Positions 1 through 64,000 of a DNA stretch of 64,000 nucleotides are shown here, one piece after another (position 1 is the stretch's first letter; each line of letters opens with the position of its first letter). The notes under the pieces were generated by a model, which had not been told where the DNA came from, made no database searches, and was given only the letters and a program-made list of their open reading frames with translations. Position numbers and translations under genes: made by a program. The stretch is from assembly GCA_963930775.1 (NCBI GenBank), contig OZ005690.1:12364411-12428410 (forward strand). The letters are read 5' to 3'. Origin of the DNA: Cliona cf. orientalis (taxonomy: Eukaryota; Porifera; Demospongiae; Clionaida; Clionaidae).

Positions 1-423
1 TTGTGTAACCACGCCCTTTTAATTGCACAGGTCTCAGGGGTGTGGCTGCTAGAGCCGGAAGTGTTTATTTAATATCCTTCATGGACCGCCGGAAGGGAGG
101 GACCAGGCCACGCCCAAAACAGCACCACCCTGTGCCTCAAGGACCATCATTCTCAATCAAGTGCCGACTGGCCACCGGATGCCCACCGGAAGCCCACAAT
201 CAATCCCAATTAAAACACACAGCTTCCTCAAGGCCAAAATGCATACAATCACTTGGAAGCCGTTCTGCCACACCGCCCACACAAGAGCTCACCTCATTTC
301 CTGTGTGGGCGGAGTAACAACACGTCATCGCAACCACATCCGCTTCAAACCATTGTCAGCTTCCGTCCAGCCGTACGGTCCCCTCGATCGCACCGGCGTA
401 CAGTGCCTCATTAACTGACATGG

Positions 424-976
424 TGTCGGGGATTGTAAAAGTCGCGAAGGTGCAGAACACTGATGATATTATTAATGATTATTATTTGAAGTCAGAAGGG
501 ACCAATGAACACCAAAATTACACAGCTTAAATAGAAAATCCTAACAAAACCAAAGCTAATACACAAAGAAACAATAAACTCTACAATAAGACCTCAGGGC
601 TCTAGCAGGGCCCCACGCATAGATACAAAGAAGTATAACCTAGTACAAAGCATAAAGTAAAACACCTGGTACAAGGTCACCATGTGCATAAATACTGGTT
701 AGCACAAAGAAACCAAGTAGCAACAGATGTTACATAATCATGCACAAAGAACCACTCATACAACAAAAGAAACCCTAGGTTACGTAACAAGTGATAATAC
801 AGAACTCAAGTACCTAATCCATAACCTATTACAAGTGCATGTGCATACAATACTCTATTATAGAACTCAATAATAATGATAAAACTCAACAACATAGAAT
901 CCCTTTACTGAAACACACAACTCAACAAAAGTAAACACTCACAATACAAAACTCAACTAAATAACAATCCTTTACA
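424..976. mobile_element. Solo LTR with 5-bp target duplication
   Basis: A 553 bp insertion in the MITE. It starts TGTCGGGG, ends TTTACA (canonical TG...CA) and is flanked by CATGG on both sides (419-423 and 977-981). The uninterrupted sequence appears in the sister MITE copies, so the insertion boundaries are directly visible. There is no internal coding region, so this is a solo LTR left by recombination of an LTR retrotransposon. A non-LTR insertion that happens to end TG...CA is the alternative. Confidence 0.75.
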
Positions 977-1241
977 CATGGCCTCACCTTTGACCTCCTG
1001 CCACGCCCCCAAAGCCTCCTGGCCGGATTCAAAGGTCACCACTGCTTCCGGGACACGCCCACCTATCGCTGAGTCCAAGTCTTAGGCGCCGATATCCAAG
1101 CACTAGCCCGTGAAGCCACGCCCAATCGGAAGCAATAAAACCTGCATTTACGCACACGCACACACTCCACACAGTGCCAGGAACACGCCCACATGCTTAA
1201 TTAGGCCTACTTAGCTTTTTTTTTTTTTCAAGGGTACCACA

Positions 1242-2378
1242 CACTAAGCAGAAAAAAATGGTCCGAAAACCACCACACAGTCGAGCTGGATGCATAGTAG
1301 AGCCATTCAATGCAAGCAGGCACCCAAACAGCAATAAATACAACGTTTGGTAAAGGGTCGTCAACGTACCCCGCGTGCCCGTAAAATTTTTTGGCAAATA
1401 TTGCAAGTGAATGGCTTCCTATACAAACTTCAAAGAGCCATAACTTTAATTCTAGGGCGTGAATCAAAAAAGTCTCTCGATCATGGTTCGTGATTTGAGC
1501 CATTTTGCGTGCCCATATAAAACTTACAGTCCCAACTGCTCCCAAGAGTCCCAATAATTAAAAAAATTTTTTTTCTACTTAGTGTTAGTGTGTAACAAGG
1601 CGACCTGAACACTATGCAGAAAAAAAAAATTATCCAAAAACCACCATATAATCGAGCTGGGTGCATAGTGGAACCATACAATGCAAGCACACAGCCTAAA
1701 TTTCAATTTTGTCAAAAGGTTGGTAAAGGTCGTCACGTTTATGTGCGCGCGTGGCTCCGCCCCTCACGTAGTGCGTGGGCGGAAACATTGCAAACGCGCA
1801 CGCATGGCTTCCCTGTACAAACATATGGGGAAACTTCAAAGGGCCGTAACTTTGATTCTAAGGCGTGAATCAAAATTCCCCAAGGACAAATCTCTGATTT
1901 CGACCCATTCTGCATGCCCATGTAAAAATTATCCCCCCAAGTACTCCCCAACCCCCAAACATTAATTATTATATAAATTCTTTTTTTTTTTCTACTTAGT
2001 GTTTAACAAGCTAGCATGCACACTAAGCAGAAAAAAAAATGTCCAAAAAAACCGCATAATACACCTAGGATGCATACAAAGCAAGCAAACGGCCTATACT
2101 CCAATTTTGAGAAACTTTGTGAACCACGGGTATTCCCTGTTTTTCACGTAGCGCGTGGGCGGAAAACATTGCAAACGTATGGCTTCCCTATACAAACATA
2201 TGGTAAAACTTTAAAGGGCCGTAACTTTAATTCTAAGGTGTGAATCAAAATTCCGCTTCCTAGAAACTTTTAGTAAAGACCGATTCTGCATGCTCATCAA
2301 TTATTTGTCGTGAATGTATGTTTTCCCAGAGTCTCAAACATTACTTTACTTTAAATTCTTTTTTTTTTCTACTTAGTG
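1242..2378. mobile_element. Three tandem CACTA-ended repeat units
   Basis: Units lie at about 1242-1584, 1610-2001 and 2021-2378. Each begins CACTAAGCAGAAAAAA (the second has CACTATGCAG) and ends TTTTTCTACTTAGTG, the inverse complement, so each unit has ~17 bp terminal inverted repeats starting CACTA. Units are separated by 20-25 bp linkers containing TAACAAG. The internal body shares the words CACGTAGCGCGTGGGCGG and GGGCCGTAACTTTAATTC. The termini resemble EnSpm/CACTA transposons, but no transposase is present. Confidence 0.7.
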
Positions 2379-2629
2379 TGTAATTTTTTTGTCGTTGCGG
2401 TTAATAGTTAAGAAAGAATGCTTTGATCTTGCTTTGATGTGGGCAATTACCGGCCGGGGCCACTTCCGGTCGCTAATTACACGCGCATAATCATCCCTGG
2501 CCGATTGTGGACACGCCCACCTTCGACCAAAAGCACTCGTATGGCCTCTTCAGCCACGCCCCTTCACGATTCGCTAATTGAATTAGCCATTCCTGACGCT
2601 CACGCACACGCAATTAAATGGTACCTTAA

Positions 2630-3233
2630 TTAAATAATGGCAATACCCGCCCGCCCGCATTGTATGTTGAGAAACTACCTGATGACAAACTAATAATCAA
2701 GGAATTGGGACCTTATAGTACATGAATAGCTAGTAGTTTCATTCATGCTTACCATACTGCTTTAATACCATACAATACAATGTCTGATTGTGTGTACCAG
2801 CGCGGAGTGAAATGATCAAGTCCCCAGACTCCGCCTGAACGAGACTACATAAGGTAAGGATCGTGAGTGTACGTTTGTGCGCGCGATCGCGAATAAAATT
2901 TGCGAACGCGAATTCTGTTGATGTCACGTCGATCCAATTAACTAATAGATACGTCATATCCGTGACTATTATGTAAGGGGATTTTCTTGAATTTTGACCA
3001 TAATATATTTGCTGCATGTTTGACCATAATATATGGGAAAAATGACCATAATTTTTGTTTGACCATGTATTTGAGTTTGATCATATAAAATTTGACCATA
3101 TACTTGGCTTTGACCATATATAGGCAACAATATTAATTTTGACCACATATTTCATATATCTGACTCAAGTTTGACCATATATTTGAGCTTGCCAATTTTG
3201 TCAGTGTTGGAATACCATAGATAAGGCCACACA
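2630..3233. repeat. Gene-free spacer with TTTGACCATATAT repeats
   Basis: No coding region is seen. From about 2993 to 3190 the motif TTTGACCATATAT recurs at irregular 15-35 bp spacing, about ten times in degenerate form. The rest is unique AT-rich sequence with one short block (cgcccgcccgcat) that recurs near 3400. Confidence 0.6.
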
Positions 3234-3464
3234 AACTTGATTGTTAGTTTCTCGTCACCGCCCGTGTCTGTTTTACCTACCGCTTCTGCCTTCATTATTG
3301 CCTTGAAACACCAGCCACACCTCTTTTTTGCTTATTAGTTGGGCGGTTCTAGGAAACCACACCCTCAAAATGCCATAATATTGAACAATGAATAATGACC
3401 GCCCGCCCGCATAGAAATATAAAAACGGGTGGACGAGAAACTAACAATGTAGTTTGATTGGCCT
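3234..3464. mobile_element. 231-bp MITE with ~38-bp inverted ends
   Basis: The left end (AGGCCACACAAACTTGATTG...) is mirrored at the right end by ...CAATGTAGTTTGATTGGCCT. Arms of about 38 bp match with a few mismatches and include the core GTTAGTTTCTCGTC. There is no ORF. The class is unknown. Confidence 0.6.
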
Positions 3465-4127
3465 AAGAGCAGTAGAGATGATAATCAAGTGGTTGGTATA
3501 ATAATATTATTATTATCAACATAGCACAGGCTGAATTTTTTTGTTACCCCGCGTGCGCGCATGCGCAGCAGGGAGTAAAGCAATCGGTTTATCTGTTGTC
3601 TGTCGTCTGTCATCTGTCGTCTGTCGTCTGTCAGCATAAAAATCGGCAAATCTCAAAATTCAAGCAAAAGTAGGGTCAATAAATTGGCGTAAAACCGCGA
3701 AAAAACACCTTCTGTCTCATTCTTATCCCTAGGCAATACCCAGGGAAGCTACAAATCGTGCAAGTATGTCGGACACGCCTACATCGGACACGCCCACCTA
3801 AAACATCATGAAGTCTATTGCGCATGCTCGAGCTGCTTCACTATTAAATTTTCTAGGGAGTCTACTGTGCATGCTCAAGCTGCTCTACAGCATGGTTCTA
3901 GCACAAAATGAATGTTATATTATGTGATCATGGATATCAGAAGGGAACGAAAAGTTTACAAGAGATCCAAGGAAGCTAGAAATTGTGCGAGTATGTCGAA
4001 CACACCTACATCGAACACGCCCACCTAGTACCTCATGAAGTCTATTGCATATGCTTGAGCTTCTCTGGGAGTGTACTGTGCATGCTGGCGCTGCTCTACA
4101 GCATACTCTCCGAGCCCTAGCACAAAT
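3465..4127. repeat. Dispersed repeat, GTCTGTC microsatellite and local direct repeats
   Basis: Around 3544-3660 lies a dispersed repeat beginning at an alternating CG-rich word (gcgtgcgcgcatgcgc) followed by GTCTGTC heptamers (3593-3633). A relative sits at 31346-31400. From about 3763 and again from about 3990 a ~228 bp direct repeat occurs (cacgcc...catgaagtctattgc). No gene is seen. Confidence 0.5.
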
Positions 4128-4131
4128 TTAA

Positions 4132-4889
4132 GGTACCATTAAATTGCGTGGGCGTGAGGTGGGGGATATGACACCTAAACCACATCAAAGTCATTAGTGA
4201 GGTGCATGTTGTGTAACCACGCCCTTTTAATTGCACAGGTCTCAGGGGTGTGGCTGCTAGAGCCGGAAGTGTTCATTTAATATCCTCCATGGACCGGAAG
4301 CCGAGCCGGAAGGGAGGGGCCAGGCCACGCCCAAAACAACACCACCCTGTGCCTCAAGGACCATCATTTTCAATCAAGTGCCGACTGGCCACCGGATGTC
4401 CACCGGAAGCCCACAATCAATCCCAATTAAAACACACAGCTTCCTTAAGGCCAAAACACACACAAACACTTGGAGGCTGTTTTGCCACACCGCCCACACA
4501 AGAGCTCACCTCATTTCCTGTGTGGACGGAGTAGCAACAAGTCATCGCAACCACATCCGCTTCAAACCATCGTCAGCTTCCGTCCAGCCGTACGGTCCCT
4601 TTGATCGCACCGGCGTACAGTGCCTCATTAACTGATATGGCCTCACCTTTGACCTCCTGTCACGCCCCCAAAGCCTCCTGGCCGGGTTCAAAGGTCACTA
4701 CCGCATCCGGGACACGCCCACCTATTGCCGCGACCAAGTCCCAGGCCCCGATATCCAAGCACTGGCCTGTGATTCCATGCCCAATCGGAAGCAATAAAAC
4801 CTGCATTAACGCACACGCACACACTCCATACAGTGCCAGGAACACGCCCACATGCTTAATTAGGCCTAATTGGCTTCTTTTTTTTTTCA
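4132..4889 (+). mobile_element. TTAA-type MITE copy 2, truncated
   Basis: It begins TTAA (4128-4131) then GGTACCATTAAATTGCGTGG, in the same orientation as copy 1. It matches the family up to the internal poly-T tract, where it stops and a CACTA-ended unit begins. The other terminus is missing. Confidence 0.75.
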
Positions 4890-4911
4890 AGGCGACCAGA
4901 ACACTAAGCAG

Positions 4912-5247
4912 GAAAAAAAACCACCATATAATTGAGCTGGATGCATAATGGAACCATACAATGTAAGCAGGCAGCCTGAATTTCAATTTTGTCAAAAGTT
5001 GGTAAAGGTCGTCACGTTATGTCCGCGCGTAACCCCGCCCCTCACGTAGCGCGTGGACGGAAACATTGCAAACGCATGGCTTCCCTGTACAAACATGGGG
5101 AAACTTCAAAGGGCCGTAACTTTAATTGTAAGGTGTGAATCAAAAATCTGTCCGGTCAAATCTCTAGTTTCGACCCATTCTGCGTGCCCATATAAAAATT
5201 ATCTCCCCAAGTACTCCCGAACCCCCCATGAATTAGATTATTTAATT
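4912..5247. mobile_element. CACTA-ended unit, right end missing
   Basis: It starts CACTAAGCAGG and carries the family body, but stops before the usual CTACTTAGTG end where the next TTAA-type element begins. Confidence 0.65.
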
Positions 5248-5253
5248 ATTTAA

Positions 5254-5497
5254 GGTACCATTTAATTGCGTGGGCGTGAGCGTCAGGAATGGCTAATTCA
5301 ATTAGCGAATCGTGAAGGGGCGTGGCCGAAGAGGCCATACGAGTGCTTTTGGTCGAAGGTGGGCGTGTCCAGAATCGGCCAGGGATGATTATGCGCGTGT
5401 AATTAGCGACCGGAAGTGGCCCCTGAAGAAAAGGCCGGTAATTGCCCACATCAAAGCAAGATCAAAGCATTCTTTCTTAACTATTAACCGCAACGAC

Positions 5498-5528
<31 letters not shown>

Positions 5529-6268
5529 TATTAGGCCTAATTAAGCATGTGGGCGTGTTCCTGGCACTGTGTGGAGTGTGTGCGTGTGCGTTAATGCAGG
5601 TTTTATTGCTTCCGATTGGGCGTGGCTTCACGGGCCAGTGCTTGGACATCGGCGCCTGGGACTTGGCCTCGGCGATAGGTGGGCGTGTCCCGGCTGCGGT
5701 GGTGACCTTTGAACCCCGCGAGGAGGCTTTGGGGGCGTGGCAGGAGGTCAAAGGTGAGGCCATGTCTGTTAATGAGGCTCTGTACGGCGGTGCGATCGAG
5801 GGGCCTGTACGGCTGGACGGAAGCTGACGATGGTTTGAAGCGGATGTGGTTGCGATGACGTGTTGTTACTCCGCCCACACAGGAAATGAGGTGAGCTCTT
5901 GCGTGGGCGGTGTGGCAGAACGGCCTCCAAGTGTTTGTGTGTGTTTTGGCCTTGAGGAAGCTGTGTGTTTTAATTGCGATTGATTGTGGGCTTCCGGTGG
6001 ACATCCGGTGGTTAGTAGGCACTTGATTGAGAATGGTGGTCCTTGGGGAACAGGGTGGGGCTGTTTTGGGCGTGGCCTGGCCCCTCCCTTCCGGCTCGGC
6101 TTCCGGTCCATGGAGGATATTAAATGAACACTTCCGGCTCTAGCAGCCACACCCCTGAGACCTGTGCAATTAAAAGGGCGTGGTTACACAACATGCACCT
6201 CACTAATGACTTTGATGTGGTTTAGGTGTCATATCCCCCACCTCACGCCCACGCAATTTAATGGTACC
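5254..6268 (-). mobile_element. TTAA-type MITE copy 3, intact
   Basis: A 1015 bp element with ~27-bp terminal inverted repeats (GGTACCATTTAATTGCGTGG at left, its complement with one mismatch at right), flanked by TTAA at 5250-5253 and 6269-6272. It contains an internal A tract (~5499-5525). Repeated ORFs of 94-171 codons on both strands have no recognisable domain. A TTAA target duplication is typical of piggyBac-type elements, but the ends do not otherwise identify a superfamily. It is almost identical to copy 4. Confidence 0.85.
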
Positions 6269-6316
6269 TTAAAACTTATCTACTGTACACAGTATATGGC
6301 ATAGTAGAAAGCTTAA

Positions 6317-6559
6317 GGTACCATTTAATTGCGTGGGCGTGAGCGTCAGGAATGGCTAATTCAATTAGCGAATCGTGAAGGGGCGTGGCCGAAGAGGCCA
6401 TACGAGTGCTTTTGGTCGAAGGTGGGCGTGTCCAGAATCGGCCAGGGATGATTATGCGCGTGTAATTAGCGACCGGAAGTGGCCCCTGAAGAAAAGGCCG
6501 GTAATTGCCCACATCAAAGCAAGATCAAAGCATTCTTTCTTAACTATTAACCGCAACGA

Positions 6560-6593
<34 letters not shown>

Positions 6594-7333
6594 TATTAGG
6601 CCTAATTAAGCATGTGGGCGTGTTCCTGGCACTGTGTGGAGTGTGTGCGTGTGCGTTAATGCAGGTTTTATTGCTTCCGATTGGGCGTGGCTTCACGGGC
6701 CAGTGCTTGGACATCGGCGCCTGGGACTTGGCCTCGGCGATAGGTGGGCGTGTCCCGGCTGCGGTGGTGACCTTTGAACCCCGCGAGGAGGCTTTGGGGG
6801 CGTGGCAGGAGGTCAAAGGTGAGGCCATGTCTGTTAATGAGGCTCTGTACGGCGGTGCGATCGAGGGGCCTGTACGGCTGGACGGAAGCTGACGATGGTT
6901 TGAAGCGGATGTGGTTGCGATGACGTGTTGTTACTCCGCCCACACAGGAAATGAGGTGAGCTCTTGCGTGGGCGGTGTGGCAGAACGGCCTCCAAGTGTT
7001 TGTGTGTGTTTTGGCCTTGAGGAAGCTGTGTGTTTTAATTGCGATTGATTGTGGGCTTCCGGTGGACATCCGGTGGTTAGTAGGCACTTGATTGAGAATG
7101 GTGGTCCTTGGGGAACAGGGTGGGGCTGTTTTGGGCGTGGCCTGGCCCCTCCCTTCCGGCTCGGCTTCCGGTCCATGGAGGATATTAAATGAACACTTCC
7201 GGCTCTAGCAGCCACACCCCTGAGACCTGTGCAATTAAAAGGGCGTGGTTACACAACATGCACCTCACTAATGACTTTGATGTGGTTTAGGTGTCATATC
7301 CCCCACCTCACGCCCACGCAATTTAATGGTACC
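6317..7333 (-). mobile_element. TTAA-type MITE copy 4, intact
   Basis: A 1017 bp near-identical neighbour of copy 3, flanked by TTAA at 6313-6316 and 7334-7337. Only ~44 bp separates the two copies. The near-identity implies very recent duplication or insertion. Confidence 0.85.
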
Positions 7334-7374
7334 TTAATTATTTAAATCTTTTCTTTTTTTCAAGGCGACCAGAA

Positions 7375-8580
7375 CACTAAGCAGAAAAAAAATTGTTCGA
7401 AAACCGCCCCATAGTTGAGCTGGATGCTTAGTAGAGCCATACAATGCAAGCAGGCACCCTATACTCCAATTTTGATCAAATTAGGTAAAGGTCGTCACGT
7501 TTGTGCGCGCGCGCCTAACGGGAATTCATCGTTTTTCACGTAGCGCGTGGGCGGAAAACATTGCAAACGTATGGCTTCCCTATACAAACATGGGAAAACT
7601 TCAAAGGGCCGTAACTTCAATTCAAAGGCATGAATCAAAATTCTTTCAGGTCAAATCTCTAATTTCGACCCATTCTGCGTGCCCATGTAAAAATTATGTC
7701 CCCAAGTACTCCCAAACCCTCCACGAATTAGATTATTTATTTATTTAAATTCTTTTTTTTTTCTACTTAGTGTGTAACAAGCAGACCACACACTAAGCAG
7801 AAAAAAAATTGTCCAGAAACTACCACATAGTTAAACTGGATGCATAGTAGAGCCATACAATGCAAGCAGGCAGCCTATACATCAATTTTGACCAAAGTGG
7901 GTAATGGTCGTCACGTTGATGTGCGCGCGTGGATCCGCCCCTCACGTAGCGCGTGGGCGGAAAACATTGCAAGTGCATGGCTTCCTATACAAACATGGGA
8001 AAACTTCAAAGAGCCATAACTTTAATTCTAAGGCGTGAATCAAAATTCTTTCAGGTCAAATCTCTAATTTCGACTCATTCTGCGTGCCCATGTAAAAATT
8101 ATCCCCCCAAGTGCTCCCAACCCCCCCCCCCCCCCATGAATTAGATTATTTAATTATTTAACTTTGCTTTTTTTTTCTACTTAGTGTGTAACTACTTAGT
8201 GTTTAATTAGTGTTTAACAAGGCGACCTGAACACTAAGCAGAAAAAAAATTGTCCAAAAACCACCTTATAATCGAGCTGGGTGCATAGTGGAACCATACA
8301 ATGCAAGCAGGCAGCCAAAAGTTGGTAAAGGTCGTCACGTTTGTGTGCGCGCGTGGCCCCGCCCCTCACGTAGCGCGTGGGCGGAAACATTGCAAACACA
8401 TGGCTTCCTTGTACAAACATATGGGGAAACTTCAAAGGGCCGTAACTTTGAATCTAAGGCGTGAATCAAAATTCCTGAAGGTCAAATCTCTGCATTCGAT
8501 CCATTCTGCGCACCGGTGCAAAAATTATGTCCCCAAGTGCTCCCAGTTCCCCCCTGAATTAATTAATTAAAAGCTTTTTT
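7375..8580. mobile_element. Three tandem CACTA-ended units
   Basis: Units lie at about 7375-7772, 7791-8185 and 8232-8580. The first two have both termini (CACTAAGCAG / CTACTTAGTG). The third lacks its right terminus. A C-homopolymer (around 8120-8134) lies in the second. No coding sequence is seen. Confidence 0.7.
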
Positions 8581-8592
8581 TTTTTCCAAGTA

Positions 8593-8662
8593 CCTTAGAT
8601 GATTTCCACCCGCTCTAACTGAGCCTGCGGCACAGTTAGAGCTTGTTGGAAGTCATCTAAGG
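8593..8662. other. 70-nt near-perfect hairpin
   Basis: The outer arms CCTTAGATGATTTCCA and TGGAAGTCATCTAAGG pair over 16 positions with one G-U. A small internal loop follows, then an inner 10-bp stem GCTCTAACTG / CAGTTAGAGC closes an ~11 nt loop. The size and shape resemble a pre-miRNA, but a short palindromic MITE is equally possible. Confidence 0.5.
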
Positions 8663-10902
8663 AGCTACCATGCACACTAAGCAGATAAAAGTGCCACATA
8701 ATTAGAAACATGCATGTATATATAAATATTCACACGCTACAGTATAATAATATTCTTATAATCATCCCGAGTATTACTGTAAAAAAATGGTCCAGAAACC
8801 ACCACTACTATGACATTATTAACAATAATTTTGATGACTCATGATAGAGTTTTTAGTCTCTCTATCGTAATACTCACCCTATGTATCATACACTGTAGAG
8901 CTAGTTAAGAATTATCCCTAAAAGGTTATCATGTTACATGTTGTTTTCACTCCTTTAAGTTAATGAAGATATTTAAATTCTTATTTAGTAATACAATGTC
9001 ATATCATAATCCGTCGAGATAGGGTATCTAACCGCTGATTGAGCTGGATGCCCATACAATCGAAATCAAGGCCGTCTATGCTTCTAATAGAGCCTAGAAA
9101 CTCAGAGTATATGATCATGCAGTGTTGAGGTTCAGTACGTAGCTACCAGTGGCCGCTGCAATACGTTACTTCCACAGCACACACACAAGGCTAGGGGAAG
9201 AGGTTCAGTACCTGTGGCCCCTGCAACACGTTACTTCGTACTAGTACTCAAGATCACCACAGCACACACACAAGGCTAGGGGAAAAGCACAAAACAATTT
9301 TAGTTCTAGTATGTTTCTCAACTAGATGTACTTTCCCACACATTCATCCACACATAGCTACACAATGTAAAACTATAGCTGTATTACCCCACCTACCTCT
9401 CAGTAAAAACGAGAGAGATACTGTTGTGGCTGATTCTTCATCCATCCAGCAAGTCTCTGGATACAATACCAGCTGCATGGTAGCCTATGCATGTACTGGA
9501 CTATCGATTTTCTAAATAACGCACACCGGGACTCAAAACATTGCAAACACATGGCTTCCCTATACAAACATATGGGTAAACTTTAAAGGGCCGTAACTTT
9601 AATTCGAAGGAGTGAATCAAAATTTTCTCATATCAAATCTCGTTTTTCGACCCATTCTGCGTGCCCATGTAAAAATTACATCCCCAAGTGTTCCCAGTTC
9701 CCCCACGAATTATTTTCTTTTTTTATTTTCTACTTAGTGTGTAACAAGGCGACCAGAACACTAAGCAGAAAAAAATTATCCAAAAACCACCATATAATCG
9801 AGCTGGAAGCATAGTAGAACCATACAATGCAAGCAGGTGGCCTAATTATTGCATTTTTGTCAAAAGGTTGGTAAAGGTCGTCACGTTTATATGCGCGCGT
9901 GGCCCCGCCCCTCACGTAGCGTGTGGGCGGAAATATTGCAAACGCATGGCTTCCCTGTATAAACATATGGGGGAACTTCAAAGGGCCGTAACTTTAACGC
10001 TAAGGCGTGAATCAAAATTCCCTAAGGTCAAATCTCTAGTTTCAACCCATTCTGCGTGCCCATATAAAAATTATGCACCCAGGTGCTCTCAAACCCCCTG
10101 TGAATTATTTTTCTATATTTTTTTCTACTTAGTGTTTAACAAGCAAGCCGATACACTAAGCAGAAAAAAATGAAACACCACAAAGTACTGGTGGAATGCC
10201 ATAATTGAGGTTCGGTACCAGTAGCCCCTGCAACACGTTACATCCTGCTAGTACTCAAAATCACCACAGCACACACACAAGGCTAGGGGAAAAGCACAAA
10301 ACAATTTTAGTTGTTTCTCACCTCCATGTACTTTCCCACACATCCATTTAGCAAGCCTCTGGATACAATACCAGCTGCATGGTAGCCTATGTATGTACTG
10401 GCCTAGCGATTTTCTAAATAACGCACACCGGGACTCAAAACATTGCAACTGCATGGCTTCCTATACAAACATATGGGGATACTTAAAAGGGCTATAACTT
10501 TAATTCTAAGGCGTGAATCAAAATTCCCCAAGGTCAAATCTCAAGTTTCAACCCATTCTGCGTGCCCGTGTAAAAATTATGGCTCCAGATGCTCCCAACC
10601 CCCCTGTGAATTATTTTTCTATATTTTTTTCTACTTAGTGTATAACTACTTAGTGTTTAATGTCGTTGCGGTTAATAGTTAAGAAAGAATGCGATCTTGC
10701 TTTGATGTGGGCAATTACCGGTGTTTTCTTCAGGGGCCACTTCCGGTCGCTAATTACACGCGCATAATCATCCCTGGCCGATTCTGGACACGCCCACCTT
10801 CGACCAAAAGCACTCGTATGGCCTCTTCGGCCACGCCCCTTCACGATTCGCTAATTGAATTAGCCATTCCTGACGCTCACGCCCACGCAATTAAATGGTA
10901 CC
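8663..10902. repeat. Local duplication mixed with CACTA units and TTAA-MITE tail
   Basis: A segment at about 9100-9545 (containing cacagcacacacacaaggct, then agctgcatggtagcctatg) recurs at about 10207-10445. CACTA-ended material lies at about 9533-9739 (right half), 9759-10134 (complete), 10154-10175 (left end only) and 10430-10640 (right half). The terminal ~240 bp of the TTAA-type element lies at 10661-10902, followed by TTAA. Sequence 8663-9100 is unique AT-rich DNA. No supported gene is seen. Confidence 0.6.
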
Positions 10903-10906
10903 TTAA

Positions 10907-12431
10907 TGTCATTTGTGATCATGGATCTCAGAAGGGAACGAAACAGTTCATGAGTAGCAAGAGACTAAATTTCAAAGAACAGAGGTCTCAGAGAAAAGGC
11001 ATGGCCATGGGTGATATTGCAATGGCACGCGGGGTATGTGCTTTATGTCAGAGCTCTAGTTTCTGAAGTACTGGCTTACTCATCTGGATTCAAGTCATTA
11101 TCGCGCATGCGGCATAATATCGCAACCGCCTAGATTGCGGCAAAGGTGGGCGTGGCATTATTAATTTAAGGGCGTGGTTTCCGGATATCTGCTATTTAGA
11201 GGCAGTTTTGCATTGAAAAGGAGCTTGAATCTTGTCCGCTGTCCGGAATCGAGAAGCGTCCGCTTCTCGGAGGTTGTTAATGTACTATAACTATGCTAAA
11301 TTCAATCAGTAACACGGCACTTGTCTGCTGTAGAGAGGTTGTCCGCTTCTCGGAGGGTCCGTTATCAGAGGCTCGACTGTAAAAAGGATAAAACCCCACC
11401 TTGTCTAACACCATTTGCAACTTCAAAGGATTTAGACACACAAGAGTTCCATTTAACCGCAGTGGCGTAGGAAGATGTTTTTGAGCAGGGGGGGGCTGAA
11501 AGTAAGCAGGTGAAGACTCGCTTTACGCGTGCGTAGCGCGCGAAAGCTATGGGGTCTGGGGGCATGCTCCCCCAGGAAAATTTTGGAGTTAATTTTAGAC
11601 CTTCTGAGAGCTTTTCTAGTGCATTTTCGAGGACATTCTGGACTCTTAGCTTGTCACATGTGAACACAGATCAGCAGTGACTACTGACTACTGATCTGTG
11701 TTCACATGTGACAATTATTGATATCTACACACCGTGGGGCTAAGATATACCACAATCATGAATAACTCAACCCTGATTGTGGCAACAGATGAAAAAGAAA
11801 AGTGCAAACCTCAGAGGGTGAGCCCCACCCCCTGGCTTGTACAGCAGTCTAAAAATCAGAGGGGCTCTGCCCCCCCCCCCCCGCCCCCCCTGGTTCTTAC
11901 GCCAGTGAACCGTGCAAGATTGACACCTGTACCATGACCAAAGAAAGCGCAATAAGAGATCGATGTGGTACACATAGCTACCTCTTTTCTCAAGAATAAT
12001 ATTATTATTGAATAGAGTGTTTTGGCTGACTCAATCAAAAGCCTTACTGGCATCAAGAAAGCATCCATACACCTTTAACTACATATGACTGTACGTATGT
12101 ACGTACGTACATTTCTCGAGCCCGAACTAGCAGCTACTGAAACCAAGTGCTCAAATGCTGGAGTGTGCTACTAAAAAGCTAGCAAGCTAGCAAGAATACA
12201 CCGATTCTCAGTTTGATATATATTACATAATATTATTTACAGATGGTAAGTAATCAAAATGTCATAGGCCTAGTTACTTGAAATCTTGAAATCCCAACGG
12301 AAATATGGAAATCTCAAGCGAAATCTCGGGATTTCGAAATCTCATAATTTTTTGGGTGTGTTTCGAACCACTCGACAAAAGTAGATCTGCATATAAATTG
12401 CGCAATAATACACGCATGGGTTAGCTATGTG
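10907..12431. repeat. Gene-free region with dispersed repeats
   Basis: No gene is seen. About 11480-11650 holds a dispersed repeat whose core GGTCTGGGGGCATGCTCCCC recurs at 44247-44270. A block near 11026-11062 (gcacgcggggtatgtgct) recurs near 33010 and 33930. A C-homopolymer lies at about 11871-11890. Confidence 0.5.
11651..11714. other. Perfect 24-bp inverted repeat hairpin
   Basis: TTGTCACATGTGAACACAGA... at 11651-11674 is exactly complementary to 11691-11714. With one mismatch the stem extends to 28 bp and leaves an 8 nt loop. No element context was recognised. Confidence 0.6.
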
Positions 12432-14939
12432 GGTCCTACATATTTTAGTGTAAAATAGAGTTTTATAGCTACTTAGAGTAAATCATGGGACGATTTTACA
12501 CCAGCAAAACCTAGAGTAACTTGTGGGACGATTTTACACCAATACAACCTAGAGTAACTCATGGGACGATTTTACACCAGCAAAACCTAGATCATGGGAC
12601 GATTTTACACCAATACAACCTAGAGTAACTCATGGGACGATTTTACACCAGCAAAATTGGTGTAAAATCCTGAGTATTTATTGTATGCCAAGCATATTAT
12701 TATTCAGGGAGGATTTTACACCACATCAAAATTAAGGGGCTTACTCATGTAAAATTCTCCCATATAACTTACCTCTGCTATATATATAAGGGACGATTTT
12801 ACAGCAATTGCCACCACTGGTACTGAAGTGGTGCACATGTAAAATCATGCCATATAATACTGATGGCTAACAGTAACTGGAGCAAAGATTTACATGTGAC
12901 CTTTGACCTCACTTAAAATTCTCCCATAATAATAAGAATGTACATCCATACTCTGCTAAAACTTTAAGTGTGAACTTTGACCTGGTGTTAAATGCTCCCT
13001 TGTATATAGCCACTGAATCCAGACTCAGGTAGGTTTTTAAGTGCGTTCTGAATGCTTGCTTGCTGTGGGTGTGGCTGTAGTGCATGCACTTGGTGGGTGG
13101 GGCTATCCTGCACCCGCGACACTATTTTGGGCTTGTCCTAATAGAATGGTAGGCTAGGGGCTCACTGTGTGCACGAGTTAGAGTTCTTTATAAACCATGT
13201 TGGGGGGATTTCTGCAGTACAACCGTGTGTTTAGAGTGATAAGGGTAGAAATATTAATAATGATATGATCACCATTGACTTATAGCTATATTTAATACCA
13301 GGTATTAATTTTACTGTTTCAGAGGTTATAGTAATCATAAATCTGTGACTATAAATACCAGTACATTCTCTCACTTGGATGCTATTGTAGCTAATTTATA
13401 CTAATCTTTAAGTCTTTATCATCAAAAGATGCCTATTCAGTTTGTCCATAGCTATAGATACCATATACATGGGAGTGAACTCACTCAATTGCACCCTATA
13501 ATTTTATTTGGTAGTGTTTTACTCTGCTTAATGAATACACAGATAATAATAATATAATCATATTTCACTCAGAGAAAGCTATCACATTAAAAAGAGATGT
13601 AGCTAAATCACTATAGTAGCTGCTATCAGGAATCACTCATGGCTAATCTCGAACCCAGACCCCTCCTGTTTCCGCAGCATTGGATGTATTGCATCACCAG
13701 CACGACTCACTCTGGTATTAAAGTATAGGTATATGTAGATATTAATTATTATGAGACAGTTGGTATTATGGGACTGTCGGACATCCAATGCATCCGGTCT
13801 GGGGGTAATTGTATTATACCTAATTCTGCCTACAAAGTTGGATTTGCTAGCTATATACCTTTAAGTTATTATATTATATGGGTTTTTGTGGTAAAACACG
13901 ATTTTTTGGTGTATCAATTATTTTTGCAAATTTGCTTATTTGGCACATCAAATTATCTACTTAGCTTTTTTTTGTCTCTAGCTAATACCCAAGGCTAGGA
14001 CATCAATTTTAAATAAAACACCTCATCTCATAATAGGGACAGGTGTCCCATAATACTCAGTGATCACAAAAAAATGAAAATTATCTGTGCGGGGTGAGCT
14101 TTCGCAAAAGTCACAAGATTTCTTTGAAAGCACACAGGCACGTATGCACACATGGGATTGGTGCCCCAGTAGCTAGGGCTTTTAAGTTCATGTGGGTTTT
14201 TTTAAGCTCAGACTACCTATGGTCTCTAATTCATGTATTAGAGGCCATAGGTAGTCTGAGCTAAAAACCCACATAAAATACTCCTAAAAAAACTGTCTAA
14301 AAGCAGTCAATAGTTAAGTGTCTCGTATCTTAATCTAGTACACTATGATACTCTATGCATAATTATAATTATTTCCTTTTCATACTCATCTTCTTTCAAC
14401 CAATTCACAATGGTGTTACTCCCAGACATGCTTCACGAACAATTGTGCACGTGGTGAGTATACCATTCTATTAGCAAGAGCGCGAAGCAGAGATGTCCTG
14501 ATGAGGAACTCTACATTGCATGCATTGTAACTCATGTACATAGTGAGCCCCACCTACCATTCTGCACTACATGCAGCCACACCCATAGCAAGCGAGCATT
14601 CGGAACGCACTTAAAAACCCACCTGAGTATGGATTCAGTGGCTATATACAAGGGAGCATTTTACACCAGGTCAAAGTTCACACTTAAAGTTATAGCAGAG
14701 TATGGATGTGCATTCTTATTATTATGGGAGAATTTTAAGTGAGATCAAAGGTCACATGTAAATCTTTGCTCCAGTTACTGTTAGCCATCAGTATTATATT
14801 ACACCACTTCAGTACCAGTGGTGGCAACTGGTGTAAAATCGTCCCTTATATATATAGCAGAGGTAAGTTGCTGGTGTAAAATCGTCCCATGAGTTATTCT
14901 AGGGATAAAACTTTATTTTACACTAACTTCTACAGGACC
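12432..14939. mobile_element. Long-TIR (MULE-like) element copy 1
   Basis: A 2508 bp element starting GGTCCTACATATTTTAGTG and ending CTAACTTCTACAGGACC, with several hundred bp of inverted similarity at the ends. It is flanked by a perfect 9-bp duplication AGCTATGTG (12423-12431 and 14940-14948). The left subterminal zone repeats CATGGGACGATTTTACACCA. The interior has a long hairpin (about 14190-14275) and no transposase. Long TIRs plus a 9-bp duplication are the signature of Mutator-like elements; it is a non-autonomous member at most. Confidence 0.85.
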
Positions 14940-15004
14940 AGCTATGTGCACTACAGAGCTCTAGTTTTATATATGTGGAGAACAGCATGTACCAAGATAC
15001 CGTT

Positions 15005-15358
15005 ACGGTATTTCCTCGAATAAAAGCCGCCCTCGAATAGTAGCTGCACTTGGGAAAGAAATAGTAGCCGCACGCATGCGTGAACGCAATTAAGTGGGTG
15101 TGGCCACGATAGCAAGCCATGAACGATCGTTAGTTCGAGGCAAGAACATGGCAGAAAACGTCCTTGGCTTGGTTCTGCTGCTTATTTATCGATCATCTAT
15201 CTCGAACATTCGAAAATCAGTCCCGAAAAATCGAGTCTATTATGTCAATGTCACTAAGAGGTGTTGCTTCAAATTAATAAAAGCCGCCCTCGATTAGTAG
15301 CCGCACTCCAGCAAAGCTGAAATTAATAGTAGCCGCGGCGTCTGATCGAGGAAATACG
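15005..15358. mobile_element. ~354-bp MITE, TIR TACGGTATTTCCTCGA
   Basis: The left end reads acggtatttcctcgaataaa and the right end gatcgaggaaatacgag, its near complement. The interior repeats the word AGTAGCCGC. It lies in what would be the last intron of the receptor whose terminal exon is at 15491. Confidence 0.65.
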
Positions 15359-15490
15359 AGAAAATTTAGGTTTGGAATCAGGAGAACAGTAGCCATGCAA
15401 TATGAAATGCCATCCATAAGCATGAGTATATAATATTCATACATAATTTTTAGCAGTCTACTGTTAATACTTTTTTATCATGGCATACAG

Positions 15491-15774
15491 GACATGATAC
15501 ATTCAGTGGGCTGACCGATGATGGAAAGATTGCTGTGGCTTCCTCAGTAACTTTTGTTGCTGGCTCAAGTACATTTTTTATAATTGGCGTTTTATGTGGA
15601 CACTTCTGTCGAAAAGAGAGGCACAACATTCAGACTAGTACAGGTCCCCGGACCACTAGTCAGTCTGATCAAGGGAATATCTCAAGCACTCCTGTCTATG
15701 ATGATGTGGTACTAAAGCAGCATGAACAAGAGTTAGAACTGAAAGAGAATATTGCTTATACTTCAGTTCAGTAA
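15491..15774 (+). CDS. Orphan terminal exon: transmembrane + ITIM-like tail
   Basis: An acceptor (catacag) at 15490 opens an exon in phase 1 that runs to TAA at 15774. It encodes a short juxtamembrane stretch, a hydrophobic helix (core VTFVAGSSTFFIIGVLCGHF), basic stop-transfer residues (RKER), and a ~55-residue tail containing VYDDV and ending ELKENIAYTSVQ. The IAYTSV motif fits the ITIM consensus, and the end is clearly related to the ELKDNVAYVTL tails of the minus-strand cluster. No matching ectodomain or signal exons were found upstream within the window, where a MULE-like element and a MITE occupy the DNA. It is therefore either the end of a gene with a long interrupted intron or a relict exon. 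It is on the same strand as receptor A but does not share its tail. Confidence 0.7.
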
Positions 15775-17521
15775 AGTGTATGTGTATAATAATTATAGTA
15801 TCCAACAAGTCATGTCCTATTTCAGTTATAAGACTAGTAGCTATTAATTTTTATTATTATGACTTTTATGCATACTATTAAACCAAGAGTAGATAATTAA
15901 ACTATAGCCAGTGTGTGAATTTACCATTGTCAGGGCGCTTTTGAATCTGCTGATTGCTAATTATTAATGCAGCCCGCGCCGCTTACGTGAGTTAATTAGT
16001 CCTGTACACGTGCGCCATGCAAGCCCTCCTTTAGTCTCGTCCCTAGACCATTCCACCTTTTGGGGGTGGGATCTGGGCTCGAGATTAGCCCTCCTTATTA
16101 TTATTATTATATTATTATTATTATTGATTTGATAAGACACACCACAACAGGTGCAGCAGGATACATTAAAGCACAAGAATAGTATAGTAATTAGTTAAAG
16201 ATAATGATAGCAGTGAGTTCTTAACAAATACGGACATAATAACTAATAATAATAATAATTTTGGTGAACACACCATTTAAGGTGTACAAGAAATAGTACG
16301 TAGTTATAAGACTTAGAAATGAATACTAATTTTATATAAAATACTATTTAGGACTAAAAAATAGAAAGTACAGTTAATCACAGCAGATGGTGTAAATCAT
16401 GGGCTCCAAATCCATGTCACTTGCAGTAGATTTAAATCGTAAAAATCTTACAAAGTCGGCACACATGACTAGGGATAGGTAAATTATGCTAATTTTTGGG
16501 CCTATAGTGTTATTCTCAAATTCTCAAAAATTCCCTAATAATGCTCAAGAAGTGCACCTATAATTCCCAATACATTGCCCATTATGTGCGCTCAAGTTGA
16601 ACTGACTATATTAATATAAAACCGATATGAGACATAAGGAGACTTGGTTACACTATCATCAAGTGTAGCAATTTTAGTTTTACGTGTGCTCGGATTCGAA
16701 AGTGGGCACCAGCAGATTGATCGAGTCCACAATATGTATTCCAGGCGCTATGATCAAGGTCAATTTGCTTGTGTTGAACAGCTACCTGCAACTGCGTACC
16801 CTAAAATTCTCAAATTATGCTAGTTGATGCCTATAATGCTAGCATAATTCTCAAATGCTTACACACACCTATTATGCTCAAAATTATGTCGGCATAATTT
16901 ACCTACCCCTACACATGACATCTTATGTTTTCTGATGTTTGTGCCTAATGTAATGATTATGACCGGCAGGCCTGAGTAATAGTACAGGTGAGAAACTGAG
17001 AATAAGCAAAGCAGACTTAGACTGCCAGATCTTTCTTGAAAACTCATTAGGCCTTCGCGCATCGCGCGCGAGGGCGGCTCGGCGCGGCGCCGGGGCGCGC
17101 GGGGGTCGGGCCGGCCGGAGTACTTATCATATCACGCGCGTGATCGTGACAGAATTGCCAATTTGGCCATTGGAGAAGCAACAAAAAAAGTAATCTATAG
17201 CTTAAAAATTCTAGTCTGGGTGCCAGCCCCTTCGCAAGAGGGAGGAAGGTCTGGTACACTTCGCATCAAAGACTTGTTCATGTTATTCGGCAAAGTACCA
17301 AAGTGGGTGTGAACACAAATCCGGAAGTGCCAATTAAATTGACGGGGCTTGAGGCTACTATCGTTCTTTTATCAGAACGCGATCGAAACATATTTGCAGG
17401 CTCAGTCAAGAACAGAAACGCTCGCCCACTACTATCCGGTGTCAATTATTAAGGCTGTGTCTACAGTGCCGGTGCCGGCACCGCAATTTAAGCGTTATAG
17501 TGCCGGTAAGTCCATATAAAA
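15775..17521. other. Intergenic region, no gene seen
   Basis: AT-rich sequence with short TTA microsatellites (16097-16125), a dispersed fragment at 15960-16100, and one very GC-rich patch (about 17047-17120, CpG-dense). No exon with credible splice sites was found. Confidence 0.5.
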
Positions 17522-20102
17522 GGTCCTACATATTTTAGTGTAAAATAGAGTTTTATACCTAGAGTAACTCATGGGACGATTTTACACCAGCAAAACCTAG
17601 AGTAACTCATGGAACGATTTTACACCAATACAACCTAGAGTAACTCATGGGACGATTTTACACCAGCAAAATTGGTGTAAAATCCTGAGTATTTATTGTA
17701 TGCCAAGCATATTATTAAGGGAGGATTTTACACCACATCAAAATTAAGGGGCTTATTCATGTAAAATTCTTCCATATAACTTACCTCTGCTAGATATAAG
17801 GGACGATTTTACACCAGTTGCCACCACAGGTACTGAAGTGGTGTAAAATCGTGCCATGATATTAAATACTGATGGCTAACAGTAACTGATTTACATGTGA
17901 CCTTTGACCTCACTTAAAATTCTCCCATAATAATAAGAATGTAGATCTACATCCATACTCTGCTAAAACTTTAAGTAAGTGTGAACTTTGACCTGGTGTA
18001 AAATGCTCCCTTGTATATAGCCACTGAATCCAGACTCGGGTAGGTTTTTAAGTGTGTTCTGAATGCTAGCTTGCTGTGGGTGTGGCTGTAGTGCATGCAC
18101 TTGGTGGGTGGGGCTATCCTGCAGCCGCGACACTATTTTGGGCTTGTGCTAATAGAATGGTAGGCCGGGGGCTCACTGTGTGCACAAGGTAGAGTTATAA
18201 AGCATGTCATGCAGGGTAATTTCTGCAGTACAATCTTGTGTTTAGAGTGATAAGGGTATATAGAAATAATGATATGATCACCATTGACTTAGAGCTATAA
18301 TACCGGGTATTAAATTTACTGTTTTAGAGTTTATAGTAATCATGACTCTGTAATTATAAATATACCGGTACATTCTCTCACTTGGATGCTATTGTAGCTA
18401 ATTTATACTAATCTTTCTAAGTCTTCATCATTAAAAGATGCCTCTTCAGTTTGTCCGTAGCTAGATACATAGATAATAATAATATAGCTAGCTATAATTA
18501 TTATAGCTAAATCACATTTCACTCAAAGAGAAATAGCTATCACATCAAAAAGAGATGTAGCTGCTATCAGGAATATCACTCATGGCTAGTCTCGAACCCC
18601 TCCTATTTCCGCAGCATTGGATGTATTGTATCACCAGCACGACTCACCCATGTGTTTGGTATTAAAGTATTAATAGCTATATGCAGATAAATATTATGAG
18701 ACAGTTGGCATTATGGGACTGTCGGATATCCATACTAACGAAGATGGAAGCTTCCGGTTTGGGGTGATTGTATTATACCTAATTAGCTAGCTACCTGCCT
18801 ACAAAGTTGGATTTGCTAGCTATCTAGCTACCTTTAAGTTATCTTGATATGGGTTTTTGTGGTAAAACACGGTTTTTGGTGTATCAAATTTGCAAATTTG
18901 CTTATTTGGCACATCAAATTAGCTACTTAGCTATTTTTTTTTGTCATTAGCTAATACCCAAGGCTAGGACATCAATTTTAAAATAAAACACCTATTGTGG
19001 TGCGTGTCTCATAATAGGGACAGGTGTCCCATAATACTCAGTGATCACAAAAAAAATGAAAATCATCTGACAGTGTGCGGGGCGATCACGAGCCTTTGCA
19101 AAAGTTACAAGATTTCTTTGAAAACACACAGGCATGTATGCGCACATGGGGTTGGTACCCCAATGGCTAGGCCTTTATGTGGGTTTTTTTAAGCTCAGAC
19201 TACCTATGGCCTCTAATCCGTGTACTAGTCTGAGCTAAAAACCCACATAAAATACAAAACTGTCTAAAAGCAGTCAATGGTTAAATGTCTCATATCTTAA
19301 TCTTGTATACTATGATACTCGATGCATAGTTATAATTATTTCCTTCTCATAGCTACTCGTCTTCTTTCAACCAATTCACAATGGCGCTAGCTACTCCCTC
19401 ACGAACAATTGTGCACGTGGTGAGTAGCTACCATTCTATTAGCAAGAGCACGAAGCAGAGATATCCTGATGAGGAACTCTATATTGCATGCATTGTAACT
19501 CGTGTACATACGTGAGCCCCACCTTCCATTCTGCACTACATGCAGCCACACCCACAGCAAGCAAGCATTCAGAACGCACTTAAAAACCCACCAGAGTATG
19601 GATTCAGTGGCTATATACAAGGGAGCATTTTACACCAGGTCAAAATTCACACTTAAAGTTTTAGCAGAGTATGGATGTACATTCTTATTATTATGGGAGA
19701 ATTTTAAGTGAGGTCAAAGGTCACATGTAAATCTTTGCTCCAGTTACTGTAAGCCATCAGTATTATATGGCACGATTTTACACCACTTCAGTACCTGTGG
19801 TGGCAACTGGTGTAAAATCGTCCCTTATATCTAGCAGAGGTAAGTTATATGGGAGAATTTTACATGAATAAGCCCCTTAATTTTGATGTGGTGTAAAATC
19901 CTCCCTTAATAATATGCTTGGCATACAATAAATACTCAGGATTTTACACCAATTTTGCTGGTGTAAAATCGTCCCATGAGTTACTCTAGGTTGTATTGGT
20001 GTAAAATTGTCCCATGAGTTACTCTAGGTTTTGCTGGTGTAAAATCGTCCCATGAGTTACTCTAGGGATAAAACTCTATTTTACACTAACTTCTACAGGA
20101 CC
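17522..20102. mobile_element. Long-TIR (MULE-like) element copy 2
   Basis: A 2581 bp second copy of the 12432-14939 element, same orientation and same termini, flanked by a perfect 9-bp duplication CATATAAAA (17513-17521 and 20103-20111). Its right inverted repeat is more complete, since copy 1 lost part of the ATGCTTGGCATACAAT section there. Its central hairpin (about 19169-19243) is shorter. No transposase is present. Confidence 0.85.
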
Positions 20103-20261
20103 CATATAAAATACTGTACTCTTACGTAGCCCTAGTCCCCGCCCCCTCCTGCATATGGCAATATAAATTTGTACATAAATTTGCCGGCACTCTAGACACA
20201 GCGCAATATTAAATCTACTTATGAATACGAGTGCGTGCTGGTTATGAACTAGTTTGCGGCA

Positions 20262-20280
20262 GTACATATATATATATAGT
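20262..20280 (+). promoter_or_regulatory. Possible TATA element of receptor A
   Basis: A TATATATATATAG run sits ~95 bp upstream of the ATG at 20375, a plausible spacing for a core promoter. It is an AT-repeat in an AT-rich genome, so support is weak. Confidence 0.25.
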
Positions 20281-20374
20281 ACTGGTAGTAGTTAATCTTG
20301 AGAAGTTGATTTCAATTGTAGTCTGACAGTTACACTTGTATATTCTTTTAGACAAAACCTTCCCAAGCTTCAAG

Positions 20375-23300
20375 ATGAGAGCTATTTCTGTGCTGGTGCT
20401 GTGTATATTCTTAATATATCTTATTATAGCAACTGGTGAGTTCATGGTGGTATGTACACTAGAGGAGGTTGCAAATATTTTACATGTACAAATTAGTAGT
20501 GTGTGATTATGAATAGTAGCTATAGTACACATGTACGCACATGTATATATGCTTATGCCAGTCACGAGTACGATGTACATGTATCCCCGTTTATACACTC
20601 AATCAGGACAGTATACTACATGACACTGTATATATTAGGATTTTTTTGAGGGGTCCAATTTTTTTCAGGGTTTTTGCAGGTAAGTGACTGTCTGCACGAA
20701 ATAAGCAAAGCATAAATTATGGGCACGATAATGTACATTTACATCAGTGAAAACTAATCCCGCGAAATAGTAAAAATCGCCATGGAAATTGAACCCCTCA
20801 AAATTTTCCCACTCTACTGTACATGTACATGTATATACCGTACCCTTGTGAAAGAGGGCCCGCTATGGAATATCGGCCCTCCCCCCCCCCCCTTTCCGCT
20901 TTAGGTTCAATTTCCTGCTAAGGTCTAATGTTTACTCGAATATGCGCCAATGTGTAGCTGCCCTTGAAAACGCAGCTCAAATGGCTGGTTTATGAGGACT
21001 AAATTTCGAATAGTCCATATGTAAGATCGAGAAGTAACCTGCCAAACAGCCGTAAAACTAAGCCTACAGGGTGTAGCTAGCTTTATGTCATGTTTCAGCA
21101 CAAACAAATGATTGTGCATGGCTAGCGATCATAACCACGCCGGCCGCCATCAACAACATACGATGAAGTATCGGCCCCATAGCCGGCTGCCCTCGCTCTG
21201 GATTGGTAATCGTGCTTGAATAAGGAAATCAATGGTAGCCGCTGTTACTATTCGAATTATAAAGAGGTACATGTAACTTACCTGGACGCTCTTCCACGTC
21301 TAAATGCGATACTGATACCTTGAATATCGGCCCATCCCCCAATCTTGGCCTAATGTGAGGTGCACCGTCCATGGGCCCTCTTTCGCGAGGGTACGATGTA
21401 TTTACATAACATTAATATTGTATAATAGGCCCATAGGCCTCCCAAGAGGAAAATGAATGGGGCATGAAACGATGCCTACACATGTATGTATGGATTATCA
21501 GGGTTGTAGCTAGAAATCTTTAATAGAGAGGTGGAAGCATGGTAGCAACATCTTAACTATCACAGGCTATGTACAATGTACATGCAGTGACCACAGCAGT
21601 ATTTGTTGGTAGTTGCCTAGCAATCAAATCTTTTATAGGCAATTTGCCGGCTATGGTGGGTCATCATAAAGCAGGCCAATGATGAACAGTGGTCAACTAC
21701 CAACAAAAATTTATAGTTATCTGACAGTAATTGGGGGCATGTATTGTTTAGCTAACTAACTATTATTTACAGTGCTACATGTACATGCTTGTGGTGTATG
21801 CAAAGGTTCCTATGGTGTGTACTTGTAATAACAACTGGCTGGCTGGTAGTAATCAGCACATGTACTAAGAGTTAGTGCTACAGGGATAGCTTCCCATTGT
21901 AACATACATATGGCCCTGCCCATTTCTCAGCAGGATAGAACGATGTTGCTGATTAGATATCATTACTGGTAGGAAATTTGTCACTCCTACATGATTATGA
22001 ATTTCAATATTGTAGTGTCCTGGTTAAGTGCCCATGGGCGCTTATGCATGCATGTACATGCATTAAACTTGCAATCTCGGCCCGCATGGGCACTTTACCC
22101 AAGCTATAAATTGCACATGTTTGTATTGAAGCTGCTACATTGAGCCATTGAAATGCGGTACATACATGTACTAGGTGCTTATCGAGTGGCGCTTGCTTGG
22201 GACACTGCAGTATTTAATATGCATAAATTATTATCTAGAGCATCATGCTGCATTGCACATGTACATGTGTATGGATTTGAAGCAGCTCACCCTAGTAGCA
22301 GCTGGGGCCATAGCCGGTCATGTCAGTGGACTGTCTCTTGTAGCATCCCAAATCCAGTGATGCCACGAAAGAAAGCGTTTCAGCTCGAGTCGAATCGCTT
22401 CCGGTCACCTCCTGCCCGTAAATCACAGACAGACAACTATAATCTTAGTATAATGATACCGTTATGTCCCAGGTAAATGCCCGAAGGCGCTCAACATAAT
22501 TCACGATTTTGGCCCGCATGGGCACTTACCCTGGACTGTATGTGTATGGGGTGATCATAAAAAATTTCGTGAGGAGAGAGATCGTTTTTGAACCATGCAC
22601 AGCTATGTAATAATCTCACTTTAAAAATGGTATTCCAGGGGTCTACCTACATGTACATGTCATGTTAGTGATCTTTGCAATAATATTATTATCTACATGC
22701 ATGTAGCTCTACAAGAGGTGTCACTGAATCATGCACTATATCTTGGACAATATGCCCGTCCTGGGCAGAGGGTGACATTTACCTGTGAGGCGAGAGATGC
22801 ATCAATCCTGGAGTGGTACAGTGACGAGCACATTGGTCCAGGTGGAGATCGCATTCAGATACTTAGAAATGATGATGGAAATGACCAAACAAGACGTGGA
22901 GGGGAAACAGTAGCCACTACAGTCAGTGTTGACATTTATAGTGGAATCACCGTGATCATTTCTCAGTTGCACATAATGACATCAGAACAGATCCCAACAT
23001 CTTCAGTGACATGTGCTATAAATAACAATGGACCACAGGAAACTATCTCCTTCACTACAACTGGTATGAAAGGTGTCATTCCATTTGTATTGTTACATAT
23101 TGTACCTTTTAAAATGGTGACACAATATTCTGTAAATTGCAAATAATATTTCATATTATCTAAACTATTTCATGCAATAATTTGTGCTAAATAGTTTTCG
23201 GACAAACGACCCTGTACCGCATTATCGTTAATATTACATATGTATTTTCGTGTGTTTAATTTTCACACAAGCCAGGCTGTCCGAAACTATTTTAACAATG

Positions 23301-26300
23301 AAATATTCGTGATTTACGATAGTGAAAAATTTAAGGGTCCTATTTTGCAGTCACCATTTTTGCGGATAATCAACCAGCCACAGAATTCTTAAGCCCTCAA
23401 AATAAGCACAATTATTGCATAGGACTCTGATTTTGGCACTTACATTTTAGCTACACAATATAGCTTACATAGTAATACTATTATACTCGTTCACTTGCCA
23501 ACTAGCCATACATACATTACCCATATTATAATAACAGCTTTAATTTCTTTAGTTTTTGACGTCTGCTGTGTGTACGAAAGTGAGTCCAACTATGATTGGT
23601 AGTAAGCTTCTCCATCGCTCATAGCTTCTCTGGCAAAAGCTTGTTTCTTCCATGAGCAGTATAATCAATGCCTACCAATTAAGTGTTTGCATAAACGTGA
23701 AAATAATGGTTGCACATGCAGGCTAGGCTCCTGTGCACAGTGGAACAGTGTGAAGACGGAAACAGTAATCTCAAAACAATCATACAATGAAATGGAATAT
23801 ACTGTACCCTCGCGAAAGAAGGCCCATGGGCGGTGCACCTTGCATTGGGCCGATATTCGAGGTATCAGTAGCGCGTTTATACTCGAAAGAGCGCCCAGGT
23901 AAGTTACCCACGCTAGCTTCATAATTTGAATAGTACCAGCGGCTACTATTGATTTCAGCCTTATTCAAGTACGGTTACCAATCCAGAGCAAGGGCGGCCG
24001 CGATACTTCACCGTGTGTAGTTGAGTGCAACTGCATTCAGTGGGCGTGGCTACGATCGCTAGCCGTGTACGATCATTTATTTGTGCTGAAACGTGGCATA
24101 AAGTTAGCTAGGCTTAGTTTCACGACTGTTTAGCACGTTACTTATCGATTTTACATAGATTATTCGAAGTATAGTCCAGCCATTTTATGCATTTGAGCTA
24201 CGCTTTCAAGGGCAGCTACGCATGGGCGCATATTCGAGTAAACACTAGACCTTAGCAGGAAATTGAGCCCAAAGTGGGAGGTGGGCCGATATTCCGTAGT
24301 GGGCCCTCTTTCGCGAGGGTACGGTAAACTTTTTTTCCCCACTACTATCTTATAATGCTTATGCATGCACTCTTCATAAATTCAGCCAATTCACTAAAAA
24401 AAGGTGACTCTGAATAGCACACTATATCTTGGACAATATGCCCGTCCTGGGCAGAGGGTGACATTTACCTGTGAGACGAGAGATACATCAGTCCTGGAGT
24501 GGTACAGCGACGAGTACATCGGTCGAGGTGGAGATCGCATTCAGATACTTAGAAATGGTGATGGAAGTAACCAAACAAGATTTGGAGGGGAAACTGTAGC
24601 CACTACAGTCAGTGTCAACACTTATAGTGGAGTCACTGTGATAGTTTCTCAGTTGCACATAATGACTTTAGAACAGATCCCAACCTCTTTAGTGACATGT
24701 GCTATAAACGGCCAAGGACCACGGAAAGTTATATCCTTTGCTACAACTGGTATGAAAATCATTATTCCGTATAGGAAAATCTTTTATTGTGATTACTCAC
24801 AAATACTTGCCCGGGTGAAAAGGACTGTGCAAATACGTAGTTAGCACAAGCATTGGTGGGTACAACGTGGATATCCACAGATATATACGTGAAATATTGA
24901 CTGTTGTATGTCTGTATGGTCACACCCAAATGCGTGGGTGCAAGTGGTTAAATGATGGCTTTTCAATTTGAAGCAAGCCTATATAGCGGGCGATACTCAG
25001 GATCGTTGAAGCTTAGTAGCCGAAGGTCCAAACTTGCACAGAATTGAAGCACTCCTTTCTTAACTTTTTTCAATTGCACCTGGTCCAATAAACGCAATAT
25101 GTGCAAAATTTGGCATGTAAACCACGTATAAACTGCATGCGTACACGTTCCTTTTCACCTGGGTGTAAATACTGTATAATGGGAAACTTTGGCGAGGTTT
25201 TTAATCTGGCGATTTGGTGAATTCGAATTAAAAATTAGCCAATTGAACTTGATGCGCTAATCATTCGGGATGCCAAATTTAAATTTCACCAATACCAATG
25301 GTATACGGTATTGTTGTATATTTCGGACCGGGTTTATGGCTCACCTGAACCAAAGCTAGCTCGTTCACTCGTGGACTAGAAACAATGCTTTTACACTTTT
25401 ATAAACTTTCTTTGCTGGGACACTGTGCTGATGTCGCTCTTCAACTTTGAACGTGTTTTGTGATTGTCACTTGATTATGAGCGGTTTTCCTATTGTCAAT
25501 CAATCAACTTTGGATTGCTTATTAATTCAAATAACCACAATTAGCAGGTCAACTAAAATGGTACTCCTTTTGGCTTTGAAATTCTTGGACTCCTCTGGCA
25601 TCCTACATGTACATGCACATGTAGCTACAGTTTGCATACCATTTGTCACCTGCTCCGCCTGCCATTCCAATCTCATTTTTCAGTTGAACGGAATAGGCAC
25701 GTGTTTCCATTCAAACGGAATGGGACGAAAATGTCACCGTTTTTATGCCTGCTACTGTATACATGTATGTATATGCACCGTGCACTTGAGCATCGTTGGA
25801 TGTAAAATTGTCAGTACCATATAGCCGGAAATATTGGCGGGAATTAAATTTGGCGGTTGAGCCCAAAATTGCTATTGCAAGAATATTAGCAGATTTAAAT
25901 TTGGCGGTTTGGTACAGGATCGTCATACGTACATACCCGGTATGCAAGCAGGAAATTTTAATTTGGCAGTTGTAATATAGACCGCCAAACCACCAAATTT
26001 TCCGGCTATACAGTATTTAACTTACAACTGCACATACACATGTACATGTACATGTACATGTACAAAACTGAGTTATACGTGTACATGTATCTTGCACTAA
26101 TTACATTTTTGCATGGTCATTTTATAGTACATTGGCAGGGGGATGTATGGTAGGATTCTACAGCACATGTACACGTGTATACACACAATGTACCCTAATA
26201 CAGCTATGTCACTACAACGTGTAACACTGAATCATGCACTATATCTTGGAGAGTATGCCCGTCCTGGGCAGAGGGTGACATTTACCTGTGAGGCGAGAGA

Positions 26301-29300
26301 TACATCAATCCTGGAGTGGTACAGTGACGAGCACATCGGTCGAGGTGGAGATATCATTGAGATACTTAGAAATGGTGATGGAAGTAACCAAACAAGATTT
26401 GGAGGGGAAACTGTAGCCACTACAGTCAGTGTCAACACTTACAGTGGAGTCACTGTGATTGTTTCTCAGTTGCACATAATGACAACAGAACAGATCCCAA
26501 CCTCTTCAGTGACGTGTGCTATAAATAACAATGGACCACGGGAAACTATCCCCTTCACTACAACTGGTATGAAAGTCTCATTCCTTGTATATACTGTAGT
26601 TTAATTTGGAATATCTACATGTACATGTATTGAATTAAAGCAAAGTGCAAGGTTTCAAGGGTTTGCAACAATGAATTTGAAATTATGTTGGCATTGCCAT
26701 GTTGATGACAAGCGTACGTACATCATTGAACAGTGAGAAAATGAGAACGAAACGGAAGCTAAACATTACGGACAAAAGGTGACAAGCGTTCTTTTGGCAG
26801 CTACACGTAGGTGAGAAATGTAGTAGCTAGTACAGTGCATGAAAGCTAGTGGCCGCCACAGGTTATTTCCAGCCACAAATCCCATTCATACTCTGAGGTG
26901 GCTCACAGTTGACTCTAGTACTACCACAAGTCCAGCCCAGTCTCTTAGTGCTGGTGCTTCATGTAAGTGACGTGGTGGCTTGCTACTAGGTAAATTTGTC
27001 TCAGAATATATCCCCACAGCTTGCAGTGTAGTTTAGCGAAATCAAACATGGAGTCAGAGCCTGGACACTTCCGGTTCACGCAAACTGGAGTACTGTGATA
27101 TTTCTGCGCATGTAAGCAAGGGCATGCGCAGTCGAGACAGTGTCATTACACGGTGACTGACCTGAGCACGAGGTTGAGCTGGTCGTTCTGTTTGTCCCTC
27201 CATTTTCCCCCAAATACCCTCTTTAATAGTAATTATCAGGATTCTCCATCAGCTAGATGTGACATGTCGGGCTGCATGGCACTCAGTCCCCCAAATGGGG
27301 GACCCTCATTTACACTTTCCATCAAAACATGAAGGGGAAAACCTGGGATCACATGTTTTACTCACATCAGGAACCCATGCACATGACACAGTGTTTAGGC
27401 ACCCAACTTCGTTGTATGGCAGTGCGGCTCAAACACGTGACCTGGCCATCGCCAGCCTGGCTCCCGCCAAAAGGTAGTTTAGGAAACTAGAGGTCTACAG
27501 GCACCTGCACAATGCTTATATGTATGGTGACCATAGTTAATAATGCCTTAGTGCCATACTCAGTATCTATAGCACCTGTTTCTACACGTGAAGGTTAGTC
27601 TGATCAAATTTTTAATAATGTCTGATCATTTCAAATAACATATCAGGACATTTTGTCCTTGTATCTGAAAAAGTTACTATGAACACTGCATTGAGTGTAC
27701 ATGTACGTTTTGAGTTAACACATGGCCAACATACATGTAGTTGCTATCAAATCCGAAACCCAGACATACATGTAGTTGCAACGCAGATATTCAGAAGACG
27801 TGGCTTTCTGGCTGTAGAATTGTAAGTTAAGTACAGTGCATCTGAGCTAATTATATTCACGCATACCTTAATAAAATCACAGCTGTGACATCAAATCCAA
27901 AAAATTATTTTTACTATTACTGGCTAATTAAAAATACATGACATTAATTTTTAATAATTGTAACTGCTTATTAATGTTTACATGCACAACTATAGCCATG
28001 TCACTACAAGAGGTGTCACTGAATTATACTGGAGAATATGCCCGTCCTGGGCAGAGGGTGACATTTACCTGTGAGGCGAGAGATACATCAGTCCTGGAGT
28101 GGTACAGTGACGAGCACATCGGTCGAGGTGGAGATCGCATTCAGATACTTAGAAATGGTGATGGAAATGACCAAACAAGACGTGGAGGGGAAACAGTAGC
28201 CACTACAGTCAGTGTCAACACTTACAGTGGAGTCACTGTGATTGTTTCTCAGTTGCACATAATGACATCAGAACAGATCCCAACCCCTTCAGTGACATGT
28301 GCTATTAGTGACAGTGGACCACGGGAAACCATCTCCTTCACTACAACTGGTATAAGAAGCTGTATGATGTCAGAGTGTATAACTTAGACATTTGTACCAT
28401 GACTATAACATTTTGACCAATCATATTGCAGCATAGGAGGTTTCTTATTTTATAAGATACTCTTCTCTGAGGCTACATAATTTTACATGATCATGCCTGT
28501 CAGGCTAGTTACAGTGTGTACTGGCTGGCCTGAAACCATGGTTTTTGTTCAATCCTTTATTTTTGCTAACCCTAGGCTGTGATTGACTATTTTTTATATA
28601 CATGTATTGAAATTATTATAAGGTATCCATGTCAATACAGATTCAATACCTGAAATTGCCAGTACATCTGAACCAATGCCTGACAATCAATTCCATACTA
28701 CAACTGGCAATAGTAAGTTGATCGTTGCCAACATGTATAATATATTCAATGTAAGTATCATACTGATTGATAGTAAAAATTTTAATGCTCCTATTCCTAT
28801 AATATTATGTATATCATCCCTGTTCGTAGGTCCTGAATATACACGTGATAGCTAGTTTATGGATGTTGTGAATTTTGTATTGTATTCAGGTAATATTGCT
28901 GTGAATGTTGCGATTGCTGTAGCAGTTTTGTGTGGTGGTATTGTTATCCTCAGTTTGGTGGTCATCATCGCTGTGTATGTGGGTAAGTCACTTGCTTATC
29001 ATAACAGCTTAAATTAATGTCCCTAATAATTAATGTATAAGTACATAATATGTGTGCATGTACAGTCATGCATTATATACACCCCAATAATTAATGCCAT
29101 ATACATGTAGCTGCATGACCCTTCTTTACCATTATAGGCACATTATCTTGAATCTAATCTTAGTCGTCAATTTGCCCTTTGGTTGCTATACCTTAGGGCT
29201 ACGATTATTTGCGGGTACAAATTTTAGCGGATTTCGGAAATAGTGCGTTTAGCGGATACTCATTTTAGCGATTTTTTCAAAATTAGCATTCTATTTATTC

Positions 29301-32300
29301 GAAAACGTTAAATATTTGCGGGTACAATATTTAGCGAAAAAAGGGCAAATCGCTAATTTCGCTAAATTTAGTACCCACAAACAAAAGCATCCTTAAGGGT
29401 TCAGCTTTTGAATCTCTGTAATGTAACCAAGTGTATGTAGTATCAGTGTGAGTTACATGCCATTATATATACATATACATGCACATGGTTTACTCCCAAA
29501 TATCTGTTACATAATGCATACACCTAATTTAGGGAATAAAGTTAGACGTCGGTCAAAAGTGGATTTGGACATAAAAACTATAGGAAATAAAGTAGGTTCC
29601 ATCAAGGATTTTCTGTTTATTATTTATTAAATCGACCACAGTGGTATTTTGGTCAACATTAATATACATGTATACACTGTATTATGGAGCATCTCTGAGC
29701 ATTAAAGATTTTAAATATCAGTCCAGTAGTCCAGTCCACTAATTGTATACAGCCGGTCAGAACTACCCCAAAAAGGGACTGTTCCTACAGTAGTATTCAT
29801 AGGCTTGTGGCCACACAGTTTTCACAAAATCATGTTCTTATACTGTGCTCTGCAATTCAATTTTCCAGTGGAAAGGGTAAATAGGCAGTGGCTCTCAATT
29901 GCTTAATTCAGTTACCATAAATTCTAGTTATTAAGCACATGCTCTCTTCTCGCCATTAGCTATTGTTTATTAAGTGCATGCGCTTAAAAGGCGTGGCATT
30001 CTATCTTGACCTCGACAGCAGGCTGGAAAGCATGGGGAATCCAGATATCTTTGGAGATATGATGGCCACGAATAACGCTGTCATACAAGAAGATCGAGTC
30101 TTCAGACAAATCGCCAGCACTCGTCATCTTGAGCGGCAGCTGTAAACGCTAAAGTGCTCAATCGATTGATCGAGCCAGCTAGTGCTGGTGCAAGCAGGCC
30201 TTGCATCCATCATGTGCCCAAATGTTTGTGGGTGTGGTTACGTGCCATATAAGCACATATCCTTTATTAAGCACATACTATCGTTCCGTTTACCACTATA
30301 AGCACATGCACTTATTATCCAGAGTATACGGTATACTACAAGTCACAATAGTAACAGAGACAGGTGCCATTCCCTAACTTTTCTAGACAACTGACCTGCA
30401 ACGTACAGTGCAGCTATGCATTAATTTTGTCTGGTATCTACTACGTGCTGTGACACCACCATCATGCACACTACATAATTACGTGCAATACTACTAACAT
30501 ACAGGAGTTACATGTATGTACTCAGGTTCAGTTTAAACTGGTTAGGTACGTAAATGAGGCTATATAGGTTAGTAAATAGCTACCATTGGTAGTATGGCAA
30601 CTTAGTAGACAGCCATACAGCTGCCTGTATTGTACAGTCTTAGTGAGCCATCTAAACCGCCTTCTTAGCCGCTCCTCGCACTGACTGGGAAGGATGACAA
30701 GCTCTGTCCTCCTTTGCAGCCTTTACTTTTCCCTGATTTACACGTGGCCGTGGTTCAACAACGTTCATGTCAACTGTCATGATGGTGATCTGCAATTCAC
30801 TCAATTAGAGCAGCATACAAACGGCCCGTGGCCTAGGAATGAAAATGCACAATAGAATCTTTTGCACTTATGTTCATAGAGACATGCATGCTGGGCATAT
30901 ATATATTATTTCACATGACAGACATACCATAATATATATATACAGCGTGCATTGATGAACCGTTTATGTGGTACTCGCTCAGGCTCGCCCCAATTATAGT
31001 ACTAGTGTGAGACGGTTCAATGATTTATTGACCAAGGGTGAAGCCCGAAGTAAATAATCCATTGAACTGTCGAGATTAATTGAGTACTATAACCGATTTG
31101 TAGTACTGAACAAAAGAAAAATACAAGGTCCCTCAGCAGCTACTACCTGTAAGTCAATAACAAGTCAGTTATTAATACACCTTGCAGGAGTTATTCATCC
31201 TGCAGATTTAGTTATATGTCGTGCAGAAAGGCAGTTGTGTGGTAATTTTAAGCGATTTTAGCTGTTATCAGTATCCTTTGATTTGTATGGCTTCAGTACT
31301 ACAATTCCTAATACACTCTTGTTAATTATCTCTCCCTTGTCTCTCATTACCCCGCGCACATGCGCGAGGGGTAAAGTAATCGGTCGTGTCGTTGTCGTCG
31401 TGAGCACAAAAATCGCCATATCTCGAGATGTAGACGTCTAAGCGACTCGTAAGCACAACGAATCAATCGAATTCGGCAAAAAACTGGCTTCAGTGTGCGT
31501 CAAATCGATGGATACGGTCCATGGGCATCACAAATAGTGCCTTTTTGTTAGCTAACGTAGCCACGCCTATCGACAGTGCCTACCAATGCATAATGCATAC
31601 CCATTGTGTTACCTGCTCATGCGCACAACTAAGTAGCCAAAAATAATATTATGACTGATAATTTAAAAGATCGTCGAAATTAATAATGTTTTTGAAATCT
31701 ATACTCCATCTGAATCTGCTGATGGAGCTGAAATCTGCAGCTCTATGGAACCAAAACATAATGTAAGACGGCTATACTATTACAACAGACATACCTCCTA
31801 GTAGTCTAGATCTAGTGCAGAGAAAGTACTTTTGTCACCGGCACCTCCGGTAGCTATGACATTACATGTACAATTAAGATGGATCAGAAATTACCTCCTC
31901 CAAAGAATCCAGTATGTTGCCGTTGATGGATGTGAGTCTCAATCATTGCCAGCCGTATCTGGTGTTCCGCCAAGCTCTGTTTTGGGGCCACTCTCTTACA
32001 TCAATGATGTCACCTCAGTGATTTCCAGTGGAAGTGAAATAAACATGTTTGCAGACGATATTGTGCTGTATCGCATCATTACGTCTCCATCAGATTTTGT
32101 CCAATTACAACAGGATATTGACTCTCTATCGAAGTGTGTAACAGATAAAAGGCTACAATTCAATGCAACAAAATGTAGACAGATGTTTATCTCAAGGAAA
32201 CGAACTCACTCCCTAACACCACCTAGTCTATATGTAGGTGGAACTGCCTTGCTTCAAGTATCTGAATACAAATACCTTGGTGTAAAATTACCTCAGACCT

Positions 32301-35300
32301 ATCATGGCGGCCCCATATCACAAATATGCAAGGAAATTGATTGGATTGCTTTATAGGCGTTTCTATCAGAGCTCAAACTCAACCACACTGCTGAAGTTGT
32401 ACTTAAGTTTTGTCAGACCTCGTCTGGAGTATTCCTCTGCTGCTTGGAGCCCTTACTTAAAAGGAGAAATTGAAATAATCGAGAAGGTTCAGAAGTATGC
32501 TCTTAAAGTTTGCATGAAGTCTTGGGATTCTAGCTATGAGTATCTATTAAAGATGACCTCCCTCCCCTCAATGCAATGTAGACGCCTTCAAGTTTCTCTC
32601 TGCCATCTTTATAAAATTATATATGGACTTACTGATTTTCCAGATGCTCCCACAACTCGTCAGAAATTTCATTACAATAGCAGGTCCTCGACAGCTGGAG
32701 CCATAATGGTACCACATTTTAGAACATCCTCTCATCAACATTCATTTTCCCCCTCACAATTTGTGAATGGAATAAATTCCCAAAAGAAATTACCGAATGT
32801 AGAACACTTGGCTCTTTTAAGTCTTCTTTATTAAAATACTATAATTCTGTGTAAGTACATATTATAGTGTTAGGATGCATTTAAGTTAGCTTGTGTCCAT
32901 GCATAACAAATACAAAAAACTTATTATATACAAAAAGCAGCATTTCCACTAATTTTCTGAAGTTCATAAAATTATAACCATGCACACAAAGCAATTCTAT
33001 AGATTGCGCAATGTGCGCACGGGGTATGTGCTCTAGAGAGCTCTAGTTGGTATATGTACCATCTTCTCTTCCCTTACAGGAACCATCAGCACTACCAGAG
33101 AAGAAGCTGGATGAGGAATCAGATGGCATTAAATCCCAGAAAATAGATGTAGATAAGAAGGAACGACTACAGGTAATTTTTCAATATATACATGTAAACT
33201 GTGTGAGCGAGCAATGCCTGTGAGAAATTGAACCTGAGGGTTAATTGCCTTCAAAATCAGGCCCAAATTTCGGCTCACTGCTTACCGGATCTCCTCCCCA
33301 AGGAGAAACTGGCAGGTGTGGTCTACCAGATCCCCTGCCAATGTGTTAACTAAGGTCATAGAAACTGGATAACTTTAATCTGGATTCTAATCTGGATTAA
33401 GGGCCTAGTGTAAAATGGGGCTCAAGATGTACATGTCTAAGCGACTCGTAAGCACAAGGAATCAATCGAATTCGGCATTGTGCGTCAAATTGATGGACAT
33501 GGTCCATGGGCGTCACAAATAGTGCCTTTTTGTTAGCTAACGTAGCCACGCCTATCGACAGTGCCTACCAATGCATAATGCATGCACATTGTGTTGTCTG
33601 CTCAAGCGCACAACTTAAGTAGCCAAGAATATGACTGGTAAAGATCGTCGAAATTAATAATGTTCTTGAAATCTATACTCCATCCGAATCCGCTGATGGA
33701 GCTGAAATCTGCAGCCCTATGGAACCAAAACATAATATTAGACGGCTATACTATTACAACAGACATATCTCCTAGTAGTCTAGATCTAGTGCACTCGCGA
33801 AAGTGCTCTTGTCACCGGGACCTCCGGTAGCTATGACATTACATGTACAATTAAGCAGCATTTCCACTAATTTTCTGAAGTTCATAAAATTATAACCATG
33901 CACACAAAGCAATTCTATAGATTGCGCAATGTGCGCACGGGGTATGTGCTCTAGAGAGCTCTAGTTGGTATATGTACCATCTTCTCTTCCCTTACAGGAA
34001 CCATCAGCACTACCAGAGAAGAAGCTGGATGAGGAATCAGATGGCATTAAATCCCAGAAAATAGATGTAGATAAGAAGGAACGACTACAGGTAATTTTTC
34101 AATATATACATGTAAACTGTGTGAGCGAGCAATGCCTATGAGAAATTGAACCTGAGGGTTAATTGTCTTCAAAATCAGGCCCAAATTTCGGCTCACTGCT
34201 TACCGGATCTCCTCCCCAAGGAGAAACTGGGAGGTGTGGTCTACCAGATCCCCTGCCAATGTGTTAACTAAGGTCATAGAAACTGGATAACTTTAATCCG
34301 GATTCTAATCTGGATTAAGGGCCTAGTGTAAAACAGGGCTCAAGGTGCTGGATGGAGCCTCCTATCCAGCTTAAGATAAAGGAAGCCTTAAACATTGAGA
34401 GGACCCCGCAAACAACATGCAAGTTCCTGGCTGCTAGATCATGACTATGAAGAGCTGTAAATATAGAGGGGTAGGGGCAACCTGAACCACACAGCACTGA
34501 TCACACTCTAATCTGGTGCTTCTATAGGCCTCTAGTTTGTATATGAAGTACCACATATGCATAATAATGTACATTGATCACAGTTCTAGCAATGATAGGT
34601 ACTGTAACGTACAGTACTATCGTAATTAACTCACAATAAAATTCTCTTGGGCTAACTTACTAAAGATCTAATGCAAAGTTCAAATGGCTAGTTTGAATCG
34701 ATTAATCCCTCGTTGTGTGCATGAATATAGTGTATTGAATCTTAATGTGCAGTATACAATGGTACGGTGGCCCAGAAGGTCACTCGAGATTGAACATTGG
34801 CCTTTCGATTGTGCTAAGAGATTGCACATTGGCGATTCGAACCTCGAATCTCCAATCTCCAATCTCTTAGGACACCGTGCTAAGAGATTGCACATTGGCG
34901 ATTCGAACCTCGAATCTCCAATCTCCAATCTCTTAGGATACCGTGCTAAGAGACTGCATATTGGCGATTCGAACCTCAAATCTCCAAAGTGACACCTTTT
35001 TAAAGAGAATACACATTGATAGCCTCGTCCCCAGGCCCCCAAGAGAGCCTGGGGACTACGTAGATGAGGCTAGCACATTGCGAACCTCGAATCTCCAATC
35101 TCTTAGGACACCGTGCTAAGAGATTGCACATTGGCGATTCGAATCTCGAATCTCCAATCTCTTAGGACACGGTGCTAAGAGATTGCACATTGGCGATTCG
35201 AATCTCGAATCTCCAATCTCTTAGGACACGGTGCTAAGAGATTGCACATTGGCGATTCGAACCTCGAATCTCCAATCTCTTAGGACACGGTGCTAAGAGA

Positions 35301-38300
35301 TTGCACATTGGCGATTCGAACCTCGAATCTCCAATCTCTTAGACTTAGGACACCGTGCTAAGAGATTGCACATTGGTGATTCGAGCTAGGTAGGCGCGGC
35401 TGGAGATTTCCCTCATCACACGGTCTTTAATCGCGCATGCGCGCATGTGCATGATTCTCTGGTTGTACAGTACCACAGCTGTGACACGATCCCATCCAGA
35501 GCAGGAGAAGGAGTTTAATATACACGAGACTAGCACGTAGCCTGAGGCTGTGCTATTCCACCATAAGTTAGCAGCCATAATTCTGGCATAAGGAAACGGT
35601 CCACGCACATTCGATAATGGCCACACCCCTTGCCACAAGTGGCGCCATGGCGGATGGCATGCGCCAGCCTGCGTATAATAGTAAGCTAATTGCCAATGTG
35701 CAATCTCTTAGCACGGTGTCCTAAGAGATTGGAGGTTCGAGGTTCGAATCGCCAACGTGCAATCTCTTAGCACAGTGTCCTAAGATATTGGAGATTCGAG
35801 ATTCGCAATATGCTAGCCTCATCTACGTAGTCCCCAAGGCTCTCTCGGAGGCCTGGGAACGAGGCTTGCAATGTGTATTCTCTTAGAAAAGGTGTCCTAA
35901 GAGATTGGAGATTCGAGGTTCTAATCGCCAATGTGCAATCTCTTAGCATGGTGTCCTATTAAGAGATTGGAGATTCGAGGTTCGAATCGCCAATGTGCAA
36001 TCTCTTAGCATAATATCCTAAGAGATTGGAGATTGGAGATTCGAGGTTCGAATCGCCAATATGCAATCTCTTAGCACAATCGAAAGGCCAATGTTCAATC
36101 TCGAGTGACCTTCTGGGCCACCGTACAATGGAGTCCCGCTTAATAGACACCCTCAATGGCAGACACCTGCGATATAATGGACAATTCTTAATGTCCGGAT
36201 TGCTTTTCCATAGACCTCAATATAATATTCAAACCCCGTCAACAGCGGACACCCCACTATTCCATATAATGCATTATGGACACTTATTTTGGTCCTATTT
36301 GAGCCTGCACAATAGTGGACAACCTCGCATAACAGACAGTTAGGCCACACTCACCTGCCTTCTCAAAGGAATGGATTGGATAATATCACATTTCCCGATG
36401 CATTAACAGTGACAAGTGTAGTAATCTGACATTTGCTGTCGGAGCTCACACTGTAAACATGTATGCATGTGACTTCTGCAATACTTCTGGAGTTCTTTGA
36501 GAGATCTCTGTATGACACTTTAGGAACGCATACCACCAGTCTTTCCCAGGCATATTCTGTCTGAATGGGTTGGCACAACCATCTTTATCTAACATCGCCT
36601 TTACAGTTAGACATAACTGTTCACGAGTTCGGCCATAACCTATTGCAGTCATCTCAATCGCCCAATGGACAAGCATATTCTCTTCTGCAGAGGTAAGTAT
36701 TATAGGTGGCCCCCTCCTTAGTGCTTGAAACTTTGCCACAAACATGATCACTTAAAAGGTACTATGTGGTACTCCATATCTTGCTTCCACTTGACGAAAA
36801 CTTAATTCCTACAATCGCGACCAGCTACTACTATGAACGATGAAAAAGACAGTATTGATGAGAGATCCGTCAACTGACATCTCCTAAGCAAGAATTTGAG
36901 ACATACTTAGGCTTTACTAGTGTAGTTACTGGTCGGTGAAACCAACCGATTTAAATGGGTCTTCCAAGCTCTATAAGGATAGTATTAGTCCTACATTGGA
37001 TATTTCGTCAGCACCTACCACCACTTCTCTCTCCTTAACAGCCACTCCCACAGAGGACAAGGCCCACCACACACACTCTCCAGCCATTGCAGGCCATGGA
37101 GGCTCTAATGGAATCAGAATTTCAAACTGTAAAGAAGTATGAGAGAAGATTTGAAGAAGGGTATAATGTGGAAGACAAGGATGAACTGTATAAAGTATGG
37201 CTCCAATTCAAAAACTTATCTCTAATGTTGGAAGTGAAGTCGCATACATGTTGACCTGTGACAATTCAGCTTCTGACGGTAGATTAAGTGAGACCAGCAC
37301 AGATTCTCTACATCTCTAAGGAGAAGGGATAAAGAGCTTCATACTTCCAAAAAAAAAACGGTCAACTTACTGAATTTGCTGAGTACACAGGCGCAGCCTC
37401 AAACTAGTCTGGGTGCCAGCCCCTACCCTAACTAGCCTCAAACCAGTCTACTAGCTTGTTAGTGAAACACGTGGAATAAACCGTATAGAAAATTAATTGT
37501 CCGTAAACCGACTCCGTCCGGAATTACCCCTCATTACTCTACTTGATTAAATATTGGGGATCCGGGATCCTCATCCAGCTTCTGTTACTAAAAATATGCT
37601 TATACATGTATTATAGTGACACAGTTCCTTTACTTTAGGGGTGCATTGCTTTGGTATGTGTGGTTTCCAATTTGGGCTATATTATACTTAATTGCATGCA
37701 GCTGTAGCTGCTGATAACGTTATTATTGCACTTTTTAGAATTTCCAAAAGACAGATTCCGGAGACAGTGGAATTGTAAGTTTCGTCATAACTTCCATACT
37801 CTGCATGGCCTCAAGGAGGGGAAGGGTCTGGTATACATCAAGTTGTTCTGGGCTTGGGTGATGGTATTTCTTGAATTCTGCCACACCTATTGGATTCACT
37901 CATGTGGTGGTCATGTGGTAAATTCCAGCCATACCCATTCAATTCCGTTTGAAAAGAAAACAGTTGATATGAAGTTTAAATGCATGAAGTTTGAACAAGG
38001 ACTCCACAAAATACCATACAGAATAATATTATGTTGAACAAGTCCCATTTTCATTTATTAAAACAAACAAGGTTTCAAAACTACTGTGGATGTTGCATTC
38101 TGTATTCATGATATAGGGATATGACATGGAGAGCCAAGCCACTGAGAAACGTGAACAAGTTGGAGACAGTGGAGTTGATGTAAGTTTCATCATAATTATT
38201 CTGTTCCTGTTCTCAGACCTGGTAAGGAGGGGAATTATCTGGTGCACATCAAATAATTATTTCTGGGGCTTGATAATGAGCTGTTTCTGAATTTTGCCAT

Positions 38301-41300
38301 GGCAATCTGATTCACTCCATGTGATAACAACTAAAATAATCCAGCCACGCCCACTCAATTCTGTTTATAGTTGATTTGAAAATAAAGTGCATGAAGTTTG
38401 AACAAGGCAGCCATAAAATATCGTGCGGCAAAATTTTCAACGAGTCCATACCACACAATATTTACCTCTGAATTGGAACAATTCCATCCTTGTAAGCCTT
38501 TCCACTATTATTGTGGTAAGATGTATTAGCCTAGCTTGGTCATCTCCTTTTATAATCGCTAGACTGCTCTAAGTATACATGTACCAGGTACTTGTTGTTC
38601 ATTTGAAGCCAAGTCCATTGTTTTTTTGTTGTTGTTTTTTTTTGTTTGTGGTGATCACTCGAACTGCTTGTGTGTGACAAGACACAATTTGAAAGTGATG
38701 GCCTTATTTTGATATTTTCTATTATTATTGGCAAGTCAGTGCGAGGGTTGTTTATGCTTCTTTGTGTGTCATGGCCTCTCGAAAGCTAGTTTTGTCCACC
38801 ATACTTCAATACAGGAGTGGGTATGGTCGATAAACCACAGGCATGCTGAACAGAAAATGCGTGATTTAATTGTAGTACGGGTAAGCCTTTTTGAGCAATT
38901 TGAAGTGCGTACAAACCACCGATTGGTTGTGCTTACAGCAAGCACAGATGTCTAGAATGCAAGATCTGGCGATTTTCATGCCGATGACAGACAAACTGAT
39001 TGCTTTAACCCTTGCGCATGTACGCGGGGTAATAATACGGTAGCGTCCTGGGTAAAGGCCCAGTTAGCTCGTTTCAAGTACAAAGTTAGATCCTGGGAAT
39101 TCAAGCCAAAATCACGAGTTATGTTTAAGCACCCATGGGTGCTTACTCGGGACACTACTGTATAATTATGCATGCACATGTAGGAATTGATAGTAGTGTT
39201 TTATGTATGCATGGGTGTGTGCAGTTTACATGTATGCAATTTACGTGCACACACTTTTAAATATAGGAATTGGATATCAAGGAGCAAAATGTTGCACGTG
39301 ATGAGGTAAACTTCATTGTACACTTAGTGATTGCTTCCAGTCAGAGGGTCCTTTCTTTAGGGTGCATTGCTTTAGTATGAAATTTTGTATGTGGTTTCCA
39401 TTTACTACTTTATAATTGCATGCAGCTGTAGCTACTGGTAACATTAGTATTGCACTTCTTTTCTAATACTTAGGATCATAGGATTAGTGAAGACGGTGGA
39501 AATGTAAATGTAAGTTTCATCATACTACCACCTAAGTATTACATATTGTATATCAGCCGGGGTATAACTAGGATACCATAGAAACTGGTTGTTAAGCGCA
39601 TGCGTTTATAACATGCGGCAGCAAGAAAATATGTGCTTAACAAAACGTAGGAAGCATGCGCTTAATTAAAAGTGCTAAAACACGGTAGGTGGGGCGTGCG
39701 TAAAGAACGCGTCGAGGGTAGAAATTAAGGCCTACAGCAATGGCCAAGAAGCGACCAGAGAGCGTAATTCCCGGCGTTTTCTTCTCCAACCTACCTCTAG
39801 CCTTCTTTCTGGGATCGTGTAACCAATCGCTCGTCATTCAGGTGGCTTGCTGGGCATGTGCACCTAACAAAGAGCAGTAAAGCTCGCACAAAACTATGAG
39901 CTTAATAAAAAGTATGCGCTTAACAGCGAGCAGCGCTTAACAACCAGTTTGTACGGTATTTTCCCCCCCTGAGGGGTACAAGGGAAAATATGATCCATAT
40001 TTCCCTCCATCTGGCTATGACCTTGACCAATCAGAGCCATTCTTTTAGTTCACACAAGCAGTCACATCATTTGTGTGCGTATCAGCACTATACTGATTCA
40101 GTAGATATTATTTACACAGACACGAAACACACCCACACTAAGAGTCAGTACAAGAGTTAGTTGTGCTTCTCCATTGACTAATTGACGCTAATCATCAAAG
40201 AATATGTATCATACCTTAAGTTGAAGCCTGGTATTGTATTCAACAACTGCAGAACATGCGGAAGGCCAGATTGTTCGCTGGTTTGGTGTCACATATTGTT
40301 TTAATATGTAAACTTTGAACAGTGGTTTTATAATCTACATGTATATGTATATTATCAAGAGTATATAATAGAGGGGGAGGGAGAGTGTCCTACTCCAGTA
40401 TAGTACAGTGTAACAGCTGGTTATGACCTTTATAATCATATTCATGCTTGCGGGAAGGCATGCAAGGCGCTAGCGTGCACACTATACTGTATAGCAGACA
40501 GCTTATGTAAACTGTTAGGTATGAATATGATTACAAAGGTCATAACCTTGCCTAACAACTGTTACACTGTACTATATAATAGCAAGAGTATATAATAGGA
40601 AGAGAAGGGAGAGTATCCTACTCTGTATACTGCTGTGCAAACGCACTGCGGATAATTAAATCCGTATATCCTTGTAAACTGTAGTATACTCCACATATCA
40701 TCTTGTAGTCAAGTGAGTGTTGGCCAATAATTGGTCTAGGACAGCCCACCTGGGTACTACCCAGCTACAGTACTCACCAGTACTGGTGGGTTTCACAGTT
40801 TGTTTGAGTCAACCACTCAAATTTAATTATCCGCAGTACATTTGCACAGTAGTATATGGAGTAGGATACTCTCCCTTCTCTTCCTATTATATACTCTTGA
40901 TAATAGTTAGAGGCCGAGTCCAAGGTCTCTACGCGATTTAGAGACCCGAAGGCCCGAGGCTGTAGCGTCCCGAGCGTAGCGAGGGCGCTACTAAGGGCCT
41001 GAGGGTCTCTAAATCGCGTAGGGACCATTGGACGAGGCCTCTAACTGTTTTAGAATATAGCTAACGTCACCTAACAACCAAGCGCTACCTAGCTACCGCC
41101 GTCTAGCACTCTGTGAGCTGAAGTAACAAAAATGGATAGCGAAAACAACGCTTCTAAGCAACTTACCGAAAACCCTGGCTGTAGTTCGAGTACACGTCTA
41201 CCTGCGCGCTTCTGTGATGATCCTTTTTGTCTGGGTGAGATTTGGCACGAGTGGGGCTGTTGTTCTTCAGCGAGTGAACTTGCTGCTGCAATGGACTTTG

Positions 41301-41665
41301 ACCACGTCGATGATGACCTACTGGATGGGTGTGGTTTCGATGGCAACGTGCTCATTCCTGCTAACAAAGTAGGGGGCGTAGCTGAACGTCGTTTTGCACA
41401 GCCAACAAATGAGACGGAGATTGATAAAATTGAAACAGCCCTGGGCACTTAGAGGACCTATAGCTAGCTACTTAGAGGACTTGTAGGTCTCTAAGTTGGT
41501 TAGAGACCTCTGAATGGCCAATCAGATTGCAGTATTTGTTACAACTATATTCTAAACTGGAGTAGGACACTCTCCCTCTCTCTCTATTATATACTCTTGA
41601 TATTATGTATGCAGGGACCTGCACCAGATGTGACCAAGAATCCATGTCCGACTGGATATAAGTAA
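20375..41665 (+). CDS. Receptor A: multi-Ig single-pass receptor, many-exon tail
   Basis: Reconstructed exons: signal peptide 20375-20435 (MRAISVLVLCIFLIYLIIAT, donor in phase 1); Ig-like exons 22707-23063, 24386/24404-24749 (frameshifted), 26204-26566, 27996-28349; stalk 28623-28712; transmembrane 28890-28982; tail 29533-29591, 33080-33172, 33998-34090, 37739-37774, 38117-38179, 39267-39305, 39474-39509, 41615-41665 (TAA). All ectodomain exons are phase 1-1, and tail exons after 29591 are phase 0-0, so every join I list keeps frame. Leaving out the broken Ig exon gives ~595 residues. The role is presumably cell-surface recognition or signalling; the tail is charged and lacks an ITIM. The last exon may not be terminal: its TAA overlaps a consensus donor (GTAAGTAT at 41663). 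Exon membership is inferred from phase and splice signals, not transcripts. Confidence 0.65.
20836..21396. mobile_element. ~560-bp MITE, TIR with CTCGCGAAAGAGGGCCC-type ends
   Basis: The left end (accgtacccttgtgaaagag) and right end (ctctttcgcgagggtacga) are inverse complements over ~23 bp. It is intronic in receptor A. Another copy in opposite orientation is at 23809-24325 and a degraded copy is at about 42252-42790. Confidence 0.7.
22015..22540. mobile_element. Two tiny palindromic MITEs
   Basis: About 22015-22105 and 22463-22540 each start with a word like GTCCTGGTTAAGTGCCCATG and end with its complement (catgggcacttaccctggac). A related ~115 bp copy lies at 39045-39162. They have no coding content and lie in the first intron of receptor A. 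Confidence 0.5.
22707..23063 (+). CDS. Receptor A Ig-like exon 1
   Basis: A 357 bp phase 1-1 exon: acceptor tgtag at 22706, donor gtatga at 23064. It encodes an Ig-fold domain with the first cysteine in RVTFTCEARD, the core tryptophan in ILEWYSDE, and the second cysteine in SSVTCAINNN. Compared with the other copies it has P for R in the HIGRGG loop. Confidence 0.75.
23809..24325. mobile_element. MITE, inverted relative to the 20836 copy
   Basis: It starts ctgtaccctcgcgaaagaag and ends ccctctttcgcgagggtacg. It lies in the intron just upstream of Ig-like exon 2 of receptor A. Confidence 0.7.
24386..24749 (+). pseudogene. Receptor A Ig-like exon 2, frameshifted
   Basis: The Ig-like reading frame is open from 24404 to the phase-1 donor at 24749 and is nearly identical to the sister exons (cysteines and WYSDE tryptophan kept). 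However, the acceptor homologous to the others (ttcag, 24381-24385) is joined to it through a seven-A run (24396-24402) where six would keep frame. As written, splicing here hits TAG after about ten codons. It could be a dead exon skipped by its symmetric phase, or a sequencing error in the homopolymer. Confidence 0.65.
25820..26010. mobile_element. 191-bp MITE with TATAGCCGGAAAT ends
   Basis: The left end TATAGCCGGAAATATTGGCG pairs with the right end TTTTCCGGCTATA. The interior repeats AAATTTGGCGGTT. It is intronic in receptor A. A related degenerate stretch lies at about 25180-25320. Confidence 0.6.
26204..26566 (+). CDS. Receptor A Ig-like exon 3
   Basis: A 363 bp phase 1-1 exon: acceptor atacag, donor gtatga at 26567. 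The same Ig domain as exon 1 with both cysteines and the core tryptophan. It differs at scattered sites (RVTLNHALYLGEYARPG, DIIEIL) and is fully open. Confidence 0.78.
27996..28349 (+). CDS. Receptor A Ig-like exon 4
   Basis: A 354 bp phase 1-1 exon: acceptor ctatag, donor gtataa at 28350. It has the Ig hallmarks of its sisters but a short in-frame deletion near the start (SLNYTGEYARPG replaces the longer HALYLG version). It is the last Ig exon before the stalk. Confidence 0.78.
28623..29591 (+). CDS. Receptor A stalk, transmembrane and first tail exons
   Basis: Stalk exon 28623-28712 (phase 1-1, Ser/Thr/Pro-rich, ends FHTTTGN; an internal acceptor at 28640 is an in-frame alternative). Transmembrane exon 28890-28982 (phase 1-1; helix core VAIAVAVLCGGIVILSLVVI). 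Tail exon 29533-29591 (phase 1 in, phase 0 out) supplies the basic stop-transfer NKVRRRSK. Donors are consensus (gtaagt, gtaagt, gtaggt). Confidence 0.7.
29180..30330. repeat. Two intronic repeat blocks
   Basis: About 29190-29400 repeats the words TTTAGCGGAT and GCGGGTACAA in both orientations, suggesting a short MITE. About 29930-30330 is bounded by inverted words on TTAAGCACATGC and encloses a 60-codon open stretch with no recognised domain. A similar TTAAGCGCATGC theme recurs in the element at 39577-39957. No receptor exon is seen between 29592 and 33079. Confidence 0.4.
31879..32937 (+). mobile_element. 5'-truncated LINE fragment with frameshifted reverse transcriptase
   Basis: Inserted between aattaag and cagcattt; the uninterrupted junction is seen in the second duplicate at 33855/33856. 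Two overlapping frames (about 31832-32356 and 32304-32834) encode the C-terminal half of a non-LTR reverse transcriptase, with the catalytic FADD motif in MFADDIVLY, the EYKYLGV motif, and the FVRPRLEYSSAAWSP region typical of the CR1/Jockey group. It is frameshifted near 32304-32356 and ends A-rich. It is dead, and in the same sense as receptor A. Confidence 0.8.
33080..33172 (+). CDS. Receptor A tail exon, duplicated (copy 1)
   Basis: A 31-codon phase 0-0 exon after cccttacag, donor gtaatt. It encodes a highly charged segment (EPSALPEKKLDEESDG, then KSQKIDVDKKERLQ). It has no tyrosine. The identical second copy at 33998-34090 can be spliced in tandem or alternatively without changing frame. 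Confidence 0.65.
33998..34090 (+). CDS. Receptor A tail exon, duplicated (copy 2)
   Basis: The same 93 bp and the same flanking splice sites as 33080-33172, produced by the tandem duplication. Its intron neighbourhood lacks the LINE. Confidence 0.65.
34763..36125. repeat. 1.36-kb palindromic satellite element
   Basis: The ends TACGGTGGCCCAGAAGGTCA... (34763) and their exact complement (to 36125) form ~60-bp inverted ends, with CAATGG directly outside each end as a possible 6-bp target duplication. Inside, a ~62-bp unit (GTGCTAAGAGATTGCACATT, then GGCGATTCGAACCTCGAATC) is repeated about nine times forward (34800-35390) and about six times inverted (35690-36085), around a unique ~300 bp centre. 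Paired blocks on TAGATGAGGCTAGC (about 35020-35075 / 35810-35868) are inverted too. It is intronic in receptor A. Confidence 0.8.
36124..37254. mobile_element. Rearranged pogo/Tigger-type transposon remnants
   Basis: On the minus strand, about 36446-36751 encodes a pogo/Tigger-type DNA-binding segment (GPPIILTSAEENMLVHW, IGYGRTREQ, NPFRQNMPGKDWWYAFLK) ending at a stop. On the plus strand, 37096-37254 encodes a segment like the C-terminal end of such transposases (KYERRFEEGYNVEDKDELYK, then VWL). Sequence 36124-36344 contains pogo-like terminal-repeat words (gagtcccgcttaatagacac). The catalytic core is absent and the parts are in opposite orientation, so this is a dead rearranged copy. Confidence 0.6.
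37739..39509 (+). CDS. Receptor A tail mini-exons
   Basis: Four tiny phase 0-0 exons: 37739-37774 (NFQKTDSGDSGI), 38117-38179 (ending EKREQVGDSGVD), 39267-39305 (ELDIKEQNVARDE) and 39474-39509 (DHRISEDGGNVN). Donors are gtaagtttc or gtaaac. Introns after the first, second and fourth start with the same gtaagtttcatcata-like words, so the exons probably arose by duplication of an exon+intron unit with a GDSG core. Individually they are short, so the calls rest on phase consistency and repeated structure. Confidence 0.55.
39577..39957. mobile_element. 381-bp MITE, TIR AACTGGTTGTTAAGCGC
   Basis: The left end taccatagaaactggttgtt and right end caaccagtttgtacggta are inverse complements with two mismatches. 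The interior repeats the AAGCGCATGCG theme. It is intronic in receptor A. Confidence 0.65.
40353..41602. mobile_element. 1.25-kb nested foldback element
   Basis: Outer ends TATCAAGAGTATATAATAGA (40353) and their complement (to 41602) form ~45 bp inverted repeats. An inner foldback with the same end sequence spans about 40579-40905, and a hairpin of gttagaggcc...ggcctctaac type spans about 40905-41047. The element sits immediately upstream of the last receptor A exon (41615), so it supplies most of that intron's 3' end. Confidence 0.7.
41132..41452 (+). CDS. Hypothetical 106-residue ORF inside foldback element
   Basis: ATG in good context (aaaaATGG), stop TAG at 41450-41452. The product is acidic and cysteine-containing (FCDDPFCLGEIWHEWGCC, then MDFDHVDDDLLDGCGF). 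I do not recognise it. It lies between the right-hand hairpin and the outer inverted repeat of the foldback element, so it may be element-borne or the first exon of a captured gene. It could also be spurious. Confidence 0.3.
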   Translation: MDSENNASKQLTENPGCSSSTRLPARFCDDPFCLGEIWHEWGCCSSASELAAAMDFDHVDDDLLDGCGFDGNVLIPANKVGGVAERRFAQPTNETEIDKIETALGT

Positions 41666-44600
41666 GTATCTGGAATTGTTTGTCCTTTCAATGAACACTT
41701 GACCATATCCCCAGTACAGCTGTAGTTGCATAGTGTAATGGTGCATGTGGTAAAAGGTCATCGTCATTGTGAAGGGGCTGGCCCAAGTGAGACTGCAGCG
41801 CAACCAACCTGAAGTCCGGGAGGTAAACTGCGCTGTTGAGTTCATCTCTGTGATTGAAGCATCGAAACTTGTCGTTATCGAGGTTGAGAGTCGGTCTTAG
41901 ACTCCATCTCCATGACTTCTGGTGCCAGCATCGATGTGTATACATTCTATTGAGTGCTATATACAAGCACAAGGCTAGCTTTATTCAGAGTACGAGCTCG
42001 CCAAAGAAAGCGAACCGAGAGAATTGCCATATATCATCGATAGTCCATGATCTCTTTTACGCTACATGTAGGTTCGAATTCTGGGTCCCAACAACCTTTG
42101 ATTTGAGCTAAACATTTTGAAATAGTCTTCACAGCAATTACATCATAAGTTTTAATTATCATAAGTTTCATCATAATTTCATCTTATGTTGGCCAAATTT
42201 TGGGACTCAGGATGTAATCACATGTACTGTGTACACTTGCTAAAGAGAATATTGACCCACCCCCACTTTGGGCTCAATTTCCTGCTAAGGTCTAAAGTAT
42301 AATAATATTATTATACTCAAATATGTGTATTATGTGCCCATATTTATATTATGTACTTGTATACATGTATAGCTGCCCTGGAACACACATGTGCAATCAC
42401 TATTGGCATGGTTACAATCATTAGCCGTGCATGGTCTATCTTTTGTAGTAAAACACGGAACAAAATTAGTTCTGCAGCTGTTTGGCAGATCGTATACCTT
42501 TATTATTTGAAGCGTAATCATCAGAAACCATCAATTCGTCGATGAGTTATGGTTGCTATCAACAGCACTGTACATGTGAAGCCGATACTAATAAATTAAT
42601 GTCAGCTGCCTCACTCTTAGGTAGAAATTGAAATCAATAGTAGCCATGCTACTATTTAATTTTGAAAGATTACGTAGGTGATACCTCGGCACTCTTTCGC
42701 ATCTACCTGTGACAGTGTAACTTCAAATATCGGCCCATCCCCCAGTCTAGGTCCATATGTAGGGTTCACATGTACAGCCTGTGGGGCCCTTTTCTTATTT
42801 CCTTCTGAAGTTGCATTGTCCCTTGTATATATAATATAATATATGATGGTTGAATGATACTTAAAAAATTTAACACTCTTCTTGGTTGGTGCATGTACAC
42901 ATTAACCTCTGTCTGTTCTTTTTTTCAACTTACATGACATTGTAGTATATATCCGTTAATTTTATGGAGGGCAGATTCCCAGCCATGAAACAAAAGATAG
43001 CTATCTTATGCATAATATCTATACAGACACGACAAACTTGAATGAAAAAACTATAAAAGCTCAACATTTTGATAAAACGGCACTGCATATATCGTGAGCT
43101 CTAATACTGACTACTTTTTTATTACATCTTTATGAAATGAACATTGCAATTAAGTATATAATAATATATGCTATACTGTCCTGTCACAAAGTGTATGTAT
43201 AAATCCCCATTTGATTTCCAAAATTGTTATAAAACTGTTATTATTAATTAACTGTTTGCTACCTAATTTATACTTTGCAGGCAGTCTCATCCAGTGTGGG
43301 GGGAGGGGTAGAAAGAGACCTCTCTTTCTAAAAGTTTGCTTACAAATAGGTTAATACAATTCACAAGACACAATCCACTTTGAAATTCATTACAATAATG
43401 TCCCAATGAACTTGGCATTCTACTACTGCCAATATAATATTATTATGTTTTAAATACTCGCTGAACTCATCCTTTCTGTGGTATATAGTGCATGCGTCAT
43501 AAGGCAGCTCTTGTGATAAGATACATTACCTTAGTTGGGAATATTGATGCAGCTATTCGATTACTGTAGATAGTGTAGACAGTGTACTACTAACATAATC
43601 ATAGACAGTCCCAGTGGCGATGGTTTAATAAACACAAACCTGGCAGTGATCAGATCTAGAATCTGATGGTATTCATTGATGGTTCATGCATGACATGTGA
43701 CGCTCACAGACATGATAATAATAATTATTGTACAGGTATTTAATTGGTGTCACAAGGGAATTAAGTTATCATTATAAGGGTACTCCCACTACTCTACACT
43801 ATAGGATCACTGCTTGGAAGATCTCCTTTGTAAACAGAAGCCTTATAATTGTGTCCAATATGTGTCCACACTATCTGCTGACGCAGCTTTCCAAATAATA
43901 TTATGGTCAGATAGAGTGGTTCAGCCAACAAACATCCGTTGCACACATGGGGGATAACCATGATTCCATGCCAATTCAGTCCTCAATATTATCATGTCTT
44001 CACAATCATTCTCCAATCAGCATCCAACCATATGCATGTCCATAACACCAGTATGAAAGCAGTCACTACATACAATTGTACATTATCCTTGGAAATTGCA
44101 TGCAATAGTTAGTGACTCATTAAACTTACAGTAAATGCCAATAATTGGGGTACATGTACTGCATATATACCCTCTTCAGGGTTTTATACAGAATTTTTCA
44201 TCAGAGGGGGGAAATCATAGCGTGCAGCAATATACTCAAACTAGGGGGGTCTGGGGGCATGCTCCCCCAGGAAATTTTGAAATTTAAGATCTCTGAGACT
44301 GCTTCTGGTGGCTTCTGAGACTACTTTCACAAGCGAAAAGATTGATTATTGGACAAAAGTTACAAGTATTATTATGATAGTTGGCAAATTTCAGGGGGGG
44401 GGGGGATGCCAGTCAGGGGGGAATATCCCCTGGTTCCTCCCCTCTAAATAAATCACTGCTCTTGGGTGTGTGTGTGTGTGATTCGGTGACCACTCAAAAC
44501 AAAATTTCAAATTAAATTTTATGACAGGTGGCCATGATGAATATTGAAACTTATGGTATTCATGCAGCTGTCATGACATGTGATTGTTGTAGAAACTAGT

Positions 44601-45603
44601 GACGTGCACGTGGCAGGTAGCTACTCAGTAGAGTAGAACTATACTGCAGCTGGCTATTGTCTTCATGCTTTCATGATAATACCAAGGGCTTACATTAATA
44701 ATAAGATAATCATTGATCAGGCTGTTTCATTATTAATACCTAGTCTCTGTGCATTCTTGCAAGTATGAGATATTAAAATACATGGGTCCAAAAACATTAT
44801 TAATAACCTACCTCACTCCATAGATGTCAAGACAGAGAGTTGTTGTGCATATAATTATAGTATCTGCCAGTAATTGGGGTGCATGAGATGCATGCATGGT
44901 TGAATGCACCCCAATTACTGGCAGATAACCATTTTGTTGGTAGTGACAGGAAACACTTACAGTGGCCTTATAAATACAGCCAAGATATGGACGATCCTTT
45001 CCATGTTATGACATGTGGTGAACGACCAGTCTAGACATGTATTATAATGTCGGGAACAGTTTACTTTTTTGTGGCATACAATATCAGGAATCTGCTAATA
45101 ATAATATTATTATGGTCCTGCCTTTCCGATGACCCCTTACCAATTTCGAATGGTAAATGGTCGACAGACACAGAGGTGCACTATTGATAGCTTTGTATGG
45201 GTACATGCTGAACTGACGTCCCTTACCAGTCGACCGAGCAGCACAAGCTTGAATGCCCTATATATCATCAAAGGCAATTGATCTTTTATACATGCAGCTT
45301 GTGCCTGTCATAGTCTAACCTACAAATTGTAAGTTAATTAATCTGCATGGAATTCCTTACTTGTGGTGTTGTATGTACCAAGTACAAGTGTAATTTCGTG
45401 CTCATTCAATGTCATGTACTTTAATTTAATAGTATTACTATCAAATAGTATTAATATGATTATAGAGCCAGGGGCTAGGCATGCATTGCAATGCAATAAC
45501 AAAGAACACTGAGAGTGGTCTGGGCATGAGATCCACAGAGCAGATAAAGATGAACGTATATACATGATCTAACTCAAAAAGTGATGAAAGGATTTATATT
45601 TAT
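41666..45603. other. Intergenic region between the two receptor arrays
   Basis: No supported gene is seen. About 42252-42790 is a degraded copy of the 20836-type MITE. About 44195-44455 is a dispersed repeat with a G10 homopolymer and the GGTCTGGGGGCATGCTCCCC core shared with 11540. 44861-44927 is a perfect hairpin (listed separately). Other sequence is AT-rich and unique. Confidence 0.5.
44861..44927. other. 67-nt hairpin with perfect 23-bp arms
   Basis: TATCTGCCAGTAATTGGGGT... at 44861-44883 is exactly complementary to 44905-44927, with a 21-nt loop. The size is pre-miRNA-like. Related AATTGGGGT words at 44150 and 21730 suggest it could instead be a tiny palindromic repeat family. Confidence 0.55.
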
Positions 45604-45659
45604 TTAGGGTGCAGGGTGGCATAGGCTACATTATCCTTGCAGGGACGGAAAAAGCTGAC

Positions 45660-47366
45660 TCAGCATGAACAGACAATGTCCACGTCAACTGCAGCTGCTT
45701 CAAATGAACAAGAGGGGGATCTGGAGACGAATCCAATAATGAACATCAACACCGACACCACAACTGCTACACACGACACAGATATCAATGCTGAGACATT
45801 AGGCTTTCCTGCTGCTGTATGTTGATGGAAGTATACCTCCCAATAATTAATGGACATGTCAATAATAATAATTATTATTATTGATACTCAAGCAAATCAC
45901 CTTCAGTTTGGGCTTGTGATGTTTCCAATTCCCATTCCCCATTCTCCAAGCATGTTGTTGCATCGGTTCTAGCAATAAGAAATCCTGAACAACATATAAT
46001 ATTATTTGCATCAATCTTTGTCGATTCTTTCATGGAATCATTTATGTGGAGTACATGGAGTGGATTGTTGTTACATATAACTGCTGGAACTGGAATAAAA
46101 CAAGCAAAATGTTTATGAAAAACAAGTAGTCATGACATTTTACCTGATGTAACACCAGTTGTTCCCATTCCACCAGTACACTCTACCTCTATGGGGTCTG
46201 GTTCCCATTCTCCATTCCCCATACACATAGATGAGTTAGATCCATTGAGTATCAGTCCAGGAGGGCAGGTGAATGTGATAGTTTGTCCCTCTCGTGCTGG
46301 ATCTACATAGTCCAGGGCTAAAGCATTAGTCAGTTCCATTGGGTCACTACACTTGCCTGCAGTGGAGTAAGTTCATGTCATTTGATGTACAGCATGCAAT
46401 CAAACATCTAACTTACTATAGTTTAGCAAAAGAGCTTTAGTCCGAATGAGCTGCCTACAGATACTATTTTGAGTGACACTCACATTGTACAGTGTGTTAT
46501 ATGACAGTACTAGCTGAATGCTCATGTTTCCAGTAGGCATCACATTGTTTAACTGTGGGTTAGCACTGACACTGACATTACTTAGAAGCTGGTAATAATA
46601 AGTTTGTGAACTTAAGATAATCCACTCCAGAGTTATTGTCACTACATTGCTTGAGAACTGTTCTGAGCGAGATTGAAGACTCAAATCTGATTAAATATGA
46701 AATCCATAATAACGTAATGTACCGCGGTCGCACACGTTGTGAATTCTAGAATAATAATATTACATAGATTCCTGGAATATTGTGCAAGGTAGATTAGCTT
46801 TATAGAAAGTAGGCTATGTCTCCCCATCCTATATACCTATGGATAAGATTATGAATGTTTACCAAACTGGCCAGGATCTATAATTCTGATGGTAGTTGTT
46901 GCCACCGAGTTAATTGATGTTGAGCCTTCAAAGCAGTTCACCACAGACCCATTCAGATCATTGGTTACAGGGTTGACAATCATCCTGGATATCAGAGGCA
47001 AGCTATCATTACCAGAGAGCCTTGAGGCAGTGAGAGTGGAGCCACTGATCATTACTTGTCGAGGAGCACCACTAGGACCAATGGATGTTAAGACTGCTAT
47101 TCCAGTAAAGGTCATAGTCTGAGGTATCATTACAGTTACTTCCCATCTGTGAAACATTCCTGTATTGTTGCACATCAGCTCCAGCTGATCTCCTTCCTGG
47201 CAAACTGCTGCCACTGGTGAGGGAGAGATCTCTACCACTCCTGCTGGCAGCACAAAGAATAATCATGAACTAGTTACATTGTTAAATGACATCCCCCACC
47301 TCTTGTAAATTCTGAAGCTGATAATAGAAGTAAAGCTAATGATAGCACAACCCCACAAACTTTCAT
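45660..47366 (-). CDS. M1: Ig-FN3-CCP receptor with ITIM tail lost by micro-inversion
   Basis: Exons (5' to 3' on minus): signal peptide 47366-47300 (MKVCGVVLSLALLLLSASEF); Ig-like 47240-46863 (cysteines in PVAAVCQEG and VVNCFEG); FN3-like 46686-46417 (LEWIILSSQTYYYQ, YNVSVTQ); sushi 46356-46144 (ITFTCPP, CMGNGEWEPDP); second sushi-like 46089-45901 (CCSGFLI...); transmembrane 45808-45660 (ALISVSCVAVVVSVLMFIIG). All joins are phase 1 and open, ~421 residues. After the helix the normal tail is replaced by an ~87-bp inverted copy of itself (45640-45726). The protein ends FVSRSPSCSFEAAAVDVD plus a few residues, with no ITIM. The original ITIM codons survive downstream, at about 45605-45639, beyond the stop. 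Confidence 0.75.
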
Positions 47367-47819
47367 TTTGAGCTGCAAAAACTAAATGGGCAATTCCTTG
47401 TCCGTGGCGTTCAGCTTATGCAGGTCTACACTATTAACGACCATTTCCATGTTTCGATTGGTGAGCCATTGTACGTGACCACCTATCAGTGCTACTCCAC
47501 ATGTAAAAAAAACATGCTAGTTGTAAAAAAACTCCTTGCTCGTGGTGTTGTGCAAACAAGAGTGTAATTCCTCCTTCGTTGTGGTGTTTAATAATAATAT
47601 TATAGGAGCACATGCATGAACGCTGAGTATAACATACAAGTGTCACACTGATTCCTAGTTCTTATGTACGATGGCAAGTGCATGTGAATAGAAATACTGT
47701 ATTCAAAACACAAATATTATTAAAACTGTTATTCTTTTTGTCATCTGGAGTATCCTGATCCACGGAGCAGATACAGATGATTGTGCATGCTAACTCAAAA
47801 AGTAATATCAAGAAAGGAT

Positions 47820-49571
47820 TTATTTAGGACGCAGGGTGACATAGGCTACATTATCCTTGAGCTCCAGATCCCCCTCTGGTTCATCTGAAGCAGCTGCAGT
47901 TGATGTGGACATTGTCTGTTCATGCTGAGTCAGCTTTCTCCGTCTCTGACTGAAACAGTGCCCACAGATGAATCCAATAATGAACATCAACACTGACACC
48001 ACAACTGCTACACACGACACAGATATCAATGCTGGAACATTATCTGAATTAGGCTTTCCTGTATGTTGAAGGAAGTATACCTCACAATAATTAATGCAAT
48101 TATAGTAATATTGATACTCAAGTAAATTACCTTCAGTTTGGGCTTGTGATGTTTCCAATTCCCACTCCCCATTCTCCAAGCATGTTGCTGTATTGGTTTT
48201 AGTGATGAGAAATCCTGAACAACACATATTCTCCTTTGTTGATTCTTTCGTGGAATCATTTACCAGTATGTGGAGTACATAGAGTGGATCACTACATACA
48301 CTAGTTACAGGTACTGCTGGAATAAAACAAACAGTATCATGTTTATGAAAGTCTAGAACAAATAATCATGATGACATTCCATTCCACCGATGCACTCAAC
48401 CTCTCCAGGGTCTGGTTCCCATTTTCCATTCCCCATACATGTGGATGAGTTAGATCCATTGAGTGTCTGTCCAGGAGGACAGGTGAATGTGATAGTATGT
48501 CCCTCTAGTGCTGGCTCTACGTAGCCCACAGCTAAAGCGTTGGTCAGTTCCATTGGGTCACCACACTTGCCTACAAGAATAGCAAGTTGGCATACTGCAC
48601 TGCCAAAATATTTGTGTGACTTACTGAAGTTCAGCTCAATAATCTTAGTTTGATTGAGCAGCCGACAGGTGCTGTGCTGAGTGACACTCACATTGTACAG
48701 TGTGTTATATGACAGTTCCAACTGAACTCTCATGTTTCCAATAAATATCACATTCTTAGGTTGAGGATATGCGCTAACAATGATGTTACGTAGAAACTGC
48801 TGATAATACGGTTGTGAATTTACAAGCATCCACTCCAGGGTTACTGTGACTCCATCACTCAAGAAATCTTCTGGATCAGATCGTATATTTAACTCTGAAA
48901 AATCAAAAGCAATTGGAACTTGTCAGATGATCATTGATTTTATCAGTGGATTGCATGCCATTGTATGGGTATGTTCATTGATCTTGGGTTGGGGCAATCA
49001 CTATAATCTGTACATACATGTCCCTTCCATATAATACTGTGGTGTCTTACCAAATCGTTGAGAATCTATGATTTGGATGGTGGTTGTGGCCACCAAGTTT
49101 GTGTCCAGTTCAACGCAGCTCACCACAGTTCCATTCAGACCTCTTCTCACAGAGCTGATTGTTACCCTGGATATTAGTGGCAGGACATTTTGATCAGAGA
49201 GCCTTGAAAAGTGATCGTGGAGCTGCTAATCAACAGCGGCATAGGTATGCCACTTGCTCCAATTGATGAGACAGGCTCTGCTGTGTGGCTCACATTCTCA
49301 GGGAAAACAGTGAACTTCCATTGGTGATCTATCCCTAATATTGATGTAGTGTTGCATATCACCTCCAGCTGATCTCCTTCCTGGCAAACCGGGGCCACTG
49401 GTGAGGGAGAGATCTCAACCACTCCTGTATTAAGATATTCAATTGCTAACTTATGAGATGACAGCATAAATCATGAACTTCATATTAAAATGACATCCTC
49501 CCACCTCTTGTATATTCTGGAGCTGACGATAGAAGCAAAGCTAGTGATAGTACAAGCCCACAAGCCGTCAT
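47820..49571 (-). pseudogene. M2: ITIM receptor with Ig frameshift and lost donor
   Basis: Exons: signal peptide 49571-49505 (MTACGLVLSLALLLSSAPEY); Ig-like 49424-49051; FN3-like 48894-48625; sushi 48570 to ~48376; second sushi-like 48316-48131; transmembrane plus tail 48058-47820 (ELKDNVAYVTLRPK). The Ig exon is 374 bp because one T is missing from a run (about 49206-49209), shifting frame to a stop after KMSCH. The sushi exon has lost ~24 bp including its normal donor; a weak GT at 48375-48374 would rescue splicing in phase. Either lesion alone could be tolerated or be an error; together they suggest a pseudogene. Confidence 0.7.
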
Positions 49572-49931
49572 TGTACCGCAAAACTGAATGGGCAATTCCT
49601 TGTCCGTAGCGTTCTGCTTGTGGAGTTCTACACTAATATCGACCATTTCCATGTTTTCGATTGGTAGCTCATTGTACGTGACCAGAGAGTAGCCTGTCCC
49701 CACTTCTCCACATGTGAAATAGAAACATGTTAGTTGTCCTTGCTCATGGTGTTGTGCAAATAAGAGTGTAATTCTTCCTTAATAGTGTTGCTAGCACATG
49801 CACGATTTATATAGCGTATGATAGCGATTGCATACATAGAATTTTATATTTTGTTCAGAACACAAAAAATAAACTGTTAATGTAATTTTATCATCTAGAG
49901 TATCCTGACTAGATACCAACAACTATGTACA

Positions 49932-50085
49932 CACGTTGAAACAGGCGATTGAGAAGTATAAAAGGAAGAGAAAAAATCTCAGGACTTAGCTGCAATTTGA
50001 ACCCAGGACCTTCTGAATTCTAGTCAGACACTCTTACCAACTGAGCTACTAAGCCCTGATGGCAGCGGAGTGTAGGATAGGTGGT
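49932..50085 (-). mobile_element. tRNA-derived SINE insertion (tRNA-like head)
   Basis: A 154-bp insertion flanked by ATGTACA on both sides (49925-49931, 50086-50092). The paralogous DNA downstream of M9 (about 60930-60950) lacks it. On the minus strand about 50056-49984 reads as a tRNA: acceptor arms GGGCTTAG / CTAAGTCC pair, D-arm box A (TAGCTCAGTTGG), anticodon stem TCTGA/TCAGA with loop CTAGAAT (formal anticodon AGA), B box GGGTTCAAAT, then a T run. The T stem is mismatched and a serine tRNA would need a long variable arm, so it is not a functional tRNA gene. Confidence 0.7.
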
Positions 50086-50357
50086 ATGTACAGTAGATAC
50101 ACAGTAATTGGAATATCATTGCATTCAGTGCACAAAATTAATTACGGAGTAGGCTCATCCCCAGGTGCTAATAGCATAATATACAATGCCATAATACAAC
50201 TTGACACTGAGAGTGGCCTGGGCATGAGGCTATGGATATAAATATCCATCGAGCTGCCCGCTCAATAAAGATATGAATGTGAGTGATAGAAAGTCTTGAC
50301 TAACTCAAAAAGTGATATAATAATTATGATATTATCGTATGATTGTCCCTGATCGAT

Positions 50358-52169
50358 TCATTTTGGGCGCAGGGTGACATAGGCTACATTATCCTTGAGC
50401 TCCAGATCCCCCTCTGGTTCATTTGAAGCAGCTGCAGTTGACGTGGACACTGTCTGTTCATGCTGAGTCAGCTTTTTCCGTCTCTGACTGAAACAGTGCC
50501 CACAGATGAATCCAATAATGAACATCAACACTGACACCACAACTGCTATACACGACACAGATATCAATGCTGGAACATTATCCTTTCCTGCTGCTGTACA
50601 TAATAATCAATAGAAATTTAATGTCAATAATAATATTGATATACTCAAGCAAATCACCTTCAGTTTGGGCTTGTGATGTTTCCAATTCCCATTCCCCATT
50701 CTCCAAGCATGTTGCTGTATTGGTTCTAGCAATGAGAAATCCTGAACAGCACGTAGTTTCCTTTGTTGATTCTTTCATGGAATCATTTATGTGGAGTACA
50801 TAGAGTGGATTATTGTTACATACATCAGCTGGAACTGGAATAACAAGTGATGTTGAAAAACAAATAATCATTACACTTAATGCTAATGTACCGGATGTTG
50901 TAATACTAGTTGTTCCTATTTCACCAGTACACTCTATCTCTCTGGGGTCTGGTTCCCATTCTCCATTCCCCATACATGTGGATGAGTTAGATCCGTTAAG
51001 TATCTGATAAGGAGGACAGACAAATGTGATACTTTGTCCCTCTAGAGCTGGATCTGTATAGCCCATAACTATAGCATTAGTCAGCCCCATTGGTGTACTA
51101 CACTTGACTGCAGGGAGTAAAGTTCATGACATTAGATTTGATGAGCAATGTGTATAATATAGTCTAAGAGCTTACAATAGTTCAGCAGTAGGACTTGAAT
51201 TCGATTGAGTTGCTGACAGGTGTTGTGCTGAGTGACACTCACATTGTACAGTGTGTTATACGACAGTTCCAACTGAGCTCTCATGTTTCCAGTAAATAAT
51301 ATCATATTGTTTAGCTGTGGGTCAACACTGACACTGACATTGTGTAGAAACTGTTGATAATAATCTTGTGAATTCAAGAGAGTTCACTCCAGAGTTACTG
51401 TTATTCCATCACTTGAAAACTGTTTTGCTTGAGATTGAACACTCAAATCTAATTGGAGCAGATAAAATTTTGATGTTTATAGTGGCATTAAATTCTATTT
51501 GAAAATAATTATGAGTTGTTATCAGCTTATTGTAACACTACCCGTGTCATATTATACAGGAGGTTGGTATAAAATTGTAGGTATGATAGTCTGTGATCAT
51601 TCCATACCCCCTCCCCCTTCTCTCTTTAGCATGCATTGTTCAGGGATTACAGTTTCTTACCAAACTAGCCAGGATCAATGATTCGTATGGTGGTTGTTGC
51701 CACTGAGTCAGTTGATGATATGCTTTCAAAGCAGTTCACCACAGTTCTATTCAGACCACTCCTTATAGGACTGACTACTGCCCTGGATATCAATGGCAGG
51801 ACATCTTGACCAGAGAGCCTCAAGAAAGTGATCACAGAGCCACTGAATGTCAGTGTTTGAGATACACCACTGGTACCAGCTGATGTGACAGGTGTTGGTG
51901 TGAGGGTAATATTTTCAGGAGAGAAAGTGAACTCCCATCGGTGAACAGCACCTGATGATGTACATGTCAGTTCCAGCTGATCTCCTTCCTGGCAAACTCA
52001 GCGGCTGCCACTGGTGAGGGAAAGATCTCCACCACTCCTGTTGGCAGCACAAACTTCGGACTAATTATGAGCTAGTTATATTATTAAACGACATCCTCCA
52101 ACCTCTTGTAATTTCTGGAGTTGATGATAAAAGCAAAGCTAGTAACAGTACAAGCCCACAAACCTTCAT
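50358..52169 (-). pseudogene. M3: decayed ITIM receptor
   Basis: Signal peptide 52169-52103 (MKVCGLVLLLALLLSSTPEI); Ig-like 52037-51661 with a 5-bp insertion near 51995-52005 that breaks frame just before the first cysteine; FN3-like 51448-51176 with the LEW tryptophan changed to TGA (51386-51384); sushi 51107-50892 intact; second sushi-like 50834-50658 intact; transmembrane plus tail 50587-50358 intact (ends NVAYVTLRPK, stop TGA). Two independent lesions make it a pseudogene despite a perfect tail. It shares with M9 a shortened GKDNV start of the last exon, absent from the others. Confidence 0.75.
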
Positions 52170-52636
52170 TGTAATGATAATTGAACTACAAAACTGAATG
52201 AGCAATTCCTTGTCCGTGGCGTTCAGCTTATGCATTTCTACACTACTAACGACCATTTCCATGTTTTCGATTAGTGAGCCATTGTACGTGACCACCTATC
52301 AGTGCTTATACTCCACGTGTAAAAATAAACATGTAAATAAGTCCTTGCTCGTGGTGTTGTGCAAACAAGAGTGTAATTCCACCTTCATTGTGGTGTTTAA
52401 TAATAATAATATGCAAGCACATGCATGAAAGAGTGCAAGTGTCACACTGACTCCTAGTTCTTATGTATGATGGCAAGTGCATGTGGATAGAAATACTTAT
52501 TCAAAACACAAAAATATTAAACTGTTATTCTTTTTGTCATCTGGAGTATCCTGATCCACGAAGCAGATACAGATGAATGATTGTGCATGATAGAAGTTTT
52601 GACTAACTAGCTAAAAAAGCGATGTCAAGAAAGGAT

Positions 52637-54464
52637 TTATTTAGGTCGCAGGGTGACATAGGCTACATTATCCTTGAGCTCCAGATCCCCCTCTGGTTCA
52701 TTTGAAGCAGCTGCAGTTGACGTGGACATTGTCTGTTCATGTTGAGTCAGCTTTTTCCGTCTCTGACTGAAACAGTGCCCACAGACGAATCCAATAATGA
52801 ACATCAACACTGACGCCACAACTGCTACACACGACACAGATATCAATGCTGGAACATTATCTGAATTAGGCTTTCCTGTATGTTGAAGGAAGTATATACC
52901 TCCTATTAATTAAAGGAAATGTCAATAATATTGATACTCATGCAAGCAAAACACCTTTAGTTTGGACTTGTGATGTTTCCAATTCCCATTCCCCACCATT
53001 CTCCATGCTTTGAGAATAGGGATAATAACAATATTGTTGTATTGGTTCTAGCAATAAGAAATCCTGAACAATACATACTTTCCTTTGTTGATTCTTTCAT
53101 GGAATCATTTAATATGTGGAGTACATAATATATAGAGTGGATCACTACATATTATACTAGTTACTGTTACCGCTGGAATAAAACAAACAGTATCGATCAT
53201 GTTTATGAAAAACTAGAACAGATAATAATCATGACGCTTAATGATGACATACCTGATGTTGTAACACCAGTTGTTTCCATTCCACCGATGCACTCAACCT
53301 CTCCAGGGTCTGGTTCCCATTCTCCATTCCCCATACATGTGGATGAGTTAGATCCATTGAGGGTCTGTCCATGTGGACAGATGAATATAATAGTTTGTCC
53401 CTCTAGTGCTGGATCTGTATAACCCACAGCTAAAGCATTGGTCACTTTCATTGGGTCGCTACACTTGCCTGTGGAATGTTATCATGAAACTCAAAATTTA
53501 TCATGATGGGCATAGTAATAATTATTATTTCAGAGCTTACTATAGCTCAGCTCAATAAATGTAGTCCCAATGAGCTGGTGACAGGTGCTGTGCTGAGTGA
53601 CACTCACATTGTACAGTGTGTTATATGAGAGTACCACTTGAGCTCTCATGTCTCCAGTAAACACCACATTGTTTAGCTGTGGGTTAGCACTGACACTGAT
53701 GTTACGCAGAAGGTATTGATAGTAATTTCGTGAATTTAAGAGAGTCCACTCCAGAGCTACTATGACTCCATCACTAGAGAAATCTTCTGAACCAGATTGT
53801 ACGCTCAATTCTGAAAAAAAAAAAGAAGATTGAAGTTTATTAGTTAATAATCTAGTGGATAGCGTGCATGCTGCATTGGAGTATATAGTAGTATGATTTT
53901 TGATCATTGATCGGGTCTATGTCCTATGATCTGACTGTGGCATCTTACCAAATTGTTGAGAATCTATGATTTGGATGGTGGTGGTGGCTACCAAGCCTGT
54001 GGCCAGTTCAAAGCAGCTCACCACAGTTTTATTCAGACCTCTGCTCACGGGACTAATTGTTATCCTGGATATCAGTGGCAGAACATATGGACCAGAAAGT
54101 CTCGAGAAAGTGACCATAGAGTTGCCGATACTCAGTGGTGATATAGGTATACCACTCACTCCGATTGATGTGACAGGCCTTGTTGTGTAGCTTATATTCT
54201 CAGGGAAAACAGTGAACTGCCACTGGTGATCTATCCTTGATGTATTGCACATCAGCTCCAGCTGATCTCCTTCCTGGCAAACCGGGGCCACTGGTGAAGG
54301 AGAGAGCTCCACCACTCCTGTACTGAGATATTAAGCTAACTTATGATAATATTAAAAGAGTAATCATGAACTGCATATTAAAATGACGTCCTCCCACCTC
54401 TTGTAAATTCTGGAGCTGATGATAGCAGCAAAGCTAGTGATAGTACAAGCCCACAAACCTTCAT
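52637..54464 (-). CDS. M4: Ig-FN3-CCP-TM-ITIM receptor, second sushi exon broken
   Basis: Signal peptide 54464-54398; Ig-like 54317-53949 (VCQEGDQLELMCN, W in HQWQFTV, VVSCFEL); FN3-like 53810-53541; sushi 53468-53253 (IIFICPHGQ, CMGNGEWEPDP); transmembrane plus tail 52875-52637 (helix VAVVASVLMFIIGFVCGHCF, tail ends NVAYVTLRPK). The second sushi-like exon (53172-52955) is 218 bp: it gained ~10 bp near 53120-53140 and has a replaced stretch near 53010-53035, breaking frame. All exons are phase 1-1, so skipping it gives an open ~386-residue receptor. Confidence 0.72.
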
Positions 54465-54887
54465 TGTAATAATAATTGAACTGCAAAACTGAATGGGCAA
54501 TTCCTTGTCCGTGGCGTTCAGCTTATACATGTCTACATTATTAACGACCATTTCCATGTTCTCGATTGGTGAGCTATATACATGTACCTAACCACAGAGT
54601 AGCCTGTCAGCTGCTACTCCACGTGTAAAAAAAACACGCTAGTTGCGTTGTGCAAACTAGAGTGTAATTCCTCCTTCGTTATGGTATTTAATATACAAGC
54701 ACATGCATGAGTACGTATCACGCTCATGGTTATTGGTAAGTGCATGTGCATAGACTGAAAACACAAAAATATTAAACTGTTATTCTTTTTGTCATCTGGA
54801 GTATCCTGATCCACGGAGCAGATACAGATGAATGATTGTGCATGATAGAAGTTTTGACTAACTCAAAAAGTGACATCATGAAAGGAT

Positions 54888-56691
54888 TCATTTAGGTCGC
54901 AGGGTGACATAGGCTACATTATCCTTGAGCTCCAGATCCCCCTCTGGTTCATTTGAAGCAGCTGCAGTTGACGTGGACACTGTCTGTTCATGCTGAGTCA
55001 GCTTTTTCCGTCTCTGACTGAAACAGTGCCCACAGACGAATCCAATAATGAACATCAATACTGATGCCACAACTGCTACACACGACACAGATATCAATGC
55101 TGGGATATTATCTGAATTAGGCTTTCCTGTATGTTGAAGGAAGTATACCTCTCAATAATTAAAGGAAATGTCAATAATATTGATACTCAAGAAAGTCACC
55201 TTCAGTTTGGGCTTGTGATGTTTCCAATTCCCATTCCCCATTCTCCAAGCATGTTGTTGTATTGGTTCTAGCAATGAGAAATCCTGAACAACATATATTT
55301 GCATCAACCTTTGTTGATCCTTTCATTGAATCATTTATGTGGAGTACATAGAGTGGATTGTTGTTACATACAACAGCTGGAACTGGAATAACAAAATAAT
55401 GATGTTTATGAAAAACAAATAATCATTACTCTGAATGCTAATGTACCTGATGCTGTGGCACCAGTTGTTCTCATTATACCAGTACACTCTACCTCTCTGG
55501 GGTCTCGTTCCCATTTTCCATTCCCCATACATGTGGCCGAGTTAGATCCATTAAGCATCTGTCCAGGTAGACAGGTGAATGTGATAGTTTGTCCCTCTAG
55601 TGCTGGATTTACGTAGCCCAGAGTTAAAGCATTAGTCAGTTCCATTGGATCACTACACTTGCCTGTGGAAAAATAAGAAGTTCAAATTTATTTATCGTGA
55701 TATGCAGCATAATATTATTATTTTAGAGCTTACTATAGCTCAGCTCAATAAATGTAGTCCCAACGAGCTGTCGACAGGTGCTGTGCTGAGTGACACTCAC
55801 ATTGTATGGTGTGTTATACGATAGAATTAGCTGAACTCTCATGTCTCCAGTAAACACCACATCCGTAGGTTGTGGATTTGCAGTAACACTGATGTTACGT
55901 AGAAACTGCTGATAATACGGCTGTGAATTTATAAGCGTCCACTCCAGGGTTACTGTGACTCCATCACTCAAGAAATCTTCTCGTATACTTAACTCTGAAA
56001 AATCAAAAGCAATTGGAGCTTATCAAATGATCGTTGATTTTATCATGCCATTGTATGAGGTTGGATACAAGCCAGGTGTATGTTCATTGATCTTGGGTTG
56101 GGGCAATCACTATAATAACCTGTACATACATACACATGTCCCTTCCATATTATACTGTGGTGTCTTACCAAACTGTCGAGAATCTATGATTTGGATGGTG
56201 GTTGTGGCCACCAGAGTTGTATCCAGTTCAACACAGCTCACCACAGTTCCATTCAGACCTCTTCCCACGGAGCTGATTGTTACCCTAGATATCAGTGGCA
56301 GGGCATTTTGACTAGAGAGCCTTGAAAAAGTGATTGTGGAGCTGCCGATCAACAGTGGCATAGGTATTCCACTTGCTCCAATTGATGAGACAGGCGCTGC
56401 TGTGTGGCTCACATTCCCAGGGAGAACAATCAACTTCCATTGGTGATCTATCCCTGTTGTCGTGTTGCACGTCAGCTCCAGTTGATCTCCTTCCTGGCAA
56501 ACTGGGGCCACTGGTGAAGGAGTGATCTCAACCACTCCTGTACTGAGATATTCAATAGCTAACTTATGAGATGACAGTATAAAGAGTAAATCATGAACTT
56601 CATATTAAAATGACATCCTCCCACCTCTTGTAAATTCTGGAGCTGATGATAGAAGCAAAGCTAGTGACAGTACAAACCCACAAACCTTCAT
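54888..56691 (-). CDS. M5: intact Ig-FN3-CCP-CCP-TM-ITIM receptor
   Basis: The reference member of the cluster. Exons: signal peptide 56691-56625 (MKVCGFVLSLALLLSSAPEF); Ig-like 56537-56169 (cysteines in VCQEG, ELTCN and VVSCVEL, tryptophan in HQWKLIV); FN3-like 55994-55734 (VTLEWTLINSQPYYQQFL, YNVSVTQHSTC); sushi 55662-55447 (ITFTCLPGQMLNGSNSATCM); second sushi-like 55382-55200 (two Cys in NICCSGF, TTTCLENGEWE); transmembrane plus tail 55126-54888. All introns are phase 1 with GT-AG ends; total 1335 bp, 444 residues. The tail has basic QRRKK, a Ser/Thr-rich stretch and ELKDNVAYVTLRPK, whose VAYVTL fits the ITIM consensus (SH2-phosphatase docking in known families; here inferred). Cell-surface type I protein; ligand unknown. 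Confidence 0.85.
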
Positions 56692-56850
56692 TTTGAACTG
56701 CAAAAACTGAATGGGCAATTCCTTGTCCGTGGCGTTCAGCTTGTGCATTTCTACACTACTAACGACCATTTCCATGTTTTCGATTGGTGAGCAATTGTAC
56801 GTGACCACCTATCAGTGCTATTCCACATGTAAAAATAAACATGCTGGTTG
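56692..56850 (-). promoter_or_regulatory. Conserved 5' leader block of cluster genes
   Basis: About 150 bp immediately upstream of the M5 ATG, strongly conserved before M1 (47367-47515), M2 (49572-49715), M3 (52170-52325), M4 (54465-54625), M8 (60460-60610) and M9 (62994-63135), and beyond in part. In several copies it is open in frame with the signal peptide (words ENMEMVV...SVE and KLNATDKELPIQF), but in M1 a TAG closes the frame. It is best read as 5' UTR/promoter; an N-terminal extension is a weaker alternative. Confidence 0.5.
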
Positions 56851-57166
56851 TAACATAATTCCTTGCTCGTGTTGTGCAAACAAGAGTGTAATTCCTCCTT
56901 CGTTGTGGTGTTTAATAATAGTAATATGCAAGCACATACACGAACAAGTGCAAGTGTCACAATGACTCCTAGTTCTTATGCACAATGGCAAGTGCATGTG
57001 CATAAAAATACATACGTATAAGCTTACTTATTCAAAACACAAAAATATTAAACTGTTATTCTTTGTCATCTGGAGTATCCTGATCCACGGAGCAGATACA
57101 GATGAATGATTAATTATGCATGATAGAAGTTTTTGACTAACTCAAAAAGTGACGTCATGAAAGGAG

Positions 57167-57950
57167 TTATTTAGGACGCAGAGTGACATAGGCTACATTA
57201 TCCTTGAGTTCCAGATCCACCTCTGGTTCATTTGAAGCAGCTGCAGTTGACGTGGACATTGTCTGTTCATGCTGAGTCAGCTTTTTCCGTCTCTGACTGA
57301 AACAGTGCCCACAGACGAATCCAATAATGAATATCAACACTGATGCCACAACTGCTACACACGACACAGATATCAATGCTGGAACATTATCTGAATTAGG
57401 CTTTCCTGTATGTTGAAGGAAGTACACCTCCCAATAATTAATGGAAATGTCAATAATAATATTGATACTCACCTTCAGTTTGGGGTTGTGATGTTTCCAA
57501 TTCCCATTCCCCATTCTCCAAGAATGTTGTTGTATTGGTTCTAGCAATGAGAAATCCAGAACAACATAATATATTTGCATCAATCTTTGTCGATTCTTTC
57601 ATGGAATCATTGATGTGGAGTACATAGAGTGGATTGTTGTTACATACAACAACTGGAACTGGAATAAAACAAGCGATGATGTTTATGAAAAACAAGTAAC
57701 TATTGTGATGTTTAATGCTGACATATAATACCTAATGTGACACCAGTAACCATTCCACCAGTACACTCTACCTCTCTGGAGTCTGGTTCCCATTCTCCAT
57801 TACCATACATGTGGCCGAGTTAGATCCATTGAGCATCTGTCCATGTGGACAGATGAACATAACAGTTCATCCCTCTAGTGCTGGATCTATGTAGCCCATA
57901 ACTAAAGCATTGGTCGGTTCCATTGGATCACTACTGTAACACTTGTCTAT
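57167..57950 (-). pseudogene. M6: truncated ITIM receptor (3' exons only)
   Basis: Transmembrane plus tail exon 57405-57167 is intact (EVDLELKDNVAYVTLRPK). The second sushi-like exon 57658-57473 is open, but a cysteine codon is changed (TTTFLENGEWE instead of TTTCLENGEWE). The sushi exon (about 57945-57730) has an in-frame TGA (57869-57867, CAA in its sisters), a small indel at the CMGNG motif, and an altered acceptor. There are no FN3, Ig or signal exons upstream; instead a foldback lies at 57973-58078. Confidence 0.75.
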
Positions 57951-57972
57951 GAAATAATATTATAATAAGTTC

Positions 57973-58280
57973 GGTTTCTACGTGATTTAGAAGACCTCAG
58001 CTGCAGGGCTCAGTAGAACCCTTGCTTCACTTGGGATTCTACACAGAGTCCTTTGGTCTTCTAAATCACATAGAAACCTCCTAAACAGTGTCTAACTATT
58101 ATTTTGTACCTAGAATAGATTCTCTATCCTACATTTTCATTGTCATTTTCACCTTAGCTGTAATATTATATTTATCAAGCGATAAAATTAATATTATTGT
58201 ACACAATATTATGCAATAACTGGTGTTTAATTCATGATTAGTTTGTTTTCACACTCATTTATAGTAGTATTTTCTATATT
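57973..58280. repeat. Foldback hairpin and spacer between M6 and M7
   Basis: GGTTTCTACGTGATTTAGAA (57973) and its complement (to 58078) form ~24-bp arms with one mismatch around an inner gggttctac/gtagaaccc-like palindrome. It resembles the hairpin at 40905-41047. The remainder to 58280 is AT-rich with no gene. Confidence 0.55.
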
Positions 58281-60370
58281 TCATCTTGGGCGCAGAGTGA
58301 TATAGGCTACGTTTTTGTTCAGATCTAGGTCATCCACACCTTCACTCGAGGGATCTGGTGTTGCAGCAGTATTGCTGGTCGCTTGGTCATGTGACTTTCT
58401 GTATTTCTGACCGAGATAGTGACCACCGAGAAATCCGATTATTAGCATCACGGCTGATACCACAACCAATACGCAAGATACAGCTATCAGTGCATCTCTC
58501 AATTTGTCGTCATTTACTGGATCAGATACACATCCTAAACATGGGGAGAGGGAGAGAGAGAGCAAAACAGAGAAGAATAAGGTGATCATATAATGGTATT
58601 ATATGCTAGCGTAGATTCTTCCTGATAGCTAGATCATAATTACCTTCAAATCTCAATTGAGTGATATTCAGCTCTTCTTCCAAGCAAGTCATTGTATCGG
58701 CTTCGATGACCACAATTCCAGAACAACAGATAAGACTGTTGAAACCTGAATTTCTAAATTCCTTGAAATTCATGATAGTTATGGAATTTCTGATCTGAAG
58801 TATATACTGTGGACTTCCACAGGCAGTTGGTTGCAATCTTATAATATGAGTGCAGTTGACCTCCCCTGGGTCTGGTTCCCATTCTCCATTCCTCATGCAT
58901 GTTGATGAGTTGGGTCCGCTGAGTTCCAGTCCAGAGGTACAAGCAAATGTGATACTTTCTCCCTGTTGTGCTGGCTCTTCATAGCCCATAACTTGGGTAT
59001 TATTGTGAGTAAGCAATTTTGGATTCCTACACTTACCTGCATTTATTATGTGATTACACCAATCAAGGGATTACTTTTATTAATGGTGCTATATTATAAT
59101 CATAATAAATAGAAGTAAGATAATTATCAGCTAACTAATTCAGAATCAGAAGAAAGGTGACCCATTCAATATCTTTATGCAAAGATATGTATTCAGTGCA
59201 ATGATATGTAAAAACTTATCTACAATATTATATCCATCCTCCCCAATCTAGTTTATATACTCTTACTATAGTTCAGAAGGATGAATTCCGTTTGATTAGG
59301 TCGACCACAGATACCAGGCTGAGTTACAGTCACATTGTACTCTATGTTATAGAGCAGTGTCAGTTGAGCACTCATGTTTCCCGGGTATGTTATTATCATC
59401 TCTGGATCTGGGATAACGTTAATACTAGCATTCTTCAGTAGCCGTTGATAGTATTGCTGTGAAAGTGAAACTATCCATTCTAACAATAGTACGATTCTGT
59501 TGCAATTAAACTCTTCAGAATGTGATCGAATACTCAAGTTTGATATCAGTGTATCTAAAAGAAATGTAACCAGGACAGCAAATTATATTATTAACTAGCC
59601 CCATAATCACAGTGTGATTGAAAAATTTAATTGTAGGAAACCCTATAGTGCTCATTCAGCAAGTGCCCACTCCAGGGTCAGCATGAAAGTCAAGAAATCA
59701 GTATAGCAAATTAATATGTTATGCACATCTCAATACATAGGTTTAATAATAATTATTATGTGATATAATGTAACCTCCCTCCCTCATAGGATGTGAAATA
59801 AGTAATTTATTAATCATGCATGGCCTAATCATCCAAGGTGTAACACCATGAAAGTTACCTCCAGCTCCTCTGATGATTTGGATGGTGGTCGCAGCCGTGG
59901 CAGCCATGGAATTATAATATGCTTCTGCATCGATACAGGTCACTTGAACTCCATTCAGACCCTCACTCACGGGATTGATTATCATTCTAGACATCAGTGG
60001 TGTAGTGTCTTGAGCAGAGAGTCTTAAAATGGTGAAGGTGGTTGAGTTGACCACCACTGATGGAGGTGTACCATCTGGGCCTTCTGATGTAATATCAAGC
60101 TGGTAGACTGAAGCTGATCCACTCTCAATAATCACGGTGAACGTCCATCTTAGAAACATTCCTGTTACATTGCATGTCAGTTCCAACTGATCTCCTACTT
60201 GGCAGACTGGTGCCACTGCTGAAGGAGAGAGCTTAACCAATCCTATATAGTATTAGTATCATCGTGAGTCAAAGTCTTAAATTAATATGATACATTTCAC
60301 CTTTTGCAAAATTTATTGTTGGTGCAACCAGAAGAAAAATTAATAAAATGCCATGACTCAGAGACTTCAT
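58281..60370 (-). CDS. M7: divergent intact receptor with fused double-sushi exon
   Basis: Exons: signal peptide 60370-60301 (MKSLSHGILLIFLLVAPTIN); Ig-like 60242-59859 (PVCQVGDQLELTCNVTG, W in LRWTFTV, VTCIDAE); FN3-like 59554-59267 (LLLEWIVSLSQQYYQRLL, YNVTVTQPG); one 393-bp exon 59036-58644 holding both sushi-like domains, which are separate exons in every other unit; transmembrane plus tail 58534-58281 (helix ALIAVSCVLVVVSAVMLIIG; tail ends NKNVAYITLRPR). All open, phase 1, ~462 residues. VAYITL keeps the ITIM consensus although most of the tail has diverged, which argues for selection on the motif. Confidence 0.85.
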
Positions 60371-60423
60371 TTCTGGCAGAGCGCAAATAGTATTATTATG
60401 CAATCATAGAAGCTTAACAAAAG

Positions 60424-60720
60424 CTAGTGATAGTATACAAGTCCACAAACCTTCATTGTAATAATAATATCGAACTGCAAAAACTGAATGGGCAATTCCT
60501 TGTCCGTGGCGTTCAGCTTGTGTGTTTCTACACTATTAACGACCATTTCCATGTTTTCGACATTGTACGTGACCACAGAGTAGCCTGTCAATGCTACTCC
60601 ACATGTAAAATTAAATCCCTTGCTCGTGGTGTTGTGCAAACAAGAGTGTAATTCCTCCTTCGTTGTGATATTTAGTATGCAAGCACATGCATGAACCAGT
60701 ACAGGTGTCACACTGACTCC
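60424..60720 (-). pseudogene. M8: isolated 5' leader and broken signal exon
   Basis: It matches the family leader block and the start of the signal exon (MKVCGLVYYH then stop). A 2-bp change shifts frame and the copy ends ~50 bp before the M7 start codon. There are no downstream exons of its own. Its position suggests the leader could now serve M7. Confidence 0.65.
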
Positions 60721-61227
60721 TAGTTCTTATGTACGATGGCAAGTGCATGTGGATAGAAGAAATATTTATTCAAGTACAAAAATATTAAACTGTTATTCTT
60801 TTTGTCATCTGGAGTATCCTGATCCACGGAGCAGATACAATACAGATGAATGATTGTGCATGATAGAAGTTTTGACTAACTCAAAAAGTGAGTTTGTCAT
60901 CTAGAGTATCCTGACTAGATACAAACAACTATATGTACACATGTACAGTAGATACACAGTAATTGGAATATCATGTACCATTTGTATGAATTATGGAGTA
61001 GGCTCATCCCAGGTGCTAATAGCATAATTAAAATATACAATTCAATAATAAAACTTGACACTGAGAGTGGCCTGGGGATGAGGCTATGTATGGATGCAAA
61101 TATCCACCGAGCTTCCTGCTCAATAAAGAAGAACATGCATGATAATAATTATATAGAAAATCTTGACTAGCTCAAAAAGTGGCCATAATAATTTACGATA
61201 TTATCGTATGATTGTCCCTGATAGAAT
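60721..61227. other. Intergenic DNA downstream of M9
   Basis: It contains family intergenic words (gtcatctggagtatcctgat, twice in modified form) and a stretch paralogous to the DNA downstream of M3 (about 50140-50240, ctgagagtggcctggg). It lacks the SINE found there. No gene is seen. Confidence 0.55.
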
Positions 61228-62993
61228 TTATTTAGGACACAGGGTGACATAGGCTACATTATCCTTGAGCTCCAGATCCCCCTCTGGTTCATTTGAAGCA
61301 GCTGCAGTTGACGTGGACATTGTCTGTTCATGCTGAGTCAGCTTTTTCCGTCTCTGACTGAAACAGTACCCACAGACGAATCCAATAATGAACATCAACA
61401 CTGACACCACAACTGCTACACACGACACAGATATCAATGCTGAAACATTATCCTTTCCTGTTAAAGGAAGTATACCTCCCAATAATTAATGAAAATGATA
61501 ATATTGATACTCAAGAAAATCACCTTCAGTTTGGGCTTATGATGTTTCCAAAACCCATTCCCCATTCTCCAAGCATGTTGTTGTATTGGTTCTAGCAATA
61601 AGAAATCCTGAACAACACATACTTTCCTTTGTTGATTCTTTCATGGAATTACTTATGTGGAGTACATAGAGCGGATCACTACATACACTAGTCACACTTA
61701 CCGCTGGAATAAAAAAAAACAATTTTAAAAACTAGAGCAGATAATTGTGACGTTTAATGCTGACATACCGGTAGCTGGTGTTGTGGCACCAGTTGTTCTC
61801 ATTCCACCAGTACACTCTACCTCTCTGGGGTCTGGTTCCCATTCTCTATTCCCCATACATGTGGATGAGTTAGATCCGTTAAGTATCTGATAAGGAGAAC
61901 AGGCAAATGTGATATTATGTCCCTCTAGAGCTGGATCTGTATAGCCCACAACTATGGCATTGGTGAGTTCCATTGGGGTACTACACTTGACTGCAGGGAG
62001 TAAGAATAAATTTGATGTGCAATTTGTAGTCTAAGAGCTTACAATAATTCAGCAGCAGGACTTGATTTCGACTGAGCAGCTCACAGGTGCTGTGCTGAGT
62101 GATACTCACATTGTACAGTGTATTATACGATAGTTCCAACCGAACTCTCATGTTGCCAGTAAACATCACACTGCTAGGTTGTGGATTTGTGCTGATGCTG
62201 ATATTGTGTAGAAACTGTTGATAATAATCTTGTGAATTTAATAAGAGAGTCCACTCCAGAGTTACTGTTATTCCATCACTTGAAAACTGTTCTGTGCAAG
62301 ATCGAGCACTCAAATCTAAATGGAGTAGATATATAGTGGCATTAAATTCTGTTTCAAGAATATGAATTATTATCAACTTATTGCAATACTACCAGGGTCA
62401 TATTATGCAGGGGTTTGGCATATAGGATAACCTGTGATCATTCCATATATCCCTCCCCCTTCTCCCTTTAGCATGCATTGTTCAGGGATAGCAGTTTCTT
62501 ACCAAACTGGCCAGGATCAATGATTCGTATGGTGGTTGTTGCCACAGAGTCAATTGATGATATGCCTTCAAAGCAGTTCACCACAGTTCTATTTAGACCA
62601 TTGCTCACAGGACTGACTACTGTACTTGTCCTGGATACCAGTGGCAGGACATTTTGATCAGAGAGCCTTGAGAAAGTGATCACGGAGCCACTGAATATCA
62701 GTGTTTGAGATACACCACTGGTACCAGCTGATGTGACAGGTGTTGCTGTATACGACACATTCTCAGGAAAGACAGTGAACTCCCATCGGTGAACTGTCTG
62801 TGATGAGGTACATGTCAGTTCCAGCTGATCTCCTTCCTGGCAAACTGCTGCCACTGGTGAGGGAGAGATCTCAACCACTCCTGCTGGCAGCACAAAGAAT
62901 AATCATGAGCTATCCATTAAATGACATCATACAACCGACCTCTTGATTCTGGAGCTGATAATAGAAGTAAAGCTAGTGCCCACAAATCTTCAT
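61228..62993 (-). pseudogene. M9: ITIM receptor with broken signal exon and pre-TM stop
   Basis: The signal exon (62993-62940) is 54 bp instead of 67; ~10 bp are deleted after KICG and TAG follows two codons later, plus a 3-bp loss. Ig-like 62880-62503, FN3-like 62315-62043 and sushi 61990-61769 are intact. The second sushi-like exon 61703-61524 carries TAA (61539-61537) where the sisters read CAA. Transmembrane plus tail 61457-61228 is open (ends NVAYVTLCPK). The stop before the membrane exon would make a soluble product if another start is used, but the signal lesion favours a pseudogene. Confidence 0.72.
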
Positions 62994-63447
62994 TGCTCAA
63001 CTGCAAAACTGAATGGGCAATTCCTTGTCCGTGGCGTTCAGCTTATGCAGTTCTACACTATTAACGACCATTTCCTTGTTCTCGATTGGTGAGCCATTGT
63101 ACGTGACCACCTATCAGTGCTACTCTACGTGTAAAAATGAACGTGCTAGTTGTAAAATAATTCCTTGCTCGTGGTGCTGTGCAAACAAGAGTGTAATTCC
63201 TCCTTCGTTGTGGTGTTTTATAATATACAAGCACATGCACGAGTACGTATCACGCTCACGGTTCTTGGCAAGTGCATGTGCATAGAAGTACATACGTATA
63301 TTTATTCAAAACACAAAAATATTAAACTGTTATTCTTTTTGTCATCTGGAGTATCCTGATCCACAGAGCAGATACAGATGAATGATAATTAATTTTGTGC
63401 ATGATCAGAAGTTTTGACTAACTCAAAAAGTGATGTCATGAAAGGAT

Positions 63448-64000
63448 TTATTTAGGACGCAGGGTGACATAGGCTACGTTATCCTTCAGCTCCAGAGCCC
63501 CCTCTGGTTCATTTGAAGCAGCTGCAGTTGACGTGGACATTGTCTGTTCATGCTGAGTCAGCTTTTTCCGTCTCTGACTGAAACAGTGCCCACAGACGAA
63601 TCCAATAATGAACGTCAAAACTGACCCCACAACTGCTACACACGACGACGCAGATATCAATGCTGGAACATTATCTGAATTAGGCTTTCCTGTATGTTGA
63701 AGGAAGTTATTAGTTAAAGGAAATGTCAATAATGTTGATACTCAAGCAAAACACCTTCAGTTTGTGGTTGTGATGTTTCCAATTCCCATTCTCCATTCTC
63801 CAAGCATGTTGTTGCATTGGTTCTAGCAATGAGAAATCCAGAACAACACATACTTTTCTTTGTCATTGAATCATTTATGTGGAGTACATAGAGTGGATTG
63901 TTTTCACATACAACATCTGGAACTGGAATAAAACAAGTGATGATGTTTATGACAAACAAGTAATCTTGATGTTTAATGTTGACATACCTGATATTGTAAT
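63448..64000 (-). CDS. M10: ITIM receptor, 5' part outside window
   Basis: Transmembrane plus tail exon 63689-63448 (SCVAVVGSVLTFIIGFVCGH; tail ends ALELKDNVAYVTLRPK), second sushi-like exon 63922-63755 (168 bp, shorter by an in-frame loss at the SMTKKSMCCSGF loop) and the donor end of a sushi exon from 63988 onward. All visible parts are open and phase 1. The gene continues beyond the right edge, so the cluster extends further. Confidence 0.8.

Follow-up and report, generated by a model that had tools for sequence, protein, structure and literature searches.

Results

A tandem receptor array on the minus strand

Nine receptor units (M1 to M9) lie head to tail on the minus strand at positions 45603–64000 of the stretch of Cliona cf. 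orientalis DNA analyzed here (64,000 nucleotides, hereafter the window), and their genes predict what is probably a family of inhibitory recognition receptors of the ITIM type, encoded in the germline. The exon order of the units is signal peptide (SP), putatively V-like Ig, FN-like, sushi, degenerate sushi-like, and transmembrane segment (TM) with a short tail. An earlier note on this DNA had described a tandem receptor cluster with phase-1 exons throughout, and both points hold: the units follow each other head to tail in this order, and every exon junction was modelled as phase-1. Its count of ten units must be lowered, as the minus strand of the window carries nine tails; ten intact units are ruled out, since several of the nine are broken or partial. 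The statement that all tails read VAYVTL or VAYITL applies to eight of the nine, the exception being M1, whose broken TM/tail exon has VAYATL.

Intactness was judged by fixed score thresholds, by which M5 and M9 are intact; M7 was added by hand. In the reference gene M5 (54888–56691), the exons are SP 56691–56625, Ig 56537–56169, FN-like 55994–55734, sushi 55662–55447, sushi-like 55382–55200, and TM, tail and stop 55126–54888 (VAYVTL); the Ig acceptor was picked by eye, and an alternative 21 nt upstream is also open. M9 (63448–64000) contributes TM and tail (VAYVTL) and the second sushi-like exon to the window and continues to position 1242 of the next stretch; its intact call draws on these 1.2 kb and on a shifted 3′ end of the FN-like exon, the first reading of which had a stop. 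M7 (58281–60370) represents a divergent subfamily, with SP 60370–60301, Ig 60242–59859, FN-like 59554–59267, both sushi domains in one exon (59036–58644) and TM with tail 58516–58281 (VAYITL). Because of this fused sushi exon the script scored M7 as broken; we count it as intact.

The remaining units show various lesions. M1 (45603–47366) comprises SP 47366–47300, Ig 47243–46863, FN-like 46686–46417, sushi 46356–46144, sushi-like 46089–45901 and a broken TM exon from 45808 with the tail remnant DNVAYATLHPK; an inverted tail-exon piece (86% identity over query positions 37–65) lies inside it on the plus strand at 45640–45726. Tails reading VAYVTL are found in M2 (47820–49571), which has a frame break in the Ig exon near 49208, in M3 (50358–52053), which has in-frame stops in the Ig and FN-like exons and whose signal exon was not recovered, in M4 (52637–54464), where all exons except the second sushi-like one are readable, in M6 (57167–57946), a partial unit of broken sushi, second sushi-like and TM/tail exons without Ig and FN exons, and in M8 (61228–62993), which has a disrupted signal exon and a stop in the second sushi-like exon.

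Over 144 kb, the minus strand holds 30 units, ten of which are read as intact (nine by thresholds plus M7). Four of the other 20 lack only a readable second sushi-like exon, 15 are broken or partial, and one, at 110531, has a divergent TM exon and was counted without an ectodomain model. Seven joined coding sequences are open in frame, five of them cleanly; that of M7 contains a short stretch doubled by two overlapping exon guesses, and in the one at 73684 the Ig exon is truncated. The tandem array stands far above chance, as 28 tail exons with 88–96% identity to the query fall within 136 kb (C2:12352348–12488761) and are accompanied by a 300-nt repeat family in seven copies (78–96% identity to its reference, spaced 2.2–2.5 kb apart with one 4.1-kb gap). 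The sequence data represent one haplotype.

The cluster proposed in the earlier note is real and larger than claimed, with relatives scattered along some 3.7 Mb of a single contig. The region C2 10.5–14.2 Mb, 1.7% of the genome, contains 141 of the 149 tail matches listed (150 of 190 candidates scored) and 143 of the 150 Ig matches listed (150 of 286 candidates scored). A second Ig family has 80 of its 85 matches there. It is represented in the window by four plus-strand exons in open frames (22625–28384, namely 22625–23143, 24398–24841, 26128–26601 and 27932–28384), and the one family exon tested matched a CD80-like C2-set Ig. Also on the plus strand, a divergent relative has a TM/tail exon at 15454–15771 with a proximal PVYDDV and a distal ITIM, IAYTSV. 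As for orthologues beyond this genome, viral contigs were scanned with M5 and gave no match. An initial nucleotide pattern for VAYVTL, built with a codon absent from the array, occurred in three places on other contigs and its control in one. Elsewhere in the genome, silicatein-like exons reach up to 85–86% identity to a silicatein query; two such exons on C12 encode G-A-S-Y-A-F, a pattern with four matches genome-wide against two for the reversed control. These exons indicate a demosponge, in line with the probable sponge of the earlier note.

Domain identities

The two sushi-like domains of the earlier note fare differently. The first is firmly a sushi domain, exceeding the Pfam Sushi cut-off in three of three proteins (E 3.9e-9 for M5, 6.1e-8 and 2.1e-6). 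The second matched Pfam Sushi in four of seven members (best E 0.0052), M5 reaching 14.5 bits against a cut-off of 20.7; it lacks the full CCP Cys/Trp pattern, the last cysteine being absent by eye, and is degenerate.

For the first ectodomain exon a V-like Ig assignment has support but stays tentative, Pfam Ig lying below its cut-off (E 0.011–0.083). C13, C23, W33 and C101 are invariant across 16 members, and HHalign gave 82% to four reference V domains and 0.1% to FN3. A diverse profile searched against the PDB had antibody-type V domains among the best 60 of 227 matches (best E 0.0046); a six-member profile had a leucine-rich-repeat protein as its top match (E 0.0044), and with the 16 Ig exons the unrelated Dsl1_C (E 0.0094) scored as well as ig (0.011).

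The FN3 identity that the earlier note gave to the next exon is unproven: a profile of six close members found no PDB match at E ≤ 10, and Pfam fn3 was matched by one of 12 diverse members (E 0.049), among eight unrelated one-member matches. HHalign to two reference FN3 domains gave 0.2%. The best PDB match of a diverse profile was 1wj3 (E 0.67), which we take to be an FN3 domain.

Selection and mosaic history

For whole exons, substitution rates were computed from 16 Ig, 22 FN, 24 first-sushi, 18 second-sushi and 27 TM exons, leaving out exons with stops or low scores, the unit at 110531 and M7. The last 16 codons, which form the ITIM end, have a pN/pS of 0.06 (95% 0.00–0.19). Since the juxtamembrane part of the very same exon varies freely at 0.98 (0.47–3.26), the uniformity of the ITIM end appears selective. 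The middle of the Ig domain (codons 40–66) reaches 0.90 (0.61–1.34); overall positive selection on this domain is rejected, the whole Ig having 0.58 (0.47–0.71). Mean dS falls from Ig to tail (0.49, 0.49, 0.31, 0.17, 0.09), and exon histories decouple along the gene: the Ig correlates with FN at r = 0.77, with the first sushi at 0.42, with the second at −0.05 and with the tail at 0.01. The uncoupled histories of the first and last exons mark the genes as mosaic.

Tail motif and SHP-type phosphatases

A homology-based survey yielded 71 matches, of which 14 without a complete TM/tail frame were left out. Among the remaining 57 complete tails, [SIVL]xYxx[ILV] is present in 47, comprising every one of the 28 close tails and 19 of the 29 divergent ones. 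This survey supersedes a motif-based one (43/49), whose pattern overlooked M7 and other tails and which is therefore not used for the counts. The best conserved core is N-[VI]-[AS]-Y, kept in 53 of 57 tails and in relatives at distances of up to about 1.4 Mb; six tails that retain N-V-A-Y have no I/L/V at +3, and four of the ten divergent tails outside the ITIM consensus also lack the core. Such non-consensus tails belong to relatives in the wider C2 region; a PVYETI tyrosine, likewise outside the consensus, lies inside the ITIM array. In shuffled versions of 11 tails an ITIM arises by chance in 3–17% of cases. Tails of the close array carry a single ITIM each, and a proximal YxxI/L/V precedes the distal tyrosine by 14–29 residues, mostly 20, in 18 of the 57; some wider-C2 relatives carry this additional tyrosine within P-Y-Y-D-D-V, usually 20 residues ahead of the distal one. 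A strict ITAM is ruled out, the pattern (YxxI/L-x6-12-YxxI/L) occurring in none of the 57 complete tails of a survey whose TM criterion would pass over activating partners with a charged TM.

SHP-type SH2-SH2-phosphatase exons occur at three loci in the genome. One, on C8, has SH2, SH2 and PTP exons within 2 kb, and its second SH2 finds PTPN11/SHP2 (E 1e-56), not PTPN6/SHP1, as its best PDB match; C4 carries two similar exon sets. Together with the constraint on the tail end and the persistence of the motif in divergent tails, these loci uphold the ITIM consensus match pointed out in the earlier note, and the tails are supported, by this match, as ITIM-type with a predicted inhibitory signal. 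SHPs usually bind two phosphotyrosines; receptors of the close array, having one ITIM, would thus need dimers or another SH2 protein. V or I directly after the tyrosine, as in these tails, fits the preference of SHP1 at this position (excerpt of PMC8631942).

Discussion

The reading that we consider probable is as follows. After the predicted splicing, the units would encode demosponge receptors of type I membrane topology, fixed in the germline, whose outermost domain, a variable V-like Ig, may bind a putative ligand: a self marker, a neighbouring cell or a microbe. Binding would lead a Src-type kinase to phosphorylate the ITIM tyrosine (V-A-Y-V/I-T-L), and the phospho-ITIM would recruit the SHP-type SH2-SH2 phosphatases, which in turn would damp a co-engaged activating pathway. 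Tandem duplication together with exon-wise recombination or conversion may have shaped the array, keeping the signalling end uniform and constrained and the Ig end varied, with broken copies as possible donors. The extra upstream tyrosine in some C2 relatives would suit two-handed SHP binding, and relatives with tyrosines only outside the ITIM consensus may signal differently and are candidate partner receptors.

Three other explanations compete with this reading. Adhesion or scavenger receptors might use the tyrosine for uptake, via AP-2 (YxxPhi) or an NxxY/PTB-type adaptor, their tandem variety serving glycan or microbe capture. YVTL does fit YxxPhi, adhesion proteins frequently contain sushi, Ig and FN-like modules, and N-V-A-Y is the best conserved core even where +3 has changed. 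Yet AP-2 requires only Y and +3, whereas the six tails without a suitable +3 still keep N-V-A-Y; moreover, the constraint covers the whole 16-residue end beyond YVTL, and the genome has SHP-type exons, all of which makes uptake rather unlikely. A second possibility accepts the phosphatase and reverses its effect: the tails would recruit an SHP2-type enzyme for positive signalling, as in growth-factor or integrin-like docking. The proximity of the C8 domain to SHP2 over SHP1 speaks for it, as does the role of vertebrate SHP2 in integrating growth-factor and integrin signals (excerpt of PMC10948527). We nevertheless consider it improbable that the receptors are not inhibitory in this sense. Large mosaic arrays rich in broken copies are typically seen in recognition receptors and not in the docking proteins of growth-factor signalling.

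Finally, the family could be largely decayed, with most copies dead, the few intact ones without a special role, and the tails uniform through recent conversion. Half of the 30 units are indeed broken or partial, four more have no readable second sushi exon, and tail dS is low. Decay is nonetheless very improbable in view of the contrast between juxtamembrane part and ITIM end within one exon and of a core kept over more than a megabase.

Inhibitory recognition receptors of this kind have parallels elsewhere. KIR and LILR genes of the vertebrate leukocyte receptor complex form tandem, mosaic arrays with broken copies, recruit SHP1/2 through ITIMs such as VTYAQL and include ITIM-less members; the sponge array is alike in all of this except that SHP recruitment is here a prediction. 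KIR and LILR have Ig domains only, whereas the sponge receptors add sushi and FN-like exons. Similarly, the Alr ectodomains of Hydractinia are Ig-like and without sushi, in contrast to the sponge array. Both are tandem transmembrane receptors, IgSF members in Alr and putatively so in the sponge, that share a single chromosomal complex and bear tyrosine motifs in the tail, those of Alr being ITIM/ITAM motifs (excerpt of PMC12065747). The Podocoryna complex comprises 22 putative genes (excerpt of PMC13119343), compared with about 140 listed matches per query here, which are exons and not genes. A further parallel is FcoR of the Botryllus schlosseri fuhc locus: 53 loci encode type I transmembrane proteins with V-type Ig and sushi domains and with ITIM, hemITAM or core YxxI/L/V tails, in a clustered polymorphic locus for which an allorecognition role is argued (excerpt of PMC12065747). 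FcoR and the sponge array share a large germline family, type I topology, V-type Ig (putative in the sponge) plus sushi, ITIM tails and clustering; compared by description, and between a tunicate and a sponge, the domain order differs (Ig-sushi-Ig-Ig versus Ig, FN-like, sushi(s)).

To our knowledge, the receptors for self/nonself grafts in sponges have not been identified. Sponges are remarkably specific in telling their own grafts from nonself ones (excerpt of PMC5450542), and the words receptor, immunoglobulin and ITIM are all absent from the main text of this graft-response study. Recognition or adhesion molecules of sponges include aggregation factors, SRCR proteins with sushi, and Ig-TIR receptors, and some of these have sushi, FN3 or Ig domains; their domain plan differs, and the excerpts of PMC12065747 and PMC8242945 on sponge molecules describe no ITIM-tailed Ig/sushi array. 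The candidate proteins for allorecognition show no conservation across sponges, cnidarians and ascidians (excerpt of PMC12065747).

A role of the array in self/non-self recognition is conceivable. It is possible, though we would advance it only tentatively, that C2 10.5–14.2 Mb corresponds, in the sponge, to a histocompatibility or leukocyte receptor complex: a great many mosaic Ig/sushi receptors, most with an ITIM and some without, read by three SHP-type phosphatases as an expanded set, would form the receptor side of self/non-self recognition, and the ITIM-SHP logic would predate the divergence between sponges and all other animals. A megabase-sized stretch of ITIM-tailed Ig receptors together with SHP-type phosphatases provides a concrete gene set with which the question of the sponge receptors becomes directly testable. 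If the reading is true, inhibitory-receptor signalling would either date back to the root of the animals or be shown to have arisen repeatedly; tails with a vertebrate-type inhibitory "brake" signal suggest that this mode of recognition may be as old as animals.

Architecture and Intactness of the Array

Exon modelling combined with a repeat search resolved nine receptor units, M1 to M9, arranged head to tail on the minus strand from position 45603 to the end of the window (C2:12364411–12428410) and mostly spaced by 2.2–2.5 kb. The earlier note had counted ten units, all ending in VAYVTL or VAYITL: the strand yields nine readable tails, of which eight carry one of these motifs and M1 carries VAYATL. 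A full unit comprises, in this order, a signal-peptide exon, an Ig-like exon (~122–127 residues), an exon resembling FN3 (~86–95 residues; FN-like), a sushi exon, a second sushi-like exon, and a single exon encoding the transmembrane (TM) segment, the tail, and the stop codon. M7 is unlike the other units in that one exon (59036–58644) encodes both sushi domains. The note's phase-1 exons found support at the level of reading frames: Phase-1 models give seven open joined coding sequences, five of them clean, and splicing would follow these models. In the open sequence of M7, overlapping exon guesses duplicate a short stretch; the open sequence at 73684 has a truncated Ig exon.

In the 144 kb surveyed for units (L011, L010, the window, and L004–L009; free of N), the tail query detected 30 minus-strand TM/tail exons: M1, M7, a further divergent exon, and 27 close copies whose tails are whole. 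Nine of the 30 units are intact by fixed thresholds, and M7 brings this number to ten; in four, an unreadable second sushi-like exon is the sole defect, 15 are broken or partial, and the divergent TM exon at 110531 was counted without an ectodomain model. Within the window, M5, M7, and M9 read intact.

Domain Assignment

The first of the proposed sushi domains was borne out, passing the Pfam cut-off in all three proteins. The Ig domain did not pass it and gave sub-threshold matches in two of the three (E 0.076 and 0.083); among 16 Ig exons, Ig_3 matched three and ig one (best E 0.011), and four unrelated families matched one exon each (best E 0.0094). A diverse Ig profile yielded 227 matches in the PDB (best E 0.0046), the best 60 of which were all antibody or nanobody-type chains, which is support and not proof because the PDB is rich in antibodies. 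A six-member Ig profile retrieved a leucine-rich-repeat protein first (E 0.0044) and antibodies next. HHalign of the Ig exon against four V domain sequences returned 82%, with 0.1% for the FN3 control. The FN-like exon is a putative, as yet unproven FN3 domain.

Conservation of the Tails

A homology survey, conducted on DNA chosen for matching these exons and thus not a random sample of tails, gave 71 TM/tail matches, 57 of them with a complete TM and tail frame. The ITIM consensus [SIVL]xYxx[ILV], used as worded in PMC8631942, fits 47 of these 57 (28/28 close and 19/29 divergent tails); nine of the ten remaining tails have tyrosines outside the consensus and one has none. N-[VI]-[AS]-Y is kept in 53 of the 57, including six of the ten tails without ITIM but not the other four, and in a selection of 17 tail classes N and Y never vary and V and A hardly do. 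A proximal YxxI/L/V occurs in 18 of the 57, 14–29 residues (mostly 20) ahead of the distal tyrosine; a strict ITAM was found in none of them. Since shuffled copies of 11 tails contain an ITIM by chance in 3–17%, the motif by itself is weak evidence, and the case for an ITIM is carried by constraint and recurrence. According to PMC8631942, SHP1 prefers that the tyrosine be followed by a nonpolar residue of medium size, and glycine is poor there: The close array has V or I at this position, and several two-tyrosine tails have glycine. Inside the array, a TM exon without ITIM (L006:5687–5797; C2:12454097–12454207), whose tail ends in PVYETI, stands downstream of a divergent Ig-FN-sushi set, and its gene is a candidate non-inhibitory partner.

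Selection and Mosaic History

Among close copies, mean dS falls from 0.487 in the Ig and FN-like exons to 0.308 in sushi, 0.165 in sushi-like, and 0.094 in TM/tail exons, with pN/pS values of 0.58, 0.49, 0.51, 0.65, and 0.45, respectively, copy numbers differing between exons. With intervals bootstrapped over codons and ignoring the relatedness of copies, pN/pS is 0.06 (0.00–0.19) in the last 16 codons of the TM exon, 0.98 (0.47–3.26) in its juxtamembrane part, and 0.90 (0.61–1.34) in Ig codons 40–66, a stretch picked after viewing windows. Pairwise distances in Ig exons track those in FN-like exons (r 0.77, n=13); the correlation is lower for Ig with sushi (0.42, n=16) or FN-like with sushi (0.34, n=20) and absent for Ig with second sushi (−0.05) or tail (0.01). 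In the nine units with all five exons, the values are 0.66 for Ig-FN, 0.14 (not significant) for Ig-sushi, 0.40 for sushi-sushi, and near zero for the tail versus every other exon; fourfold-site differences from Ig to tail (0.289, 0.176, 0.120, 0.121, 0.116) fall more mildly than dS. The exon correlations and the low divergence at the tail thus suggest mosaic genes whose signalling end is uniform.

Extent of the Region and Further Features

In the 216.8 Mb of genome searched, the tail query matched 50 places, 28 of which lie at C2:12352348–12488761 (88–96% identity); 19 of the other 22 are on the same contig at 11.0 to 12.64 Mb. The M7 Ig exon matched at least 150 places (best 150 of 286 candidates scored), and of those listed 146 are on C2 and 143 at 10.98–14.19 Mb. 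A divergent tail matched at least 149 (150 of 190 candidates scored; a few are pieces of one exon), of which 144 listed are on C2 and 141 at 10.54–13.93 Mb. A second Ig family is represented in the window by four exons at 22625–28384 (plus strand), in the neighbourhood of a TM-like frame (28856–29014), which form either one multi-Ig gene or four short genes; the one exon tested matched the Pfam C2-set Ig above cut-off (E 2.7e-5), and 80 of 85 genome matches lie at 10.60–13.97 Mb of C2. The region thus delimited, 1.7% of the genome, holds 94–95% of each listed match set, counted as exons among the matches listed and not as genes.

Elsewhere in the window, a reverse transcriptase fragment (31805–32353, plus strand; RVT_1, E 2.9e-9) is part of a retroelement remnant and is followed by an open frame that reaches 32831, and a Tc5-type transposase DNA-binding domain matches weakly at 36449–36751 (minus strand; E 0.011, under cut-off). 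ARAGORN places a tRNA-Ser(AGA), either a genuine gene or a repeat of tRNA origin, between M2 and M3 (49981–50056, minus strand). A repeated block (1–8545; GC 0.49–0.51 at 4–8 kb) contains open frames in direct and inverted copies (9–314, 4217–4531, 5869–6183, 6934–7248) and a 405-base tandem repeat (7373–8545); tandem repeats with a 59/118-base period run in both orientations at 34811–36078. In the wider genome, silicatein-like exons up to 85–86% identical to a silicatein sequence, two of which, on contig C12, encode G-A-S-Y-A-F, point to a silica-forming demosponge. The pattern used for this motif has four genome matches (control 2), and the remaining two read G-A-C-Y-A-F.

Potential Signalling Partners

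An SHP-type exon set (SH2, SH2, phosphatase, all on one strand) lies at C8:9936138–9938107, and its second SH2 matches PTPN11 (SHP2; E 1e-56). Contig C4 carries two more such sets in order, at 7.445–7.461 Mb and 7.506–7.514 Mb (L013–L015), each of which we infer to be one gene. In one C4 set the sequence is AWPSDS instead of the AWPDHG seen on C8 and in the second C4 set, an apparent alteration of the WPD loop, and this set may encode a weak or dead phosphatase. Tyrosine phosphatase matches are densely clustered at C15 7.9–8.1 Mb and C4 1.92–2.0 Mb, apparently as expanded PTP families. SH2 matches cluster at C19 5.40–5.52 Mb and C7 1.89–2.14 Mb, as expanded families that could be able to read these tails.

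Relation to Known Recognition Systems

PMC12065747 describes Botryllus FcoR genes of the fuhc locus, which combine V-type Ig and sushi domains with ITIM, hemITAM, or core tyrosine motifs, and notes motifs of this kind in Hydractinia Alr genes; duplicated genes make up the cnidarian ARC complex (PMC13119343). A sponge cluster of ITIM-tailed Ig receptors is not described in the part of the open-licence literature covered, nor mentioned in the portions consulted of PMC11999971, PMC8242945, PMC12723187, and PMC5450542; LPS-responsive genes of Halichondria include some with sushi and some with Ig domains (PMC8242945). The domain plan of the units was not seen in this partially covered literature, and the array adds a new sponge family to a known type of system. 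Judged by sequence, the ITIM-like tails make these receptors candidates for inhibitory signalling and the array a candidate for self/non-self recognition, and its scale makes it a candidate recognition complex.
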